Assembly (NCBI RefSeq): GCF_000266905.1
Contig: NC_018027.1
Location: 4,340,001 to 4,404,000 of the forward strand
Source of the DNA: Mycolicibacterium chubuense NBB4
GTDB lineage: Bacteria > Actinomycetota > Actinomycetes > Mycobacteriales > Mycobacteriaceae
Reading direction: 5' to 3'
DNA: 64,000 bases
Each line of letters begins with the position of its first letter. The first letter of the stretch is position 1. The notes beneath the pieces were generated by a model. It was not told where the DNA came from. It worked only from the letters and a program-made list of their open reading frames with translations, and did no database searches. Below are positions 1 to 64,000 of the stretch, piece after piece. The translations under genes and the position numbers were made by a program.

Positions 1-1247
1 GTTTCGGCGCGATCACCGTCGGCATCGTGACCGTCATCTTCTCCATGGTCGGCGCCGAGATCGCGACGATCGCGGCCGCGGAGTCCGCCGATCCGGAACG
101 GGCGGTGGCGAAAGCCGCCAACTCGGTGATCCTGCGCATCCTGATCTTCTATGTGGGGGCGGTCCTGCTGCTGGTGACCATCCTGCCGTGGAACGACAAG
201 GGCGTGGCCGCCTCACCTTTCGTCGCCGCGTTCACCAAGATGGGGATCCCGTACGCGGACCACGTGATGAACGTCGTGGTGTTGACGGCGGTGCTGAGCT
301 GTCTCAACTCCGGCATGTACACCGCCTCGCGGATGCTCTTCGTGCTCGCCGCCCGGCGGGAAGCCCCGCCCGCACTGGTCAAGGTGACCCGCCGCGGTGT
401 GCCGACGAACGCCATCCTCGCCTCGTCGGTCGTCGGGTTCCTGTGCGTGATCGCCGCGGCGGTGTCGCCGGACACCATCTTCGCGTTCCTGCTCAACTCG
501 AGCGGTGCCATCATCCTGTTCGTCTACCTGCTGATCGCGATCTCGCAGATAGTGCTGCGCTATCGCACCCCGGACTCCGAACTCCGGGTGAAGATGTGGC
601 TGTTCCCAGTGCTTTCCGCGCTCACCGCGCTGGCGATCGTGGCGATCCTGGTGCAGATGTACCTCGACACGTCGCTACGGTCCCAGCTGGTGCTGAGCCT
701 GTTGTCGTGGGCAGTCGTGATCGTGCTCTTCGTCATCAACAAGTGGTTCGTGAAGCGACGCTCGGCAGAGCCCGCGGAGGTCTCCCCCACCGGCACACCG
801 CACCGAGTGCTGGTGCTGGCCAATCAGACCGTCGACTCACGCGAGCTCCTCGACGAGTTGCGTCGTATCGGCGCCGGCCGCGAGGCTCAGTACATGGTCG
901 TGGTGCCGGCCAGCCCGGTCGACACGGGTGCCGCCGAGACGCACGGACCGCGTGATGTCACCGAAGCCACGCAAGAGGCCGCGACAGCCAGACTCGACAC
1001 CACACTGGCCGCGCTGCGCCACGAGAACCTGGACGCGCAAGGCGAATTGGGCGACTACCGGCCGCTGCGCGCTCTGGACCACGCCGTCGCCAAGTTCAGT
1101 CCCGACCAGATCGTGATCGCGACGCTGCCGGCCGAGTTCTCGGTGTGGCACCGCTTCGACGTGGTCGACCGCGCCCGTGCCCAGTTCAACGTCCCCGTGA
1201 CTCACGTGGTCGCGCAGTCGGCCGTGCGGAACGAGGTCCCGCGATGA
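1..1247 (+). CDS. APC-family amino-acid permease with C-terminal USP-like domain (5' end missing)
   Basis: The reading frame is open from base 3, so the N-terminal membrane segments lie outside the window. Residues visible from the left edge match the second half of amino acid-polyamine-organocation (APC) permeases of the GABA/proline permease type: helices around SMVGAEIATIAAAE, LIFYVGAVLLLVTILPW, a conserved LNSGMYTASRMLF segment and RGVPTNAILASSVVGF. After the last helix (about residue 240 of the visible part) comes a soluble tail of about 150 residues (HRVLVLANQTVDS ... DQIVIATLP) that looks like a universal-stress-protein fold. The stop overlaps the next start (ATGA), so the two genes are translationally coupled. 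The substrate cannot be told from sequence. Confidence 0.85.
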   Translation, partial: FGAITVGIVTVIFSMVGAEIATIAAAESADPERAVAKAANSVILRILIFYVGAVLLLVTILPWNDKGVAASPFVAAFTKMGIPYADHVMNVVVLTAVLSCLNSGMYTASRMLFVLAARREAPPALVKVTRRGVPTNAILASSVVGFLCVIAAAVSPDTIFAFLLNSSGAIILFVYLLIAISQIVLRYRTPDSELRVKMWLFPVLSALTALAIVAILVQMYLDTSLRSQLVLSLLSWAVVIVLFVINKWFVKRRSAEPAEVSPTGTPHRVLVLANQTVDSRELLDELRRIGAGREAQYMVVVPASPVDTGAAETHGPRDVTEATQEAATARLDTTLAALRHENLDAQGELGDYRPLRALDHAVAKFSPDQIVIATLPAEFSVWHRFDVVDRARAQFNVPVTHVVAQSAVRNEVPR

Positions 1248-2128
1248 CGATTCTCGCGGGATTCAGCGCGAGCGGTCACGGGCCTGCGCCGCTGCATCTG
1301 GCGTCCCAGATCTCCCGGTGCACCGGCGAGAAGATCGTCGCCGCGGCGATCATCGAACGCCACTGGCCGAAGGCCGATCCCGTTGAAGACGAGTACCTCA
1401 ATTTCGTTGGCACTCAGGCGAAGAGGTCTCTCAAGCAGATGGTCGACCAACTTCCCGAGGGCTTGGATGTGTGGGAGGTCGTCCACCAGGCCGCCTCCGT
1501 CCCTGAAGGGCTGACCGAACTCGCCACCGAGGTGAACGCGGACATCGTCGTGGTGGGCTCCTCGTCGTCAGGGCTGCTCGGCAGAATCGCCCTGGGTAGC
1601 GTCACCGATCGCCTCGTCCACACCGCGGCGATCCCGGTGGCGATCGCGCCGCGCGGGTATCCGGCGCAGCGAGGAAAGATCGAGCGGTTGACGGTGGCCT
1701 ACGGTGGGCAGGCCGACCAGGTCGGATTGGTGGCCACGTGCGCGGAACTGGCCGAGCGGTGGTCGGCGCGGCTACGCATCGCGTCGTTCACCGTCCGCCC
1801 CGTGACCATGTTCAGCGGCACCGTCGAACCCGCTGCCGAGAACCTCGTGATCAAGCAGTGGGCCCAGCGGACCCGGGAGGGGATCGCCGCCCAACTCGAG
1901 AAGGTCCGTGCGGGTGTCGGCACGCTCAACGCCGATGTGGTGATCGGTGCAGGCCCGACGTGGCGGGACGCGGTGGACGGCCTCGACTGGGAGGCCGGCG
2001 ACATCCTGGTGCTGGGGTCGGGGGCGGCCGGCCCGGCAGCCCAGGTCTTCCTCGGTTCGGCCGCGGCGCGGATCCTGCGGCATTCACCGGTCCCGACGAT
2101 GATCGTGCCGAAGCGAGAGGCGGCGTGA
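1244..2128 (+). CDS. Tandem-domain universal stress protein (UspA family)
   Basis: 294 aa, soluble, two consecutive USP domains. Domain 1 ends in an ATP-loop-like GSSSSGLLGRIALGS followed by PVAIAP; domain 2 ends in LGSGAAGPAAQVFLGS followed by PTMIVP. Both resemble the G-2x-G-9x-G(S/T) nucleotide-binding signature. The ATG at 1244 is preferred because it overlaps the permease stop (ATGA) and removes an unrelated N-terminal extension. With the USP-like tail on the adjoining permease, this suggests that transport is tied to stress or energy sensing; that is inference. The substrate and stress signal are unknown. Confidence 0.85.
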   Translation: MTILAGFSASGHGPAPLHLASQISRCTGEKIVAAAIIERHWPKADPVEDEYLNFVGTQAKRSLKQMVDQLPEGLDVWEVVHQAASVPEGLTELATEVNADIVVVGSSSSGLLGRIALGSVTDRLVHTAAIPVAIAPRGYPAQRGKIERLTVAYGGQADQVGLVATCAELAERWSARLRIASFTVRPVTMFSGTVEPAAENLVIKQWAQRTREGIAAQLEKVRAGVGTLNADVVIGAGPTWRDAVDGLDWEAGDILVLGSGAAGPAAQVFLGSAAARILRHSPVPTMIVPKREAA

Positions 2129-2224
2129 CAACGCGGTAGCGCCGTAGCTGCGCACGCGTCATCGGCCGGACCGTCGCGCACACGCGAGTGCGGGCGAGAT
2201 CGGGCGTCTTCTAGGCTCGAACCG

Positions 2225-3235
2225 ATGGCATCCGAACAGGACTGGCGAGACCTGCGGTCGCGGTTGGCACGCTCCGCAGCACATTCCCGGTCGGCGTTGA
2301 AGCGCTGCGGTTCGGCTCACTTCGCGCGCCTTCCCCGACCGGCCCGACAGGGATTGCGGCTGGTCGGCCACACCGTGCACGAGGCGCTCGAGGACCGGGT
2401 TCCCGGGTTGGCCGCCGAGGCAGCGCTGTTCACCTTGATATCGCTACCGGCTCTGCTTCTGGCCGTCATCGGTTCGCTCGGCTTCGTCGCCGCAGAACTG
2501 GGGCCGGCGGGCACCGAAGAGCTGCGCCACCTGGTGCTCGGAGTCCCGAGGTCGTTCCTCTCCGATCCGACCTTTTCCTCCTACGAGCGCGTCGTGCAGA
2601 CGGTGCTGGCCGAGACCCACGGCAACGTGGTGTCCTTGGGCATCGTGCTCAGCATCTGGAGTGGTTCCCGAGCGGTGAACAGCTATCTGCAGACGATGAC
2701 GATCGCTTATGACATCGAGCCACGACCGGGCTGGCGTCGACGACTGCTGGCGTTGGCGCTCACTCTCGGATTCCTGGTGAGCGCCGTAGCTGTTTTGCCG
2801 CCAATGGTTCTCGGGCCCCGCCTGCTGCGATGGCTGTCCTCGGGCGCTGTTGAGGACGCCACCCTGCGTATCGTCGACCTGTTTTTCTGGCCGGGCGTGA
2901 TCCTGGTCGTATTCGTCGGGCTGACAACGGTTTACAACGTCGGCGTTCCGTGGCGGACACCGTGGCGACGTGACGCACCGGGAGCACTGCTGGCGATGAC
3001 CATGTGGCTGGTGGCATCGGCGGGCCTGCGGATCTACCTGACGATCAGCGTCCGGCAGGACGCGGTGTTCAGCCAATTGGCGGTGCCCATCGCAGTCATC
3101 CTGTGGATATATGTCACCGCATTCGCAGTGCTGCTGGGCGCCGAGTTCAACGCTGAAATCGAAAGAATGTGGCCCCACGAGGAGCACCCCTGGCGGCTGA
3201 CGCCTCGACTGAGCAGGCGCACCGCGGAATCCTGA
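2225..3235 (+). CDS. YihY/BrkB-family inner-membrane protein
   Basis: 336 aa with about six hydrophobic segments. The family layout is visible: an N-terminal amphipathic stretch ending DRVPGLAAEAALFTLISLPALLL, the hallmark LSIWSGSRAVNSYLQTMTIAYD, two central helices, PWRTPWRRDAPGALLAM, and a final VILWIYVTAFAVLLGAEFNAEIER. These match YihY/BrkB (UPF0761) proteins, often misannotated as ribonuclease BN. The function is not established; a transport or envelope role is assumed for the family. It ends 36 bp before the convergent M42 peptidase gene. Confidence 0.85.
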   Translation: MASEQDWRDLRSRLARSAAHSRSALKRCGSAHFARLPRPARQGLRLVGHTVHEALEDRVPGLAAEAALFTLISLPALLLAVIGSLGFVAAELGPAGTEELRHLVLGVPRSFLSDPTFSSYERVVQTVLAETHGNVVSLGIVLSIWSGSRAVNSYLQTMTIAYDIEPRPGWRRRLLALALTLGFLVSAVAVLPPMVLGPRLLRWLSSGAVEDATLRIVDLFFWPGVILVVFVGLTTVYNVGVPWRTPWRRDAPGALLAMTMWLVASAGLRIYLTISVRQDAVFSQLAVPIAVILWIYVTAFAVLLGAEFNAEIERMWPHEEHPWRLTPRLSRRTAES

Positions 3236-3270
3236 GACGCCCGGTCCAGCAGTCGAAGGTCGCCTTCTGC

Positions 3271-4371
3271 CTATGCCGGGTTCAGCAGGAATTCCACGAC
3301 GACGTCTGTCAGCGCGGCAATGCCTGAGGACGGGATCACCTCGTAACCGTGCGTACTCAGGGTCTGCACGCAGAGCAGGCCCGCCCGGGGCGAGAGCCCG
3401 CTGGCCTTCGCATGCGACGCATCGGACTCGAACGCGCCGAGGACCGCAGCCTGGGGCGACAGATCCAGCTCGGTGGCGATGTCCATCAATCGGTCCGCCA
3501 CCGCCTTGTCGTAGACGCACCGGCTGTCGCTGTACGCCACGATCGGACCGCCACCGACTGTGGTGTCGTACTCCGCCTCGGTCGGCCCCACCTCGAGCGC
3601 GATGGTGAGATCGCCGGGCAGCGTCCGGCTGGCATACGAAGCACCGACCCCACCGATCTCCTCGTTGGTCGTGAACACGAAGTAGACGTCGTCGGACGGC
3701 CGCTGCGAACGTGACTGCAGCACCTGCGCTGCGTGCAGCAGAGCGGTCACCGACGCGCGATCGTCCATGAAGTACGAGCCGATGTAGTCACCGACGTCGA
3801 CCAGCGTGCGCTTGCTTCGTTCCACGCACACCCGAGTGCCCGGATGGACCCCCGCCGCGGCGAGCTCCTCGGGGGTGCATCCGGTGAACACGAAGACGTG
3901 CACCCAATCCAGTGACTTGTCACCTTTGTCGGGTTTGGTCTGCCAGATCCGCAGGCTTTCCTTGGTGGTGTGCTCCGACCCCAGGGACAGCACACCGGTC
4001 AGCGTCACGTTGTCGCCGAGAATGGCGACGGGCCCGAGTCCGAAGTTCGCCGGGTACATCACGCCCGAGGGCGTCACATGCAACGTGCCGTCGGGCTCCA
4101 CCCGTTTGACGATCATCGACAGTTCATCCATGTGGGCCAACACGCGGGTGCCCCGTGCGTCGTCGTAGGTCTTCGCCTCTTGTGAACCGGAGCCGCTGCC
4201 GCGGAGGAACCCGACGAGATTGCCCGCCTTGTCCACCCACGTCTCATCGACGCACGGCTCGAGTTCGCGACGGCAGATGTCGCGGACCGACTCCTCCTGG
4301 CCGCCGGGCCCGTAGGCCCACAGCAGCTCCTGAAGCAGCTCGCGGCGCAGCGTGCTTCGTTCCTCAGCCAT
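3271..4371 (-). CDS. M42-family metallopeptidase (glutamyl aminopeptidase / deblocking type)
   Basis: 366 aa, cytosolic. Metal ligands and catalytic motifs of the M42 co-catalytic zinc aminopeptidases are recognisable in order: LAHMDELSMIV (first His/Asp), SYFMDDRASVTALL (bridging Asp), VFTTNEEIGGVGASY (catalytic Glu pair), IALEVGP and a late STHGYEVI His. The start at 4371 is chosen because it has GGAAGGG about 6-8 nt upstream and overlaps the end of the upstream decarboxylase gene by 8 bp; an in-frame start 48 bp earlier is less likely. The pairing with phosphatidylserine decarboxylase suggests one transcript, but no metabolic link is obvious. Confidence 0.85.
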   Translation of the reverse strand: MAEERSTLRRELLQELLWAYGPGGQEESVRDICRRELEPCVDETWVDKAGNLVGFLRGSGSGSQEAKTYDDARGTRVLAHMDELSMIVKRVEPDGTLHVTPSGVMYPANFGLGPVAILGDNVTLTGVLSLGSEHTTKESLRIWQTKPDKGDKSLDWVHVFVFTGCTPEELAAAGVHPGTRVCVERSKRTLVDVGDYIGSYFMDDRASVTALLHAAQVLQSRSQRPSDDVYFVFTTNEEIGGVGASYASRTLPGDLTIALEVGPTEAEYDTTVGGGPIVAYSDSRCVYDKAVADRLMDIATELDLSPQAAVLGAFESDASHAKASGLSPRAGLLCVQTLSTHGYEVIPSSGIAALTDVVVEFLLNPA

Positions 4372-5590
4372 CGACGGAACCCTTCCGCTGGGGTCGCCGG
4401 TCCTGCGTGCACCGAGCAACGACGGATCCGACGCGGCGTGGTGCGGAGTCGGTGTCGACCTCGGGGCCGACGCCCTCCTGGAACAGGATGATGATGTCGG
4501 ACCCGCCGAACTGGAAGTAACCGAACTCCTCGCCCTTGGTCACCTCGGTCCCTACCACCGTGCTGAGGTTGACCGACGCGACATGCGACATGCCTACTGG
4601 CACAACGGCGATGACACCGACGTCACCGTGCGGGGAGCCGGACGTGTCGAGCGTCAGGACTCCGCGGGTCTGGAAGAACTCGTAGCCGCTCTGGGAGCTG
4701 TCGCGTGATTGGAGTTCGTGGTCCTGCAGGTCCACCTGCATGAAGACCTGCCCGTTGATCACGAAGGATTCTTCGACCTTGCCGGAGACCGGGACGTGGA
4801 AGCGGTGATACGCCGACGGCGGCAGCATGTAGTGCACGAAGGTACCGTTGCTGAACGCGCCGGCATAGCGGCTGCCTTCGAGCAATTGGCCGATGTTGCC
4901 GTACCGGTGCGTCCCCTTGATCGTGGTGGCGGGAATGTCGGATTCGGGGCCGATGTCGTAGCAGTGTTGAAAGCTGCAGTCCGCCGGCGAGGTGATGACG
5001 CGGTTGTCGGCGGGCTCGGAGATCGGCCGCAGACCCGGGTTGAGTTCCCGCGCGAAGAATTGGTTGAACGTCTGCCAGCCGCTGGGCATGTTGGGCCGGC
5101 CGTCGATCAGCGACTCCTCGATCGTGTACTCCGGGGCGTCGCGCAGGAAGGACTGCAGGATGTCGTCGTCGAACGATTCACCGGTGTCCAGGAAACTCCC
5201 CCACTGGCGGGCGAATTCGGTCAACCAGCCGCGAAAGGCCTTGGAATTCTCGGCAATCGCGGTGCCGTCGACATCGACCTTCTGATCCACCAGCCAGAAG
5301 AAATGGGCCAGGCGGTCGTTGACCTCCTTGGCGTACCGCTCGTGTGGGGCCGTGGTCTTCCAGGCCGGCGCATCGGTTTGCCGCGGGATCCACCGGATGA
5401 AACTCGTCAGGTATTCGCCGTACTCCGGCAGGGTCTGCGGCCAGTCGAGCGCCCGATACAGTTCGGAATTCAGCGAGTCTTTGGCCCGTTCGGCCGCCTT
5501 CTGCAGCGACTTCTGCAAGAGCTCGGCCAGGCCGGGCTCCCGGTCGAGCAGGTTGTGCAGGTCGTGCACGATCCTGTCCGGTTCCGGCAT
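4364..5590 (-). CDS. Phosphatidylserine decarboxylase family proenzyme
   Basis: 408 aa. This pyruvoyl enzyme family converts phosphatidylserine to phosphatidylethanolamine. The C-terminal catalytic half shows FNQFFARELNPGLRPI, ITSPADCSF, HYMLPPSAYHRFHVPVSG and the self-cleavage region YFQFGGSDIIILF near residue 360. Here the serine that would become the pyruvoyl group sits in GGSD rather than the bacterial LGST, as I recall for the longer PSD-like branch. An N-terminal region of about 150 residues precedes the core, so this is a paralogue of that branch, not the compact canonical mycobacterial Psd. The last 8 bp overlap the downstream peptidase gene. Confidence 0.8.
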   Translation of the reverse strand: MPEPDRIVHDLHNLLDREPGLAELLQKSLQKAAERAKDSLNSELYRALDWPQTLPEYGEYLTSFIRWIPRQTDAPAWKTTAPHERYAKEVNDRLAHFFWLVDQKVDVDGTAIAENSKAFRGWLTEFARQWGSFLDTGESFDDDILQSFLRDAPEYTIEESLIDGRPNMPSGWQTFNQFFARELNPGLRPISEPADNRVITSPADCSFQHCYDIGPESDIPATTIKGTHRYGNIGQLLEGSRYAGAFSNGTFVHYMLPPSAYHRFHVPVSGKVEESFVINGQVFMQVDLQDHELQSRDSSQSGYEFFQTRGVLTLDTSGSPHGDVGVIAVVPVGMSHVASVNLSTVVGTEVTKGEEFGYFQFGGSDIIILFQEGVGPEVDTDSAPRRVGSVVARCTQDRRPQRKGSVDG

Positions 5591-6139
5591 CGAAGTACCA
5601 TCCTTTCTCCGTCGTCGAGGCGCGTGCCGGACATCGTCGACACGTGCGCGAAATCGTCAAGGGCCACGGCGCCCTTCGCCTCGGGGCATGACCAATCGTC
5701 CCCGGGCATCGAGCCGCACCTGGGTTGCCGGAGCAATGGCCCTTCGGCCGGCCAGGTCGCCGCTCGCATACCGCACGGGGGCATCTTGACCTGCAAGGCA
5801 TTCCCCGCCGGCATGAGTACGAACGAAAAATTTCCTGTGAATCGTCTAAGCGTTATGGCCACCTCGACAGTGACGGCCGAGAACCTTGGTGGCTGGAGCG
5901 ACGCCACTCATTGGCGATGGTGCTCGGCGGAGCAGGGCTCGCAGTCCTGCCACGCAACCGCACTAGACAATCAAGTCACACAGCCGTCCATCTTCGAGGG
6001 CCAAAGCCCCTCCAAGACAGGACCATTGCCTCCCGACGACTGTGCCCGCACCGGCTAGCGTCGGAAGCGTCTCGGCAAGGGTCGATCCGTCGGCTGATCG
6101 GCTGCAGCGAGAACGAGCGGCGCCTGAGAGGAGGCCATC
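5591..6139. other. 549-bp divergent intergenic region, possibly with a decayed small membrane-protein ORF
   Basis: It separates the minus-strand decarboxylase from the plus-strand SpoIIAA-like gene, so it must hold both promoters. No confident sigma-factor hexamers were found. Around 5855-5990 the plus strand reads MATSTVTAENLGGW in one frame and continues as ERRHSLAMVLGGAGLAVL in another. Joined, these resemble the N-terminus of DUF2892-type small membrane proteins, so a frameshifted remnant is possible. No intact gene is supported. Confidence 0.4.
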
Positions 6140-6502
6140 ATGATCGAGGCCTTGGGTGGTTTTCCCGCCAATGTTGCGGCTTTCGCCTGCCACGGGCAGG
6201 TGAGCAAGGCGGACTACGAGACCGTACTCATTCCTGACATCGAGAAACGGCTGCTGGAGCACGATAAGGTGCGCATCTACTACGAAACCGCTGCGGACTT
6301 CGCCGGCGTCGATGCGGGCGCCGCGTGGGAGGACGCCAAGGTCGGATTCACTCACTTCCTTCGCTGGGAACGGTTCGCCGTCGTGACCGATGTCGAATGG
6401 ATCAAACAGGCGGTCAAGCTCGTGGGATTCCTGATGCCCGGTCACCTACGGACATTCACGCCTGATGAGGCGCAGCTCGCTCGAGACTGGGTCGTCAAGT
6501 AA
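6140..6502 (+). CDS. SpoIIAA-like (STAS-fold) protein
   Basis: 120 aa, soluble. It matches the SpoIIAA-like family (DUF3478 type): a start MIEALGGFPANVAAFACHGQVSKADYE, central RIYYETAADFAGVDAGAAWEDAKVG, then FAVVTDVEWIKQAVKLVGFLMPG and FTPDEAQLARDWV. The start is fixed by GAGAGGAGG ending 6-7 nt before the ATG. Unlike true SpoIIAA anti-anti-sigma factors, no clear phosphorylatable serine motif is visible, and family members are often stress-induced proteins of unknown role. It is transcribed alone. Confidence 0.8.
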   Translation: MIEALGGFPANVAAFACHGQVSKADYETVLIPDIEKRLLEHDKVRIYYETAADFAGVDAGAAWEDAKVGFTHFLRWERFAVVTDVEWIKQAVKLVGFLMPGHLRTFTPDEAQLARDWVVK

Positions 6503-7062
6503 ATCGGCGGCCACCGCCTCGACCCGCTCTGCTGCCACCCCCGACCCGCGCGATCGCATCCATCGGCATGTGCGCGCACAGGTTCGCGACGAAGTCGACG
6601 CATGCTCAATAGCGCCGGCGCCGGTCCGTAGTGTCGTGCGCCCGAGTGGAGAAACGCCGGTTGCAGATGCCGCCACAGTCCTCAGCAAATTATCAGACTA
6701 GTTAATAGTGTTCCGACTGGCCGATGCAGGACACGCACCTGATTCCCTCCCGAACTTTGCTTGACTTGGGTGCTGCCCGATTCAGAATGGTGCCGGTTGC
6801 CCGTGTGTACCACCTCGGCAGGTCGATGTGCCCTCGTATGCACCGCTATCAGCTGGTACTTCCTTCCGGATTGCAGACCGGATCGATTGCAACGACTCCG
6901 CGGAAAAATTTTGCGGCGCTAGCTAGACAGTCGTCCTAAGTGCTGTTAGCGTCTTTGCCAGATCTGCACCTTCAGGTTCAAAACTCAGCTTCGCCCCGGG
7001 GAAACGCGCACGATCGCGTAGTTTTCGCGAATATGTGCGAGGCAGGCACCGAGGAGTATGTG
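6503..7062. other. 560-bp upstream region of the polysaccharide cassette, locally AT-richer
   Basis: No protein gene is supported; the short open frames look random. From about 6690 the base composition is visibly less GC-rich than the flanks (for example AAATTATCAGACTAGTTAATAG near 6690-6710 and GGAAAAATTTTGCGG near 6901-6915). This leader presumably carries the promoter and long 5' untranslated region of the 7063 operon. No known riboswitch consensus was recognised. Confidence 0.4.
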
Positions 7063-8412
7063 ATGCCACACCGCTCACCGTTGTGCGGCGCCAACCCCCC
7101 TGCCGCTGCGACTCCGAGGGTCGGGGCTGTTCTTGCCCCCGCTCCTGATGTGCAGCCTCGGCAGCGGGTCGCCGTCGTAGGTCTCGGTTACGTCGGCCTG
7201 CCGACCGCTCTGTCGCTCACCGCTGCCGGCAGTGAAGTGGTGGGCATCGACGTCGACGAGAACCGGCTGGCCGCCATCAAGGACGAGCGGGTGGAGCTCT
7301 TCCACGGGGACGCGTCACGACTGGCCACAGCACTGAACGACCAGTTGCTGAAGTTGACCACCGAGCCCGCCACCATGAAGGAAGCGGACGCGGTGGTCAT
7401 CTGCGTGCCGACGCCGGTCGACGCCCATACGACGCCGGACATGACGGCGCTGTCACGCGCGTGCGAGACCGTCGTCGAACACGCGCAGCGCGGTCAGACC
7501 ATCGTGCTGACGTCGACCACATACGCCGGATGCACACGCGACCTCTTGATCGCCCCGCTGCGGCAGCGCGGATTTCAGATCGGCACGGACGTATTCGTCG
7601 CGTTCAGTCCTGAGCGGATCGATCCCGGCGTCGCAGGTCATGCACCGGAATCGACTCCTCGAGTACTCGGCGGATTCACCGGCCGGTGTTCCGAGCGCGC
7701 CGCCCGCCTGCTGGCCCACACCGCTGCCGTCGTGCATATCGTCTCGTCGCCGGAAGCCGCCGAGATGACCAAGCTCCTGGAGAACACGTTCCGAGCCGTG
7801 AACATCGCCTTGGCCAACGAGTTCGCCGATGCGGCAACAGAACTCGGCATCGATGTCATCGAGGTGATCAGTGCGGCCTCGACCAAGCCGTACGGGTACA
7901 TGCCGTTCTATCCCGGGTCGGGAGTCGGTGGCCACTGCATCCCCTGCGATCCGCACTATCTGCTCTGGCAGATGCGGGCCAGACGGCGAAACAGTCCGGT
8001 GGTGGACGCCGCGATGGCTGCTATCGCCGCACGCCCCCGCGCCGTGTTCGGACGCGCGGTGCGGGTGCTTGCCGACTCGGGGAAACCACTGACCGGGGCG
8101 AGGATTCTCATCGCGGGAGTCAGCTACAAGCCCGGAATCAGCGATATCCGGGAGTCACCCGCGCTTGCCATCATCGACCTGTTGTCGAGCCAAGGTGCGC
8201 ACGTCTTTTTCAGTGACCCCTACGTCGACGTGGTGCGGAGTGCCGTCGCCGGCACGCTGCATCACGTAGCGAACCCCGATCAGATGGCGTGGGACCTGGT
8301 TGTCGTGCACACCGCTCACCCCGATCACGACCTCGGATGGCTGGCGCAGCAGCCGACGGTGCTCGACGCCAGCTACAAACTCGCTGATCTTCCCAACCGC
8401 CATCTGCTATGA
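7063..8412 (+). CDS. Nucleotide-sugar 6-dehydrogenase (UDP-HexNAc/WbpA-WecC type)
   Basis: 449 aa, cytosolic, NAD-dependent. It oxidises C6 of a UDP-sugar to a uronic acid. Visible features: Rossmann VAVVGLGYVGLPTAL, the VICVPTPVD loop, LTSTTYAGCT, the FSPERIDPG segment, the helix LLENTFRAVNIALANE, and the catalytic-cysteine region PGSGVGGHCIPCDPHYL. The GGHCIPxDP form is typical of UDP-N-acetylglucosamine/mannosamine dehydrogenases (WbpA, WecC, TviB) rather than UDP-glucose dehydrogenase (GGSCFPKD). The ATG at 7063 is chosen for its GAGGAG 6 nt upstream; a GTG at 6940 would add 41 unconserved residues. The stop overlaps the glycosyltransferase start by 4 bp, so substrate supply and polymerisation are coupled. 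Confidence 0.85.
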   Translation: MPHRSPLCGANPPAAATPRVGAVLAPAPDVQPRQRVAVVGLGYVGLPTALSLTAAGSEVVGIDVDENRLAAIKDERVELFHGDASRLATALNDQLLKLTTEPATMKEADAVVICVPTPVDAHTTPDMTALSRACETVVEHAQRGQTIVLTSTTYAGCTRDLLIAPLRQRGFQIGTDVFVAFSPERIDPGVAGHAPESTPRVLGGFTGRCSERAARLLAHTAAVVHIVSSPEAAEMTKLLENTFRAVNIALANEFADAATELGIDVIEVISAASTKPYGYMPFYPGSGVGGHCIPCDPHYLLWQMRARRRNSPVVDAAMAAIAARPRAVFGRAVRVLADSGKPLTGARILIAGVSYKPGISDIRESPALAIIDLLSSQGAHVFFSDPYVDVVRSAVAGTLHHVANPDQMAWDLVVVHTAHPDHDLGWLAQQPTVLDASYKLADLPNRHLL

Positions 8413-9767
8413 CCACCTTCGCCGAGCCAGTTCACCGAGAAGCCGCCGTCGAACCTCTCCCTGACCGCCGGGTACGGCCGCGGCCGCGGCACCGCCGGGA
8501 TCAACGCAAGAAGAGCAGCGGGATCACCCGCGCGGTGCTGATTCTGGCGCTGACGGCGCTGGTGGTGGCCATCTTCGTGTTCAAGGTGGCGACGCTGGAG
8601 AACCTTCGGAAGGACCCGGTGTGGGCCACGTACAGCATCGTGGTCACCAGCTTCATCCTGTCCCGCTTCGTGCTGGCATGGCTGTACCGACCCGCACGTC
8701 GCTTCACCCGCTCGGACTACCGCCCCTCCGTCGCCATCATCATCCCGGCCTACAACGAGCCAGATATCGCCCGCACCCTGCGCGCATGTCTCGATGTCGA
8801 CTATCCCGCGCATCTCCTGCAGGTCGTCGTCGTCGACGACAAGTCGACAGACGACACGCTGCAACGGATTTGGACGGTCGCCTCGGAGCGATCCGAGTTG
8901 GTGGTGGTGCCGGCCGAGGTCAACCGCGGAAAGCGCCATGCAATGGCCACGGGAATCGCGGCCGCCGATGAGGACGCCGAGGTGCTGGTGTTCATCGATT
9001 CGGACTCGCAGGTGACTCCCGACGCTGTCACCACACTGGTGCGCTACTTCGCCGACCCGCGGGTCGGCGCGGTGGCCGGCCACACTGATGTGGCCAATGC
9101 CTCGACCAACATGTTGACCCGCATGCAGTCGATGCAGTATTACATCGCATTCCGCATCTACAAGTCGGCAGAGGCGCTCTTCGGTTCAGTGATGTGCTGC
9201 TCGGGCTGTTTCTCCGGCTATCGCCGCGACGCGGTCGCGCCGGTGCTCGACGCGTGGCTCAACCAACGTTTCCTCGGTCGCCCCAGCACTTTCGGCGACG
9301 ATCGCAGCCTGACCAACTTCCTGTTGCCGGACTGGCGCGTGTTGTATGCACCGGATGCGCAGGCCTACACCAATGTGCCCGAACGCCTCCGTCAGTTCCT
9401 GCGCCAGCAGTTGCGCTGGAAGAAGAGCTGGCTCCGTGAATCGTTTCGAGCTGCAGCCGCCGTGCGGCGCAAGCACCCGCTGATGGTGGTGATGTTCTCG
9501 CTGAGCATCGCGCTACCTCTACTCGCGCCTCAGGTCGTCCTACGGGCCATGGTGGTTCAGCCACACTTCATCAGTCAGCTTCCCTACTGGTACTTCGGCG
9601 GAGTGGCCATGATGGCCTGCATCTACGCGATCTACTACCGCCTGCACGGGCCGGCGAAAGGCTGGTACCAGGGAATCTTCTTCACGATGTTCTACACCAT
9701 CATTCTGGTTCTGCAGTTGCCCTACGCGATGGCCACTGTCCGCGACTCGAAATGGGGCACGCGATGA
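8409..9767 (+). CDS. Processive family-2 glycosyltransferase, hyaluronan-synthase/NodC-like
   Basis: 452 aa integral membrane synthase. Two N-terminal helices (about 41-60 and 74-92) precede the GT2 domain; several helices follow residue 355. Catalytic motifs are complete: VDDKSTDD (143-149), the DxD-type DSDS (197-200), CCSG (263-266), GDDRSLTN (296-303) and QQLRW (333-337). GDDRxLTN plus QQxRWxKSxxRE is the pattern of hyaluronan, chitin and poly-GlcNAc synthases, which polymerise and extrude the chain through their own channel. The gene is coupled by ATGA overlaps to the dehydrogenase upstream and the deacetylase downstream. Polymer identity is unproven: HexNAc and HexNAc-uronate are the inferred building blocks. 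Confidence 0.88.
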   Translation: MTTFAEPVHREAAVEPLPDRRVRPRPRHRRDQRKKSSGITRAVLILALTALVVAIFVFKVATLENLRKDPVWATYSIVVTSFILSRFVLAWLYRPARRFTRSDYRPSVAIIIPAYNEPDIARTLRACLDVDYPAHLLQVVVVDDKSTDDTLQRIWTVASERSELVVVPAEVNRGKRHAMATGIAAADEDAEVLVFIDSDSQVTPDAVTTLVRYFADPRVGAVAGHTDVANASTNMLTRMQSMQYYIAFRIYKSAEALFGSVMCCSGCFSGYRRDAVAPVLDAWLNQRFLGRPSTFGDDRSLTNFLLPDWRVLYAPDAQAYTNVPERLRQFLRQQLRWKKSWLRESFRAAAAVRRKHPLMVVMFSLSIALPLLAPQVVLRAMVVQPHFISQLPYWYFGGVAMMACIYAIYYRLHGPAKGWYQGIFFTMFYTIILVLQLPYAMATVRDSKWGTR

Positions 9768-11335
9768 CAGTCAAAAGGCAAGCAGCGCACCGTAAGCCGT
9801 CCCGACTCGTCGCGATGGCGAGAACCGGCGTGTTGATCCTGCCCTTCCTGGCTGTGGTGGCGGCCTATCTCGGAGTGCCCGCGGTATGGCAGTGGGCACA
9901 CGCGGAGACCCTCAGCAATCGAGCGCATCCCGTCATCGTGGATCAGATCGACACCCCGCCGCAGCCGGTGGACCCGAACCTGGTGGCTTCTCTGCGCCGG
10001 GCGCCCACGTCGCCGCAATCCTCGCCGTTGATCCTCACCTACCATGACATCGGATACAACTCCGCCACCCGCTACACCGTCACGCCTGAGGCGTTCGCAG
10101 CGCAGATGCGGCTACTGCACGACGCGGGCTGGACCACCATCACCGCCGACCAGCTGTCCGGATGGCTGCGCGGGGAGCCGCTGCCGGCCCACAGCGTGAT
10201 GGTCAGTTTCGATGACGGAGCGCGGGGCGTGTGGAGATACGCCGACCCGGTGCTCGAGCGCTACGGGCAGCACGCCGTGGCGTACCTCATCACCGGTTTC
10301 GTTGGTACTCATGCGCCTTACTACATGACGTGGCCGGAGATCGCAGCGCTACACGCCAGCGGACGCTGGGATCTGGAAGCCCACACGCACCTCGGGCACC
10401 AGCACGTGCCCACCGATGCTGTCGGCGGAGAGGGCCCGTTTCTCACCCACCTGGAATATCTGGCGGACCAGAAGCGCGTGGAGACACAGCAGGAGTACCA
10501 CTCTCGCGTCTTCACGGATCTCGTCGAATGCCGTCGCCAGTTCAGCGCGCACGATTTGCCCGAGCCGACGCTGTTCGCTTACCCGTTCTCCGCGCACAAC
10601 GACGATCCGAACGGCACCGGCATGCTGAAAGGCGTTGTCGGATCGCTCTATCAGGCTGCGATGCTGGACGTACCCGACAAGATCTCGACGACCGCCAGTA
10701 GTGACGTCCAGGATGGCAACATCGCTCGCATGGACGTGATGAGCGATCTCGGATTGGCGAAATGGACTGAAAAGCTCGTAGAGGCAAGTCCTCTCGATCC
10801 CACCGCTGCCAAGCCGATCGCGGACCCAACGAATTGGACGGACTCGGGCGACCGTCCGGCGCCCTTGACGCTCGACGGTGACGGCCGGGCGGTCCTCGAT
10901 CCCGGCCCGAGAGCGCAGATCACCCGGCAGTACGCGCCGTACCGGACGTCGATGTGGAATGCCTACACGGTCTCGGCCGATCTGGGCGGCTTCTCCAGCG
11001 CGGGCGACGGCACTACGACGGGATTGAGCGTGTTGACCGGCGACCCGCAACACGAGGTCGACATCGAGATCAGTAGCGCCGAATATTCGATTCGGCGCGG
11101 CTACGGCCAGGAAGAGGCCGTCGCGGCCGGACACCTCGTGGAGGCCGCCGCTCATCATGTCGAGGCGGTGGTGAGGCCGGAGAATGTCACCGTGACCATC
11201 GACGGTGGTAGCCCGCAGGTCGTCCCGCTGAATTCGGCGGGGCCCAGGCAAATCGGCGGTGGCATCGGGTTGATCGGCGACCGTGAATTCGATGCCAGCC
11301 CTACGCCTGTGGTGAGCGGGCTCGCCGTCTACTGA
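9764..11335 (+). CDS. Membrane-anchored polysaccharide deacetylase with C-terminal LamG-like domain
   Basis: 523 aa. An N-terminal helix (about 19-37) anchors or exports the protein. A NodB-homology domain shows LTYHDIG, SFDDGARG (metal-binding Asp pair) and LEAHTHLGH (the H-x3-H motif), followed by LFAYPFS, as in IcaB/PgaB-type extracellular poly-GlcNAc de-N-acetylases. After about residue 350 there is a beta-rich domain with a terminal GGGIGLIGDREFDASPT signature, similar in layout to the neighbouring lipoprotein. The start overlaps the glycosyltransferase stop (ATGA). Inferred role: removal of acetyl groups from the nascent exopolysaccharide outside the membrane. The end overlaps the convergent lipoprotein gene by 7 bp. 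Confidence 0.85.
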   Translation: MTVKRQAAHRKPSRLVAMARTGVLILPFLAVVAAYLGVPAVWQWAHAETLSNRAHPVIVDQIDTPPQPVDPNLVASLRRAPTSPQSSPLILTYHDIGYNSATRYTVTPEAFAAQMRLLHDAGWTTITADQLSGWLRGEPLPAHSVMVSFDDGARGVWRYADPVLERYGQHAVAYLITGFVGTHAPYYMTWPEIAALHASGRWDLEAHTHLGHQHVPTDAVGGEGPFLTHLEYLADQKRVETQQEYHSRVFTDLVECRRQFSAHDLPEPTLFAYPFSAHNDDPNGTGMLKGVVGSLYQAAMLDVPDKISTTASSDVQDGNIARMDVMSDLGLAKWTEKLVEASPLDPTAAKPIADPTNWTDSGDRPAPLTLDGDGRAVLDPGPRAQITRQYAPYRTSMWNAYTVSADLGGFSSAGDGTTTGLSVLTGDPQHEVDIEISSAEYSIRRGYGQEEAVAAGHLVEAAAHHVEAVVRPENVTVTIDGGSPQVVPLNSAGPRQIGGGIGLIGDREFDASPTPVVSGLAVY

Positions 11336-12078
11336 ACCGGGTCGACGGTGACGGCCGCCATCCGGAACTCGGCGTTGTCGCCACGAACGCCCACCCCTCC
11401 GCCACCACGCAAAGGGGCGCAACCGGTTCCGCGGTCGACGGCGTGCAGTGCTATCCCGTCCCGGCTGGCATCGATGGCCACGGAGCCGTCGGGCTGGTCA
11501 CGCGCTGAGGCCGACACATGTTGCCACTGACCGAACGGGATGGGTGTGCCGGTCACGGGGGTGTCGAGGTCGTAGTAGGTTCCGCCGTTGTCGTTGCCGC
11601 CCTGGCACTTCTTCTTGATGAGCATGATTCCGTCGCGCCGGTCCACGCTGATGGCGTACAGCTGCTTGTCCGATTCGTAGCGCAACCAGATATGGACACC
11701 GTCGTACGCCTGGGCAGGGGTCCGGTCGGTCTGAACCAAACCGACGACCTGCAGCGTGAGAGACACGTCGACGTTTGTGAAATCGCGTTCCTTCGAGACC
11801 ATCCGGAACACGGCCGATCCGTTCTGCCCGGCGCCGCCACCGCCATCCGGTCGACCCGTCCAACCGGTGCCCGCTGACCGGAACAATGAGCCGCTCGTCA
11901 GCTCCCATGGCGAATCGGGCGGAGAGGGTTGTTTCTCAGAGGTGATCAATCCGTCGGGTCCCGCGAACGAGTCGGCGATAGGGCGAGGCTGGGCCTCGGC
12001 GTGGCTGCACGCTGCCACCATGACCAGTGCCAGGGCCGCCGTGCAGAGCTCCAATGCCCGAAGCCGGCCGGATGACAC
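11329..12078 (-). CDS. Secreted lipoprotein with a LamG/concanavalin-like fold
   Basis: 249 aa. GTG start with GAGGAG 9 nt upstream. A signal peptide ends in the lipobox VAAC (Cys24), so the mature protein should be lipid-anchored outside the membrane. The body is beta-rich: DVSLTLQVV, GVHIWLRYESDKQLYAISVDRRDGI, WQHVSASARD, and GGGVGVRGDNAEFRMAAVTV at the end, the plan of LamG/laminarin-binding jelly rolls. The same closing pattern appears in the C-terminus of the deacetylase transcribed towards it. Likely a polysaccharide-binding partner of that system; this is inference from fold resemblance and position. Confidence 0.65.
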   Translation of the reverse strand: MSSGRLRALELCTAALALVMVAACSHAEAQPRPIADSFAGPDGLITSEKQPSPPDSPWELTSGSLFRSAGTGWTGRPDGGGGAGQNGSAVFRMVSKERDFTNVDVSLTLQVVGLVQTDRTPAQAYDGVHIWLRYESDKQLYAISVDRRDGIMLIKKKCQGGNDNGGTYYDLDTPVTGTPIPFGQWQHVSASARDQPDGSVAIDASRDGIALHAVDRGTGCAPLRGGGGVGVRGDNAEFRMAAVTVDPVQ

Positions 12079-12405
12079 TGTCTGGCTCTCCTCGGGTGAC
12101 GCATCAGCGACGACGCGGAACAGCGATACCCTCGACAGCCTACCGAACGGTTCCTACGGGAACCTAGGGCCTGCAAGAGCACCCACGCTGCGCTGTACCG
12201 ACCGAACTGAAAGCGCACCCGAAAGCTCAACCGCGAAATCTTCGAGACGCCAAGGCCGTCGATTCCGGCGCCACCAACTCTTCCGGCGCCGACCGCGCAC
12301 CGGTCGTTTTCGCTCCCCCCACGTGGCTTGTTGATCGACCGGGGACGTTGCGCGTACGATCAGGGCACTCGTACAGGACGAATGCCCTGACGGATGGAGG
12401 AAGCG
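12079..12405. promoter_or_regulatory. Divergent control region, lipoprotein / TetR
   Basis: 327 bp between divergent genes. It holds a 6-bp inverted repeat, GGTTCC-TACG-GGAACC, at 12149-12164 nearer the lipoprotein, and the long palindrome at 12360-12390 next to the TetR start. No other gene is seen. Confidence 0.5.
12360..12390. promoter_or_regulatory. 31-bp palindrome, probable TetR operator
   Basis: Arms TCAGGGCACTCGT and ACGAATGCCCTGA are complementary at 12 of 13 positions and are separated by the 5-nt spacer ACAGG. The site ends 15 bp before the probable GTG start of the TetR gene, where an autoregulatory operator would lie. An RNA hairpin in the leader is an alternative. Confidence 0.6.
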
Positions 12406-12993
12406 GTGTCATCTCCGGCGGCCCTACACGGTCAAGAGGTTCGGCAACGGTTGCTGACCGCTGCGGTCGAACTGATCCCCGAACGAGGTTGGACCGCCGT
12501 GAGTACACGGACACTCGCGGAACGTGCCGGCGTGACACCCAGCGTGGTGCACTACCACTTCCGCTCGCTGCAGGCGTTGCTGCGGGAGGCGGTGATCGGC
12601 GCGATGGAACGGGAAGTCGCCGAGCTGGAGTCCCTGCTTGACGCCGTGCACACCGCCGACGAACTGGTCGAGGCGATATTCGCAGAAGTCAACCGCCCGT
12701 CCACCGGGCAGGACACGATGTCGCTGGTCTTCGTCGAGGCGTATTTGGTCGCCACCCGGGACGAACCACTGCGCGACGCCATCGCCGGCCTGTTGCAGGC
12801 GTCGCGGCTGCGGTTCGCCCGCCGAATGGCCGAATGGGACGTTGCAGCCGCCGACGACTCCGCATTGATTCTGCTGGCGGCGCTGGACGGTCTGCTGCTC
12901 TATCGAGGCCTTGGTGTCGCATCCGGAGGCGCGACGGAAGTGCTGAAACGCCTCTTCGCCGGGCAGGCGAAGCCGATCGACGAACCGAGGTGA
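12406..12993 (+). CDS. TetR-family transcriptional regulator
   Basis: 195 aa from the GTG at 12406, preferred over the ATG at 12394 because a perfect GGAGGAAG (12396-12403) sits just ahead of it and would lie inside the longer frame. The N-terminal helix-turn-helix is clear: LTAAVELIPERGWTAVSTRTLAERAGVTPSVVHYHF. The C-terminal ligand domain is divergent. It stops 4 bp before the monooxygenase start, so the two are one operon and the regulator probably controls it from the adjacent palindrome. The ligand is unknown. Confidence 0.85.
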   Translation: MSSPAALHGQEVRQRLLTAAVELIPERGWTAVSTRTLAERAGVTPSVVHYHFRSLQALLREAVIGAMEREVAELESLLDAVHTADELVEAIFAEVNRPSTGQDTMSLVFVEAYLVATRDEPLRDAIAGLLQASRLRFARRMAEWDVAAADDSALILLAALDGLLLYRGLGVASGGATEVLKRLFAGQAKPIDEPR

Positions 12994-12997
12994 AGAT

Positions 12998-14200
12998 ATG
13001 AAAGTTGTCATCTGCGGAGCCGGGATCGCCGGGCTCGCGTTGGCTCATCGTGTTGCAGGAACCGGTGGAGAGGTGGTGGTCCTGGAACGCGCAACTGGGC
13101 CGCGTGAACAGGGTTACATGATCGACTTCTTCGGCCCAGGTTTCGACGCCGCCGAGAAGATGGGTCTACTGCCGGCGATCCAAGAAGCCGGTTACCGCGT
13201 CGACGAGGTGTGCTTCGTCGACCAACGCGGCCGTCGCCGCGCGGAGGTCCCCTACGGCCTGCTGCGAAAGGCACTCGGCGGCCGGCTCATCAGCCTGATG
13301 CGCCCGGACTTGGAGAGGGTATTGCGCGAAAGCCTGCCCGCGACAGTCGATTTGCGCTATTCGACCACAGTGTGCAGCATCTCGGACGGTCCTGATGAGG
13401 TGGTGGTGACCCTCGACGACGGCTCGCTACTCGCGGCCGACGTGCTGGTCGGAGCCGACGGGCTGCACTCGACCGTGCGCGAGCAGGTGTTCGGTCCAGA
13501 GTCGATGTTCGTGCGATATCTCGGATTCCACACCGCGGCCTATGTGTTCGATTCGCCGGAAGTCCGCGATGCGGTCGCGGGCCGATTTGCCCTGACCGAC
13601 ACCAAGAACAAGCAGTTGGGTCTCTATACCCTCCGGGACGGAAGAGTCGCCTTGTTCGGCGTGCACCCCAGCTCCGACCCTCGGCTGCCCGACGACACCC
13701 GCGCCGCCGTGCGGAAGGCTTACCGGGGTCTCGGCTGGGTGGTGCCCGAGGCGCTCGAAAAGTGCCCGCCGCCGCACGAGCTGTATTACGACCAAGTCGC
13801 CCAGATCGAGATGCCGCGTTGGAGCACAGGGAGGGTGACGCTGCTCGGCGACTCCTGTTGTGCGGTCTCACTGATCGCGGGTCAAGGCGCATCGCTCGCC
13901 GTCGCGGGCGCGTTCGTGCTGGCCGACAAGTTGAACACCGCGCCCTCGGTGCCAGCTGCGCTCGCCGACTACGAGCGGATGTGGCGGGCCCAGGTGGCAG
14001 AGAAGCAGAAAGCGGCCCGCGACGCTGTGCGGTGGTACATGCCGCGGTCCACAGCGGCGATCTGGCTACGCCGCGTCGCGTTGCGGCTGGCATGGCTGCC
14101 GGTCGTCAACCGTCTTGTGGGCAGGACATTGGCCGGCAAGGCCGCGTCGCTGACCACCGAATCAGTCCATGGCACGATGACCAGCGCGTTGGGCCGCTGA
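12998..14200 (+). CDS. FAD-dependent aromatic-type monooxygenase
   Basis: 400 aa, class A flavoprotein hydroxylase. FAD motifs are in order: GAGIAG near residues 7-12, the DG motif LVGADGLHS near 150 and the GD motif VTLLGDSCC near 285. It uses NAD(P)H and O2 to hydroxylate a small organic substrate. A hydrophobic C-terminal stretch (IWLRRVALRLAWLPVV) may touch the membrane. It lies 4 bp behind its TetR regulator, the usual arrangement for xenobiotic or antibiotic-modifying hydroxylases. The substrate cannot be inferred. Confidence 0.85.
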   Translation: MKVVICGAGIAGLALAHRVAGTGGEVVVLERATGPREQGYMIDFFGPGFDAAEKMGLLPAIQEAGYRVDEVCFVDQRGRRRAEVPYGLLRKALGGRLISLMRPDLERVLRESLPATVDLRYSTTVCSISDGPDEVVVTLDDGSLLAADVLVGADGLHSTVREQVFGPESMFVRYLGFHTAAYVFDSPEVRDAVAGRFALTDTKNKQLGLYTLRDGRVALFGVHPSSDPRLPDDTRAAVRKAYRGLGWVVPEALEKCPPPHELYYDQVAQIEMPRWSTGRVTLLGDSCCAVSLIAGQGASLAVAGAFVLADKLNTAPSVPAALADYERMWRAQVAEKQKAARDAVRWYMPRSTAAIWLRRVALRLAWLPVVNRLVGRTLAGKAASLTTESVHGTMTSALGR

Positions 14201-14237
14201 GGTCCGGCGCGGCACCCTGCAACGGGCCGCCCGCAGG

Positions 14238-14546
14238 TCAGATCATGGCAACGACGAAGGCGACGATCGCGAGGATCACCAGCACCAAACCGGTGAGGAC
14301 GAGAAAGCCTCCCAGCGACGACGCGCGCTGATCCTGCTCCGCGTCGGGGTTCGCCGCTCCCTTGACCGAGGTCCTCATCGTCGCGAAGAGATCTGAGCGG
14401 TTGATCCGCGACAAGCCCCGTCGGGTGGCCGCCACATCCCGCGCGGGCCGGTCGGGAACCGTCCCCCGCGCGTTACCGAAGAACAGCAGCCCGGCCAGCA
14501 CTGCCAGCACGGCCAACACCAGTAACACCACACCGAGCACCACCAT
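14238..14546 (-). CDS. Small two-helix membrane protein, unknown function
   Basis: 102 aa. Hydrophobic helices at both ends (MVVLGVVLLVLAVLAVLAGLLFF and FLVLTGLVLVILAIVAFVVAMI) flank a polar loop. The start at 14546 is chosen because GGAGGGG lies 6 nt upstream and the protein then begins at the first helix. A GGGTAC hexamer at 14583-14588 (minus strand) with a weak AGTGT 16 bp further upstream could be a poor SigF-type promoter. No family was recognised. Confidence 0.6.
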   Translation of the reverse strand: MVVLGVVLLVLAVLAVLAGLLFFGNARGTVPDRPARDVAATRRGLSRINRSDLFATMRTSVKGAANPDAEQDQRASSLGGFLVLTGLVLVILAIVAFVVAMI

Positions 14547-14774
14547 GGCAGCCCCTCCGTTCGATCGGCACCTTCGCACCACGTACCCGCAACTGACGCC
14601 CCGGACACTCCTACCGGGCGTGCGCTGCCGATTTATGGCGGTGCGCGACTCGACAGATCAGGAGATCGCACCCGGTTGGGGTCTTGACGAAAGCGCCCCG
14701 ATCCGCCCAACCGCAACCGGGCAGGAAGAGCGGCGCAGCAGGTGGACGAGGGAAAGGGCGGTTAGACGACCGAG

Positions 14775-14980
14775 CACGAGTACCGCAAGGTGTTCGACCG
14801 CGCCGCGAAAGATACCGGTGTCCCTGGTCGGGTACCGCACCAGCTACGCCAGACCTACGCGTGCCTGGCATCGGGGCTGGGGCGAACATCAAAGGCCGTC
14901 CAGGGCTCCTGGGCCTTAAGACAGCCGTGATGACGCTGGATCAGTACGGCCACCTGTTCCCAGATGCCCCGCTGGTCTGA
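14775..14980 (+). pseudogene. C-terminal remnant of a tyrosine recombinase (phage-type integrase)
   Basis: Plus-strand translation gives HEYRKVFDRAAKDTGVPG, then PHQLRQT (corresponding to the HDLRHT box), then after frame changes LLGLKTAVMTLDQYGHLFPD ending in a stop at 14978-14980. This is the C-terminus of an integrase, with the catalytic Arg box and the nucleophile Tyr in DQYGHLFPD. At least one frameshift lies between the boxes and no upstream integrase domain is readable, so it is non-functional. It ends 7 bp before a copy of the tRNA 3' end, the usual position for an integrase beside its attachment site. Confidence 0.8.
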
Positions 14981-14987
14981 TAGAGCA

Positions 14988-15023
14988 GTGCCCCCAGTCG
15001 GACGCGAACCGACATTGTGCGGA
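14988..15023. repeat. 36-bp copy of a tRNA 3' end (att-like site, distal)
   Basis: The sequence from GTGCCCCCAGTCGGAC to GTGCGGA matches 16546-16581 at 34 of 36 positions. The second copy is the 3' half of an intact tRNA. The copy here has no remaining tRNA body, so it is the displaced duplicate expected after integration into a tRNA gene. Confidence 0.8.
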
Positions 15024-15095
15024 GGCGCACGGCTTATCCCGGCAATAAGTCGGCCGGTAGCGATTACCGAGCGAAGGACTATGTGCCGTACGCCT

Positions 15096-16325
15096 TTATC
15101 GACGACCAAGACGGTGTGCAGGCGTGAAGCGCACCGGCATCGAATGAATGCCGTTGATGAACATCGATTGCATGCGCTGGACCGGCCCGGCCAGTTCCAC
15201 GTTCTTCATCCGGGCGAGTACCTCCGACAACAACGCCGAGGACTCGACCCGGGCCAGGTTCGCGCCGAGGCAGAAATGAGTACCGCCACCGCCGAACGCA
15301 ACATGCGGGTTCGGCGTACGGGTGATGTCGAACGTGTCGGGATCGGGGAACTTCGTTTCGTCTCGATTGGCAGACGGATAGAACATGGCCACCCGCCCGC
15401 CTTTCTCGACCGGCATTCCGCGCACCTCGGTGTCTCTGGTCGCCGTGCGCAGAAACCACATCACCGGACTGATGTAGCGCAGCATCTCCTCGACTGCCGT
15501 CGACATCATCGACGTGTCTTTCTCCAGCTTCGCCAGCTCTGCTGGGTTCTCCATCAGGGCAAGCATTCCCCCGGCCACGAGATTGCGGGTGGTATCGCCG
15601 CCAGCGTTGAGCAGCAGGATGAAGAAAAAGTTGAATTCCATGTCGGTAAGGCCCTGCCCGTTGATTTCCGCATTCAGCAGTGAGGTGGCGATGTCGTCGC
15701 CAGGCTCGACTCGTTTACGGGCGGCAAGTTCGGCGGCGTACGCGAATATTTGCATCCCAGCTTCCGCGATGCGGGCATCCTGAACCTGGCCGGCATTGGT
15801 GATCTCGGTGAGCTCGTAGAGCCGGAATCCGTCTTCGAGCGGAATCCCAAGCATCTCTGAAATAACGTAGGACGGGAGCGCTCCGGCGACCTGCTGGACG
15901 AAGTCGCACTCGCCTTGCTCGATCACGTTGTCGACCAGATCGCGTGCCATCTCGGCAATCCGTTCGTTGAGCCGGGCGACCTGCCGCGGCGTGAAACCCT
16001 TGTTGACGAGCTTGCGCAACGCGGTGTGCCTGGGCGGGTCCATGGTCAGCATCATGACGCCGCGCATGTCTGCCGGAGAATCAGGACCAGGCGCTTCGAA
16101 GTACACGCCATCCGTTTCTGACGACCACGTGGCGCTGTCCCGGGACACGGCCACAACCTCGTCATAACCTGTCAGGGCAAGGAACCCGGGGCCCTCTTGA
16201 AACGGATGCCATGCAACCGGTGCACGCTCGCGGAGTTTGCGGAAGGCGTCCAACGGCGGGCCGGTGAGATAAGAATTTGGATCGGTCAGATCCACCCCGC
16301 CGATGCTGATTGCGTCCTCAATCAC
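15096..16325 (-). CDS. Cytochrome P450
   Basis: 409 aa haem monooxygenase of the soluble bacterial class, needing ferredoxin partners not encoded here. Visible are the I-helix oxygen-binding LLNAGGDTTRN, the K-helix ExxR in EEMLRY, and the haem loop FGGGGTHFCLGANLAR with the proximal Cys near residue 352. The proline- and arginine-rich N-terminal part (MDPPRHTALRKLVNKGFTPR) is typical of mycobacterial P450s related to the CYP125/CYP142 group; the exact family is uncertain. The GTG at 16325 is chosen for its GGAGG 5 nt upstream. The gene lies wholly between the two tRNA-derived repeats, so it looks like element cargo. Confidence 0.9.
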   Translation of the reverse strand: MIEDAISIGGVDLTDPNSYLTGPPLDAFRKLRERAPVAWHPFQEGPGFLALTGYDEVVAVSRDSATWSSETDGVYFEAPGPDSPADMRGVMMLTMDPPRHTALRKLVNKGFTPRQVARLNERIAEMARDLVDNVIEQGECDFVQQVAGALPSYVISEMLGIPLEDGFRLYELTEITNAGQVQDARIAEAGMQIFAYAAELAARKRVEPGDDIATSLLNAEINGQGLTDMEFNFFFILLLNAGGDTTRNLVAGGMLALMENPAELAKLEKDTSMMSTAVEEMLRYISPVMWFLRTATRDTEVRGMPVEKGGRVAMFYPSANRDETKFPDPDTFDITRTPNPHVAFGGGGTHFCLGANLARVESSALLSEVLARMKNVELAGPVQRMQSMFINGIHSMPVRFTPAHRLGRR

Positions 16326-16545
16326 ACGCACCTCCGTGCAATACCTCCGGCCCCCACGGCTGGGACGGTGCCATCCGAAAAACCATAGCTCTCGGAACGA
16401 ACGTGGGGGACCCATCCCGTAGACCGCAATGCGTCATGGATTAGCTACGGGCGCAGAACGTCGCCTTTCCGCGTACACGTCGCGTACAAGAACAGACTCC
16501 CGGCCCAGATACGCGAGCTGTAAGAGCCTTTACCTGCACATTCTC

Positions 16546-16581
16546 GTGCCCCCAGTCGGACTCGAACCGACACTGTGCGGA
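16546..16581. repeat. 36-bp tRNA 3'-end repeat (att-like site, proximal)
   Basis: Partner of 14988-15023 with two mismatches, 1558 bp apart in start position. This copy is part of the intact tRNA gene on the minus strand and would be the reconstituted attachment site. Confidence 0.8.
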
Positions 16582-16620
16582 TTTTAAGTCCGCTGCCTCT
16601 GCCAATTGGGCTATGGGGGC
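16547..16620 (-). tRNA. tRNA with UAA anticodon (nominal tRNA-Leu), short variable arm
   Basis: Acceptor arms GCCCCCA (5') and TGGGGGC (3') pair fully, discriminator A. Anticodon stem GCGGA/TCCGC encloses CTTAAAA, giving anticodon TAA. The T-arm is GTCGG-TTCGAGT-CCGAC. The variable loop is only about 5 nt (ACAGT), whereas bacterial leucine tRNAs normally have a long extra arm; the body resembles a class I tRNA. CCA is not encoded. By anticodon it reads UUA (Leu), but charging identity is open. Its 3' end served as an integration site. Confidence 0.8.
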
Positions 16621-16730
16621 CGACGACCATGGCCGCCGCTGATCCTACGACCGCCCCCAGGCAGACCCGTGCAGTACTCGTCCCCCGCGAGCTCGATGCC
16701 GGTTGTTGCCAGCAGACCGCGCAGCGCCGC

Positions 16731-17042
16731 TCAGCTCGTCGGCGGCTCGTACGGCGCCTCCGGATTGGCTCGGTGCCAATCCAATTGCTTCTTCTGCTCT
16801 TTGCGATGACGCAGGGCCAGCCAGAGCAGACCGCTCGGAATGAGGATCACGGCGAGGATCACGCCGACGACGCCGGCGGGCCGGGATCCGTTGGCGAAGG
16901 AGAACAAACCGATCGCCAACGTGAGGACGCCGAGGCCGGTCAAGATCAGCCCTGGCGCGTTCGCTCCCGCTTTGACGGTCTCGCCCGCGTGCTGACGGTA
17001 GGTCCGGGCGTGGTCGACGGGGTCGTGCGAGTTGTCAGGCAT
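16731..17042 (-). CDS. UsfY-like small membrane protein
   Basis: 103 aa. It starts MPDNSHDPVDHARTYRQHAGET, close to the DPVDH-RTT-AGE opening I recall for mycobacterial UsfY (the gene upstream of the sigF operon in M. tuberculosis). Two hydrophobic helices follow (PGLILTGLGVLTLAIGLFSF and AGVVGVILAVILIPSGLLWL), then a basic tail. The start at 17042 fits the homologous N-terminus. Function is unknown; linkage to SigF is from the family. It follows the broken flavodoxin remnant on the same strand. Confidence 0.55.
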   Translation of the reverse strand: MPDNSHDPVDHARTYRQHAGETVKAGANAPGLILTGLGVLTLAIGLFSFANGSRPAGVVGVILAVILIPSGLLWLALRHRKEQKKQLDWHRANPEAPYEPPTS

Positions 17043-17072
17043 GCGCTCTCCTCTCGCGGTCAATCTCGGGCG

Positions 17073-17470
17073 TTATTCGTACGGCGGGTAGTGCGAGTCG
17101 CGCAGCACCCGCGCAAGGTGGACGGCGTCGCGGGCGACCGTCGCGTTCGTCGACGCCACCGCTTCCGGCACCTCGTCGAGATCCTTGTAGTCGGTGGATC
17201 CCATCGCGTGGTCGTTCCAGTACGTGGACCCCTTCGCGGGGATGGTGTAGCCCACGTCGTCGAGCGCCTGAAACAGGTCGGCGACGATCTTGGGGCGCCG
17301 TCCTCGTTGCCGACGACGCTGACGACGGCCACCTTGCCCGCCATGGCGGGCCGGCCTTGCTCCTCTTTGTTCGACAGCTCCGCATCCTGCAGATGAGTCC
17401 CAGCGCGCTCATGGGTGTGGTGCCGGCTGCCATGTCTGGCCCATTCCCGACGGGGTCGCCACACCAAACG
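17073..17470 (-). pseudogene. Frameshifted and truncated flavodoxin / NADPH-FMN-reductase-like gene
   Basis: On the minus strand the pieces of one protein lie in successive frames: DAELSNKEEQGRPAMAGK and VAVVSVVGNEDGAP, then after a 1-nt shift KIVADLFQALDDV and GYTIPAKGSTYWNDHAMGST, ending DAVHLARVLRDSHYPPYE at 17073. The order and motifs fit the C-terminal half of flavodoxin-family reductases. The FMN-binding N-terminal half is missing. It cannot make a working enzyme unless the shift is a sequencing error. Confidence 0.7.
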
Positions 17471-17586
17471 ACCGTTGACACCGGCTAATACATGACACAA
17501 CCGTCACCGCCGCGGCACGTCGCCGGAGTTTAGACCCGCGCCTCGCGGGCACCACACTGTCCACACCGAGTATGGGAGGTCCGTCC

Positions 17587-17769
17587 ATGAGCGAGCCGCA
17601 TTCCGAGAAGGCTGAATCCGACGTCGAGCCCGATCCCAAAGTCGCCGGATCGCGGGCCGACGACGACACCGACGATCCTTCCGACGGCCCTTACGTCGGC
17701 CGGGCAAGCTCGGACGACGACATCGACACCGAAGAATCAGGGGCGGAGGCCCGCAGTCAGCGGGGCTGA
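17587..17769 (+). CDS. Small acidic hypothetical protein
   Basis: 60 aa, strongly acidic (DDDTDD, SDDDIDTEESG) and apparently unstructured. The start is set by GGGAGG 7 nt upstream. Upstream, GTTT (about 17529) and GGGCA spaced 15 bp apart resemble a weak SigF-type promoter. No family was recognised. Its 3' end runs into a set of tandem hairpins. Confidence 0.6.
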   Translation: MSEPHSEKAESDVEPDPKVAGSRADDDTDDPSDGPYVGRASSDDDIDTEESGAEARSQRG

Positions 17770-17822
17770 CGATTCGACACAGTCAGCGGGGCTGACGATC
17801 GGATACCGTCAGCGGAGCTGAC
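17756..17822. repeat. Three hairpin repeats at exact 26-bp spacing
   Basis: GTCAGC-GGG-GCTGAC occurs at 17756-17770 and 17782-17796, and the variant GTCAGC-GGA-GCTGAC at 17808-17822. Each has perfect 6-bp arms. They fill the gap between two convergent genes and probably act as a bidirectional terminator or mRNA-stabilising array. Confidence 0.75.
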
Positions 17823-17828
17823 TAAACC

Positions 17829-18194
17829 TCAGCTGTCCCAGGGCGGTGTGTCGTCCATCTTCGAGTAGTACTTCGCCAGATGGCTTTTGACCCGGTCGAT
17901 GTCGTCCTTCGGCAGGTCGATCCCGCCTCGGGATCCCTGCATGACTGCGGCCGCGGCCATCACGCCACGCGGCACGGCCTTCAGCTTCCCGTCGATCACG
18001 TCGGCGATCAACAGCTTGTAGGCGGTGAAGTTGTCCTTCTTGTCGTGGTCGTACCAGACGTGCGCGTTGCGATACTTCTCGTTCGGTTCGTCCGTGGCGT
18101 CGGCCCACTGCCGGACGCGCTTCTCGGCGGCGCTGCCATCCCAATCGCGGTCACGGTCCGCCAGCGGCAGATCCTGAAATGCCGTCACCGACAT
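17829..18194 (-). CDS. Conserved hypothetical, phage-associated type
   Basis: 121 aa, soluble and charged. The layout ADRDRDWDGSAAEKRVRQWA, NEKYRNAHVWYDHDKKDNFTAYKLLIADVIDGKLKAVPRG, then AAAAVMQGSRGGIDLP and VKSHLAKYYSKM recurs in proteins I associate with actinobacterial genomes and phage head regions. No enzymatic motif is seen. It lies 15 bp downstream of the DUF7218-type gene on the same strand, so likely co-transcribed. Confidence 0.6.
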   Translation of the reverse strand: MSVTAFQDLPLADRDRDWDGSAAEKRVRQWADATDEPNEKYRNAHVWYDHDKKDNFTAYKLLIADVIDGKLKAVPRGVMAAAAVMQGSRGGIDLPKDDIDRVKSHLAKYYSKMDDTPPWDS

Positions 18195-18209
18195 GAGCTC
18201 CTCCAGGGG

Positions 18210-18467
18210 TCAGTGGTTGCGCAGTTTCGTGATCAGCTTGTCCTTGGTCAGGCTCGAATAGCCGGTGATTCCCAGCTCCTTGGCGCGCTTCTTGAGGTCT
18301 CCGACGCTCCAGTCGTCGTAGGAGCCGGACTGCCCGCCCTTGCGGCCGACCGACGACTTGCCGCGCGCGGCCGCCGCGTTGGAGATCCGCGCCGCCTTCT
18401 CTTTGGAATTTCCCTCGCGGCGAAGGTCCTCGTACATCTTCTCGCTCTTGATCGATGAGTTCGGCAT
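18210..18467 (-). CDS. DUF7218-type protein with SAP/Rho-N-like C-terminus
   Basis: 85 aa, basic. The N-terminus MPNSSIKSEKMYEDLRREGNSKEKAARISNAAA matches a small actinobacterial family; the C-terminus DDWSVGDLKKRAKELGITGYSSLTKDKLITKLRNH is a helix-extended-helix of the SAP/Rho N-terminal kind, which binds nucleic acid. The start at 18467 is used because GGGAGG precedes it and the longer frame is unconserved. It sits between topoisomerase IB and the 17829 gene on the same strand. A chromatin or DNA-repair link is inference. Confidence 0.7.
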   Translation of the reverse strand: MPNSSIKSEKMYEDLRREGNSKEKAARISNAAAARGKSSVGRKGGQSGSYDDWSVGDLKKRAKELGITGYSSLTKDKLITKLRNH

Positions 18468-18530
18468 ACACCTACCTCCCTTGTTGATCCGCTGACAATC
18501 GGTTTTCCACGCCTGCCGGCGAACAAACAC

Positions 18531-19550
18531 CTACTTGCTCGCGATCCGGCGGATGAGGTTTCGGGTGGCCTTCTCGACGATCGCCTGCGCGTCGTCGGGG
18601 TTTTTCATCTTGGCCGCCCGCCGGGTGGCGGCCGCTATGGTGACGCCGCGTTCGTAGCCCACGACGACCCGCGGGTCGACGTAGGACGCCCGCGCCACCG
18701 CCGGAGTGTTGCCGAGTTCCTGGGAGACCTCCTTCATCACCGCCGAGGCGGCCCGCTTGACCGCCGTCTTCGACGTCGGCTCCTTGGCATCGGCGAAAGC
18801 GGCGGCGGCCAGCACCGTGCCGTGCCAGGTGCGCAGATCCTTCACGCTGAACTCGTCGCCGACCAGTTCCTTGAACCGAGTGTTGAGATCATCGGCGCGG
18901 ACATCGACCCAGCTACCGGAGTTGCTGCGACACACCAGAAGTCGTTCCGTGCGCTCGTTGCGCCGCATCAACGAGCGCACGGCCCGCACGACCTCGGGGT
19001 CGTCCACCTCGACGGTGCGCTGCACCCCGCTCTTGGCGGGATAGTCGAACTCGACGGCATTCTTCTTCAGCGTCACGTGCTCGCACAGCAGTGTCGCCAG
19101 CCCGTAGTGCTCGTGCTCCTCGGCGGACTGCTCACCCCCTGCGCGGAAGTACCCGCGGTCGAGCAACTGCAGGGCCAGCGCCAGCACCCGGTCCCGGGTC
19201 AGGCCGCGCCCCGCCAGATCCGCCGCGATCTGCGTGCGCCATTCGGGCAGCCGTGCCGAGAGTTCGAGCACGCGGTCGAATTTCTCCTCGGCGCGCTCCT
19301 GCTGCCACCGCTCGTGGTAGAGGTACTGCCGTCGTCCGGCGGCGTCGGTGCCGACGGCCTGGATGTGCCCGTTCGGCCTGGGGCTGATCCACACGTTCTT
19401 CCACGCCGGGGGGATGACCAGGTCCTTGATCCGCTGAGCGGTGTCCGGATCGGACAGCAGTTCACCGTCGGGACCGTAGAAGGCAAACCCTTTACCGCGA
19501 CGTTTCCTGACGATGCCGGGGGTGTCGAGCTTGCTACGAGTGAGCCGCAC
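18531..19550 (-). CDS. DNA topoisomerase IB (poxvirus-like)
   Basis: 339 aa. Relaxes supercoils via a 3'-phosphotyrosine. Landmarks: N-terminal RKRRGKGFAFYGPDGELL, VIPPAWKNVWISP, KNAVEFDYPAKSG, VKDLRTWHGTVLAA (catalytic Arg/His region) and ARASYVDPRV with the nucleophile Tyr at about 290. Length is usual for bacterial TopIB. A GGGTAG at 19591-19596 (minus strand) with GGTGT 16 bp upstream is a plausible, imperfect SigF promoter. Neighbours are small nucleic-acid-binding-like proteins and stress genes. Confidence 0.9.
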   Translation of the reverse strand: MRLTRSKLDTPGIVRKRRGKGFAFYGPDGELLSDPDTAQRIKDLVIPPAWKNVWISPRPNGHIQAVGTDAAGRRQYLYHERWQQERAEEKFDRVLELSARLPEWRTQIAADLAGRGLTRDRVLALALQLLDRGYFRAGGEQSAEEHEHYGLATLLCEHVTLKKNAVEFDYPAKSGVQRTVEVDDPEVVRAVRSLMRRNERTERLLVCRSNSGSWVDVRADDLNTRFKELVGDEFSVKDLRTWHGTVLAAAAFADAKEPTSKTAVKRAASAVMKEVSQELGNTPAVARASYVDPRVVVGYERGVTIAAATRRAAKMKNPDDAQAIVEKATRNLIRRIASK

Positions 19551-19590
19551 TGCCGGGCACCTCTGAGGACGGGATTCTCACTGCCCGGGA

Positions 19591-19617
19591 CTACCCGCTC
19601 AGGCGCCCTACTACACC
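19591..19617 (-). promoter_or_regulatory. Possible SigF-type promoter for topoisomerase IB
   Basis: Minus strand: GGTGT (19617-19613), 16-nt spacer, GGGTAG (19596-19591). One mismatch to the GGTTT-N15/17-GGGTA pattern; 41 bp upstream of the start. Confidence 0.4.
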
Positions 19618-19628
19618 ATCGGTGCTGC

Positions 19629-20810
19629 TCAGGGCTGCAAAATCACCTTCACCGCGCCGTCTTGCTTCTTCTGGAAGATCTCGTAGGCGTGCGGCGCCTC
19701 GTCCAACGGCACGACATGGGTCGCGAAGGTGTCCACACCGAGCGGGTCCGAGTCGGTCAGCAAAGGCATGATGTCGTCGACCCACTTCTTGACGTTCGCC
19801 TGGCCCATCCGTACCTGGAGCTGCTTGTCGAACAACGTCAGCATCGGCAACGGGTCGGCCATGCCGCCGTAGACGCCGATCAGGGACAGCGTTCCACCCC
19901 GGCGCACGCAGTCGATCGCCGAATACAACGCGCCGAGCCGATCGACGCCGGCCTTCTGCATCAACGGCTTGCCGAGGAAGTCCGGCAGGAACGACGCCGC
20001 CGTCTGCATACCCTGGGCCACGGGCGAACCGTGCGCCTCCATGCCGACGGCGTCGATCACCGAATCGCTGCCGCGGCCGTTGGTCAGCGAGCGCACCGCG
20101 TCGCCGAGCGAGCCGTTGACATCGCGCAGGTCGATGGTCTGGATACCCCGCGCGGCGGCGCGATCGAGGCGCTCCTGCACGAGGTCCACCGCGAACACCT
20201 GATAGCCGTGGTGCTGTGCGATCCGGGCGGCCATGTCGCCGATGGGACCCAGACCCAGCACGGTGACGGTGCCGCCGTCGGGAACGGAGGCGTATTCGAC
20301 TGCCTGCCAGGCCGTCGGCAACACATCGGACAGGTAGACGAAGCGCGAATCCGGCGGCCCGTCGGGCACTTTGATGTGGGTGAACTGCGCCTGCGGCACC
20401 CGCAGGTACTCGGCCTGCCCTCCGGGCACCGAGCCGTAGAGCTCGGAGTAGCCGAACAACGCAGCACCCATCCCGTGATCGCGAACCTGCGTCGTCTCAC
20501 ACTGGGTGTAGAGCTGCTGGTCGCACATGAAGCAGTGACCGCAGGAGATCTGGAACGGGATGACCACCCGGTCCCCGACGGCGAGGTCGCTGACCTGCGC
20601 ACCCACCTCACGGACAATGCCCATGGGCTCGTGGCCGATGATGTCGCCCTCCTTCATGAAGGCGCCGAGCACCTCGTAGAGGTGCAGGTCGGACCCGCAG
20701 ATGTTGGTCGAGGTGATCTCGATGATCGCGTCCGTCGGCTCTTCGATCTTGGGGTCGGCGACGTTGTCCACGCGGACGTCCCGTTTGCCGTGCCAGGTGA
20801 CTGCCTTCAT
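19629..20810 (-). CDS. Zinc-dependent alcohol dehydrogenase, formaldehyde-dehydrogenase-like
   Basis: 393 aa medium-chain dehydrogenase. Visible: catalytic zinc site NICGSDLHLYE ... GHEPMG, the structural-zinc segment CGHCFMCDQQLYTQC, and the NAD-binding VTVLGLGPIGDMAARIAQ. The extended form with long C-terminal insertions resembles glutathione-independent formaldehyde dehydrogenases. The start at 20810 follows the consensus MKAVTWHG opening, with AGAGGA upstream. A strong SigF-type promoter lies 39 bp ahead, and a divergent hemerythrin gene has its own. Likely aldehyde detoxification under stress; the substrate is inferred from family only. Confidence 0.85.
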   Translation of the reverse strand: MKAVTWHGKRDVRVDNVADPKIEEPTDAIIEITSTNICGSDLHLYEVLGAFMKEGDIIGHEPMGIVREVGAQVSDLAVGDRVVIPFQISCGHCFMCDQQLYTQCETTQVRDHGMGAALFGYSELYGSVPGGQAEYLRVPQAQFTHIKVPDGPPDSRFVYLSDVLPTAWQAVEYASVPDGGTVTVLGLGPIGDMAARIAQHHGYQVFAVDLVQERLDRAAARGIQTIDLRDVNGSLGDAVRSLTNGRGSDSVIDAVGMEAHGSPVAQGMQTAASFLPDFLGKPLMQKAGVDRLGALYSAIDCVRRGGTLSLIGVYGGMADPLPMLTLFDKQLQVRMGQANVKKWVDDIMPLLTDSDPLGVDTFATHVVPLDEAPHAYEIFQKKQDGAVKVILQP

Positions 20811-20848
20811 GATCCTCTTTCCTCTGCTGACCGCTTCGCGTTGGTGTG

Positions 20849-20873
20849 CTACCCGGCGCCGGAGGATCCAAAC
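20849..20873 (-). promoter_or_regulatory. SigF-type promoter for the zinc dehydrogenase
   Basis: Minus strand: GTTT (20873-20870), 15-nt spacer, GGGTAG (20854-20849). Matches the mycobacterial SigF consensus and points at the 20810 start. Confidence 0.7.
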
Positions 20874-20898
20874 GCGCGCTTCGGCACGCCCGCTTGAC

Positions 20899-20924
20899 GT
20901 TTTCGCCCGCGCTGACCCGGGTAT
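20899..20924 (+). promoter_or_regulatory. SigF-type promoter for the hemerythrin gene
   Basis: GTTT (20899-20902), 16-nt spacer, GGGTAT (20919-20924), about 72 bp before the GTG start. It lies back to back with the dehydrogenase promoter. Confidence 0.7.
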
Positions 20925-20995
20925 CGACAGCACGGCGTGGGTCCCTCGTGGATCCGCCCTACAGCCCAAAGACCAACTGCAGCACGGAGGTTCAC

Positions 20996-21562
20996 GTGAC
21001 CGCACCCAACGTTTCGTCCGCGAAAGACGTCGTCGACTACCTCACCGCACAGCACGAGAGCATCAAGTCACTGTTCATCGAGACTCTCGACGCGGCCGAC
21101 GCGGAAACCCGGGAACAGGCGTTCACCCGCCTGCGCACCATGCTGGCTGTGCACGAAACCGCCGAGGAGATGGTCGTGCACCCGCGGGTGCGGCGCAAAG
21201 TCGAGGGCGGCACACAGATCGCCGACGACCGCCTCGCCGAGGAGCACGACGCGAAGGTCCAGCTGGCCGACATCGAGAAGCTGCCCATCGACAGTGCCGA
21301 GTTCAGCAAGGCACTGATCCATCTGCAGGCCGCCGTTCTGGAACACGCCCAGCACGAAGAGGAACTCGAGTTCACCGCACTGGAGTCCACGCTCGATGCC
21401 GACGAGCTCGCCAAGCTGGCCGAGGCGGTCGCCGTCGCCGAGCGCATCGCCCCGACCCACCCACACCCCGGCGTCGAGTCCGCGGCCGCGAACTTCGCTG
21501 CCGGGCCGTTCGCGTCGATGGTCGACCGGGCGCGGGACGCCCTCGGCGGATTCTTCAAGTAG
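20996..21562 (+). CDS. Hemerythrin HHE-domain protein
   Basis: 188 aa. Four-helix di-iron domain with ligands in the expected order: TAQHESIKSLF, LAVHETAEEMVVHP, AEEHDAK and LEHAQHEEELEF. Such proteins bind O2, NO or peroxide, and mycobacterial ones affect oxidative-stress tolerance. The GTG at 20996 has CGGAGG 5 nt upstream; an upstream frame extension is unconserved. The clear SigF-type promoter places it in the general stress response. Confidence 0.88.
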   Translation: MTAPNVSSAKDVVDYLTAQHESIKSLFIETLDAADAETREQAFTRLRTMLAVHETAEEMVVHPRVRRKVEGGTQIADDRLAEEHDAKVQLADIEKLPIDSAEFSKALIHLQAAVLEHAQHEEELEFTALESTLDADELAKLAEAVAVAERIAPTHPHPGVESAAANFAAGPFASMVDRARDALGGFFK

Positions 21563-21576
21563 GGCCCTGAATCGGC

Positions 21577-22431
21577 TCAGCCGGGAAGTGTTTCCCCGCC
21601 GATCGGGGCGAGCACCTCACCGCTGTAGTACGACGACAGTCGGCCGGCCGCGAAGAACACGTAGGACGGCGCGATCTCGTCGGGCTGGGCAGCGCGACCC
21701 ATCGGCACCTGCTCGCCGAAGTTCTCCGTCTTCTCGGCGCCCATGGTCGCCGGGATCAGCGGCGTCCACACCGGGCCCGGCGCCACGCAGTTGACGCGGA
21801 TCTTGCGGGGCGCCAGCGACTGCGCCAGCGAGTAGGTCAACGCGTGCACTGCGCCTTTGGTCGCCGAATAGTCGATGAGCGACTTGTTGCCGCGCAGGCC
21901 GTTGATCGAGCCGGTGTTGATGATGGCCGATCCGTCGGGCAGGTGCCTCAGCGCTGCCTTGGTGACGTGGAAGAAGCTGTCGATGTTGACGGAGAACGTG
22001 CGGCGCCACTGCTCGTCGGTGATCTCGGTCAGATCGGACACCGGCGATTGGAACGCCGCATTGTTGACCAGAATGTCAAGTCCACCAAGCACTTCGACGG
22101 TCTGCTCGACGATCGACCGGCAGTGCTCCGGGTCGGCGAGGTCTCCTGCGAAGTCCGCGCCGCGCTGCCCGGCCGCCTCGATCAGCGACAAGGTGTGCGT
22201 CGCGTCGTCCTGCTCGTCGAGGTAGGCGATGGCGACGTCGGCGCCCTCTTTGGCGAACGCGACGGCGACGGCCCGGCCGATCCCCGAGTCCCCGCCGGTG
22301 ATCAGCGCTCGCTTGCCGGCCAGCAGCCCGGTTCCGATGTAATCGCGCATCTCGTCACGCGGCCGGTCCGCCATGTCGGCCGTGTGGCCGGGGTACGGGA
22401 TCACCGCATCCGGTGTCACGTCGTCTGTCAT
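21577..22431 (-). CDS. Short-chain dehydrogenase (YhxC/YghA-like)
   Basis: 284 aa. SDR motifs: cofactor loop ALITGGDSGIGRAVA, NNAA in ILVNNAAFQ, catalytic TGSINGLRG and YSATKGAV. The N-terminal 40 residues (PYPGHTADMADRPRDEMRDYIG) are typical of the stress-associated YhxC/YghA branch whose members are NAD(P)-dependent with unknown physiological substrate. The start at 22431 has GGGAGG upstream. A SigF-type promoter lies 38 bp ahead, overlapping the stop of the upstream DUF6328 gene. Confidence 0.85.
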   Translation of the reverse strand: MTDDVTPDAVIPYPGHTADMADRPRDEMRDYIGTGLLAGKRALITGGDSGIGRAVAVAFAKEGADVAIAYLDEQDDATHTLSLIEAAGQRGADFAGDLADPEHCRSIVEQTVEVLGGLDILVNNAAFQSPVSDLTEITDEQWRRTFSVNIDSFFHVTKAALRHLPDGSAIINTGSINGLRGNKSLIDYSATKGAVHALTYSLAQSLAPRKIRVNCVAPGPVWTPLIPATMGAEKTENFGEQVPMGRAAQPDEIAPSYVFFAAGRLSSYYSGEVLAPIGGETLPG

Positions 22432-22468
22432 TGCGCCTCCCGAGATGGTCGGATGTCCACGGCGCGGC

Positions 22469-22493
22469 GTACCCCCGGGATCCGGGCCGAAAC
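22469..22493 (-). promoter_or_regulatory. SigF-type promoter for the SDR gene
   Basis: Minus strand: GTTT (22493-22490), 15-nt spacer, GGGTAC (22474-22469), just at the end of the preceding coding sequence. Confidence 0.65.
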
Positions 22494-23008
22494 TACGGCG
22501 CAGGCGTTGGACGACTGCCCAGCCGCATGCCCAGCGGGAGCGCCAACCAGAACCCGGCGAACAGCACGAGCGCGGCCCCGCCGGCGACCAGTGCCGGGCG
22601 CAACCCGGCAACCGCGTCGAAGATGATCACGGTCATCCCGATCACCGCGGAGCCGAGCAGCAGCAGCCCGGTGATCGCGCACCGGTGCGCCGCCGACACC
22701 AAGATCGCGAGCCGGTGCCGGCGGAACAGGATGCGGTGCATCCCCACGGGCGCGATGAGCAGTGCCGTCGACAGCACCGCGGCCGACACCGTGGCGAGGT
22801 AGACGTTCTGCATAGCGTCGTCGAGCTTGTCGAAGCGCTGCTGGAAGGGCAATGTCAGCAGAAAGCCGGTCAGCAGCTGCACACCGGTCTGCACGACCCG
22901 CAACTCCTGAAGCAGGCTGGCCCAATTGCGGTCCAGCCGTTCGGTTTCGGTCTCTTTGCGCTCACGGCTGTTCCAGCGCTGATCCTCTTCCGGATGGTCG
23001 ACATCCAT
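22493..23008 (-). CDS. DUF6328-family membrane protein
   Basis: 171 aa. A charged N-terminus (MDVDHPEEDQRWNSRERKETETERLDRNW) is followed by four hydrophobic helices, with the family stretch LRVVQTGVQLLTGFLLTLPFQQRFDKL and a later PVGMHRILFRRHRLAILV. Function unknown. It is upstream of the SDR on the same strand, but the SDR has its own promoter. Confidence 0.7.
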   Translation of the reverse strand: MDVDHPEEDQRWNSRERKETETERLDRNWASLLQELRVVQTGVQLLTGFLLTLPFQQRFDKLDDAMQNVYLATVSAAVLSTALLIAPVGMHRILFRRHRLAILVSAAHRCAITGLLLLGSAVIGMTVIIFDAVAGLRPALVAGGAALVLFAGFWLALPLGMRLGSRPTPAP

Positions 23009-23045
23009 CGGCTGATCTTCTCATCGCTGTCAACGGCGCCGCCCA

Positions 23046-23070
23046 GGTTTGGCCATGTGACACAGGGGTA
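23046..23070 (+). promoter_or_regulatory. SigF-type promoter for the DUF4235 gene
   Basis: GGTTT (23046-23050), 15-nt spacer, GGGTA (23066-23070), 31 bp before the ATG. Best match to the consensus in the window. Confidence 0.75.
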
Positions 23071-23101
23071 GAAACACGCTGGTGAACCCCTGGGAGGCAC
23101 G

Positions 23102-23377
23102 ATGAGCAGAATCTCGAAGACCTTGTACACGCCGCTGTCGGTCGTCATGGGCGTCGGCGGCGGCCTGCTGGCGGGCCAGATCTTCGGCCAGATCTGGAAG
23201 CGCATCGGGGAGAACGATCCCGAGCCGCCCGATCCGAAGGACCTGAACTCCTCGACGGCCACCGTGTTGACCGCGGCAGCCATCCAGGGCCTGATCGTCG
23301 GGCTCGTCCGGGCGGGCCTGCAACGCGCGGGCGCGCGCGGGTACCAGGCCGTGACCAACGAGCCGCCTCCGGCCTGA
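23102..23377 (+). CDS. DUF4235 small membrane protein
   Basis: 91 aa. It has LSVVMGVGGGLLAGQIFGQIWKRIG, DPKDLNSSTATVLTAAAIQGLIVGLVRA and a terminal RAGARGYQAVT, the DUF4235 pattern (two glycine-rich helices). Role unknown. Its SigF-type promoter and neighbours suggest a general-stress function in the envelope. GGGAGG precedes the ATG. Confidence 0.8.
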   Translation: MSRISKTLYTPLSVVMGVGGGLLAGQIFGQIWKRIGENDPEPPDPKDLNSSTATVLTAAAIQGLIVGLVRAGLQRAGARGYQAVTNEPPPA

Positions 23378-23441
23378 AGGTCATAGCTTTTCCACAGCTC
23401 ACCGTGAGTAACCTCTTAGTCCGGCACCGCACCGTGGAGGC

Positions 23442-23702
23442 ATGGCAAGCACGATCAACGCTCGGCAGGGCACCGGCGACGGTTCTCGCGACACCCGCCT
23501 GCTCGGCTGCGCCGCGATGCTCGCGCTGTCGGCGAGTCTCGCGGTGATGCTGTTGGCCACGCCCGGTTCCGTCCCGGCCCCCGCGTACTGGTTCGCCTCT
23601 TCGGTCGCTCTCGCCGTCGCACTGGCGGTACTGGTGCTCGGCGAGCGCTCCTGGGATCGCATGGTCGCCAGCGCGCAGGCGGCGGGCCTGGTCGGGCGCT
23701 GA
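23442..23702 (+). CDS. Small two-helix membrane protein, unknown
   Basis: 86 aa with helices LLGCAAMLALSASLAVMLLA and YWFASSVALAVALAVLVLG and a short cytoplasmic end. The start ATG has GTGGAGG 4-5 nt upstream. It occupies the place upstream of kdpD where kdpF would sit divergently in M. tuberculosis, but it is longer than KdpF (about 30 aa), is on the same strand as kdpD and shows no resemblance. No family was recognised. Confidence 0.55.
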   Translation: MASTINARQGTGDGSRDTRLLGCAAMLALSASLAVMLLATPGSVPAPAYWFASSVALAVALAVLVLGERSWDRMVASAQAAGLVGR

Positions 23703-23916
23703 GCCCAGCCGTCCGGCAGCGGCATCGCGCGCCCCGCGATGCCGCCGGATCGTCGACCTCGCAACGCAATCCGATGCCTCGAGGCGTGGTGACCGTTGCC
23801 GGCCGGGTGCCGACGAGTCCGCGGGTGTCAAGAAACCGTCAAGGCCCGGCACGTCGGGCTTCCCGGGCGTTACGTTGGGTGCGCAGCCGATCCACGGGTG
23901 CGTGAAGGAAGTGGGA

Positions 23917-26469
23917 GTGCGCAGCGGTCACGCGGTGGATGATGATCCCGTGAGCTCGTCCGATCACCGCGGCAAGCGGGGTGAGCTGCGCATATACCTC
24001 GGCGCGGCGCCCGGCGTCGGCAAGACGTACGCAATGCTCGGCGAGGCCCACCGGCGGCTGGAGCGCGGCACCGATCTGGTGGCCGCGGTCGTCGAAACGC
24101 ACGGACGACAGAAGACCGCAGACCTCCTCCGCGGCATCGAGATGGTGCCGCCGAAGATGATCTCCTACCGCGGCAGGAGCTTCGGTGAACTCGACGTCGA
24201 GGCCGTCGTGCGCCGGCATCCGCAGGTGGTCCTGGTCGACGAACTCGCGCACACCAACACCCCTGGCAGCAAGAACCCGAAACGCTGGCAGGACGTCGAG
24301 GAACTTCTCGATGCCGGCATCACCGTCATCACCACCGTCAACGTCCAGCACCTGGAGAGCCTCAACGACGTCGTCACGCAGATCACCGGCATCGAACAGC
24401 AGGAGAAGGTGCCCGACGAGGTGGTGCGTGCCGCCGATCAGATCGAGCTCGTCGACATCACCCCGGAGGCGTTGCGGCGCAGGCTGGCTCACGGCAACGT
24501 CTACGCCCCCGAACGGATCGATGCGGCGCTGTCGAATTACTTCCGGCGCGGCAACCTGACCGCGCTGCGCGAAATGGCGCTGCTGTGGCTGGCCGACCAG
24601 GTCGATGCCGCGCTGGAGAAGTACCGAGCCGACAACAACATCACCGCCACCTGGGAGGCGCGCGAACGCGTCGTCGTCGCGGTCACCGGTGGTCCGGAGT
24701 CGGAGACGCTGGTACGCAGGGCATCTCGCATCGCATCGAAATCGAGCGCGGAACTGATGGTCGTGCACGTGGTCCGCGGGGACGGTCTGTCGGGGGTGTC
24801 CGCCCCGCAGATGGGCACGGTGCGCGAGCTCGCCGCATCGCTCGGGGCCACCCTGCACACCGTGGTCGGCGACGACGTGCCCGCCGCCCTGCTCGACTTC
24901 GCCCGCGAGATGAACGCCACCCAGCTGGTCCTCGGCACGTCGCGCCGGTCCCGGTGGGCCCGGGTCTTCGACCAGGGCATCGGCGTGACCGTTGTGCAGC
25001 GGTCCGGCAAGATCGACGTCCACATGGTGACCCACGAACATGCGGGCGGGGAGTCGCTGTGGGCGCGGATCACCCCGCGCGAACGGCACGTCGCCGCGTG
25101 GCTGGCCGCGCTGGTGGTCCCGGTGGCGATCTGCGCGGTGACGGTGCTGCTGCTCGACCCGTTCCTCGGCATCGGCGGCGAGAGCGCCCTGTTCTTCATC
25201 GGCGTCCTCGTCGTCGCCATGCTGGGAGGCGTTGCCCCGGCGGCACTTTCGGCCGTGCTGTCCGGTCTCCTGCTGAACTACTTCCTCGTCGAGCCCCGCC
25301 ACACGTTCACCATTTCCGAGCCCGACAGCGCCATCACGATCGTCGTCCTGCTGATGGTCGCGGTGGCGGTCAGCGTCCTCGTCGACGGCGCCGCCAACCG
25401 CGCGCGTGAGGCCCGGCGGGCGGCACAGGAAGCCGAGTTGCTGGCCCTGTTCGCCGGGTCTGTGCTGCGCGGCGCCGATCTCGACACCCTGCTCGAACGG
25501 GTCCGGGAAGCGTATTCGCAGCGCTCGGTCACGCTGGTGCGCGGCGAGGCGCACGGCGGGCAGGTCGTCGGGTGTGCAGGCGCCGACCCGTGTGTGACGG
25601 TCGATGCCGCCGACACCGCCATCGAGGTCGGCTCCGAGGACGCGCCCGAGGAGTTCTGGCTGCTGCTGGCCGGACGCAGGCTGGCGGCGCGCGACCGCCG
25701 GGTGCTCAGCGCGGTGGCCAATCAGGCCGCCGGACTGGCCCGGCAGAAGGAACTGACGGCGGAAGCCGGCAAGGCCGAGGCCATCGCGCGCGCCGACGAA
25801 CTGCGCCGCTCCCTGCTGTCGGCGGTCAGCCACGATCTGCGCACCCCGCTGGCCGCCGCGAAGGCGGCCGTGTCGAGTCTGCGCAGCCCCGACGTCGGGT
25901 TCTCCCCCGAGGACACCGCCGAACTGCTGGCCACCATCGAGGAATCGGTCGATCAGCTGACCGCCCTCGTGGGCAATCTGCTGGACTCCTCGCGACTGGC
26001 CGCCGGAGTCGTCCGCCCCGAACTGCGCCCCGTGTACCTGGAGGAGGCGGTGCCCCGCGCACTGCTGGGAATCAGCAAGGGCAGCAGGGACATCGGGCTC
26101 GACCGGGTCAAGGTCGAGGTCGGCGACACGGTGGTGATGGCCGACAGCGGACTGCTGGAACGCGTGCTGGCCAATGTCCTCGACAACGCACTGCGCTACG
26201 GCGACGACAGCCCCGTGCGGGTCACCGCCGGGCGCGTCGGCGACCGGGTGCTGATCGCGGTCGCCGACGAGGGACCAGGCCTGGCCCGCGGCGCAGAGGA
26301 CCGGCTGTTCGCCCCGTTCCAGCGGCTCGGCGACCGCGACACGACCATCGGTGTCGGCCTCGGCCTCTCGGTGGCCCGCGGCTTCGTCGAGGCGATGGGC
26401 GGCACCATCGCGTCCACGGACACACCCGGCGGCGGCCTGACGATCGAGATCGAACTGGCGGCGGCGTGA
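23917..26469 (+). CDS. kdpD: Sensor histidine kinase KdpD
   Basis: 850 aa from the GTG at 23917 (GGAAGTGGGA upstream). Domains in order: KdpD N-terminal domain with Walker A LGAAPGVGKT near residue 30 and LVDELAHTN (Walker B); a USP-like domain near 245-370; four close helices near 385-495; a GAF-like region; HisKA with SHDLRTP and the phospho-His near 640; HATPase with NVLDNALRYG and DEGPGLARG. It senses K+ limitation or osmotic stress and phosphorylates KdpE. Overlaps kdpE (GTGA). The kdpFABC pump genes, adjacent in M. tuberculosis, are not beside it here. Confidence 0.92.
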   Translation: MRSGHAVDDDPVSSSDHRGKRGELRIYLGAAPGVGKTYAMLGEAHRRLERGTDLVAAVVETHGRQKTADLLRGIEMVPPKMISYRGRSFGELDVEAVVRRHPQVVLVDELAHTNTPGSKNPKRWQDVEELLDAGITVITTVNVQHLESLNDVVTQITGIEQQEKVPDEVVRAADQIELVDITPEALRRRLAHGNVYAPERIDAALSNYFRRGNLTALREMALLWLADQVDAALEKYRADNNITATWEARERVVVAVTGGPESETLVRRASRIASKSSAELMVVHVVRGDGLSGVSAPQMGTVRELAASLGATLHTVVGDDVPAALLDFAREMNATQLVLGTSRRSRWARVFDQGIGVTVVQRSGKIDVHMVTHEHAGGESLWARITPRERHVAAWLAALVVPVAICAVTVLLLDPFLGIGGESALFFIGVLVVAMLGGVAPAALSAVLSGLLLNYFLVEPRHTFTISEPDSAITIVVLLMVAVAVSVLVDGAANRAREARRAAQEAELLALFAGSVLRGADLDTLLERVREAYSQRSVTLVRGEAHGGQVVGCAGADPCVTVDAADTAIEVGSEDAPEEFWLLLAGRRLAARDRRVLSAVANQAAGLARQKELTAEAGKAEAIARADELRRSLLSAVSHDLRTPLAAAKAAVSSLRSPDVGFSPEDTAELLATIEESVDQLTALVGNLLDSSRLAAGVVRPELRPVYLEEAVPRALLGISKGSRDIGLDRVKVEVGDTVVMADSGLLERVLANVLDNALRYGDDSPVRVTAGRVGDRVLIAVADEGPGLARGAEDRLFAPFQRLGDRDTTIGVGLGLSVARGFVEAMGGTIASTDTPGGGLTIEIELAAA

Positions 26470-27158
26470 CGCCGGTGAAGACACGGGTTCTCGTCATCGA
26501 CGACGAGCCGCAGATCCTGCGCGCGTTGCGGATCAACCTGTCGGTACGCGGCTACGAGGTCGATACCGCGGCCACCGGCGCCGCGGCGCTGCACACCGCC
26601 GCCGAGCACCGACCCGATGTGGTGATCCTCGACCTCGGGCTGCCCGACATGTCCGGCATCGACGTGCTGGCCGGGCTGCGGGGGTGGCTCACCGCGCCGG
26701 TGATCGTGCTGTCGGCGCGCACCGATTCCTCCGACAAGGTCGAGGCGCTCGACGCCGGCGCCGACGACTACGTCACCAAACCCTTTGGGATGGACGAGTT
26801 CCTGGCCCGGCTGCGGGCCGCGGTACGGCGCGGCGCCAGCGCGGCCGACACCGACGAGCCCATCGTCGAGACGTCGTCGTTCACCGTCGACCTGGCGGCC
26901 AAGAGGGTCACCAAGAACGGCGCCGAGGTGCACCTGACCCCGACCGAGTGGGGCATGCTCGAGATGCTCGTGCGCAACCGCGGCAAGCTCGTCGGCCGCG
27001 AGGAACTGCTCAAGGAGGTGTGGGGGCCCGCGTACGCCAAGGAGACGCATTATCTGCGCGTCTACCTGGCCCAGCTGCGGCGCAAGCTGGAGGACGACCC
27101 CTCGCACCCGGTGCATCTGCTGACCGAGGCGGGGATGGGCTACCGCTTCCAGCAATGA
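26466..27158 (+). CDS. kdpE: Response regulator KdpE
   Basis: 230 aa OmpR-type regulator. The receiver domain has VLVIDDEP, phosphorylation Asp in VVILDLGLPD, and DDYVTKPF; the C-terminal winged helix has VHLTPTEWGMLEMLVRN and the terminal GYRFQQ. Start GTG overlaps the kdpD stop; a GTG three codons downstream is an alternative. Expected to activate kdpFABC, which is missing from this locus, so its present targets are unclear. Confidence 0.92.
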   Translation: MTPVKTRVLVIDDEPQILRALRINLSVRGYEVDTAATGAAALHTAAEHRPDVVILDLGLPDMSGIDVLAGLRGWLTAPVIVLSARTDSSDKVEALDAGADDYVTKPFGMDEFLARLRAAVRRGASAADTDEPIVETSSFTVDLAAKRVTKNGAEVHLTPTEWGMLEMLVRNRGKLVGREELLKEVWGPAYAKETHYLRVYLAQLRRKLEDDPSHPVHLLTEAGMGYRFQQ

Positions 27159-27181
27159 GCCGGGGCTCGGGCACGGCGCCG

Positions 27182-27239
27182 CGAACTGGGATTCCCGGCT
27201 GTGATCCGGCACGGTTCAACGACCGGGAATCCCAGTTCG
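27182..27239. terminator. Long-stem palindrome, 17-bp perfect arms
   Basis: Arms CGAACTGGGATTCCCGG (27182-27198) and its exact reverse complement (27223-27239), loop 24 nt. Between convergent kdpE and hydrolase genes, a fitting bidirectional terminator. Related in sequence to 52967-53029. Confidence 0.7.
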
Positions 27240-27252
27240 GCGAAAACGGGGC

Positions 27253-28125
27253 TCAGCGCGCCGGCACTTCCTCGGCGAGCGCGATCAGCTTGGCCCGCAC
27301 GGCTTCCGGCTGCTCGTCCAGGATGAAGTGTCCGCCGTCGACGATCTCCAGGGTGTAGTCGTCGGCGTGCGCGGTCTCGGCTGCGGCCAGCGAGGCGTGA
27401 ATCGCCGTGTCGTCCTTGGCGAACAGCGCGCGCGTCGGCACGGTCGACCATCGCCGCTCGGGGTTGCGGGCGCTCTCCCGCACCTCGCGCAACAGAAAGG
27501 TGCGGTAGGTGTCGCGCGCCGTGCGGGCGACGACCGGGTCTCGGAACGCCTCGGCGTACACGCGGGCGGTTGCGCGGTCGACCTTGGGCGCCGCGACGCC
27601 GAAGATGACCCGCTCCAGATACGGGGTGTAGCGCTGCAGCAGCACCCCGATGGACGCCACGAACGGCTGATACAGCAGGAACCGCCACAGGTGCGGCGCC
27701 AACGCCTTTGCCGTCACCCACGGGTGCGGGATGTTGAGCACCAGGTAGCCCTCGATGCGCTCGGGCACCCGCAACGCGAGCAGATGGCCGATGTAGCCAC
27801 CCCAGTCGTGTCCGACCAGCAGCACCCGTTCCAGCCCCATCGCGTCCATCAGCGCGACGAGATCGGTGACCACGTCCTCTTTGGCCCATCTGTGCGGGGC
27901 CGGGCCCGACCAGCCGTACCCCGGCAGGTCGGGGGCGATGATGCGCAGACCGGGCGGCGGGTCGGCCAGCAGGTTTCGGTACGCCCAGTGGTGCTGCGGC
28001 CAGCCGTGCAGCGCCAACACCGGCCTGCCGTCCTCGGGGCCGGACTCCGTGACGTGGAAGCGCACGCCCCGGGCGGTCACGAAACTCCTGCGCACCCCTT
28101 CGATCGGCGGGGGTTGGTTCGTCAT
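27253..28125 (-). CDS. Alpha/beta hydrolase, epoxide-hydrolase-like
   Basis: 290 aa. Oxyanion motif HGWPQHHWAYRN, nucleophile elbow VGHDWGG (Asp nucleophile) and terminal DGGHF (His base). The Asp nucleophile and HGWP motif place it with epoxide hydrolases and haloalkane dehalogenases rather than Ser esterases. The cap domain (PHPWVTAKALAPHLWRFLLYQ) agrees. Substrate unknown. It is divergent from the propionyl-CoA-synthetase-like gene, with only 37 bp between the starts. Confidence 0.85.
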   Translation of the reverse strand: MTNQPPPIEGVRRSFVTARGVRFHVTESGPEDGRPVLALHGWPQHHWAYRNLLADPPPGLRIIAPDLPGYGWSGPAPHRWAKEDVVTDLVALMDAMGLERVLLVGHDWGGYIGHLLALRVPERIEGYLVLNIPHPWVTAKALAPHLWRFLLYQPFVASIGVLLQRYTPYLERVIFGVAAPKVDRATARVYAEAFRDPVVARTARDTYRTFLLREVRESARNPERRWSTVPTRALFAKDDTAIHASLAAAETAHADDYTLEIVDGGHFILDEQPEAVRAKLIALAEEVPAR

Positions 28126-28162
28126 GGCCCTGAGAGTAACCGCCAGGGTTTACGGTTCAGAT

Positions 28163-30046
<1,884 letters not shown>

Positions 30047-30062
30047 CCCGGCGGCGGGGGAT

Positions 30063-30087
30063 GTTAGCCGTGGCCCAGGATGGGTAT
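30063..30087 (+). promoter_or_regulatory. SigF-type promoter for the DUF4383 gene
   Basis: GTTA (30063-30066), 15-nt spacer, GGGTAT (30082-30087); one mismatch in the -35. About 70 bp before the start. Confidence 0.55.
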
Positions 30088-30155
30088 GTCCCCCACACGC
30101 ACGTCAATAAGTCACCGCGGTGAGCGCGGTGGCGTCGATGTCGAGGGAGATGGAG

Positions 30156-30626
30156 ATGCCCGCGGCGCCCAAGTACATGGCCGTCCAAGTCGCAGCCGCG
30201 ATCGTCGCAGCGGTGCTCGTCGTACTCGGAGTGCTGGGTTTCATCCCCGGGGTGACGACGCACCTCGGGCAGCTGTCCTGGGCCGGACAACGTTCGCACA
30301 CCTTTCTTTTCGGCACTTTCGCGGTGTCGGCGGTACAAAACATCGTGCACCTGGTGGTCGGTGCGGCCGGTGCGCTGATGGCCCGTACCTACGCGGGCGC
30401 CCGCGCGTATCTGCTGGCCGGCGGGGTGGTCTATCTCGGGCTGTGGCTCTACGGCCTGCTCGTCACTCGGGGCAGCGATGCGGATCTGCTGCCGCTCAAC
30501 CAGGCCGACAACTGGCTCCATCTCGGGCTCGGTGGGGTCATGGTGCTGCTGGCCGTCACGCTCGCCGGGCAGCACGATCCGACCAAGCGGCGCACCGGCC
30601 TGCGCCGCCACGTCCCCAGCCACTGA
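30156..30626 (+). CDS. DUF4383-family membrane protein
   Basis: 156 aa, four helices: VQVAAAIVAAVLVVLGVLGFIPG, SAVQNIVHLVVGAAGALMA, YLLAGGVVYLGLWLYGLL, NWLHLGLGGVMVLLAVTLAG. The QNIVHLVVG and NWLHL elements are DUF4383 landmarks. The ATG at 30156 is chosen because GAGGGAG lies 6 nt upstream; earlier in-frame starts at 30120-30150 lack an RBS. Function unknown; the SigF-type promoter suggests stress expression. Confidence 0.75.
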   Translation: MPAAPKYMAVQVAAAIVAAVLVVLGVLGFIPGVTTHLGQLSWAGQRSHTFLFGTFAVSAVQNIVHLVVGAAGALMARTYAGARAYLLAGGVVYLGLWLYGLLVTRGSDADLLPLNQADNWLHLGLGGVMVLLAVTLAGQHDPTKRRTGLRRHVPSH

Positions 30627-30637
30627 GCGCTGCGCGC

Positions 30638-30693
30638 CGAGCGCACGGATTCTGACGGATTTTTCGCTGATCTCGTCAGAAAGCGTGCGTTCG
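30638..30693. terminator. Imperfect long palindrome between convergent genes
   Basis: CGAGCGCACGGATTCTGACG pairs with CGTCAGAAAGCGTGCGTTCG at 17 of 20 positions, loop 16 nt. It separates convergent DUF4383 and ppx2 and probably terminates both. Confidence 0.6.
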
Positions 30694-30700
30694 CGTCGGT

Positions 30701-31636
30701 TCACGCAATGGACAACGCGATCCCGTCGAGGATGTCGTGCTCACTGACGACGAGTTCGTTGATGCCGGCGCGCTCGCCCAGCACGGCCGCCAGTTCCTGC
30801 ACCACGATCGCGCCGCCGCCTATGACGTCGACGCGGCCCTCGTGCATCGGACCCAGCGCGGCGCGCTGCCGGCGGGTCATCGCCAGCAGATCGGCGCACA
30901 CCGTGAGCAGATCGTCGAAGCGCACCCGGGACAGGTGGATGGCCTCGGAGTCGTAGGTCGTCATCTTGTGGGCGAGCGCGGCCAGCGTCGTCATCGTGCC
31001 GGCCACACCGACCCAGGTCCGGGCCTGCTCGACCGGCACCACCCGCAGCGCGTCGGCGAGGGCGTCGCGCACCACGGCGCGCGCCGCGGCAATCTCGTCC
31101 TCGGTGGGCGGGTCGGAGTGCAGGCACCGTTCGGTCAGCCGCACGCACCCGATGTCGGCTGAATAGCCGGCCACCACCTCCCGAGAGCCCAGCACCACCT
31201 CGGTGGACCCACCGCCGAGGTCGACGACGACGAATGGTGCCGCGTCCGAATCCAACTCGCCGACCGCACCGCGGAACGACAGTTCGGCCTCCTCGTCACC
31301 GGTGATCACCTCGGCGACCGCGCCCGCCACCACGGCGCCGAGCACCTCGGACGTCATCGCGAAGAACTCGTCACGGTTGCCGACGTCGCGGGCGGCCGAC
31401 GTCGCCACCATCCGGACGGCCTCGACGTCGTAGCTCCGCATCAACTCCGCGTAGCCGGCCAGCGCCGCCCGGGTGCGCGCCAGCGCGTCGGGTGCGAACT
31501 GCCCGGTCGCGTCCACTCCCTGACCGAGCCGCACGATGCGCATCTCGCGGTGCACATCCTGCACGCGGTCGTCGGCGACATCGGCGATGAGCAGCCGGAT
31601 CGAGTTGGTCCCGCAGTCGACGGCAGCCACCCTCAT
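30701..31636 (-). CDS. ppx2: Ppx/GppA-family exopolyphosphatase (Ppx2 position)
   Basis: 311 aa. Actin-fold phosphatase motifs: AAVDCGTNSIRLLIAD (phosphate 1), VATSAARDV, ITGDEEAELSF, VVVDLGGGSTE (phosphate 2) and late DVIGGGAIVV. The family hydrolyses polyphosphate or pppGpp. Short single-module form as in mycobacteria. ATG at 31636 overlaps the DUF501 stop (ATGA). Placement next to DUF501, FtsB-like and eno matches M. tuberculosis ppx2 (Rv1026), from memory. Confidence 0.85.
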   Translation of the reverse strand: MRVAAVDCGTNSIRLLIADVADDRVQDVHREMRIVRLGQGVDATGQFAPDALARTRAALAGYAELMRSYDVEAVRMVATSAARDVGNRDEFFAMTSEVLGAVVAGAVAEVITGDEEAELSFRGAVGELDSDAAPFVVVDLGGGSTEVVLGSREVVAGYSADIGCVRLTERCLHSDPPTEDEIAAARAVVRDALADALRVVPVEQARTWVGVAGTMTTLAALAHKMTTYDSEAIHLSRVRFDDLLTVCADLLAMTRRQRAALGPMHEGRVDVIGGGAIVVQELAAVLGERAGINELVVSEHDILDGIALSIA

Positions 31637-32124
31637 GCCCACACCTCGGGGTCGAGAATGCCTACCATGGCGGGCTCGAGAGCCAGGATCGCCAGTGCTT
31701 CGTCTCCGAACGGGTTCACACCCGGTCCTTTCGCCAGTGAGTGGGCCATCACGACATGCAGACACTTCACCCGGTCTGGCATGCCACCACCGGAGAACGT
31801 CGTCCCCAGCGGCTCGATCGCATCGCGTTCGGCCAGATACGCCTCGTGCGCCCGGCGATACGCCGCGGCCAACTCCGGGTCCCGGCCGAGCCGGCCGGTC
31901 ATCTCGCGCATCAGGCCCGAGGACTCGAGCCGGCTCGCCGCGGCCGTCAGCGCCGGATGCGTGAGGTAGTAGAGCGTCGGAAACGGCGTTCCGTCAGGCA
32001 GTTTCGGCGCCGTCTTCACCACTGCGGGCTCGCCGTTGGGGCAGCGATAGGCGATCTCGAGCACGCCGCGGGGCTCCCGGCCCAACTGCCTCGCGACGGC
32101 CTCGAGATCGGACGGCTCAACCAC
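31633..32124 (-). CDS. DUF501-family protein
   Basis: 163 aa. Pattern: VARQLGREPRGVLEIAYRCPNGEPAVVKTAPKLPDGTPFPTLYYLT, then AYLAERDAI and GGGMPDRVKCLHVVMAHSLAKGPGVNPFGDEAL, all DUF501 signatures. Biochemical role unknown. GTG start at 32124 overlaps the preceding septum protein gene by 8 bp, so eno-downstream genes form a coupled operon. Confidence 0.85.
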   Translation of the reverse strand: MVEPSDLEAVARQLGREPRGVLEIAYRCPNGEPAVVKTAPKLPDGTPFPTLYYLTHPALTAAASRLESSGLMREMTGRLGRDPELAAAYRRAHEAYLAERDAIEPLGTTFSGGGMPDRVKCLHVVMAHSLAKGPGVNPFGDEALAILALEPAMVGILDPEVWA

Positions 32125-32872
32125 CGGGCGGCGGCGCGGCAGGTGCGCCGGGTGGCGGGGCCGGCAGCGGCGGAGGTGGCGCTGTCGGTGAAAGACCGTG
32201 GGGCGCATCGGCAATGGTGTGCCACAAGGACGTGTACCACGGGTCGCCGCTCTTGACTTCGGACGGCTGTCCCGCCGGAGTCGCAGCTTCCGCCGCCCCG
32301 GGCGGCAGCTGCACCTGGTACGGGATCTCGCCGGGCATCACGAATCCGAGACGTTCGCGGGCCTGCGCAGCGATGAACACGGGATCGGCGAGCTTGGCCT
32401 TCTGCGCCTCGAGGTCGGCGATCTGTTCGCGCAGGTGAGCTTCGGACGCCTGCAGCTGCTTCATCTCGGTGCGCTGTCCGAAGTAGGTGCGCACCGGCCC
32501 GGCGATCGTCAGGGTCAGCACGCACACCACCGCGGCGAGGATCGCCGCCCGTCGCGCGGTCGAGCCGAAACGCTGCTCGGCTGCCTGCTCGGCCGACGCG
32601 GCGATCGTCTGCCGCAGCGACAGCGTCTTGGACTCCGCGACTGCGTCGGCGCCACCATCGACCCCGGGCCCGGTGTCCTCGGAGACCCTGGCCAGTTCCT
32701 TACCCTGCGCCTCGGTGCCGCGGGGCTCCCGACGCGACGAGGTGCCCCGTGGTTTGGCTCGCCCGGAGTCCCCGGACTTGCCCGGCCTCGCCGGACGCGA
32801 CGCCGGAGCCTTTCTGCTCCTGGCGTCCGCTCCGGACCGCCGCCGGGGATCGGGCCGCTTGCCTTCGGGCAC
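32117..32872 (-). CDS. Septum-formation-initiator (FtsB/DivIC-like) protein
   Basis: 251 aa, bitopic. A basic, disordered cytoplasmic N-terminus of about 105 residues precedes one helix (AAILAAVVCVLTLTIAGPV), then a coiled coil (QRTEMKQLQASEAHLREQIADLEAQKAKL), the DPVFIAAQARERLGFVMPGEI segment of DivIC/FtsB proteins, and a proline-rich extracellular tail. It would join the divisome with FtsL/FtsQ-type partners. It starts 3 bp after the end of eno. Confidence 0.85.
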   Translation of the reverse strand: MPEGKRPDPRRRSGADARSRKAPASRPARPGKSGDSGRAKPRGTSSRREPRGTEAQGKELARVSEDTGPGVDGGADAVAESKTLSLRQTIAASAEQAAEQRFGSTARRAAILAAVVCVLTLTIAGPVRTYFGQRTEMKQLQASEAHLREQIADLEAQKAKLADPVFIAAQARERLGFVMPGEIPYQVQLPPGAAEAATPAGQPSEVKSGDPWYTSLWHTIADAPHGLSPTAPPPPLPAPPPGAPAAPPPGG

Positions 32873-32875
32873 AGG

Positions 32876-34503
<1,628 letters not shown>

Positions 34504-35715
34504 ATGATCTTCGTCGGCGACGACTGGGCCGAAGACCATCACGACGTGTATCTGATGGACGAGGCTGGCCAACGGCTGGCGGCGCGGCGATTACCCGAGG
34601 GCCTCTCCGGTATCCGGGCCCTGCACGAGCTGATCGCCGTCCACGCCGACCAACCCGACCAGGTGCTGGTCGGCATCGAAACCGATCGCGGCCTGTGGGT
34701 CTCAGCGTTGGCCGCGGCCGGCTATCAGGTGTGGGCGATCAACCCGATGGCAGCCGCTCGCTACCGTGATCGACATCACGTGGCGGGGGCGAAGTCCGAT
34801 GCCGCTGATGCCAAGCTCTTGGCCGATCTGGTCCGCACCGACCGGCACAACCACCGTCAGATCGCCGGCGACAGCCCCGATGCTGAGGCGATCAAGGTGC
34901 TGGCCCGCTCGCATCAGAGTTTGATCTGGGCGCGCACCCGGCATGCCAACATGCTGCGCAGCGCGCTGCGGGAGTACTACCCCGCCGCATTAGAGGCCTT
35001 CGATGCGCTCACCGACGGCGACGCACTGGCCATCCTGGGACGTGCACCGACACCTGAACAAGGTGCCCAACTGAGCCTGGCCAAGATCGGATCGGCACTC
35101 AAAGCCGCTGGGCGGCAACGCAACATCGAGGCACGCGCCGCCGAGATCCAAGCCGTGTTGCGGCGCAAGCACCTCACCGCACCCCCCGCGGTCGCGGCTG
35201 CGTTTGGGGCCACCACAACCGCGGCGGTGCATGTCATCGCGGCGTTGAACACCCAGATCGCCGACCTGGAAACCGCGCTGGCCGACCATTTTGAGACACA
35301 CCCGGACGCCGACATCTACCGCTCCCTGCCAGGACTTGGTGTCGTGCTCGGCGCCCGGGTGCTCGGTGAGTTCGGGGACGACCCGAACCGGTTCACCACG
35401 GCCAAGTGTCGCAAGAACTACGCCGGAACATCACCGTTGACCATCGCGTCGGGTCGAAAACGTGCCGTGCTGGCCCGCCACGTCCGCAACAAACGCCTCT
35501 ACGACGCCATTGATCAATGGGCATTCTGCGCGCTGCTTCGAAGCCCCGGTGCGCGGACCTACTACGACGAGCACCGCGCAGCCGGCGACACCCACCATCA
35601 AGCGCTACGCGCACTCGGGAACCGGCTCGTCGGCGTCCTCCACGGCTGCCTCCGCCACCACACACGCTACGAGGAACACAAGGCCTGGGCGCACCGACAA
35701 ACCGCAGCCGCTTGA
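34504..35715 (+). CDS. IS110-family transposase (DEDD recombinase)
   Basis: 403 aa, full length. The N-terminal DEDD RuvC-like domain has [26 protein letters not shown] and [20 protein letters not shown]; the C-terminal Tnp_20 domain has [40 protein letters not shown] and the Ser-containing [16 protein letters not shown]. These are the conserved parts of IS110 transposases that act with a bridge RNA. No frameshift, so possibly active. GGGAGG lies 5-8 nt before the ATG. Confidence 0.93.
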
Positions 35716-35764
35716 TCTACTACGCACCTGGGGTATCTAGAGTGTGGCCGGTCGGCGAGCGTGC

Positions 35765-36547
35765 TCAGAGCGGATGTCCGGCGGCGTAGGCGGTCGCCCA
35801 GTCCCGCACCGTGCGGGCGTACGCATCGGAGTGGTTGTAAGCCCGCAGCGCCTCCATCCAGCCCCGCGGCGTCTGCAGGTCCTTGCCGCTCCAGCACAGA
35901 TATCCGGCCGCCGACAGGGCCGCATCGTCGATGTTGTCGGCGCTGATCTTGCCGTCGTTGTTGGCGTCGACGCCGTAGAGCCGCCACGTCTCCGGGATGA
36001 ACTGCATCGGCCCCATCGCGCGGGCGAACGACTGGTCGCCCTTGTTCTCCACGGCCGGGTCGTGGCTGACGGAATCCTGGTCGAGGATCTGCAGGTTGCC
36101 GCCCGAGCCGTCGAGCAGGACACCCCGGATCGGCGGTGCGACGTCCCCGTTCGTCGCGACCCTGGCCCCGCGATAGGTGCCGTGGTGGCTCTCCACCTGA
36201 CCGATCCCCGCGAGCGTCGTCCATTTCAGGTGACAGCCGGGGTTCTCCACGTCGGCGACCCGCGCCGCGTACGCGTATGCCTCCAGCGCGGTGGCCGGGA
36301 TGCCCAGTCGGGGCGCGCGCTCGGCGGCCCACTCGTGCAGCTGATCGGCGGGCCGGCCGCGCGCGTGCGTGTCGATCTGCGGGACGACGTCGCCGGCCGG
36401 CGGCGGCACGCCGTCGGGAATGAACTGGCCGAGCTGCCACGAGCAGCTGGCAGCCAGGAGCAGTGCTGTCGCACCGATCACGGCCACTGCCCGCAGCCAT
36501 CGCACCCGCGTCACCGCACTCCTCAACCCACTTCGGTTGTAGCCCAT
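35765..36547 (-). CDS. lpqU: LpqU-like lytic transglycosylase lipoprotein
   Basis: 260 aa. Signal peptide with lipobox LAASC (Cys near residue 35), then an SLT-like fold: catalytic Glu in GIGQVESHHGTY, FARAMGPMQFIPETWRLYGVDANNDGK and NIDDAALSAAGYLC, then ALRAYNHSDAYARTVRDWA. It cleaves peptidoglycan glycan strands, anchored on the outer face of the membrane. ATG at 36547 gives a normal signal peptide; the longer frame does not. The IS110 element lies just downstream, separating it from eno. Confidence 0.9.
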   Translation of the reverse strand: MGYNRSGLRSAVTRVRWLRAVAVIGATALLLAASCSWQLGQFIPDGVPPPAGDVVPQIDTHARGRPADQLHEWAAERAPRLGIPATALEAYAYAARVADVENPGCHLKWTTLAGIGQVESHHGTYRGARVATNGDVAPPIRGVLLDGSGGNLQILDQDSVSHDPAVENKGDQSFARAMGPMQFIPETWRLYGVDANNDGKISADNIDDAALSAAGYLCWSGKDLQTPRGWMEALRAYNHSDAYARTVRDWATAYAAGHPL

Positions 36548-36625
36548 GCTCCCACGCGCCGCGGGAGGGACGACCCATCCCGGGGCGGAGGTGTCGGGTG
36601 TACATTCACTAATCGCATCTGAAAA

Positions 36626-36644
36626 TAAGGTGAGCCACACCTTG
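36626..36644 (+). promoter_or_regulatory. IdeR/DtxR-like iron box
   Basis: TAAGGTGAGCCACACCTTG matches the IdeR 19-mer TTAGGTTAGSCTAACCTAA at about 13 positions, 47 bp before efeU. It fits iron-dependent repression of an iron-uptake operon. Confidence 0.6.
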
Positions 36645-36661
36645 CTTTGGCAAGCCAAAGC
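36644..36661. promoter_or_regulatory. Perfect 18-bp palindrome beside the iron box
   Basis: GCTTTGGC-AA-GCCAAAGC, 8-bp arms, 30 bp before efeU. A second operator or a leader hairpin; the binding protein is unknown. Confidence 0.55.
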
Positions 36662-36690
36662 TGAGTTGGTCTCCCTCGAGCGAGGACGAC

Positions 36691-37611
36691 ATGATGAATG
36701 CCGGCACCGACCTCCCGGCCACCGCGCTCGCGGCGGCACCGAACGTGACATCGCAGCTGTTCGGCAGCGGTTTGATCGGCCTTCGCGAGGGCCTCGAAGC
36801 CGCCATCGTCGTGTCGATACTCGTCGCCTTCCTGGTCAAGTCCGAGCGCCGCGATGCCCTGCGCTGGGTGTGGCTCGGCGTCGGGGCGGCCGTCGCCATG
36901 ACGGTGATCGTCTTCTCCACTATCCAGTTCGGTGAGAACACCATCTCCGGGCTCGCCGCCGAGGCCATCGCCGGCGTGGCCTCGCTGATCGCCGTGGCGA
37001 TCGTCACCACGATGGTGCTGTGGATGCGGAAGGCGGCCGCATCGATGTCCGGCGAACTGCGCAGCGACATGGCGCGCGCGTTGGAGACCGGGCCGCTGGC
37101 CGTGCTGGCGCTGGCGTTCTTCGCGGTGGGCCGCGAGGGTGTCGAAACCGCGTTGTTCATGGTCGGCTACGCCGAGGCCACCACCAGCTGGCCGCTGATC
37201 GGTCTGGTCGCCGGGGTGGTGGTCGCGGGGCTGATCGCCTACGGCATGTACCGCGGCGCGCTGAGCATCGACCTCCGCAGGTTCTTCACCTACACCGGCG
37301 TGTTCCTGATCCTCGTCGCCGCCGGGATCCTCTCCTACGGGATCGGCGCCCTGCAGACCGTGGGATGGCTGCCCGGCCTGTCCGCCAAGGCGTTCGACAT
37401 CACGGCATGGTTCAACTGGTCGGCCTGGTACGGCGAAGTCGTCCAGGGCGTCTTCAACGTCACGCCGACCCCGACCGTGCTCCAGCTCGCCGGCTGGTCG
37501 GCCTACCTCGCCGTCGTTCTCGCGCTGTTCCTGCGCCCGACCGCGGCGCCGGCTCGGCCCACCAACCCCTCCCCCCAACCCCATCCCTCCCCCGAAAGGT
37601 CGATCACGTGA
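36691..37611 (+). CDS. efeU: Ferrous-iron permease EfeU (FTR1 family)
   Basis: 306 aa, about seven helices. Both iron-binding RExxE motifs of FTR1 permeases are present: LREGLEAAIVV near residue 31 and VGREGVETALFM near 148. It imports iron handed over by EfeO/EfeB. Two adjacent ATGs (36691, 36694) are possible starts. It overlaps efeO (GTGA), giving a tight operon; the IdeR-like box lies upstream. Confidence 0.93.
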   Translation: MMNAGTDLPATALAAAPNVTSQLFGSGLIGLREGLEAAIVVSILVAFLVKSERRDALRWVWLGVGAAVAMTVIVFSTIQFGENTISGLAAEAIAGVASLIAVAIVTTMVLWMRKAAASMSGELRSDMARALETGPLAVLALAFFAVGREGVETALFMVGYAEATTSWPLIGLVAGVVVAGLIAYGMYRGALSIDLRRFFTYTGVFLILVAAGILSYGIGALQTVGWLPGLSAKAFDITAWFNWSAWYGEVVQGVFNVTPTPTVLQLAGWSAYLAVVLALFLRPTAAPARPTNPSPQPHPSPERSIT

Positions 37612-38768
37612 AGGTTCAAACCTCAGCCGCGGCACTCGCCGCGGTCCTGGCCGGGTTCGCGCTCACCAGCTGCCAGGCCAAAGAGGAGTCGTCGGGCACT
37701 GCCGCGGACGGCCGACAAGCCGCCGGCGACATCACGGTCGACGCGTCCGACACCTCGTGCACGCTGTCGGGCACCGAGGGCAAGACCGGCGCCAACACCT
37801 TCGTCATCACCAACAACGGGTCCAAGGTCACCGAGTTCTACGTCTACGGCGAGGGTGAGCGCGTGATGGGCGAGGTCGAGAACATCTCCCCCGGCCTGCA
37901 ACGCAAGCTCATCGTGCAGCTCTCGCAGCCCGGCACATACAAGACGGCCTGCAAGCCCGGCATGGTCGGCGACGGCATCCGCGGCGATTTCACCGTCACC
38001 GGCGACGCGGTACAGGTCGACACCGAGGGCAAGTTCGCCGAGGCCGCCGACAGCTACAAGCGGTACGTGAACAGCCAGACCGACGCGCTGGTGGCCGCCA
38101 CCGCGGACTTCGTGGCGGCGGTGAAGGCCGGCGACATCGCCAAGGCCAAGGCGCTGTATCCGACAGCGCGCACCTATTACGAGCGCATCGAGCCCGTCGC
38201 CGAGTCGTTCCCCAACGACCTCGACCCCCGCATCGACCTGCGCGAGGCCGACCTCGAGCCCGGCCAGAAGTGGACCGGTTTCCACCGCCTGGAGAAGGAC
38301 CTCTGGGTGCAGGGCCTCCAGCCCGACACGAACGCCGTCGCCGACCAGCTGACGGCCGACGTCAAGGAGCTCAACGACGGCGTCAAGGCGCCGGACTGGA
38401 CCATCGACTCCACCCAGATCGCCGGCGGCGCACAAGGTCTGCTCGATGAGATCGCCTCGAGCAAGATCTCGGGCGAGGAAGACATCTTCAGCCACACCGA
38501 CCTCTGGGACTTCAAAGCGAACGTCGAAGGCTCGCAGACGGCGGTCGCCTCGGTGCGGCCGATCCTCGACGAGCGCAACGCCGATCTGGGCAAGCGGGTC
38601 GACCAGCGCTTCACCGAAGTCGAAGCGCTGCTCGAGAAGTACCGCCAGGGCGACGGTTTCGTGTCCTACGACACGGTGACCGAGCCGGAACGCCAGGAGC
38701 TCTCGCGGGCCATCGACGCGCTGAGCAAGGAAGTCAGCCAGGTGCAAGGTGTCATCGCCCCCCAATAA
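37608..38768 (+). CDS. efeO: Iron-uptake lipoprotein EfeO (cupredoxin plus imelysin/M75)
   Basis: 386 aa. Signal peptide with lipobox LTSC (Cys near 22), an N-terminal cupredoxin-like domain (DITVDASDTSCTLSG ... FVITNNGSKVTEFYVYG ... TYKTACKPGM), then the imelysin/M75 four-helix domain containing the GFHRLEKDLW metal motif. It captures extracytoplasmic iron for EfeU. GTG start at the efeU stop. Overlaps efeB by 20 bp. Confidence 0.93.
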   Translation: MKVQTSAAALAAVLAGFALTSCQAKEESSGTAADGRQAAGDITVDASDTSCTLSGTEGKTGANTFVITNNGSKVTEFYVYGEGERVMGEVENISPGLQRKLIVQLSQPGTYKTACKPGMVGDGIRGDFTVTGDAVQVDTEGKFAEAADSYKRYVNSQTDALVAATADFVAAVKAGDIAKAKALYPTARTYYERIEPVAESFPNDLDPRIDLREADLEPGQKWTGFHRLEKDLWVQGLQPDTNAVADQLTADVKELNDGVKAPDWTIDSTQIAGGAQGLLDEIASSKISGEEDIFSHTDLWDFKANVEGSQTAVASVRPILDERNADLGKRVDQRFTEVEALLEKYRQGDGFVSYDTVTEPERQELSRAIDALSKEVSQVQGVIAPQ

Positions 38769-40050
38769 CGCTGTCGGAGAACCACGTTCGGGCCTGAGCC
38801 GGCGCAAGCTCTTCGGCGCCGCCGGGGTGGGAGCGGCGGTGGTCGGCGCGGCCAGTGCCGGAGCGCTGGCCGGCCGCGCCTCGGCCGCCCAGACCTCCGA
38901 CCACCTGCAGACCGCGGTGCCGTTCCGCGGTGCGCATCAGGCCGGCATCGTCACCGAAGCCCAGGACCGAATGCACTTCGCCACGTTCGACATCACCACG
39001 AACAGCCGCGACGACGTCGTCAAGATGCTCGCCGACTGGACCGAGATGGCCGAGCGCATGACGCGGGGCGAGGAGGCGTTCGCGGGCGGCGCCACCGGGC
39101 AGAATCCTTACTCCCCGCCGACCGACACCGGCGAGGCGCTGGGGCTGCCGGCCTCCCAACTGACGCTGACCATCGGGTTCGGGCCGTCGTTCTTCGTCAA
39201 GGACGGCGTCGACCGGTTCGGCATCGCCGACAAGAAGCCCGCCGAACTGGTGGACCTGCCCAAGTTCGGAAACGAGAAGATCGACCCCGCCCGCAGCGGC
39301 GGCGACATCGTCGTGCAGGCCTGCGCGAACGATCCGCAGGTCGCCGTCCACGCGATCCGCAACCTCGCCCGCACCGGTTTCGGCACCGTGGCGGTGCGGT
39401 ACTCGCAGCTGGGATTTGGCCGGACGTCGTCGACGACACGCAACCAGAGCACACCGCGAAACCTTTTCGGGTTCAAGGACGGAACGGCCAATCTCCGGTC
39501 GGACGAGACCGAGAAGCTGAACAACTTCGTCTGGGTCGGCGACGGGGACGGCCCGGCCTGGCTGACCGGCGGGACCTATCTGGTGGCGCGCCGCATCCGG
39601 ATGCGCATCGAGCAGTGGGACCGCACCACGCTGCTCGAGCAGGAACGGGTCGTCGGCCGGCAGAAGGGCAGCGGGGCTCCGATGGGCCGCGGCGACGAGT
39701 TCGATGCGCTCGACTTCGACGCCCAGGACGACAGACATGAGCCGCTGATCGACGAGCGGGCCCACGTCCGGCTGGTGGCCCCTGAGCACAACAACGGCAT
39801 CGAGATCCTGCGCCGCGGCTACAACTTCACCGACGGGTCCGACGGCTTCGGTCACCTCGACGCGGGCCTGTTCTTCATCGCGTTCGTGCGCAACCCGCTC
39901 ACGCAGTTCGTGCCGCTGCAGACCCAGATGTCGCGCAACGACGCGATGAACGAGTACATCGCGCCCATGAGCTCAGCCGTGTTCGCCTGTCCGCCAGGGA
40001 TTCCCGAGGGCGACACGTCGACGTTCTGGGGTTCGACGCTGTTCGACTGA
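38749..40050 (+). CDS. efeB: DyP-type peroxidase EfeB (Tat-exported)
   Basis: 433 aa. Twin-arginine signal SRRKLFGAAG near residue 17, followed by a hydrophobic core ending ASAAQT. The DyP family motif GFKDGTAN supplies the catalytic Asp; YNFTDGSDGFGHLDAGLFFIAFVRNP lies near the haem site. It is exported folded with haem and oxidises Fe(II) or works on haem iron for EfeO/EfeU. GTG start inside the efeO end (20-bp overlap). Confidence 0.93.
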   Translation: MSSPPNNAVGEPRSGLSRRKLFGAAGVGAAVVGAASAGALAGRASAAQTSDHLQTAVPFRGAHQAGIVTEAQDRMHFATFDITTNSRDDVVKMLADWTEMAERMTRGEEAFAGGATGQNPYSPPTDTGEALGLPASQLTLTIGFGPSFFVKDGVDRFGIADKKPAELVDLPKFGNEKIDPARSGGDIVVQACANDPQVAVHAIRNLARTGFGTVAVRYSQLGFGRTSSTTRNQSTPRNLFGFKDGTANLRSDETEKLNNFVWVGDGDGPAWLTGGTYLVARRIRMRIEQWDRTTLLEQERVVGRQKGSGAPMGRGDEFDALDFDAQDDRHEPLIDERAHVRLVAPEHNNGIEILRRGYNFTDGSDGFGHLDAGLFFIAFVRNPLTQFVPLQTQMSRNDAMNEYIAPMSSAVFACPPGIPEGDTSTFWGSTLFD

Positions 40051-40109
40051 CGCCCTGAAGTGGGGGCGGTCGGCGGCGGGGCGGGTCGGCGGCGCGGCGT
40101 CGATCAGAA

Positions 40110-40154
40110 CCACGTTCTGCAGACAACGTGCGAGTGAGCCGCTGCAAAACGTGG
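40110..40154. terminator. Palindrome between convergent efeB and mazG
   Basis: CCACGTTCTGCAG (40110-40122) pairs with CTGCAAAACGTGG (40142-40154) at 12 of 13 positions, loop 19 nt. Probable bidirectional terminator; its 3' part overlaps no coding sequence. Confidence 0.5.
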
Positions 40155-40165
40155 ATTTCGGCGCG

Positions 40166-41239
40166 CTACTGCTCGGCGGGTTCCGGCTCCTGCTCCGTGG
40201 CCTCGGGCTCGTCGAATTCGTCGGGCGCCTCCTCGTCGGGCGCCTCGGGCTCGTCAGCCACGGCCTCCTCGTCGGGCACCTCGTACTCCACAGCCTCGGG
40301 CTCCCCCGTGTCCGGCCAGTGCGCGTGCCACTCGTCGGGGGTGATGACACCCACGGGTGTGTCGTCGAGCTCTTCGGCGACCTCGGCGCGGCGCCGGGCC
40401 GCGGCGACGGAGCGCTCCGCGGCGCGGACGTCGGCCATGAACTCCAGAATCGCTGTCCGCAAACCGTTTTCAGCGTCGAACTCCGCGGACACCGTGACCG
40501 TGGTGAGGGCGGCGGGAACGAGCTCCGCCGGGACGCCCGCGTTCTCGGCGCGAGCGAGCACCTTCTGCGCCAGCGCCAGCGCGGGCTGCCCGGTCGGGAT
40601 GCCGTCCATACTCGACTCACGGGCCGAGGTCTCCAACGCCTTGCGCTGCTCCCACTGGGCCAGCTGCTCCTCCAGCGAGATCGACTCACCGGCCAGCACC
40701 GCGGGCACCCGGTGGCCGAGCTTGCGCACCAGTGCGTCGGCGACGTCGTCGATGTCGAAGGCGCCCTCCGGCGCGTCCTCGGCGATGCGGGCATGGAACA
40801 GCACCTGCAACAGCACGTCGCCGAGCTCGTCGCGCAGCTCCGCGAGGTCACCGCCGTGGACGGCGTCGAACAGTTCGTAGGTCTCCTCCAGCAGATACCG
40901 CCGCAGCGAGTCGTGGGTCTGCTGGCTCTCCCACGGCCCGGCGGTGCGCAACGTGTCCATCAGCGCGACCGCGTCGACCAGGCGTTCACCGGGCTGCGGT
41001 TCAGGGGCGCAGATCACCCGTTCGCCGGCCGCGATCCGCGTGGCCACCGAAGGATGGTCGCGGTCGGAGGAGAGCAACGTGGCCGCGGGTTCGCCCTCGT
41101 AGGCGGGCCGCGCCGAAGGCAGCGACCACGGCACCTTGATCGGCATCTCCTCGGTGTACTGGACGTCGCCGCTGAGGAGTTCGATCGCCTCGACGGGAAT
41201 CAGCGACGGGCGGCGCGGGTCGACCAGCACCACCGTCAT
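40166..41239 (-). CDS. mazG: Nucleoside triphosphate pyrophosphohydrolase MazG
   Basis: 357 aa. The MazG core shows [12 protein letters not shown] (EExxE metal site) and [21 protein letters not shown] (ExxD). It hydrolyses NTPs, including oxidised dNTPs, to NMP and PPi. Mycobacterial MazG has an N-terminal extension of about 90 residues as here ([20 protein letters not shown]). The C-terminal tail is very acidic and repetitive ([19 protein letters not shown]). The start overlaps the mfd stop by 3 bp. Confidence 0.92.
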
Positions 41240-44200
41240 GCGCCACCTCCGAACTTGGTTATATCAACTTCCTCCTGAGGTTTCCCGTCGATGGCCAACA
41301 GCAGTCCTGCGACGAACGCAACGAGCTCGAGATCGCGGATCCGCGGCGCGCCCACCCCGCCGCCCGACCGCGGAATCGGCACCTGGACCGTCGACGTGGT
41401 GGCGCGGTAGGTGGCGCCGGCGTAAAGGCGCTTGAGCCGCAGCTGCGCCGAATCCGGCAGCGTCAGCGGCGAGATCCGCACTGTCGACGCCGACGCCGCA
41501 CCGATCTCGGTGACGCCGTGGGCGCGGGCCAGCAGCCGCAGCCGCGCGACCGCGACCAACCGCTGCGCGGGTTCGGGCAACGGGCCGTAGCGGTCGACGA
41601 GCTCCTCGATCACCGAGTCGACGGCCGCGTCCTCCTGCGCGGCGGCCAGCCTGCGGTACGCCTCCAACCGCAGCCGGTCGCTGCCGATGTAGTCCGGCGG
41701 CAGATGCGCGTCAACCGGCAGGTCGATCCGCACGTCCTTCGGTTCCTCCGGCGCCGCAACGGTTTTCCCGTCGGCAGCGGCACGATACGCTTCCACCGCC
41801 TCGCCGACCAGCCGCACGTACAGGTCGAAGCCCACCCCGGCGACGTGCCCGGACTGCTCGGCGCCCAACACGTTTCCCGCGCCGCGGATCTCGAGGTCCT
41901 TCATCGCGACGGCCATGCCGGCGCCGAGCTCGTTGTTCTGGGCGATGGTGGCGAGCCGGTCGTACGCCGTCTCGGTCAGCGGAACCTCCGGCGGATACAG
42001 GAAATACGCGTAACCCCGCTCGCGCGAGCGTCCGACCCGGCCACGCAGCTGATGCAGCTGCGACAGGCCGAACGTGTCGGCGCGCTCGACGATCAGCGTG
42101 TTGGCGTTCGAGATGTCCAGGCCCGTCTCGACGATCGTCGTGCAGACCAGGATGTCGAACTCCCGGTTCCAGAAGCCCTCGACGGTCTTCTCCAGCTGCT
42201 CCTCGGGCATCTGCCCGTGCGCGACCACGACGCGGGCCTCGGGCACCAGCTGACGTACCCGCGCCGCGGCCTGGTCGATGGTGCGCACCCGGTTGTGGAT
42301 GTAGAACGCCTGCCCGTCGCGCAGCATCTCGCGACGCAGCGCGGCAGCGACCTGCTTGTCGTCGTGCGGGCCGACGTAGGTCAGCACCGGGTACCGCTCC
42401 TCGGGCGGAGTCAGGATCGTCGACATCTCCCGGATGCCGGCCAGGCTCATCTCCAGCGTGCGCGGAATCGGGGTGGCGGACATGGTCAGCACGTCGACGT
42501 GGGTGCGCATCGACTTGATGTGCTCCTTGTGCTCGACGCCGAAGCGCTGCTCCTCGTCGACGATCACCAGGCCGAGGTCCTTCCACGTCACCCCGGTCTG
42601 CAGCAGCCGGTGGGTGCCGATCACGATGTCGACCGACCCGTCCTTCATCCCGTCCAGCACGGCTCTGGATTCCGACGGAGACGTGAAGCGCGACAAGCCT
42701 TTCACCGTGACCGGGAACCCGGCCATTCGCGCGGTGAACGTCTGCAGGTGCTGGTCGGCCAGCAGCGTCGTCGGCACCAGCACCGCCACCTGCTTGCCGT
42801 CCTGCACCGCCTTGAACGCCGCGCGCACCGCGATCTCGGTCTTGCCGTAGCCGACGTCGCCGCATATCACCCGGTCCATCGGGACCGGCTTCTCCATGTC
42901 GGACTTCACCTCGGTGATCGCGGTCAGCTGGTCGACGGTCTCGGTGAACCCGAACGCGTCCTCCATCTCGGTCTGCCAGGGGCTGTCGGGTCCGAACGCG
43001 TGCCCGGCCGAGGCCTGCCGCTTGGCGTAGAGCGCGACGAGTTCTGCGGCGATCTCGCGAACGGCCCGCCGCGCTTTGGTTTTCGTGTTGGCCCAGTCGC
43101 TGCCGCCGAGCCGGGACAGCGTCGGCGCTTCGCCGCCGACGTAGCGCGACAACTGGTCCAGCGAGTCCATCGGCACGTAGAGCTTGTCGGTGCCGCCGCC
43201 GCGCTTGGCGGACGCGTACTCGAGCACCAGGTATTCGCGGCGGGCGCCGCCGATCACGCGTTCGGTCATCTCGACGAAGCGGCCGATGCCGTGCTGGTCG
43301 TGCACGACGAGGTCGCCGGCGGTCAGTGCGAGCGGGTCGACGACGTTGCGGCGCTTGGCCGCGAGCTTCCTGCCCTCGGTGGCGGCGGCCCGGTTGCCGG
43401 TCAGGTCGGTCTCGGTGATCACCACGAGGTTGGCGCCGGGGATCACCACGCCGTCGTGCAGCGGGCCCTTCACGACACCCACCACACCGTCGCGCGGCGC
43501 GGCTCCGGGCTCGAGAATCGTTGCCGGAGTGTCGGCTTCGCCGAGCTGTTCGACGACGCGCATGCAGGTTCCGGTGCCCGGGGTGACGACGATGCCGTAG
43601 CCGCCGGTGGCGACGTGGGCCCGCAGCATCGCGAAGATCTCGTCGAGATTGTGCTGCTGCCCCCGCGCCGACGGCGCAGGCCGGATGTCGAGGGTGACAC
43701 CGGACTCGGCGGTGAGCTGGCTCAGCGTCCACCACGGGTGCCCGCCGGCACGGGCGGCCTCGCGGCCGTCGTCGAAACCGACGAACCCGGACGCGCCGAG
43801 AGCCTCGATGTCGATGGGGACGTCGCCGCCGACGGCCGCGGTCGACCAGGACGCCTCGAGGAATTCCCGGCCGGTCTTGATCAGGTCTGCGGCACGGGTG
43901 CGGACCTTCTCCGGATCGCACACCAGCAACGGCGTGCCCGCGGGCAGGAGCGCGGGCAATGTCACCAGCTCGGTCGGTCGCAGCAGTGGCAGCAGCGCCT
44001 CCATGCCGTCGACCGGGATGCCTTCGGCCAGCTTGGCCAGCATGTCGGGCACGCTGCCCGGCACGCTGTTCTCCAGGACGGGATGCTCCGCGGAGAGCGC
44101 GGCAGCGCGGCGTCTCACGTCGGCGGTGAGCAGCACTTCGCGGCACGGCACGGCGATCACGGTGTCGATGTCGATCTCCGGGATGGACCGCTGGTCGGCG

Positions 44201-44898
44201 ACGGAGAACATCCGCATCTCGGAGACCTCGTCGCCCCAGAACTCGACGCGCACAGGGTGTTCGGCCGTCGGCGGGAAGAGGTCGAGGATGCCGCCGCGCA
44301 CCGCGAATTCGCCGCGCTTGCCGACCATGTCGACGCGCGTGTAGGCCAGGTCCACCAGACGTGCGACGGTGGCGTCGAAGGCGGCCACCGCAGCGGCTCC
44401 GGGCGCGACATCCGGCTCGGCACCGACGGTCAGCGTGACCGGCTCGATCGACGCGATGTCGGGCGCCATCGGCTGCAGCAGCGAGCGCGCGGTGGTGACC
44501 ACGATGCGCAGCGGCGGGCCGAGGCGCTCGTCGTCGGGGTGAGTCAGCCGGCGCAGCAGCATCATCCGCGCGCCCACGGTGTCAACACCGGGCGAGAGCC
44601 GCTCGTGCGGCAGCGTCTCCCACGACGGGAACATCGCGACGGCGTCGCCGAACACGCCCTGCAGCTCGGCGGTCAGGTCGTCGGCTTCCCGCCCGGTCGC
44701 GGTGACGACCAGCAGCGCACCCGACTGGGCGAGCGCGGACGCCACGAACACCCGCGCGCTGGCCGGGCCGACGAAGTCGAGATCGGCGGGCCGTTCGGCG
44801 GCACGGCGAGCCACCTCCTGCAGGGAGGGGTCACGAAGCGCCAGTTCGACGAGGCCCGCGATCGGGGTGTGGACATGAAGAGTCCCCGATACGGTCAT
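41236..44898 (-). CDS. mfd: Transcription-repair coupling factor Mfd
   Basis: 1220 aa. N-terminal UvrB-like module ([15 protein letters not shown]), CarD-like RNA-polymerase-interacting domain ([14 protein letters not shown]) near 530, RecG-like translocase with Walker [11 protein letters not shown] near 680 and [19 protein letters not shown], and the TRCF domain with [18 protein letters not shown] near the C-terminus. It displaces stalled RNA polymerase and recruits UvrA. ATG at 44898 gives the family length; the longer open frame upstream antisense to other genes is rejected. Confidence 0.95.
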
Positions 44899-44951
44899 GA
44901 TGCTTCCATCGTAGGCACCCGCCGGAGCAGTCGCGGCACGGGCCGAGCGCG

Positions 44952-45605
44952 CTACTCGTCCTGCAGATGCGGGTCGGCCTCGAGATGGGTCAGGCCGTTC
45001 CACATCAGGTTCACCAAATGTGCGGCCACCACTTCCTTCTTCGGCTCGCGGGTGTCGAGCCACCACTGCGCGGACATCGACACCGATCCGACCAGCGCCT
45101 GGGCGTACAGCGGCGCGAGGTCGGGATCGAGCCCGCGGCGGGAGAAGTCGCCGGCCAGGATCGACGCCACCTGGCTGACGGCGTCGTTGAGCAGCGTCGA
45201 ATAGGTGCCGGAGGTGATGCTGGCCGGGGAGTCGCGGATCAGGATGCGGAAGCCGTCGGTGTGTTCCTCGACATAGGTCAGCAGTGCCAGCGCGACGCGC
45301 TCGACGCGCACCCGGGACCGGTTGTTGGTCAACGACGACGTGATGCCGTCGAGCAGCGCCGACATCTCGCGGTCGACGACCACGGCGTACAGCCCTTCCT
45401 TGCCGCCGAAATGCTCGTAGACCACGGGTTTGGAGACGTTGGCCCGCAGGGCGATCTCCTCGATCGAGGTGCCGTCGAAGCCGCGCTCGGCGAACAGCGA
45501 CTTCGCGATCTCGATCAGCTGCTGACGGCGTTCGCTGCCCGTCATCCTCGCGCGCGGTGCACGCACGTGATTGTCGGGGCCGTCGGACTTGTGGGGCGCT
45601 GCCAC
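44952..45605 (-). CDS. TetR-family regulator (Rv1019-like position)
   Basis: 217 aa from the GTG at 45605; starts 48 bp upstream or about 60 bp downstream (at MTGSERRQQ) cannot be excluded. [47 protein letters not shown]. The C-terminal domain has the conserved [25 protein letters not shown]. It precedes mfd-mazG on the same strand, so likely regulates or is co-transcribed with the repair genes; divergent from the PucR gene. Confidence 0.85.
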
Positions 45606-45658
45606 GCGTCTCAGGGTAAACGGTGGGACCGGCCGGACCGGGCGTAGCGTCAACGTCC

Positions 45659-47167
45659 GTGATCACGCTGGACCGGCTGATCAACGTCCTCGGCGGTTAC
45701 GGCGCCCGCCTGCTGGCCGGCTCGGCGGCACGGTCGACCGAGCTGCGCAGTGTCGTGCTGCCCGAGGTCGTGGACGGCCGCACCGTTGCCGGCGACGTGT
45801 TGCTCGCGGTGGGCGCCGCCTCCCCGGCCGAAGCGGTGGCGTGGGCACGGGCAGCCCGGGCGGTCGTCGTGCTGACCCGCGACGGAACACCGGAGACCGT
45901 GCCTCCCGGCGGGCCCGCCGTCGTCGTCGTCGACTCCGCGATGCCGTGGAGCGACTTCGCCGCGATCGTCTACGGGTTGGTTCTGGAAGGCCGCGAGACC
46001 GAGTCCGGCCGCGGTCCGACCGACCTGTTCGCGCTGGCCGACAGCCTGTCCGAGGCGGTCGGCGGCGCCGTGGTGATCGAAGACCGGCTCTCGCAGGTGC
46101 TGGCCTTCTCCCGGGGTCAGCAGGACGCCGACCCCGCCCGCGCGGCGACGATCCTCGGGCGGCAGGCGCCCGCGGACCTGCGCGCCACGTTCGACGCCCA
46201 CGGCGTCTTCACCCATCTGGCCGGTTCCGACGACCCGATGTTCGTGCCGGGTGATGCGCGCGTCGGGCTCACCGGCCGGATGGTCGTGGCGGCGCGCGCC
46301 GGCCGCGAACTGCTGGGCTCGGTGTGGGTCGCGTGTGCGGACCCGCTGACCGGCGCGCAACGGCGGGCTCTGGCCGACGGGGCGCACACCGTCGCGTTGC
46401 ACCTGCTGCGGTCGCGCGCCAGCGCCGACCTGGAGCGTCAAGTGGAATCGGAACTGGTGATCCGGTTGCTCGAGAGTCCTGCCGACGCGGCGACGGTGGC
46501 CAGCCGGCTCGGGTTGCCGCCGGCCTCCCTGCGGGTGGTCGCACTGCGCGCCGCACAAGGCGGCCGGCGGCACGCCGCGCTGCTGCAGGCGTTCGAGCAT
46601 GCGACCGCGGGCTTCGGGTGGTCGCGGCCGTCGCGCAGCGCGCTGGCCGACACCACGGTCTACACCGTGTTGGCCGCCGAACGGGCCGCCGTCGCGCGCG
46701 ACTGGGTCGACGCGCTGGTCGCGACGCTGCCCGACGAGGTGACCGTGCAGGCCGGCATCAGCGCACCGGCGGCCGCCACCGAACTCGCGGTCGCCCGCGC
46801 CGAGGCCGACGAATGCCTGGCCCTTCAGGAAGGCACCGGGTCCGTCACGCCGCCCGCCTACGACGAGTCCTGGGACGACCTGGTGCTGCGCCGGCTGCGG
46901 ACCGCGGCCCGATCCGGGCGCACACCGCATCGCGGAGTCGTCGCCGAGCTGCGGGCGCACGACAGCGCGCACGGCACGGCGTACGTGGCCACGCTGCGGG
47001 CCTGGCTGCAGGAACGCGGTGATCCCGGACGCACCGCCGCACACCTCGGCGTGCACGAGAACACCGTCCGCTACCGGATGCGGCGGATGTCCGAGCTGAC
47101 CGATCTGCGTCTCGACGACGCCCACAAGCGCTTCGCGATGATGATCGAACTCGCGGTCATCGACTGA
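45659..47167 (+). CDS. PucR-family transcriptional regulator
   Basis: 502 aa. An N-terminal PucR-like region ([20 protein letters not shown]), a GGDEF-like middle domain, and a C-terminal HTH of the PucR/CdaR type: [46 protein letters not shown] at 45659 starts at the conserved region. Such proteins usually activate neighbouring catabolic genes in response to a metabolite. The oxidoreductase gene 115 bp downstream, preceded by two palindromes, is the obvious candidate target. Confidence 0.85.
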
Positions 47168-47174
47168 CCCGGGT

Positions 47175-47189
47175 TGTCGGTACCCGACA
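47175..47189. promoter_or_regulatory. Inverted repeat 1 upstream of the amino-acid dehydrogenase
   Basis: TGTCGG-TAC-CCGACA, perfect 6-bp arms, 8 bp after the PucR stop. Confidence 0.5.
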
Positions 47190-47205
47190 TTCCGGGGCCC
47201 GCGCT

Positions 47206-47222
47206 TTGTCCCGTTGGGACAA
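47206..47222. promoter_or_regulatory. Inverted repeat 2 upstream of the amino-acid dehydrogenase, possible PucR site
   Basis: TTGTCCC-GTT-GGGACAA, perfect 7-bp arms with 3-nt spacer, 60 bp before the start. Its symmetry suits a dimeric activator. Confidence 0.55.
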
Positions 47223-47282
47223 CCCTCTCCCGCCGCAGGGCCGGACGATGGAGTCGTCGGTACGAGTGGCGGGAGGTCGGCG

Positions 47283-48575
47283 ATGTCGGGCAGGTCAGGG
47301 ATGGACGCATCCCCGCGATCGGTGATCGTCGTCGGCGCCGGGATCGTCGGCCTGTCCACTGCGTGGTTCTTGCAGGAGCACGGCGTCGAGGTCACCGTTC
47401 TGGACCGCGCCGGGGTCGCGGCGGGCGCCTCCTGGGGGAACGCAGGTTGGGTGTCGCCCGCGCTGACCGCGCCGTTGAACTCCCCGTCGATGCTGCGGGA
47501 GGGAGTCCGTGCGCTGGCCAATCCTGCTGCGCCGCTTCATATTCCGCTGCGCGCTGACGCCAGGCTCGCACAGTTCCTGCTGCGCTTCGCCGCCAACTGC
47601 CGCTCCACTGCCTGGCAACGAGCGGTGCGGGCCAATGCTGTGCTCAACGACGAGGCGATCGAGACCTTCGACGTGCTGGTGACCAACGGGGTGGACGCCC
47701 CGGTGACCGACACCTCCGTCGCCGTCGCCTTCCGCGACAGCGCGCACGCCCACGGGTTCCTCACCGAGTTGAGCCACCTGAGCGCGTCCGGACAACACGT
47801 GCACGCCGAGATACTGACCGGCACGACGCTGCACGAACAGGTCCCGCTGGCGTCGCCGCGGGTGACGACCGTGGTCGACGTGTCGGGCCAGCGCTTCGTC
47901 GATCCGGGCCGTTTCACCCACGCGCTGGCCACGGCCGTCACCGAACGGGGCGCCGCGCTGCGCACCGGGGAGGTGTGCCGCACGTCGAAGTCCGGGGACG
48001 GGGTCGTGGTGGGCCTGCGCGCCGGCGAACCCCTGCACGCCGACGCCGTCGTGCTCGCCACCGGCGCCTGGCTGCCCGCGCTGACCGGGCGCCGCGTCCG
48101 GGTCCGGCTCCAGGCCGGGCGGGGCTACTCGTTCACGGTGCCGGTCGACCGGCCGCTGCCGGGGCCGATCTATCTGCCCGAGGTCCGGGTGGCTTGCACG
48201 CCGTACCGAGGCGGCCTGCGGGTGGCCGGGACGATGGAGTTCCGCCACCCCGCCGAACCTCTGGACTCCCGGCGCATCGAGGCCATCGTCGCGTCGGCCG
48301 CCCCGCTGCTGGACGGGGTGCGCTGGAGCGATCGCACCGACCTGTGGGTCGGGCCGCGCCCGGTGACCGACGACGGGATGCCGCTGATCGGACGGCTGGC
48401 AGCGGGCGTCTACGTGGCAGGCGGCCACGGCATGTGGGGCCTGGCGCACGGTCCGGCCACCGGACGGCTGCTCGCCGAGCAGATCGTCACCGGCAAGCAA
48501 CCCGAGGCGGTGCGCCCGTTCGACCCCCTGCGCGGGCGCGCGACGGGCTCGGAACCGCTGACTCTTCCCCTCTGA
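47283..48575 (+). CDS. FAD-dependent D-amino-acid dehydrogenase-like oxidoreductase
   Basis: 430 aa. DAO-fold flavoprotein: dinucleotide motif VIVVGAGIVGLSTAWFLQEHG, GASWGNAGWVSP (flavin region typical of DadA), VLATGAWLP, and the C-terminal DGMPLIGRL ... GGHGMWGLAHGPATGRLLAE. The family deaminates D-amino acids to keto acids, passing electrons to the respiratory chain. Start at 47283 with GGGAGG 7 nt upstream. Probably controlled by the PucR protein encoded just upstream. Substrate inferred from family. Confidence 0.85.
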   Translation: MSGRSGMDASPRSVIVVGAGIVGLSTAWFLQEHGVEVTVLDRAGVAAGASWGNAGWVSPALTAPLNSPSMLREGVRALANPAAPLHIPLRADARLAQFLLRFAANCRSTAWQRAVRANAVLNDEAIETFDVLVTNGVDAPVTDTSVAVAFRDSAHAHGFLTELSHLSASGQHVHAEILTGTTLHEQVPLASPRVTTVVDVSGQRFVDPGRFTHALATAVTERGAALRTGEVCRTSKSGDGVVVGLRAGEPLHADAVVLATGAWLPALTGRRVRVRLQAGRGYSFTVPVDRPLPGPIYLPEVRVACTPYRGGLRVAGTMEFRHPAEPLDSRRIEAIVASAAPLLDGVRWSDRTDLWVGPRPVTDDGMPLIGRLAAGVYVAGGHGMWGLAHGPATGRLLAEQIVTGKQPEAVRPFDPLRGRATGSEPLTLPL

Positions 48576-48624
48576 CGATGGTTGCCCAGTCGTCAGGGGC
48601 GGCGTGCGCAGACCCGCCCCTGAC

Positions 48625-48664
48625 GACGATCACTCCCACACGGAGACGATCACTCCCACACGGA
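48625..48664. repeat. Exact 20-bp tandem duplication before the Gre-like gene
   Basis: GACGATCACTCCCACACGGA occurs twice head to tail (48625-48644, 48645-48664), ending 15 bp before the ATG and running into the ribosome binding site GGAAAGGA. Confidence 0.8.
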
Positions 48665-48679
48665 AAGGAACGACCGGTC

Positions 48680-49165
48680 ATGCACACCGACGACCGCATC
48701 TGGATGACCCCGCGGGCCCGCGAGAACCTCGAGGCCGAACTGGCCTGCCTGCTGGCCGTGCCGACAAGGGCCGAAGCCGACCGCAGCGACCAGATCGTGG
48801 ATGCCTGGCTGGCACGCAAGGAACGCATCCGGCAGATCCACGAACTGTTGAGCAAGGCCGACACCGCCGTCAGCCCACCCGACGACGGGATCGCCGAACC
48901 CGGCATGGTGCTCACCGTTCGCTACGAGGACAGCGGCGACGCCGAGACGTTTCTGCTCGGCACCCGAGGGATCTCCGACACGGAACTGGAGGTGTACACC
49001 GTCAACTCGCCACTGGGCAGCGCGCTGCTGGGCGCCAAGGCCGGGGAGCGGCGCAGCTACGCACTGCCCAACGGCGGCATCCAGCACGTGACGGTGCTGA
49101 GCGCCAAACCGTTCGGCGCGCACCTTCTCGCCGATGCCGAGTCGCGGGAGCTCGCGAAGCGGTGA
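48680..49165 (+). CDS. GreA/GreB-family transcript cleavage factor-like protein
   Basis: 161 aa. A coiled-coil-like N-terminus (MTPRARENLEAELACLL ... SDQIVDAWLARKERIRQIHELL) and a C-terminal FKBP-like domain (DTELEVYTVNSPLGSALLGAKAGERRSYALPNGGIQHVTVL). It has the length of GreA, but the coiled-coil tip carrying acidic residues in GreA is not obviously intact, so it may bind RNA polymerase without cleavage activity. Probably the second Gre-like factor of mycobacteria. Stands alone before tRNA-Gln. Confidence 0.8.
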   Translation: MHTDDRIWMTPRARENLEAELACLLAVPTRAEADRSDQIVDAWLARKERIRQIHELLSKADTAVSPPDDGIAEPGMVLTVRYEDSGDAETFLLGTRGISDTELEVYTVNSPLGSALLGAKAGERRSYALPNGGIQHVTVLSAKPFGAHLLADAESRELAKR

Positions 49166-49211
49166 GCGCCGCGCAGGGTGGGCTAAAGTCGCACGCGTAT
49201 CTCGATGACGA

Positions 49212-49283
49212 TCCGTCGTGGTGTAATCGGCAGCACCTCTGATTTTGGTTCAGATAGTTCAGGTTCGAGTCCTGGCGACGGAG
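49212..49283 (+). tRNA. tRNA-Gln (UUG)
   Basis: Acceptor arms TCCGTCG and CGACGGA pair; anticodon stem TCTGA/TCAGA encloses TTTTGGT, anticodon TTG. T-arm CAGG-TTCGAGT-CCTG. CCA not encoded (GAGC follows). It lies beside glmU, as in M. tuberculosis by memory. Confidence 0.92.
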
Positions 49284-49295
49284 CGCGAGCGGCGC

Positions 49296-49354
49296 CGAGC
49301 GTGCGCAGAATGACCCCCGGACAGGGTGTGTCGATGTGCAGACACGCACGCTCG
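49296..49354. repeat. Interspersed palindrome, family A copy 1
   Basis: CGAGCGTGCG (49296-49305) and CGCACGCTCG (49345-49354), perfect 10-bp arms, 39-nt loop. Homologous to 61217-61274, including parts of the loop. It lies between tRNA-Gln and glmU. Confidence 0.75.
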
Positions 49355-49371
49355 CGCGGGGAAGGACATCT

Positions 49372-50841
49372 ATGCGCGAGGCAGCCGTCCTGGTTCTGGC
49401 GGCCGGTGCCGGCACCCGGATGAAGTCCGACACCCCCAAGGTCCTGCACACCCTGGCCGGGCGCAGCATGCTCGCCCACGCGCTGCACTCGGTGGCGAAG
49501 GTGCAGCCGCGGCACCTGGTGGTCGTGGTCGGCAACGACCGGGAGCGGGTTGCGCCCGCCGCTCAGCAAATCGGGCAGGAGCTGGGCCGCGCGGTCGAGA
49601 TCGCCGTGCAGGAGGAGCAGCGCGGCACGGGGCACGCCGCGGGGTGCGGTCTGGCGGCGCTGCCCGACGACTTCGCCGGCGTCGTGGTCGTGACCTCCGG
49701 CGACGTCCCACTGCTCGACGCGGACACGCTCGCCGCGCTCATCTCGACGCACGTGGCGGAATCCGCGGTGGCCACGGTGCTGACCACCACGCTGGCGGAG
49801 CCGACCGGGTACGGCCGGATCCTGCGCAGCCCGGAAGGCGAGGGCGGGGACCTGCTCGGCATCGTCGAGCAGGCCGACGCCAGCCCGGCGCAGCGGGCGA
49901 TCACCGAGGTCAACGCCGGCGTGTACGCCTTCGACGCCGGCGCGCTGCGGTCGGCGCTGAGCCGGCTGCGCGCCGACAACGCCCAGCACGAGCTCTATCT
50001 CACCGATGTCATCTCGATCGTGCGCGGCGACGGACATGTGGTGCGGGCCGAGCACGTCGACGACACCGCACTGGTCGCCGGCGTCAACGACCGCGTGCAA
50101 CTGGCCGCGCTCGGCGCCGAACTGAACCGCCGCATCGTCGCAGGCCACCAACGCAACGGCGTGACGATCGTCGACCCCGCGTCCACGTGGATCGACGTCG
50201 ACGTGACCATCGGCCGCGACACCGTCGTGCGGCCGGGGACCCAGCTGCTGGGCGCGACGTCAGTCGGCGGCCGGTGCGAGATCGGCCCCGACACCACGCT
50301 GACCGACGTCACCGTCGGCGACGGCGCGGAGGTGGTCCGCACCCACGGCACGTCGTCGGTGATCGGTGCCGGCGCCGACGTCGGCCCGTTCACCTACCTG
50401 CGCCCCGGCACGGTGCTGGGCGACGCCGGCAAGCTGGGGGCGTTCGTCGAAGCCAAGAACGCCACCATCGGCACCGGCACCAAGGTGCCGCACCTGACCT
50501 ACATCGGCGACGCCGACATCGGCGAGCACAGCAACATCGGCGCGTCCAGCGTGTTCGTCAACTACAACGGAGAAACCAAGAGCCGCACCACGATCGGTTC
50601 GCACGTGCGCACCGGGTCGGACACCATGTTCGTCGCGCCGGTGACCGTCGGCGACGGCGCCTACACCGGCGCCGGCACGGTGATCCGCGAGGACGTCCCG
50701 CCGGGTGCGCTCGCCGTGTCCGCCGGACCGCAGCGCAACATCGAGGGCTGGGTGCAGCGCAAGCGGCCCGGCAGTGCCGCCGCACGGGCCGCCGAACAGG
50801 CGAAAGCCGCCGAGGGAGCCGGTGAAGCTACCGGCGAGTAG
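49372..50841 (+). CDS. glmU: Bifunctional UDP-GlcNAc pyrophosphorylase / GlcN-1-P acetyltransferase GlmU
   Basis: 489 aa. N-terminal uridyltransferase: [34 protein letters not shown] and [10 protein letters not shown]-terminal left-handed beta helix: [49 protein letters not shown] and an acetyl-CoA-binding end. It makes UDP-GlcNAc for peptidoglycan and, likely, supplies the polysaccharide cassette at 7063-11335. ATG at 49372 has GGGGAAGGA upstream. The C-terminal Ala/Glu-rich tail is disordered. Confidence 0.97.
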
Positions 50842-50955
50842 CATTTCGTCGCCGTTTATTGGCATTCTGGTAACCCGCCACCGTCTGCGTGTCAACGCTA
50901 CGTACGATGGCCCGAGAATCGATCCCCCATCGATCTAGAAGCCGAGGGCAGCCCC

Positions 50956-51936
50956 GTGAGCCACGACTGGACCGACAACCGCAAGAACCTGATGCTCTTC
51001 TCCGGTCGGGCGCACCCCGAACTGGCCGAGCAGGTCGCCAAGGAACTCGACGTGCCGGTCACCGCGCAGACAGCGCGCGACTTCGCCAACGGCGAGATCT
51101 TCGTCCGTTTCGACGAGTCGGTGCGCGGCAGCGACGCCTTCGTGCTGCAGAGCCACCCGGCGCCGCTGAACACGTGGCTGATGGAACAGCTGATCATGAT
51201 CGACGCGCTCAAGCGCGGCAGCGCCAAGCGCATCACCGCGATCCTGCCGTTCTATCCGTATGCCCGGCAGGACAAGAAGCACCGCGGCCGCGAGCCGATC
51301 TCGGCCCGCCTGGTGGCCGATCTGTACAAGACGGCGGGCGCCGACCGGATCGTCACCGTTGATCTGCACACCGACCAGATCCAGGGATTCTTCGACGGCC
51401 CCGTCGACCACATGCGCGCCCAGAAGCTGCTGACCGGCTACATCGCGGAGAACTACGCCGACCACGACATGGTCGTCGTCTCCCCCGACTCCGGCCGCGT
51501 CCGCGTCGCCGAGAAGTGGGCCGACTCGCTGGGCGGCGTGCCGCTGGCCTTCATCCACAAGACCCGCGATCCGCTGGTGCCGAACCAGGTGAAATCCAAC
51601 CGGGTGGTCGGTGATGTCCGGGGTAAGACCTGCATCCTCACCGACGACATGATCGACACCGGCGGCACCATCGCCGGCGCGGTGAACCTGCTGCGCGAGG
51701 ACGGCGCCAGCGACGTGATCATCGCCGCCACCCACGGCGTGCTGTCGGACCCGGCGCCCGAACGCCTGGCCAACTGCGGCGCCCGCGAGGTCATCGTCAC
51801 CAACACGCTGCCGATCGGCGACGACAAGATGTTCCCGCAGCTCACGGTGCTCTCGATCGCGCCGCTGCTGGCGAACACCATCCGCGCGGTCTTCGAAAAC
51901 GGCTCGGTGACAGGGCTTTTCGACGGATCGGCGTAG
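50956..51936 (+). CDS. prsA: Ribose-phosphate pyrophosphokinase
   Basis: 326 aa. Makes PRPP from ribose-5-phosphate and ATP. Landmarks: LMLFSGRAHPELAEQVA, RFDESVRGSDAFVLQS, PFYPYARQDKKHRGREPISAR, VDLHTDQIQGFFDGPVDHM and the PRPP loop LTDDMIDTGGTIAGA. GTG start with a GAGGGC-like RBS. 114 bp after glmU, with arsC-like and lpqT following closely (4-bp gap, then GTGA overlap). Confidence 0.96.
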   Translation: MSHDWTDNRKNLMLFSGRAHPELAEQVAKELDVPVTAQTARDFANGEIFVRFDESVRGSDAFVLQSHPAPLNTWLMEQLIMIDALKRGSAKRITAILPFYPYARQDKKHRGREPISARLVADLYKTAGADRIVTVDLHTDQIQGFFDGPVDHMRAQKLLTGYIAENYADHDMVVVSPDSGRVRVAEKWADSLGGVPLAFIHKTRDPLVPNQVKSNRVVGDVRGKTCILTDDMIDTGGTIAGAVNLLREDGASDVIIAATHGVLSDPAPERLANCGAREVIVTNTLPIGDDKMFPQLTVLSIAPLLANTIRAVFENGSVTGLFDGSA

Positions 51937-51940
51937 CCGG

Positions 51941-52291
51941 ATGGCACAGGCAGAGACCCGGATCTACCACAACCCGAAGTGCTCGACGTCGCGCAAGACC
52001 CTGGAGTTGTTGCGGGACAACGGCATCGACCCCGAGGTGGTGCTCTACCTGAAGAACCCGCCGACGCGCGACGAGCTGGCGACAATGATCGCCGACGCCG
52101 GGATCGATGTGCGCACCGCCGTCCGCAAGCGCGAATCCCTCTACGAGGAACTGGGATTGGCGTCGGCGTCCGACGACGAGCTGCTCGACGCGATGGCCGA
52201 ACATCCCATCCTGATCGAGCGCCCGTTCGTCGTGACGCCCAGGGGCACCAGGCTGGCACGGCCCCTCGACTCGGTCCGAGAGATTCTGTGA
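51941..52291 (+). CDS. ArsC-family arsenate reductase-like protein
   Basis: 116 aa thioredoxin-fold protein. Catalytic Cys in YHNPKCSTSRKTLELL near residue 14, and the family motif LYLKNPPTRDEL. PHPILIERPFVV-like segment (HPILIERPFVVTPRGTRLARP) carries the Arg residues that bind arsenate. Glutaredoxin-linked ArsC type. Adjacent to prsA and lpqT with no arsenic operon, so a Spx/ArsC-like redox role is equally possible. Confidence 0.82.
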   Translation: MAQAETRIYHNPKCSTSRKTLELLRDNGIDPEVVLYLKNPPTRDELATMIADAGIDVRTAVRKRESLYEELGLASASDDELLDAMAEHPILIERPFVVTPRGTRLARPLDSVREIL

Positions 52292-52956
52292 CCGCTTCCC
52301 GGGCGGCCGTCGCCGCGGCGGTGGTGCTGGCGTGCGCGGGCTGCGGAACCGAAACGCCCGACTATCAAGCGGTCTGGTCGACGACGAGTGCGACGTCCTC
52401 CTCGGCGGCGCCGACGACTTCGGAGAAGCCCGTCCCCATCGCGGCCTACCTCGAACAGTCCGGTGTGTCGGGCAAGCCGGTCGCGCCCGACAAGCTGACC
52501 GACATCACGATCTCGATGCCGATGCCACCGGGCTGGCATCCCTACCAGAACACCAATCTGGCGCCCGGCACCCGCACGATCGCCAAGGGCGACACCTATC
52601 CGACGGCGATGCTGATGGTGTTCGAGCTCGACGGCGACTTCAACATCGCCGACGCCCTCAAGCACGCCAACGTCGATGCGCAGATCTCGCAGAACTTCCG
52701 GTCGCTGAACTCGTCGAACGCTCCGTTCGACGGCTTCCCGTCGTCGATGATCGAGGGCAGCTACGACCTCAACGGGGCGCGGATGCACAGCTACAACCGG
52801 ATCGTCATCGCCACCGGTGCGCCCCCGAAGAACCAGCGCTATCTCATCCAGTTCACCGTCACCGGGTTCGCCGACAAGGCCGCCGAGGAGGCTCCCGACA
52901 TCGAGGCCGCGATCAAGGGCTTCTCCGTGACCGTGCCCAAGGCGCCACCCCGCTGA
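52288..52956 (+). CDS. lpqT: LpqT-like lipoprotein
   Basis: 222 aa. N-terminal signal peptide ending VVLACAGCG (lipid attachment at one of the two Cys), a Ser/Thr-rich linker, then PIAAYLEQSGVSGKPVAPDKLTDITISMPMPPGW, KGDTYPTAMLMVFELDGDFNIADALKHA and FDGFPSSMIEGSYDLNGARMHSYNRIV, closely resembling M. tuberculosis LpqT as remembered. Mog1/PsbP-like alpha-beta fold; function unknown. GTG start overlaps the arsC-like stop. A long palindrome follows the stop. Confidence 0.85.
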   Translation: MTASRAAVAAAVVLACAGCGTETPDYQAVWSTTSATSSSAAPTTSEKPVPIAAYLEQSGVSGKPVAPDKLTDITISMPMPPGWHPYQNTNLAPGTRTIAKGDTYPTAMLMVFELDGDFNIADALKHANVDAQISQNFRSLNSSNAPFDGFPSSMIEGSYDLNGARMHSYNRIVIATGAPPKNQRYLIQFTVTGFADKAAEEAPDIEAAIKGFSVTVPKAPPR

Positions 52957-52966
52957 CCCCCTTCTC

Positions 52967-53029
52967 CGCCGAACTTGCATTCCACGCGTCGAATTGCGAG
53001 TGAGGACCGCGCGGAATGCGAGTTCGGCG
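52967..53029. repeat. Long palindrome, family B copy 2
   Basis: CGCCGAACTTGCATTCCACGCG (52967-52988) pairs with CGCGCGGAATGCGAGTTCGGCG (53008-53029) at 20 of 22 positions, loop 19 nt. Shares the AACT-G-ATTCC / GGAAT-C-AGTTCGGCG core with 27182-27239. Sits between lpqT and the SDR. Confidence 0.75.
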
Positions 53030-53048
53030 AAACTCTAGGGTGGTGGCC

Positions 53049-53918
53049 ATGAGCGACTGGACCGCCGCCGATCTGCCCTCCTTCGCCGGCCGTACCGTCG
53101 TCGTCACCGGCGCCAACAGCGGGCTCGGACTGGTGACGGCGCACGAGCTGGCCCGGGTGGGAGCCACGACGATCCTGGCCGTGCGCAACCTCGACAAGGG
53201 CAACGCCGCCGTGGCGGAGATGGCCGGCGATGTGCAGGTGCGCCGGCTCGACCTGCAGGACCTCTCGTCGGTCCGGGAGTTCGCCGAGGGCACCGGCACG
53301 GTCGACGTCCTGATCAACAACGCCGGCATCATGGCAGTGCCGTACGCGCTGACGGTGGACGGCTTCGAAAGCCAGATCGGCACCAATCATCTGGGGCACT
53401 TCGCGCTGACCAACCTGCTGCTGCCGAAGATCACCGACCGCGTCGTCACGGTGTCGTCCTTCATGCACCTGTTCGGCTACCTCAGCCTCAACGACCTGAA
53501 CTGGAAGTCGCGGCCCTACCTCGCCTGGCCCGCCTACGGCCAGTCCAAGCTGGCCAACCTGATGTTCACCACCGAACTGCAGCGTCGGCTCGAGTCGGCG
53601 CGCTCGCCGCTGCGGGCAGTCGCGGCGCATCCCGGGTACTCGGCGACCAACCTGCAGGGCCACAGCGGGGGGCGCCTGGGCAGTCGGATCATGGACGCCG
53701 GCAACCGATTCTTCGCCACCGATGCGGACTTCGGCGCACGCCAGACGCTCTTCGCGGCGTCGCAGGACGTCGCCGGCGACAGCTTCATCGGGCCGCGTTT
53801 CGCGATGCGGGGGCGCACCGGTGACGCCTGGCGCAGCCCCCTGGCTCGCGACGGCGACAAGGCCGCTGCGCTGTGGACGCTCTCCGAGCAGCTCACGGGC
53901 ACCGAGTTCCCTCTCTGA
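53049..53918 (+). CDS. Short-chain dehydrogenase/reductase (retinol-dehydrogenase-like)
   Basis: 289 aa. VVTGANSGLGLVTAHELARVG (NADP loop), LINNAGIMAVPYALT, NHLGHFALTNLLLPKI, VTVSSFMHLFG (Ser) and YGQSKLANLMFTTELQRRL (Tyr-Lys). The NAGIM and NHLGHF patterns place it with the classical NADP-dependent retinol dehydrogenase/WWOX-like SDRs common in mycobacteria. The ATG at 53049 is preceded by GGTGG; an earlier ATG at 53016 lies in the palindrome. Substrate unknown. Confidence 0.85.
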   Translation: MSDWTAADLPSFAGRTVVVTGANSGLGLVTAHELARVGATTILAVRNLDKGNAAVAEMAGDVQVRRLDLQDLSSVREFAEGTGTVDVLINNAGIMAVPYALTVDGFESQIGTNHLGHFALTNLLLPKITDRVVTVSSFMHLFGYLSLNDLNWKSRPYLAWPAYGQSKLANLMFTTELQRRLESARSPLRAVAAHPGYSATNLQGHSGGRLGSRIMDAGNRFFATDADFGARQTLFAASQDVAGDSFIGPRFAMRGRTGDAWRSPLARDGDKAAALWTLSEQLTGTEFPL

Positions 53919-54065
53919 TTTTTCGCTGACCACTGCTGTGCGCTACCCTTGCGGACGCGTCACGGCGAGGGTGGCCTGCAGGCCGCCGTTATCGACGGGA
54001 ACCCGCATCTTCATTGGTGAGCGACCCTGGCCGTGCCCGACCCGACTGGCACAGGAGCAACGACC

Positions 54066-54737
54066 ATGGCACAGAACCCCACCAACAATCTCACCGCGCA
54101 GGTCCGGACCGCGACCGGCAAGGGCGCCTCGCGCCGCGCCCGCCGCGAGGGCCGCGTTCCCGTCGTGCTCTACGGCCACGGCACCGACCCGCAGCACCTG
54201 GAGATCGACGGGCACGACTTCGCCGCCGTGCTGCGCCACGCCGGCACCAACGCCGTGCTCACCCTCGACATCGACGGCAAGGAGCAGCTGGCGCTGACCA
54301 AGGCGCTGGAGATCCACCCGATCCGGCGCAACATCCAGCACGCCGATCTGCTGGTCGTGCGCCGCGGCGAGAAGGTGACCGTCGAGGTCACCGTCATCGT
54401 CGAGGGCGAGGCCACGCCCGGCACGCTGGTCACCCAGGAGGCCAACACCGTCGAGATCGAGGCCGACGCGCTGTCCATCCCGCAGCAGCTGACCACCTCG
54501 GTCGAAGGCGCCGAAGAAGGCACCCAGATCCTCGCCGGCCAGCTCGCGCTGCCCGCGGGCGTCACGCTGATCACCGATCCCGAGACCCTCGTCGTCAACG
54601 TCGTCGCGGCGCCGACGGAGGAAGAGCTCGAGTCCGAGGGCGGCGGCGCGTCGGTCGAGGAGCAGGCTGCCGAAGCCGAGGCTGAGGCAGGCGAAGCCGG
54701 CGAGGGTGGCGAGGAAGCCGCCTCCGAGTCCGAGTAG
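54066..54737 (+). CDS. rplY: 50S ribosomal protein L25 (general stress protein Ctc form)
   Basis: 223 aa: L25 domain ([29 protein letters not shown], binding 5S rRNA) plus the TL5/CTC C-terminal beta domain ([33 protein letters not shown]), ending in a very acidic Ala/Glu tail ([20 protein letters not shown]). Start ATG with AGGAGC 6 nt upstream. Directly followed by pth (18 bp). Confidence 0.95.
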
Positions 54738-54755
54738 TCACGGGAGGATCTGTCC

Positions 54756-55334
54756 ATGGCCGAACCCGTGCTCGTGGTCGGCCTGGGCAACCCCGGCCCG
54801 CAGTACGCCACGACCCGGCACAACCTCGGCTTCCTGGTCGCCGACGTGCTCGCCGATCGCATCGGTGCGGCGTTCAAGGTGCACAAGAAGTCGGGGGCCG
54901 AAGTCGTGACCGGGCGGCTGGGCGGTAAGTCGGTGGTGCTGGCCAAGCCGCGCACCTACATGAACGAGTCCGGCCGCCAGGTCGGGCCGCTGGCGAAGTT
55001 CTACTCGGTGGCGCCGGCCGACATCATCGTCATCCACGACGAACTCGACATCGACTTCGGCCGGATCCGGCTGAAGTCCGGCGGTGGTGTGGCCGGGCAC
55101 AACGGCCTGCGCTCGGTGGGATCAGCGTTGGGCAGCAACGATTTTCAGCGGGTGCGCATCGGCATCGGCCGTCCGCCCGGCAGGCAGTCCGGGGCCTCGT
55201 TCGTGTTGGAGAACTTCAACTCCCGGGAGCGGCCCGAACTCGGCACGATCGTCGAGCAGGCCGCCGACGCGACGGAACTGCTGATCGCGCACGGCATCGA
55301 ACCTGCGCAGAACACCGTGCACGCCTGGGCGTGA
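54756..55334 (+). CDS. pth: Peptidyl-tRNA hydrolase
   Basis: 192 aa. [20 protein letters not shown] carries the catalytic His and Asn, [16 protein letters not shown] and [30 protein letters not shown] the Asp and second His region, then [13 protein letters not shown]. It releases peptides from drop-off peptidyl-tRNA. Co-transcribed with rplY, an order conserved in actinobacteria. Confidence 0.96.
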
Positions 55335-55337
55335 CGG

Positions 55338-55571
55338 CTACCAGGACAGGACGATGCCAGTCCTGTTGTTGCGGGGGATCGACTCCACCACGTTGGGCGC
55401 GCGCGTTCCCGGCACGGCCTTGATCGAGACGCTGCCGTTGGTCTCGCACCTGACGATGCTGCCGGCTTCCTGGCATGTCGCCTGCGCTGCCGCGGTCGGA
55501 GCCGCGAGGAGCGAAGCCACGATCGCACTCGCGGTCAACGCCGTCGTCGTGATCGTCCAACGACTGGTCAT
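55338..55571 (-). CDS. Small secreted protein, unknown
   Basis: 77 aa. A Sec signal peptide (MTSRWTITTTALTASAIVASLLAAPTAAAQA) leaves about 46 mature residues with two Cys (ATCQEAGSIVRCETNG), probably disulphide-bonded. GGGAGAAACC precedes the ATG. It converges on pth with a 3-bp gap. No family recognised. Confidence 0.7.
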   Translation of the reverse strand: MTSRWTITTTALTASAIVASLLAAPTAAAQATCQEAGSIVRCETNGSVSIKAVPGTRAPNVVESIPRNNRTGIVLSW

Positions 55572-55611
55572 GGTTTCTCCCTACTGAGAACGCTGTCCAC
55601 CGAGAGTCCGA

Positions 55612-56058
55612 TCAGGGGCACGACGACGCAAGGACTCGAGCACCCGGATCGAGCGTGAGATTGGCGCTGCCGACGTGGCGGAAGGCATCGTCGCGGGCTG
55701 CTTCGATGGTCGCTCCGGCGCCCCCGGAAACGATGCCACTGCTATCGTCGGCGCCGACCGACACCACGCAGAAGACATCGTTGGTCACTTCGTCGCTGCT
55801 GCATTGAGCGGCGCCCGCACCCTGGCAGACCGCGATCACTGCCGCCGCAGCGGCATCGTTGGTGGGACCGGTCGCCGAGAAGCCCACCAGCATTCCGTCG
55901 CGGACACCGGAACCGACGGCCCTCGACAGCACGCCGGTCTCCGCCACACCCCCGGGGCCGCCGGCCCGGGCGGGCGGCGAGGAGACCATCGACATCGAGA
56001 CGCCGATGACCGCAGCCGCTGACATCAGAAGGACAGACGCTTGACGGACTACAGCCAT
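55612..56058 (-). CDS. Secreted DUF4189-like protein
   Basis: 148 aa. Signal peptide up to SSPPARA (about residue 31), then a domain with three or four Cys and a Gly/Ala-rich middle: GFSATGPTNDAAAAAVIAVCQGAGAAQCSSDEVTNDVFCVVSVGADD ... SGGAGATIEAARDDA. The pattern resembles DUF4189 secreted proteins of mycobacteria. GGAGGAGAC precedes the ATG. A SigA-like promoter is seen at 56092-56120. It may be co-transcribed with the small secreted gene downstream. Confidence 0.65.
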   Translation of the reverse strand: MAVVRQASVLLMSAAAVIGVSMSMVSSPPARAGGPGGVAETGVLSRAVGSGVRDGMLVGFSATGPTNDAAAAAVIAVCQGAGAAQCSSDEVTNDVFCVVSVGADDSSGIVSGGAGATIEAARDDAFRHVGSANLTLDPGARVLASSCP

Positions 56059-56091
56059 GTCTCCTCCTGGGGGCACTCGGCCTGACGTCGA

Positions 56092-56120
56092 ATCATAAGT
56101 CCGGCCGACGGCTGGGCCAA
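56092..56120 (-). promoter_or_regulatory. SigA-like promoter for the DUF4189-like gene
   Basis: Minus strand: TTGGCC (56120-56115), 17-nt spacer, TATGAT (56097-56092), 33 bp before the start. Confidence 0.55.
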
Positions 56121-56177
56121 CCCCCGAAGCGGGTCTACCTGCAGATTGACGGATGTCGACGCGCTGCAGGCCCGCGG

Positions 56178-57209
56178 CTAAGCGCCCCGAATCCCGCTGC
56201 CGACCCGTTTCACCGGCTTGTGCGGGAATCGCTTGGTGGCGTGGTCTTCGGCGTCGGAACCCGCTAGTACGTACAGTGTTTCGCGCTTCTCCTGCAACGG
56301 TTTGAGCACCAGCTCCATGAACCCCTTGCGGTCGTCGAGGTAGGGCTCGATGACCTCCTCTCCGGCCGGGCAGACCGCCAGACAGTACGCGGCTTTGTAG
56401 TTGGCCTTGAACGAAAGGCTCTGCCACATCGATGCATTTTCCGAATCGCTGACGCGCGAACGGAATTCATCCGCATCGGCGCTGTCGGCGATGGTCTGCA
56501 CCCAGTCGGTGAACCCGCCCATGAACTCGCGGTAGTTGTGCACCGAGCAAGCGACGAAGTCGAAGTCGCCGTTCTTCTTGATCGCGCCCACCGGACACGC
56601 CGCAACGCACAGCTTGCACTCCAGACACGGCGAATAGTCCAGCGGCGCACCGTAACTGCTGATCTCGGCAGCCACCAGGACGGTGCCGAGCAGGATGAAG
56701 TTGCCGAACCGGGGATGGATGACATTGCGATGGATTCCCATCGCACCCAGTCCCGCGGCCACAGCGACGGGTTTGTGGGCGACCACCCAGATGCGGCCGG
56801 GGTAGCGGTCCATCTCCATCGGAAACGTCGCCGACGGGTTGATCACGCGATGACCGGCGTCTTGCAGCACGCGCGTGATCCGGTGCGCGGCGTCGTTCAT
56901 GATCTCGCCGCTGCGATGGAACTCCTGGTTCGCGACGCTGCGTGCGGTGGACCGCACGTTGTCGCGGTTCATCTTGACCACCAGCGAGATGTAACTCCGC
57001 GCGCCCGGCAACGCCGCCTCGGCGTGCGGGAGTTCGGAGGCCAGGGCGGGGTCGGCGACGCGAGCGAAATCCACGTCGTCGGCGCCCGCGTCCAGACAGA
57101 CCTGCCGCAGCCAGCCGGCGTCGATGGTGCCGGGTGGACGCGACGGGCGGGATCGCACGGCGCGCACCGTCGGGTGCTCGGCGAGGCGGTGGGGCAGATT
57201 GTCGGCCAT
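56178..57209 (-). CDS. 4Fe-4S protein, QueG/reductive-dehalogenase-like
   Basis: 343 aa. Two Cys clusters typical of 8Fe ferredoxin-like domains: CLECKLCVAACPVGAI and a lone CLAVCPAGEEV later, preceded by a region like the cobalamin-binding half of QueG/reductive dehalogenases (WVVAHKPVAVAAGLGAMGIHRNVIHPRFGNFILLGTVL). It probably carries two clusters, the second partly irregular. Epoxyqueuosine reductase itself is not likely because the HEAT tail is missing. The start has a -10 TACTAT six nt upstream, so translation may be leaderless. Substrate unknown. Confidence 0.75.
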   Translation of the reverse strand: MADNLPHRLAEHPTVRAVRSRPSRPPGTIDAGWLRQVCLDAGADDVDFARVADPALASELPHAEAALPGARSYISLVVKMNRDNVRSTARSVANQEFHRSGEIMNDAAHRITRVLQDAGHRVINPSATFPMEMDRYPGRIWVVAHKPVAVAAGLGAMGIHRNVIHPRFGNFILLGTVLVAAEISSYGAPLDYSPCLECKLCVAACPVGAIKKNGDFDFVACSVHNYREFMGGFTDWVQTIADSADADEFRSRVSDSENASMWQSLSFKANYKAAYCLAVCPAGEEVIEPYLDDRKGFMELVLKPLQEKRETLYVLAGSDAEDHATKRFPHKPVKRVGSGIRGA

Positions 57210-57215
57210 CTAGGT

Positions 57216-57221
57216 ATAGTA
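57216..57221 (-). promoter_or_regulatory. -10 box giving a probable leaderless mRNA
   Basis: Minus strand TACTAT, 6 nt before the ATG at 57209. Transcription would start at or next to the start codon. It lies in an AT-rich patch with the loose dyad GTAT-N8-ATAC. Confidence 0.55.
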
Positions 57222-57299
57222 CACAATACTCAGATAAGCGGCCGTAAAGAATCCGTTCTGACCCTGCATCGGGGGATCTTTCGCGGGTAGACCGGACGT

Positions 57300-57851
57300 A
57301 TGCACAGCACACGATCGGGCTCACCGCACCGTCCGTGGGCCCGCATGTTCGACGGGGACCGCACATGGGGGTCGTTGACCATCCGCCCCGACCGTCTCGG
57401 GATGATCTGCTACCGCCTGGTGGTGTACCCACCGGGGATCAGCACCGTCGAGCGCCGCCGCCTTCGCGTGGCGCGCGGCTGGCCCGCGTGGGGGCCCCTG
57501 CTCTGGATCGCCTGCGAGATCCTGCTGCCCGGTGCCATCGGCCCGTGGGCGGCCCTGGCGCTGTCCACGGTGGTCGCCGCCGGCGCGGGCGTGCTCGCCC
57601 GCCGGTGCGCGGGCCGCACCCTCACCGGAGTCCGCTGCCTGACCGCGGTGGTGCTGGCCGGCTACGCCGACCCGGAATCGACCGCCGCCAGGGACCGCGT
57701 CCTGGCATGGGCGGAAACGCTGCTGGGGGCCGACGACGACCTCGCCCGTGGCGACATCTCGATCGCCGCACACGAGATGGCATGGTGGCGGGTCTACGAC
57801 GACGTGACCGAAGCGCTCGCGAGCCGTCAGCCCGACGTCCGGCGCCGGTAG
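57300..57851 (+). CDS. DUF6611-like membrane protein
   Basis: 183 aa. N-terminal SPHRPWARMFDGDRTWGSLTIRPDRLGM and YRLVVYPPGISTVERRRLRVARGW, then two or three helices (GPLLWIACEILLPGAIGPWAALALSTVVAAGAGVLA) and a soluble end HEMAWWRVYDDV. The pattern resembles DUF6611 proteins of mycobacteria. Function unknown. Its last 25 bp overlap the convergent ABC permease gene. Confidence 0.65.
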   Translation: MHSTRSGSPHRPWARMFDGDRTWGSLTIRPDRLGMICYRLVVYPPGISTVERRRLRVARGWPAWGPLLWIACEILLPGAIGPWAALALSTVVAAGAGVLARRCAGRTLTGVRCLTAVVLAGYADPESTAARDRVLAWAETLLGADDDLARGDISIAAHEMAWWRVYDDVTEALASRQPDVRRR

Positions 57852-58681
57852 GCGGCCAGCGCGAACGGGGCGAACACCGCCGTCAGCGCCAGCGACCACA
57901 GGAACGTCGACAGCACCGGATGGTGCAGCGGCAGTTGAGCGCTCGCGGGTGCGGGCCCGCCGTTGCCCCAGAGTTCGCGCATCGCCTGGGCCAGGGAGGA
58001 CACCGGATTCCACTCGGCGATCACCCGTAACCAGTGCGGCATCGGTTCGGTCGGCACGAAGGTGTTCGCCAGGAACGTGACCGGAAACAGCGCGGTGAAC
58101 ATGACCCCGTTGACCGCCTCGACGGTGCGCATCAGCGACCCGATGAGGATGCCGAACCAGATCATGCCGAAGCCGAACACCAGCAGAAGCGCGAAGGCCA
58201 GGACCGCTTCGGCGATGCCGTTGCGGATCCGCCAGCCGATCGCCAGCCCGGTCACCGCCATGACGACCACCCCGAGCGAGGAGTGGATGAGACTTGCGAT
58301 GCTGCGGCCGATCAACACCGAGGACCGGGAGATCGGCAGGGATCGGAACCGGTCGATGATGCCCTTCTCGACGTCGGCCGTGATGCCCGACGCCACCACG
58401 AACGCCGAGAACACGATGGTCTGGGCCTGGATGCCGGGCAGCAGGAACTCCCGGTAGGAGGCGCCGCCGGTGTTGGTGATCGAGGCACCGAACACGAAGG
58501 CGAACAGCAGCACGAACATGATCGGCTGCGCGGTCACGTCGCTGAGCATCTCCGGCATGCGCTTGGTGTGGATCATGTTGCGCTTCACCATGATCCACGA
58601 TTGCCGAGCCAGGCCCGTCGGCCGCGTCGCGACTTGCTGCAGGGTGACCGGCGCCTGGGCCTTCGTCTCCAGCGCGGTCAC
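57827..58681 (-). CDS. ABC-2 type permease (DrrB-like)
   Basis: 284 aa, six helices. Start region WIMVKRNMIHTKRMPEMLSDVTAQPIMFVLLFAFVFG, then YREFLLPGIQAQTIVFSAFVVASGITADVEKGIIDRFRSLPISRSSVL, the typical DrrB coupling-helix segment, and EWNPVSSLAQAMRELWGNGGP. It forms the membrane half of an exporter with the ATPase encoded just upstream (GTGA overlap at 58678-58681). Substrate could be a lipid or drug. Confidence 0.88.
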   Translation of the reverse strand: MTALETKAQAPVTLQQVATRPTGLARQSWIMVKRNMIHTKRMPEMLSDVTAQPIMFVLLFAFVFGASITNTGGASYREFLLPGIQAQTIVFSAFVVASGITADVEKGIIDRFRSLPISRSSVLIGRSIASLIHSSLGVVVMAVTGLAIGWRIRNGIAEAVLAFALLLVFGFGMIWFGILIGSLMRTVEAVNGVMFTALFPVTFLANTFVPTEPMPHWLRVIAEWNPVSSLAQAMRELWGNGGPAPASAQLPLHHPVLSTFLWSLALTAVFAPFALAAYRRRTSG

Positions 58682-59640
58682 GCCGTGACCTCCTCGGTGT
58701 CGTCGGTGCGGTGTCCGGTGAGCGTGAGGAACACGTCGTCGAGGCTGGGCCGGGACAGGCCGATGTCGTCGACGCCGATGCCGCTGTCGCGCAGCCAACC
58801 GGCGACGCTGATCATGTCGTCGAGTCCGTCGGCCGACGCGGTGAGCCTGCGGGCGCCGGCGTCGGCGAACACCTCGGCCCCGCTGCGTTCCAGAAGACTC
58901 CGCGCGGAGCCGAGATCTCGGGCGTCGCTGACGGTGACCACCAGACTGGCTCGGCCGGCCTGTCGCTTGAGTTCCAGGGGTGACCCCTCGGCGATGATCC
59001 GGCCGCGGTCGATCACCACGATGTTGTCGGCGAGTTGGTCGGCTTCCTCGAGGTACTGGGTGGTCAACAGCAGGGTCGTCCCCTGGGCCACCAAGCCGCG
59101 CAGCACGTCCCACAGCTCGCTGCGGCTGCGCGGATCGAGCCCGGTGGTGGGTTCGTCGAGGAACAGCACCGGGGGCGACGCCAGCAGGCTGACCGCGAGG
59201 TCAAGCCGGCGCCGCATTCCGCCGGAGTAAGACTTGACCACGCGGTCACCGGCGTCGGTCAGCGAGAACTGTTCCAGCAGTTGACTTCCCAGCTTCTCGA
59301 GATCCTTGCGTCGGATACCGTAGAGACCACCGATCATCCGGATGTTCTCGCGGCCGGTGAGCAGTTCGTCGACGGTGGCGACCTGACCGGTCAGACCCAT
59401 GTGCCGTCGCACCTGCTCGGGTTGGCGACGCACGTCGAAACCGGCGACCCGGGCGGTGCCGCTGGTCGGCTCGGTCAGCGTCGTCATCATCCGCACCGTC
59501 GTCGTCTTGCCGGCGCCGTTGGGGCCGAGCAGGCCGAGCACGGTACCCGGCGGAACCGAGAAGCTCACCCCGTCGACGGCGGTCTCGTGCCCGTACCGCT
59601 TGACGAGGTCGATCGCTTCGATCGCGGGAGCAGGGGGCAT
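58678..59640 (-). CDS. ABC transporter ATP-binding protein (DrrA-like)
   Basis: 320 aa. Walker A LLGPNGAGKTTT, Q-loop, signature SYSGGMRRRLDLA, Walker B VLFLDEPTTGLD, and the DrrA C-terminal regulatory domain (LDDMISVAGWLRDSGIGVDDIGLSRPSLDDVFLTLTGH). The ATG at 59640 is preferred as the family N-terminus; an ATG 30 bp upstream is possible, neither has a strong RBS. Together with the permease it exports lipophilic molecules, as in doxorubicin resistance systems. Confidence 0.9.
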   Translation of the reverse strand: MPPAPAIEAIDLVKRYGHETAVDGVSFSVPPGTVLGLLGPNGAGKTTTVRMMTTLTEPTSGTARVAGFDVRRQPEQVRRHMGLTGQVATVDELLTGRENIRMIGGLYGIRRKDLEKLGSQLLEQFSLTDAGDRVVKSYSGGMRRRLDLAVSLLASPPVLFLDEPTTGLDPRSRSELWDVLRGLVAQGTTLLLTTQYLEEADQLADNIVVIDRGRIIAEGSPLELKRQAGRASLVVTVSDARDLGSARSLLERSGAEVFADAGARRLTASADGLDDMISVAGWLRDSGIGVDDIGLSRPSLDDVFLTLTGHRTDDTEEVTA

Positions 59641-59762
59641 GACACCGACGGTATCGTCGCACCCCGACATGGGGCCATCGGTTTTGCGCTCGCGGGTAGG
59701 AGAACGGCCGCCGGTGGGGTACACCGGAGCCAGCACAAATCACCGTCTACAGGAGCATCCGA

Positions 59763-61208
59763 GTGGACGCGCAATGGTTGGCAGCACCTGAGTACGGGTT
59801 GGCCAGGGAGATCCTGCAGCGAGGCGTGGCGGCGATCTACCTGATCGCCTTCGTCGCCGCGGCGCGCCAGTTCCGTGCGCTCATCGGCGAGCACGGCATG
59901 CTGCCGGTGCCGCGCTTCGTCGAACGCGTGCCGTTCCGGGTCGCGCCGAGCCTCTTTCACCTCCGCTACTCCGACCGGCTCTTCGCGGCGATCGCGTGGA
60001 GCGGGGCGGTGCTCTCGGCGGCGATCCTGTCCGGGGCAGCCAACCTGGTGCCGCTGTGGGCGGCCATGGTGGCGTGGCTCGTGCTCTGGGTGCTGTACCT
60101 GTCGATCGTCAACGTCGGACAGCGGTGGTACGGCTTCGGCTGGGAGTCCCTGCTGCTGGAGGCCGGTTTCCTGGCGATGCTGCTGGGCAACGACGACACC
60201 GCGCCGCCGGTGCTGATCCTGTGGCTGGTGCGCTGGCTGGTGTTCCGCGTCGAGTTCGGCGCCGGACTGATCAAGATGCGGGGGGATCCGTGCTGGCGTG
60301 ACCTGACCTGCCTGCATTACCACCACGAGACCCAGCCGATGCCGGGACCGTTGAGCTGGTTCTTCCATCATCTGCCGAAACCGTTGCATCGGGTGGAGGT
60401 GGCGGGCAACCACGTCGCGCAGCTCCTGGTGCCGTTCGCGCTGTTCGCGCCGCAGCCGGTGGCCAGCGCGGCCGCAGGCATCGTGATCGTCACGCAGCTG
60501 TGGCTGGTGATGTCCGGTAACTTCGCGTGGCTGAACTGGGTGACGATCGTCCTGGCGTTCGGTGCGATCGATCGATCCGCGTACTCGGCCGTCCTGCCTG
60601 TGTCGTCGGCTCCGGCGCTACCCACGCCTCCGCTGTGGTACGCCGCGATCGTCATCGCAGCCACCGCGTTGTCCGCCTTCCTGAGCTACTGGCCGGTGCG
60701 CAACATGCTGGGCCGGCGCCAGCACATGAACGCGTCCTTCAACCCGTTCCACCTCGTCAACACCTACGGAGCCTTCGGCAGCATCGGCCGCACACGCTAC
60801 GAGCTCGTGATCGAGGGGACCGACGAATCCACCCTCACCGACCGCACGGTGTGGAAGGAGTACGGCTTCAAAGGCAAGCCCGGCGATCCGCGACGGCTGC
60901 CCCGCCAGTGGGCGCCGTACCACCTGCGGCTGGACTGGCTGATGTGGTTCGCAGCGCTGTCACCGACCTATGCGAAAGACTGGTTCGGACCGTTCATCGC
61001 ACGGCTGCTGCGCAACGACGCGCCGACGCTTCGGCTGTTGCAGCACAACCCTTTTCCCGACGCGCCGCCGCAGCATGTGCGGGCGGCGCTGTATGAATAC
61101 CGGTTCACCACGTGGCGGGAACTGCGCCATGAGCGAGCGTGGTGGCATCGCAGCCTCGTCGGGCAGTACCTTCCCGCGATCGCCCTCGGTGAGCTCAGCG
61201 CCAGGTGA
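59763..61208 (+). CDS. Lipase maturation factor (LMF) family membrane protein
   Basis: 481 aa with about eight helices. Conserved pieces: GQRWYGFGWESLLLEAGFLAML, WLVFRVEFGAGLIKMRGDPCWRDLTCLHYHHETQPMPGPLSWFFHHLP, and the soluble end VNTYGAFGSIGRTRYELVIEGTDE. These match eukaryotic LMF1 and bacterial homologues. Bacterial members' role is unknown; folding of secreted lipases is an extrapolation. GTG start with AGGAG upstream. Confidence 0.85.
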   Translation: MDAQWLAAPEYGLAREILQRGVAAIYLIAFVAAARQFRALIGEHGMLPVPRFVERVPFRVAPSLFHLRYSDRLFAAIAWSGAVLSAAILSGAANLVPLWAAMVAWLVLWVLYLSIVNVGQRWYGFGWESLLLEAGFLAMLLGNDDTAPPVLILWLVRWLVFRVEFGAGLIKMRGDPCWRDLTCLHYHHETQPMPGPLSWFFHHLPKPLHRVEVAGNHVAQLLVPFALFAPQPVASAAAGIVIVTQLWLVMSGNFAWLNWVTIVLAFGAIDRSAYSAVLPVSSAPALPTPPLWYAAIVIAATALSAFLSYWPVRNMLGRRQHMNASFNPFHLVNTYGAFGSIGRTRYELVIEGTDESTLTDRTVWKEYGFKGKPGDPRRLPRQWAPYHLRLDWLMWFAALSPTYAKDWFGPFIARLLRNDAPTLRLLQHNPFPDAPPQHVRAALYEYRFTTWRELRHERAWWHRSLVGQYLPAIALGELSAR

Positions 61209-61216
61209 CGGCGCCC

Positions 61217-61274
61217 CGAGCGTGCGCAAAGTGGCTGATCTGGACGGCGTGTCGGCCGCAGACTCGCACGCTCG
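61217..61274. repeat. Interspersed palindrome, family A copy 2
   Basis: CGAGCGTGCG (61217-61226) and CGCACGCTCG (61265-61274), perfect arms, loop 38 nt, between convergent genes. Same arms and near-identical geometry as 49296-49354. Confidence 0.75.
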
Positions 61275-61300
61275 CGGGAAAAAGGTGAGGGGGCTGGCAG

Positions 61301-62938
61301 CTAGCCGGTGATCAGGGAGACGCTGTTCGAGCGGCGCAGCTTGCCCGACGGCGTCTTCGGGATGCTGCCGGGGCCGAGCACCACGACGTTGCGGGGACGG
61401 ACGTCGACCTCAGCGACCACCTCGTGGGCGACCTGGTGCTCGATGCGGCGGACCTCCGCCGGGTCCTGCCAGGCGTTGGACTCGACGGCCACGGCGAAGG
61501 TCTCCCTCGAGTGGCCGGCGTCCAGCCGCACCGCCACCGCGCAGCCGGCGCGGACACCCTCGACGCGGCCCGCGGCGCGTTCGATGTCCGTCGGGTAGAT
61601 GTTGCGGCCCGCCATGATGATGACGTCTTTGACGCGCCCGCACACGACGACGTGGCCTTCCTCGGTCAGGTAACCGAGGTCGCCGGTGTCGTACCAGCCG
61701 TGCTCGTCCTGCGCCGGGATGAAGCCGCCCATGGTCAGGTAGCCGGGGGTCAGGCTCTCGCCGCGCAATTCGATGACGCCGACCCCCCGCGGGGGCATCA
61801 CGTTGCCGTGGTCGTCGATGACGCGGGCTTCGAGGTCTTTGAGCAGCGGGCCGAGCGTGGCCAGCCGCTTGGTGTTGCCCTTGGTCGCCGGCACGGCGCG
61901 CCGCAGCGCGGCCAGCAGGTCGGCGTCCACCTCGTCGACGACCAGACCGGCGCCGCACGGCGAGAACGACACCGCCAGCGTCGTCTCGGCCATGCCGTAG
62001 GCCGGCAGGATCGCGTCGGGGCGCAGCCCGAACGGCCTGCCCGCGTCGAGCAGATCCTCGACGTCGGCCGGCTCGACGGGTTCGGCACCCGAGAGGGCGA
62101 ACCGCAGCGTGGACAGGTCGAACTCGCCGGGCTTGGCCTGCCGGCGCAGCCGCTTGGCCAGCAGCGCATACGCGAAGTTCGGGGCCGCGGTCATCGTGCC
62201 CTTGTACTTGTCGATCAGCTTGGCCCACAGCAGGGTGTCGCGCAGGAAGTCCATCGGCGTGACCTTGACCAGCTCGGCGCCGAAGTACATCGGGATGGTC
62301 AGGAAGCCCACCATGCCCATGTCGTGGAAGCAGGGCAGCCAGCTCACCATGACGTCGGTGTCGACGTCGTACTCGGCGCCGAGGAACATCGCCTCGGCGT
62401 TTGAGTGGATGTTGCGGTGGGTGATCTGGACCGCTTTGGGGGATCCGGTGGACCCGCTCGTCAACTGCATCAGCGCGAGGTCGTCCTCGCCCACCTCGAT
62501 CGGATCGATCGGCTCGGACGCCAGCAGGTCGCCGACGGTGAGCACCGTGATGCCCTTCTCCTCGAGCACCGGAGCGGCGACCAGGAACGGCTCGGAGACG
62601 ATGACGGCCTTCGCCTCGATCATCCCGATGACGTTCATCGTGTCTTCGGCCCACATGGCCAGGTCGGTGCGCGGGGTCGGCTGGTGCAGCATGGTCAGGC
62701 TCGCGCCGCGCATCCACAGACCCTGGGCGGTGGGAGCGATCTCGACGGGGAAACCGGCCAGGACGCCGACGGCGTCGCCGAGTCCCACACCCGCCTCGGC
62801 GAGCCCACCGGCGATGCGCCTGGCCCGCTCGTGGACCTCGCCCCAGGTGTGCCGGACCGGCTCGTGCGGTTCGCCGGTGACCATCCCCCGATCGGTGCTG
62901 CGGGCATTGCTGTACATCTTCTCGGTGAATCTGCTCAC
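61301..62938 (-). CDS. Acyl-AMP/acyl-CoA ligase (Pks16-like, FadD family)
   Basis: 545 aa ANL enzyme. [16 protein letters not shown] (A3), [14 protein letters not shown] (A4), [13 protein letters not shown] (A5), YDTGDLGYL (A7), [21 protein letters not shown] (A8) and the C-terminal Lys in [10 protein letters not shown]. The LPxFHDMGM form is shared by fatty-acyl-AMP ligases. GTG at 62938 with GAGGAGG 5-6 nt upstream. It corresponds to pks16 (Rv1013) by position and, despite the name, is a ligase not a polyketide synthase. Substrate a fatty acid, not defined. Confidence 0.88.
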
Positions 62939-63261
62939 GACGACCTCCTCGCCGACATCTGCCCCGGTGCACATGCCCGTTTGCCATGTTCCGCCTGTTG
63001 AGCGGCCTTTTGAAGGAGGCGCGCACACAAAAGGGGAGCGGTTGTGTCTCGAATCGGTGATGTCGCGTAGGCGCGATCGGAACCCGAGCCGAACCCGGTG
63101 CCGCGTCCAACGAACCGCCCGCCGGGGTAGCCGGAGGGGGAACTGACCGCGTCCACTGCTCGACCGCTAGCTCTCACCGCCGATCATCTTAAGCAACTCT
63201 TAAGTAGCTGCCAAACTCGGGCGGGGATTGAGGCGTGCATCACATCTGTTGACCCGCCGGG
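62939..63261. other. 323-bp region between the acyl ligase and ispE
   Basis: Holds the promoter of the acyl ligase. No gene is supported; the short open frames are random. A CTTAAG pair lies at about 63189-63205 (ATCTTAAGCAACTCTTAAGT), an AT-rich spot that could be a regulatory site. M. tuberculosis has a small gene here (Rv1012); no counterpart was recognised. Confidence 0.4.
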
Positions 63262-64000
63262 TCAGCCGGCGGTCGAGGGGCTCGGGACGACGCGAGCGCC
63301 CTGGACCGGGCCGCTGGCCACCCGCACGGTCCGGCACACGCCCGCGCCGGCCAGCTCCGTGCCGATGTCGACGGCCGCGCCCGCCGAGGCGCACAGGAAC
63401 GCACATGTCGGACCCGAACCGGACACGATGCCGGCCAGCGCGCCGGCCTCCACGCCGGCGCGCAGGGTCCGGCGCAGCGACGAGTCGAGGCTCAGGGCGG
63501 CGGGTTGCAGATCGTTGCCGAGCAGAGGCGCCAGCTGAGCCGGATCGCCCGAGGCGAGCGCGGCCAGGAGCGGCTCGGGGCTCTCCAGCCGTGGCGGCAG
63601 CGTGCGGTCGCCGGAGGCACGCAGCCGGTCGATCTCGGCGAACACCCTCCTGGTGGACAGTTCGCCCCGGGAGAATGCCAGCACCCAGTGGAAGGTGTTG
63701 CGGGCGAGGACGGTCGCGAGCTCCTCGCCCCGCCCGGTGCCCAGCGCCGTGCCGCCGTGCAGCGCGAACGGCACGTCGCTGCCGAGCTCGGCGGCCAGCG
63801 CGTGCAGATCCCTGCGCGGCACCCCGAGTTCCCACAGCGTGTTCATGGCCACCAGCACCGCGGCGGCGTCGGCGCTGCCGCCCGCCATTCCCCCGGCCAC
63901 CGGGATCGTCTTGTCGATCGAGATCGCGACGTCGGGAGCCCGGCCCACGTGCTCGGCCATCAGCTCGGCGGCCCGCCACGCGAGGTTGCGTTCGTCGGTG
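63262..64000 (-). CDS. ispE: 4-diphosphocytidyl-2-C-methyl-D-erythritol kinase (5' end beyond window)
   Basis: At least 246 codons; the frame is open to the right edge, reading [13 protein letters not shown] before [35 protein letters not shown]. The [14 protein letters not shown] glycine-rich loop is the GHMP-kinase ATP site, with [11 protein letters not shown] near the end as motif 3. It phosphorylates CDP-ME in the MEP isoprenoid pathway. The N-terminus lies outside. It matches Rv1011 in position. Confidence 0.93.

Follow-up and report, generated by a model that had tools for sequence, protein, structure and literature searches.

A candidate exopolysaccharide cassette with a predicted UDP-GlcNAc 6-dehydrogenase in Mycolicibacterium chubuense NBB4

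Analysis of the window (the whole stretch of 64,000 nucleotides from M. chubuense NBB4) led to four adjoining genes for a nucleotide-sugar dehydrogenase (DH), a membrane glycosyltransferase (GT2), an anchored deacetylase (DAC) and a lipoprotein (LPP). On balance, we lean toward reading them as a synthase-dependent exopolysaccharide cassette, in which a self-extruding synthase would produce a GlcNAcA-containing, partly de-N-acetylated polymer bound by LPP. Gene order, families, predicted folds, co-occurrence and conserved motifs were observed, and from these we infer the substrates, the polymer, its export and the role of LPP.

Gene Organization

DH, GT2 and DAC form an ATGA-coupled set at 7,063–11,335, with overlaps at 8,409–8,412 (DH/GT2) and 9,764–9,767 (GT2/DAC). 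The convergent LPP gene at 11,329–12,078 shares a 3′ overlap of 7 bases with that of DAC (Table 1). Direct reading of the sequence found all four reading frames and both overlaps where a preliminary description of this DNA had placed them, although a longer DH is possible from an in-frame GTG start at 6,940. Comparison of homologous loci revealed the same gene order in distant bacteria, and the arrangement is thus beyond chance. Among the window genes of the set, a Pfam scan detected no glycosyltransferase besides GT2, while tRNA was the sole match of an Rfam scan of window positions 1–20,000. The idea of a shared chromosomal context or an unoccupied site was set aside: the FAD monooxygenase and PS-decarboxylase-like genes on the flanks have a patchy distribution of their own (14/41 and 4/41 genomes, respectively, at E 1e-60), and therefore the insertion site is not definable.

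Table 1. Genes, domains and motifs of the cassette (window positions).
Feature	Position	Strand	Basis
DH, nucleotide-sugar 6-dehydrogenase of UDP-HexNAc type, 449 aa	7063..8412	+	PF03721/PF00984/PF03720, TIGR03026
GGHC around DH catalytic cysteine, residues 289-292	7927..7938	+	HexNAc-type, not GGSC
GT2, membrane synthase of NodC/HAS/PgaC superfamily, 452 aa	8409..9767	+	PF00535/PF13641/PF03142
GDDRSLTN, GT2 residues 296-303, HAS-like catalytic-base motif	9294..9317	+	motif alignment
QQLRW, GT2 residues 333-337	9405..9419	+	motif alignment
DAC, N-terminally membrane-anchored polysaccharide N-deacetylase, 523 aa	9764..11335	+	PF01522, TIGR03938, AF2, Foldseek
DAC NodB/CE4 catalytic domain, about residues 89-325	10028..10738	+	Pfam, AF2 model, Foldseek
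DAC C-terminal beta-sandwich, residues 384-522	10913..11329	+	AF2 model, Foldseek
LPP, lipoprotein, lipobox-like C24, concanavalin-like/CBM66-like beta-sandwich, predicted polymer-binding protein	11329..12078	-	

Distribution

The rarity in mycobacteria that had been proposed was borne out by a search across the genus, where the DH-GT2-DAC set occurs in only 8 of 396 genomes. LPP was found in the same 8 of 396 and hence belongs to the set, as had been suggested. For the wider comparison, the best 80 of 395 confirmed GT2 loci were analyzed, 58 of them with full flanks (3 kb or more to either side of GT2). At these 58, a deacetylase-like match lies within 3 kb of GT2 in 54, a DH match in 32 and both in 31, leaving 26 without DH; any DH match was present at 44 of the best 80. 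Additionally, a GH18-like gene occurs at 17 loci (only one Pfam-typed as GH18), 10 of which have no DH match and 7 of which do. The DH-GT2-deacetylase core was detected in Actinobacteria, Patescibacteria, Firmicutes and Proteobacteria, and LPP joins it in Actinobacteria.

This spread over many phyla had escaped the preliminary description, as had two further findings. The genome of M. chubuense NBB4 holds two additional DH-GT2-deacetylase cassettes, giving three versions in all. More surprisingly, the complete cassette, with all genes co-oriented, is present on one metagenomic contig of an actinobacterial myophage. In a search of GenBank phages (50,697 records), no match reached 80% coverage of GT2 or DAC, and LPP was not matched at all.

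Synthase

GT2 bears all the motifs reported earlier (DDKSTDD, DSDS, GDDRSLTN and QQLRW), and its hydropathy profile shows membrane segments at both ends. Its top NCBIfam score comes from the NodC model TIGR04242 (209 bits, below the cut-off of 550), while the PgaC/IcaA model TIGR03937 gives 124.6 bits (below 422). The NodC score would suit a GT2 that makes a GlcNAc-only chain of chitin or PNAG type for DAC to deacetylate, with the DH product going to another glycosyltransferase elsewhere. The loci without DH (none within 3 kb at 26/58 full-flank loci, no match at 10/17 loci with a GH18-like gene) point the same way, since the GT2 family is apparently workable without a uronate supply. However, DH abuts GT2 by an ATGA overlap and lies beside it across phyla, and the set offers no second glycosyltransferase in the window. 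Moreover, across the best 80 of 395 loci the cassette GT2s carry GDDR in 80/80 and the N of LTN in 79/80, like two hyaluronan synthases, whereas two NodC sequences have E and I at these positions. We therefore regard a GlcNAc-only product as unlikely, though worth keeping in view.

A second reading, de-N-acetylated hyaluronan, would have DH supply UDP-GlcA and GT2 alternate GlcA with GlcNAc. The description of GT2 as HAS-like holds for the motif, as GDDRxLTN (defined from two HAS segments) is common to GT2 and both of these hyaluronan synthases. The closest solved relatives of GT2 are also hyaluronan synthases (PBCV-1 HAS, E 1.9e-32), and many homologues are named hyaluronan synthase at source, others being called chitin synthase or plain glycosyltransferase. 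The tree, whose HAS rows are partial segments, does not bear the description out: HAS and NodC form a clade (support 0.99) that excludes GT2, and the cassette GT2s group with each other without support (0.11). Donor-site residues were dropped as a discriminator. Lys177 and Arg341 of CvHAS hold the GlcA carboxylate (PMC12987647), but their equivalents are conserved also in NodC and PgaC, so that uronate use is not proven by the synthase itself.

The dehydrogenase weighs further against hyaluronan. In the alignment, three HexNAc-type relatives carry GGHC and CalS8, whose substrate we take to be UDP-/TDP-glucose, carries GGSC. The window DH has the GGHC of UDP-HexNAc 6-dehydrogenases, and so do all 44 loci with a DH match among the best 80 of 395 GT2 loci, the GGSC of UDP-glucose types being found in 0/44. 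Specifically, 43 read GGHCI..DP, and the remaining one (L043) is a weak, doubtful match. The same DH query also picked up two GGGC-type dehydrogenases in the M. chubuense NBB4 genome, and other DH types would thus have shown. Motif and tree together set back UDP-GlcA and hyaluronan as first choice, and we consider this product improbable.

Deacetylase and Lipoprotein

DAC contains the FDDG and HTHLGH motifs and an N-terminal membrane helix (AF2 model, hydropathy), in agreement with the anchored NodB-type protein described previously. PF01522 matches with 51.1 bits against a gathering score of 23.1, which places the catalytic domain in the CE4/NodB fold. The extracellular PgaB/IcaB type assigned to it also found backing: the PgaB model TIGR03938 scores 108 bits (below the cut-off of 321.9), and Foldseek ranked PgaB first for the AF2 model (pLDDT 91.8), in an alignment that spans only about 272 columns. 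The C-terminal beta-sandwich returned lectin-like and CBM66 rows. DAC is accordingly predicted, from its model, to combine a PgaB-like deacetylase fold with a lectin-like sandwich. The type of DAC bears on a further alternative, in which the cassette yields a glycolipid or short oligosaccharide in the manner of NodC and NodB instead of a polymer. NodC being the best NCBIfam model of GT2 would favor this, and NodC and NodB act on oligomers according to the cited passages (PMC4447401), but a PgaB/IcaB-like enzyme is of a polymer-acting type and we hold such a product to be very unlikely.

In LPP, the sequence VAAC (C24) resembles a lipobox, and the predicted beta-sandwich is that of CBM66 and concanavalin-like lectins. 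A role as polysaccharide lyase was set aside on fold comparison: the top Foldseek row is an ulvan lyase, but VIA-align ranks CBM66 and many lectin-like chains first. PF06439 (3-keto-disaccharide hydrolase) gave no match over the curated cut-off in the window LPP; among four homologues scanned, one was just over (27.5 vs. 26.8), one just under and two had none. Profile comparison of LPP with the C-terminal domain of DAC gave a probability of 27 (E 0.0007, 75 columns), too little to settle on a single family for the two.

Dehydrogenase Substrate

DH belongs to the nucleotide-sugar dehydrogenases (TIGR03026, 372 bits, cut-off 190). Its best solved relatives are Cap5O and 4r16, the latter being a hypothetical UDP-ManNAcA dehydrogenase according to its deposition, and the UDP-ManNAc models top the NCBIfam equivalogs (225 and 211 bits vs. 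174 for UDP-GlcNAc, all far below cut-off). ManNAcA-containing polymers occur in some teichuronic acids. Such a polymer, made from UDP-ManNAcA, is nevertheless highly improbable here: a profile search (controls 11/14) found no PF02350 (UDP-GlcNAc 2-epimerase family) match in the M. chubuense NBB4 genome, and UDP-ManNAc is unlikely as a general substrate because, among 29 further genomes picked from the 80 loci (L026 being the one without a DH match), 20 have no PF02350 match above cut-off and 9 do. With no PF02350 match in its own genome, DH is predicted from sequence to be a UDP-GlcNAc 6-dehydrogenase, the likeliest reaction being UDP-GlcNAc to UDP-GlcNAcA. The HexNAc type first proposed for it is upheld by this absence and by GGHC. 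Regarding amino-sugar supply, glmS adjoins the third cassette of the genome (541 bits vs. a cut-off of 418), and by homology glmS-like genes lie near L036, L037, L054 and L101, with a fragment in L014.

Proposed Pathway and Implications

In the pathway that we favor, DH would oxidize UDP-GlcNAc to UDP-GlcNAcA in the cytoplasm, and the single membrane GT2 would polymerize GlcNAcA, alone or with GlcNAc, and would itself extrude the chain through its membrane domain, like synthases of the HAS and PgaC type. Outside the membrane, the anchored DAC would take off some N-acetyl groups, rendering the chain zwitterionic, and the lectin-like sandwich of LPP may bind it at the cell surface.

More tentatively, these loci might represent an undescribed bacterial polymer family, in which de-N-acetylation would turn poly-GlcNAcA, or a chain alternating GlcNAc with GlcNAcA, zwitterionic. 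The polymer would be built by the compact core of the four phyla, plus a polymer-binding lipoprotein in Actinobacteria, with three versions in this mycobacterium and a myophage copy that recoats the infected host, which would parallel the chlorovirus synthase genes in bacteria; we rate this broader idea as possible but doubtful. The mycobacterial surface glycans usually discussed are glucan, arabinomannan and mannan. A secreted acidic amino-sugar chain, if true, would alter surface charge, adhesion and phage access, and with the phage-borne copy, recoating of hosts by phages becomes testable.

Comparison With Known Systems

In the open-licence literature, surveyed mostly at listing level, we found no report on this bacterial DH-GT2-deacetylase cassette. 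Class I hyaluronan synthase operons are hasA-hasB. They share a DH beside a single self-extruding GT2 and the GDDRxLTN motif; the cassette here differs by its HexNAc-type DH, the added deacetylase and lipoprotein, and a GT2 outside the HAS clade. The NodBC chito-oligosaccharide pair likewise joins a GT2 of the same superfamily to a CE4 deacetylase, but NodC has GEDRHLTI, and our cassette adds DH and LPP. Vi antigen and other GlcNAcA/GalNAcA polymers (TviB) are also fed by a UDP-HexNAc 6-dehydrogenase. Vi antigen is made by other glycosyltransferases and an exporter, in contrast to the single GT2 here.

The PNAG systems pgaABCD and icaADBC likewise combine a processive GT2 with a PgaB/IcaB-type extracellular N-deacetylase. 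However, PgaA-, PgaD- and IcaC-like genes are absent among the window genes of the set, GT2 reaches 125 bits against the PgaC cut-off of 422, and the nucleotide-sugar DH is extra. PgaB has a glycoside hydrolase domain, as stated in the cited part of PMC5933820, where DAC has a beta-sandwich.

Finally, clusters of UNGD, CHSL and polysaccharide deacetylase are described in the cited passages as horizontally mobile in chloroviruses and fungi, their role being called unclear (PMC4059230, PMC5122149). By the gene content given there, they resemble our cassette in adjoining a UDP-GlcNAc 6-dehydrogenase, a chitin-synthase-like GT2 and a deacetylase. Those clusters belong to algal viruses and fungi, whereas the cassette here occurs in bacteria and one phage and has an extra lectin-like lipoprotein; it would offer a bacterial system for working out the product of the chlorovirus and fungal genes.

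Cassette organization and occurrence in the genus

The genome of M. chubuense NBB4 comprises three contigs (6,342,624 bases in total), the window being C3:4340001-4404000, and the closest named relatives belong to Mycolicibacterium/Mycobacterium. Both ATGA overlaps claimed in the preliminary description, joining the dehydrogenase (DH) to the synthase (GT2) and the synthase to the deacetylase (DAC), are present in the sequence, and the lipoprotein (LPP) is indeed convergent after DAC. A SpoIIAA-like protein is encoded directly upstream (window 6140-6502). Further upstream, 4367-5590 encodes a 408-aa member of the phosphatidylserine decarboxylase family (PF02666); just 4 of 41 genomes, NBB4 included, have a close relative.

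Reading frames of the cassette (window coordinates)
Feature	Product	Position	Strand
DH	nucleotide-sugar 6-dehydrogenase	7063-8412	+
GT2	membrane synthase	8409-9767	+
DAC	anchored PgaB-like deacetylase	9764-11335	+
LPP	lipoprotein	11329-12078	-

Among 396 genomes of the genus, GT2 matches reaching E 1e-30 occur in ten. In NBB4, G144 and G254 the synthases are 76-100% identical and stand in DH-GT2-DAC-LPP sets, and five genomes (G153, G168, G192, G207, G306) have a GT2 of 31-35% identity flanked by DH (59-64%), DAC (31-34%) and LPP; in G159 and G270, neither DAC nor DH was found within about 1.5 kb on either side of GT2. The GT2 search finds the three proteins together in 8/396 genomes, counting sets of the window type and those with a GT2 of 31-35% identity. 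LPP (E 1e-15) is found in exactly these eight genomes; its position varies, from convergent after DAC in the window to divergent before DH (L015, L017) or co-oriented (L020). DH itself also occurs apart from the set, with relatives (E 1e-90 or better) in 18/396 genomes. The set is real, and its gene content, predicted folds and co-occurrence are shown by the analysis.

NBB4 itself bears two further cassettes. The second (L095:7081-11706, C3:4825080-4829705) shares 58% (DH), 36% (GT2) and 32% (DAC) identity with the window set; its synthase carries ATDRQLTG where that of the window has GDDRSLTN, and LPP was not found beside it. The third (L108:3918-11038, C3:4844917-4852037) encodes in line glmS, a GGHC-type DH, a GT2 weakly matching the PgaC model, an NAD-dependent epimerase/dehydratase-type protein and a deacetylase. 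By homology only, glmS-like genes were also typed near L036, L037, L054 and L101 (at L101 the gene immediately follows DAC), with a fragment of one at L014; L036 and L054 have no DH match.

Spread beyond mycobacteria and in a phage

Scanning genome contigs with GT2 led to 395 confirmed relatives, the best 80 of which underlie the counts of non-viral loci below; their labelled sources include Actinobacteria, Patescibacteria, Gammaproteobacteria, Firmicutes, Nitrospirae and others. With neighbors matched by phmmer (E 1e-4, a threshold that admits some weak LPP and DAC matches), the 58 loci flanked by 3 kb or more in each direction have a DAC-like gene within 3 kb in 54 cases, DH in 32, both in 31, and an LPP-like gene within 6 kb in 14; the respective numbers for the 22 loci with shorter flanks are 19, 8, 7 and 4. 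A GH18-like (chitinase-type) gene, called by homology to one Pfam-typed member, lies near GT2 in 17 loci (e.g., L045, L049, L050, L067), ten without a DH match and seven with one.

Five relatives emerged when viral contigs were scanned with the GT2 alignment. One of them, L146, lies on an actinobacterial myophage contig (IMGVR_UViG_3300019888_000005, 66,758 bases, also L151) and has DH (56%), GT2 (67%), DAC (49%) and two LPP copies (51-52%) consecutively on one strand. This complete cassette represents one phage lineage. Upstream, a polynucleotide kinase and a peptidase resemble Gordonia phage proteins; far upstream are tail, baseplate and replication genes; downstream are a PHROG methyltransferase and, at the extreme end, 79 bases resembling Mycobacterium phages. 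The first 8 kb show 70% identity over 81% with RedWattleHog and Stormageddon, two phages of Gordonia. The GT2, DAC and first LPP of L146 have counterparts of 99.8-100% identity in three protein clusters, the longest contig of each cluster measuring 145,249 bases. This speaks for the same cassette being present on a longer contig, about the size of such phages (related ones measure 135-165 kb), although the longer contig could stem from a separate assembly of one sample. Scanning viral contigs with DH yielded 71 loci, one being the L146 contig. Ten others have a GT2-like match (up to 13 kb around DH), and two of these, L158 (on a 185-kb contig) and L167 (177 kb), also have a deacetylase-like match nearby.

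Donor sugar and synthase affiliation

DH matches occur in 44 of the best 80 loci. All 44 carry GGHC, the HexNAc-type motif, followed by I..DP in 43 (L043 is a weak, doubtful match with GGHC in a different context), and none carries GGSC. The search is able to see other types, because it also picked up the two other DHs of NBB4, both GGGC. The UDP-GlcNAc 2-epimerase family (PF02350) had no match in NBB4 and exceeded the cut-off in 9 of 29 other genomes; the 20 without it include four with a weaker match, and the 29 were selected from the best 80 loci, among them L026, which lacks a DH match, and some incomplete metagenome bins. On this basis UDP-ManNAc is an unlikely substrate and UDP-GlcNAc the likeliest, and UDP-GlcNAcA can be argued, indirectly, to be the donor.

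The synthase had been called HAS-like, and its motifs agree: in an alignment of the 80 loci with two HAS segments, two NodC and PgaC, GDDR is present in 80/80 and the N of LTN in 79/80, as in both HAS (GDDRxLTN was not among the locus scan patterns), whereas both NodC have E and I in place of D and N. The tree, however, does no more than speak against membership in either family, because NodC and HAS group together (support 0.99) with the cassette synthases outside; the latter's own grouping has a support of 0.11, and all three together 0.83. Lys177 and Arg341, given for CvHAS as contacts of the GlcA carboxylate (PMC12987647), have equivalents conserved throughout the alignment, PgaC included, with two loci gapped at Lys.

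Comparison with known systems

The most likely product, which we infer from the genes, is an acidic amino-sugar polymer that the cassette would synthesize, export, de-N-acetylate and bind. In fungi and chloroviruses, UDP-GlcNAc 6-dehydrogenase is reported to adjoin a chitin-synthase-like GT2, one clade of these clusters also having a polysaccharide deacetylase (PMC4059230, PMC5122149); what UDP-GlcNAcA does in fungi is termed unclear (PMC4059230). Actinobacterial NodABC has been described (PMC4447401), and the main text of a survey of synthase-dependent operons (PMC7112194) does not contain "hyaluron", "mycobacteri" or "dehydrogenase". The cassette is a novel form within the synthase-dependent exopolysaccharide systems.
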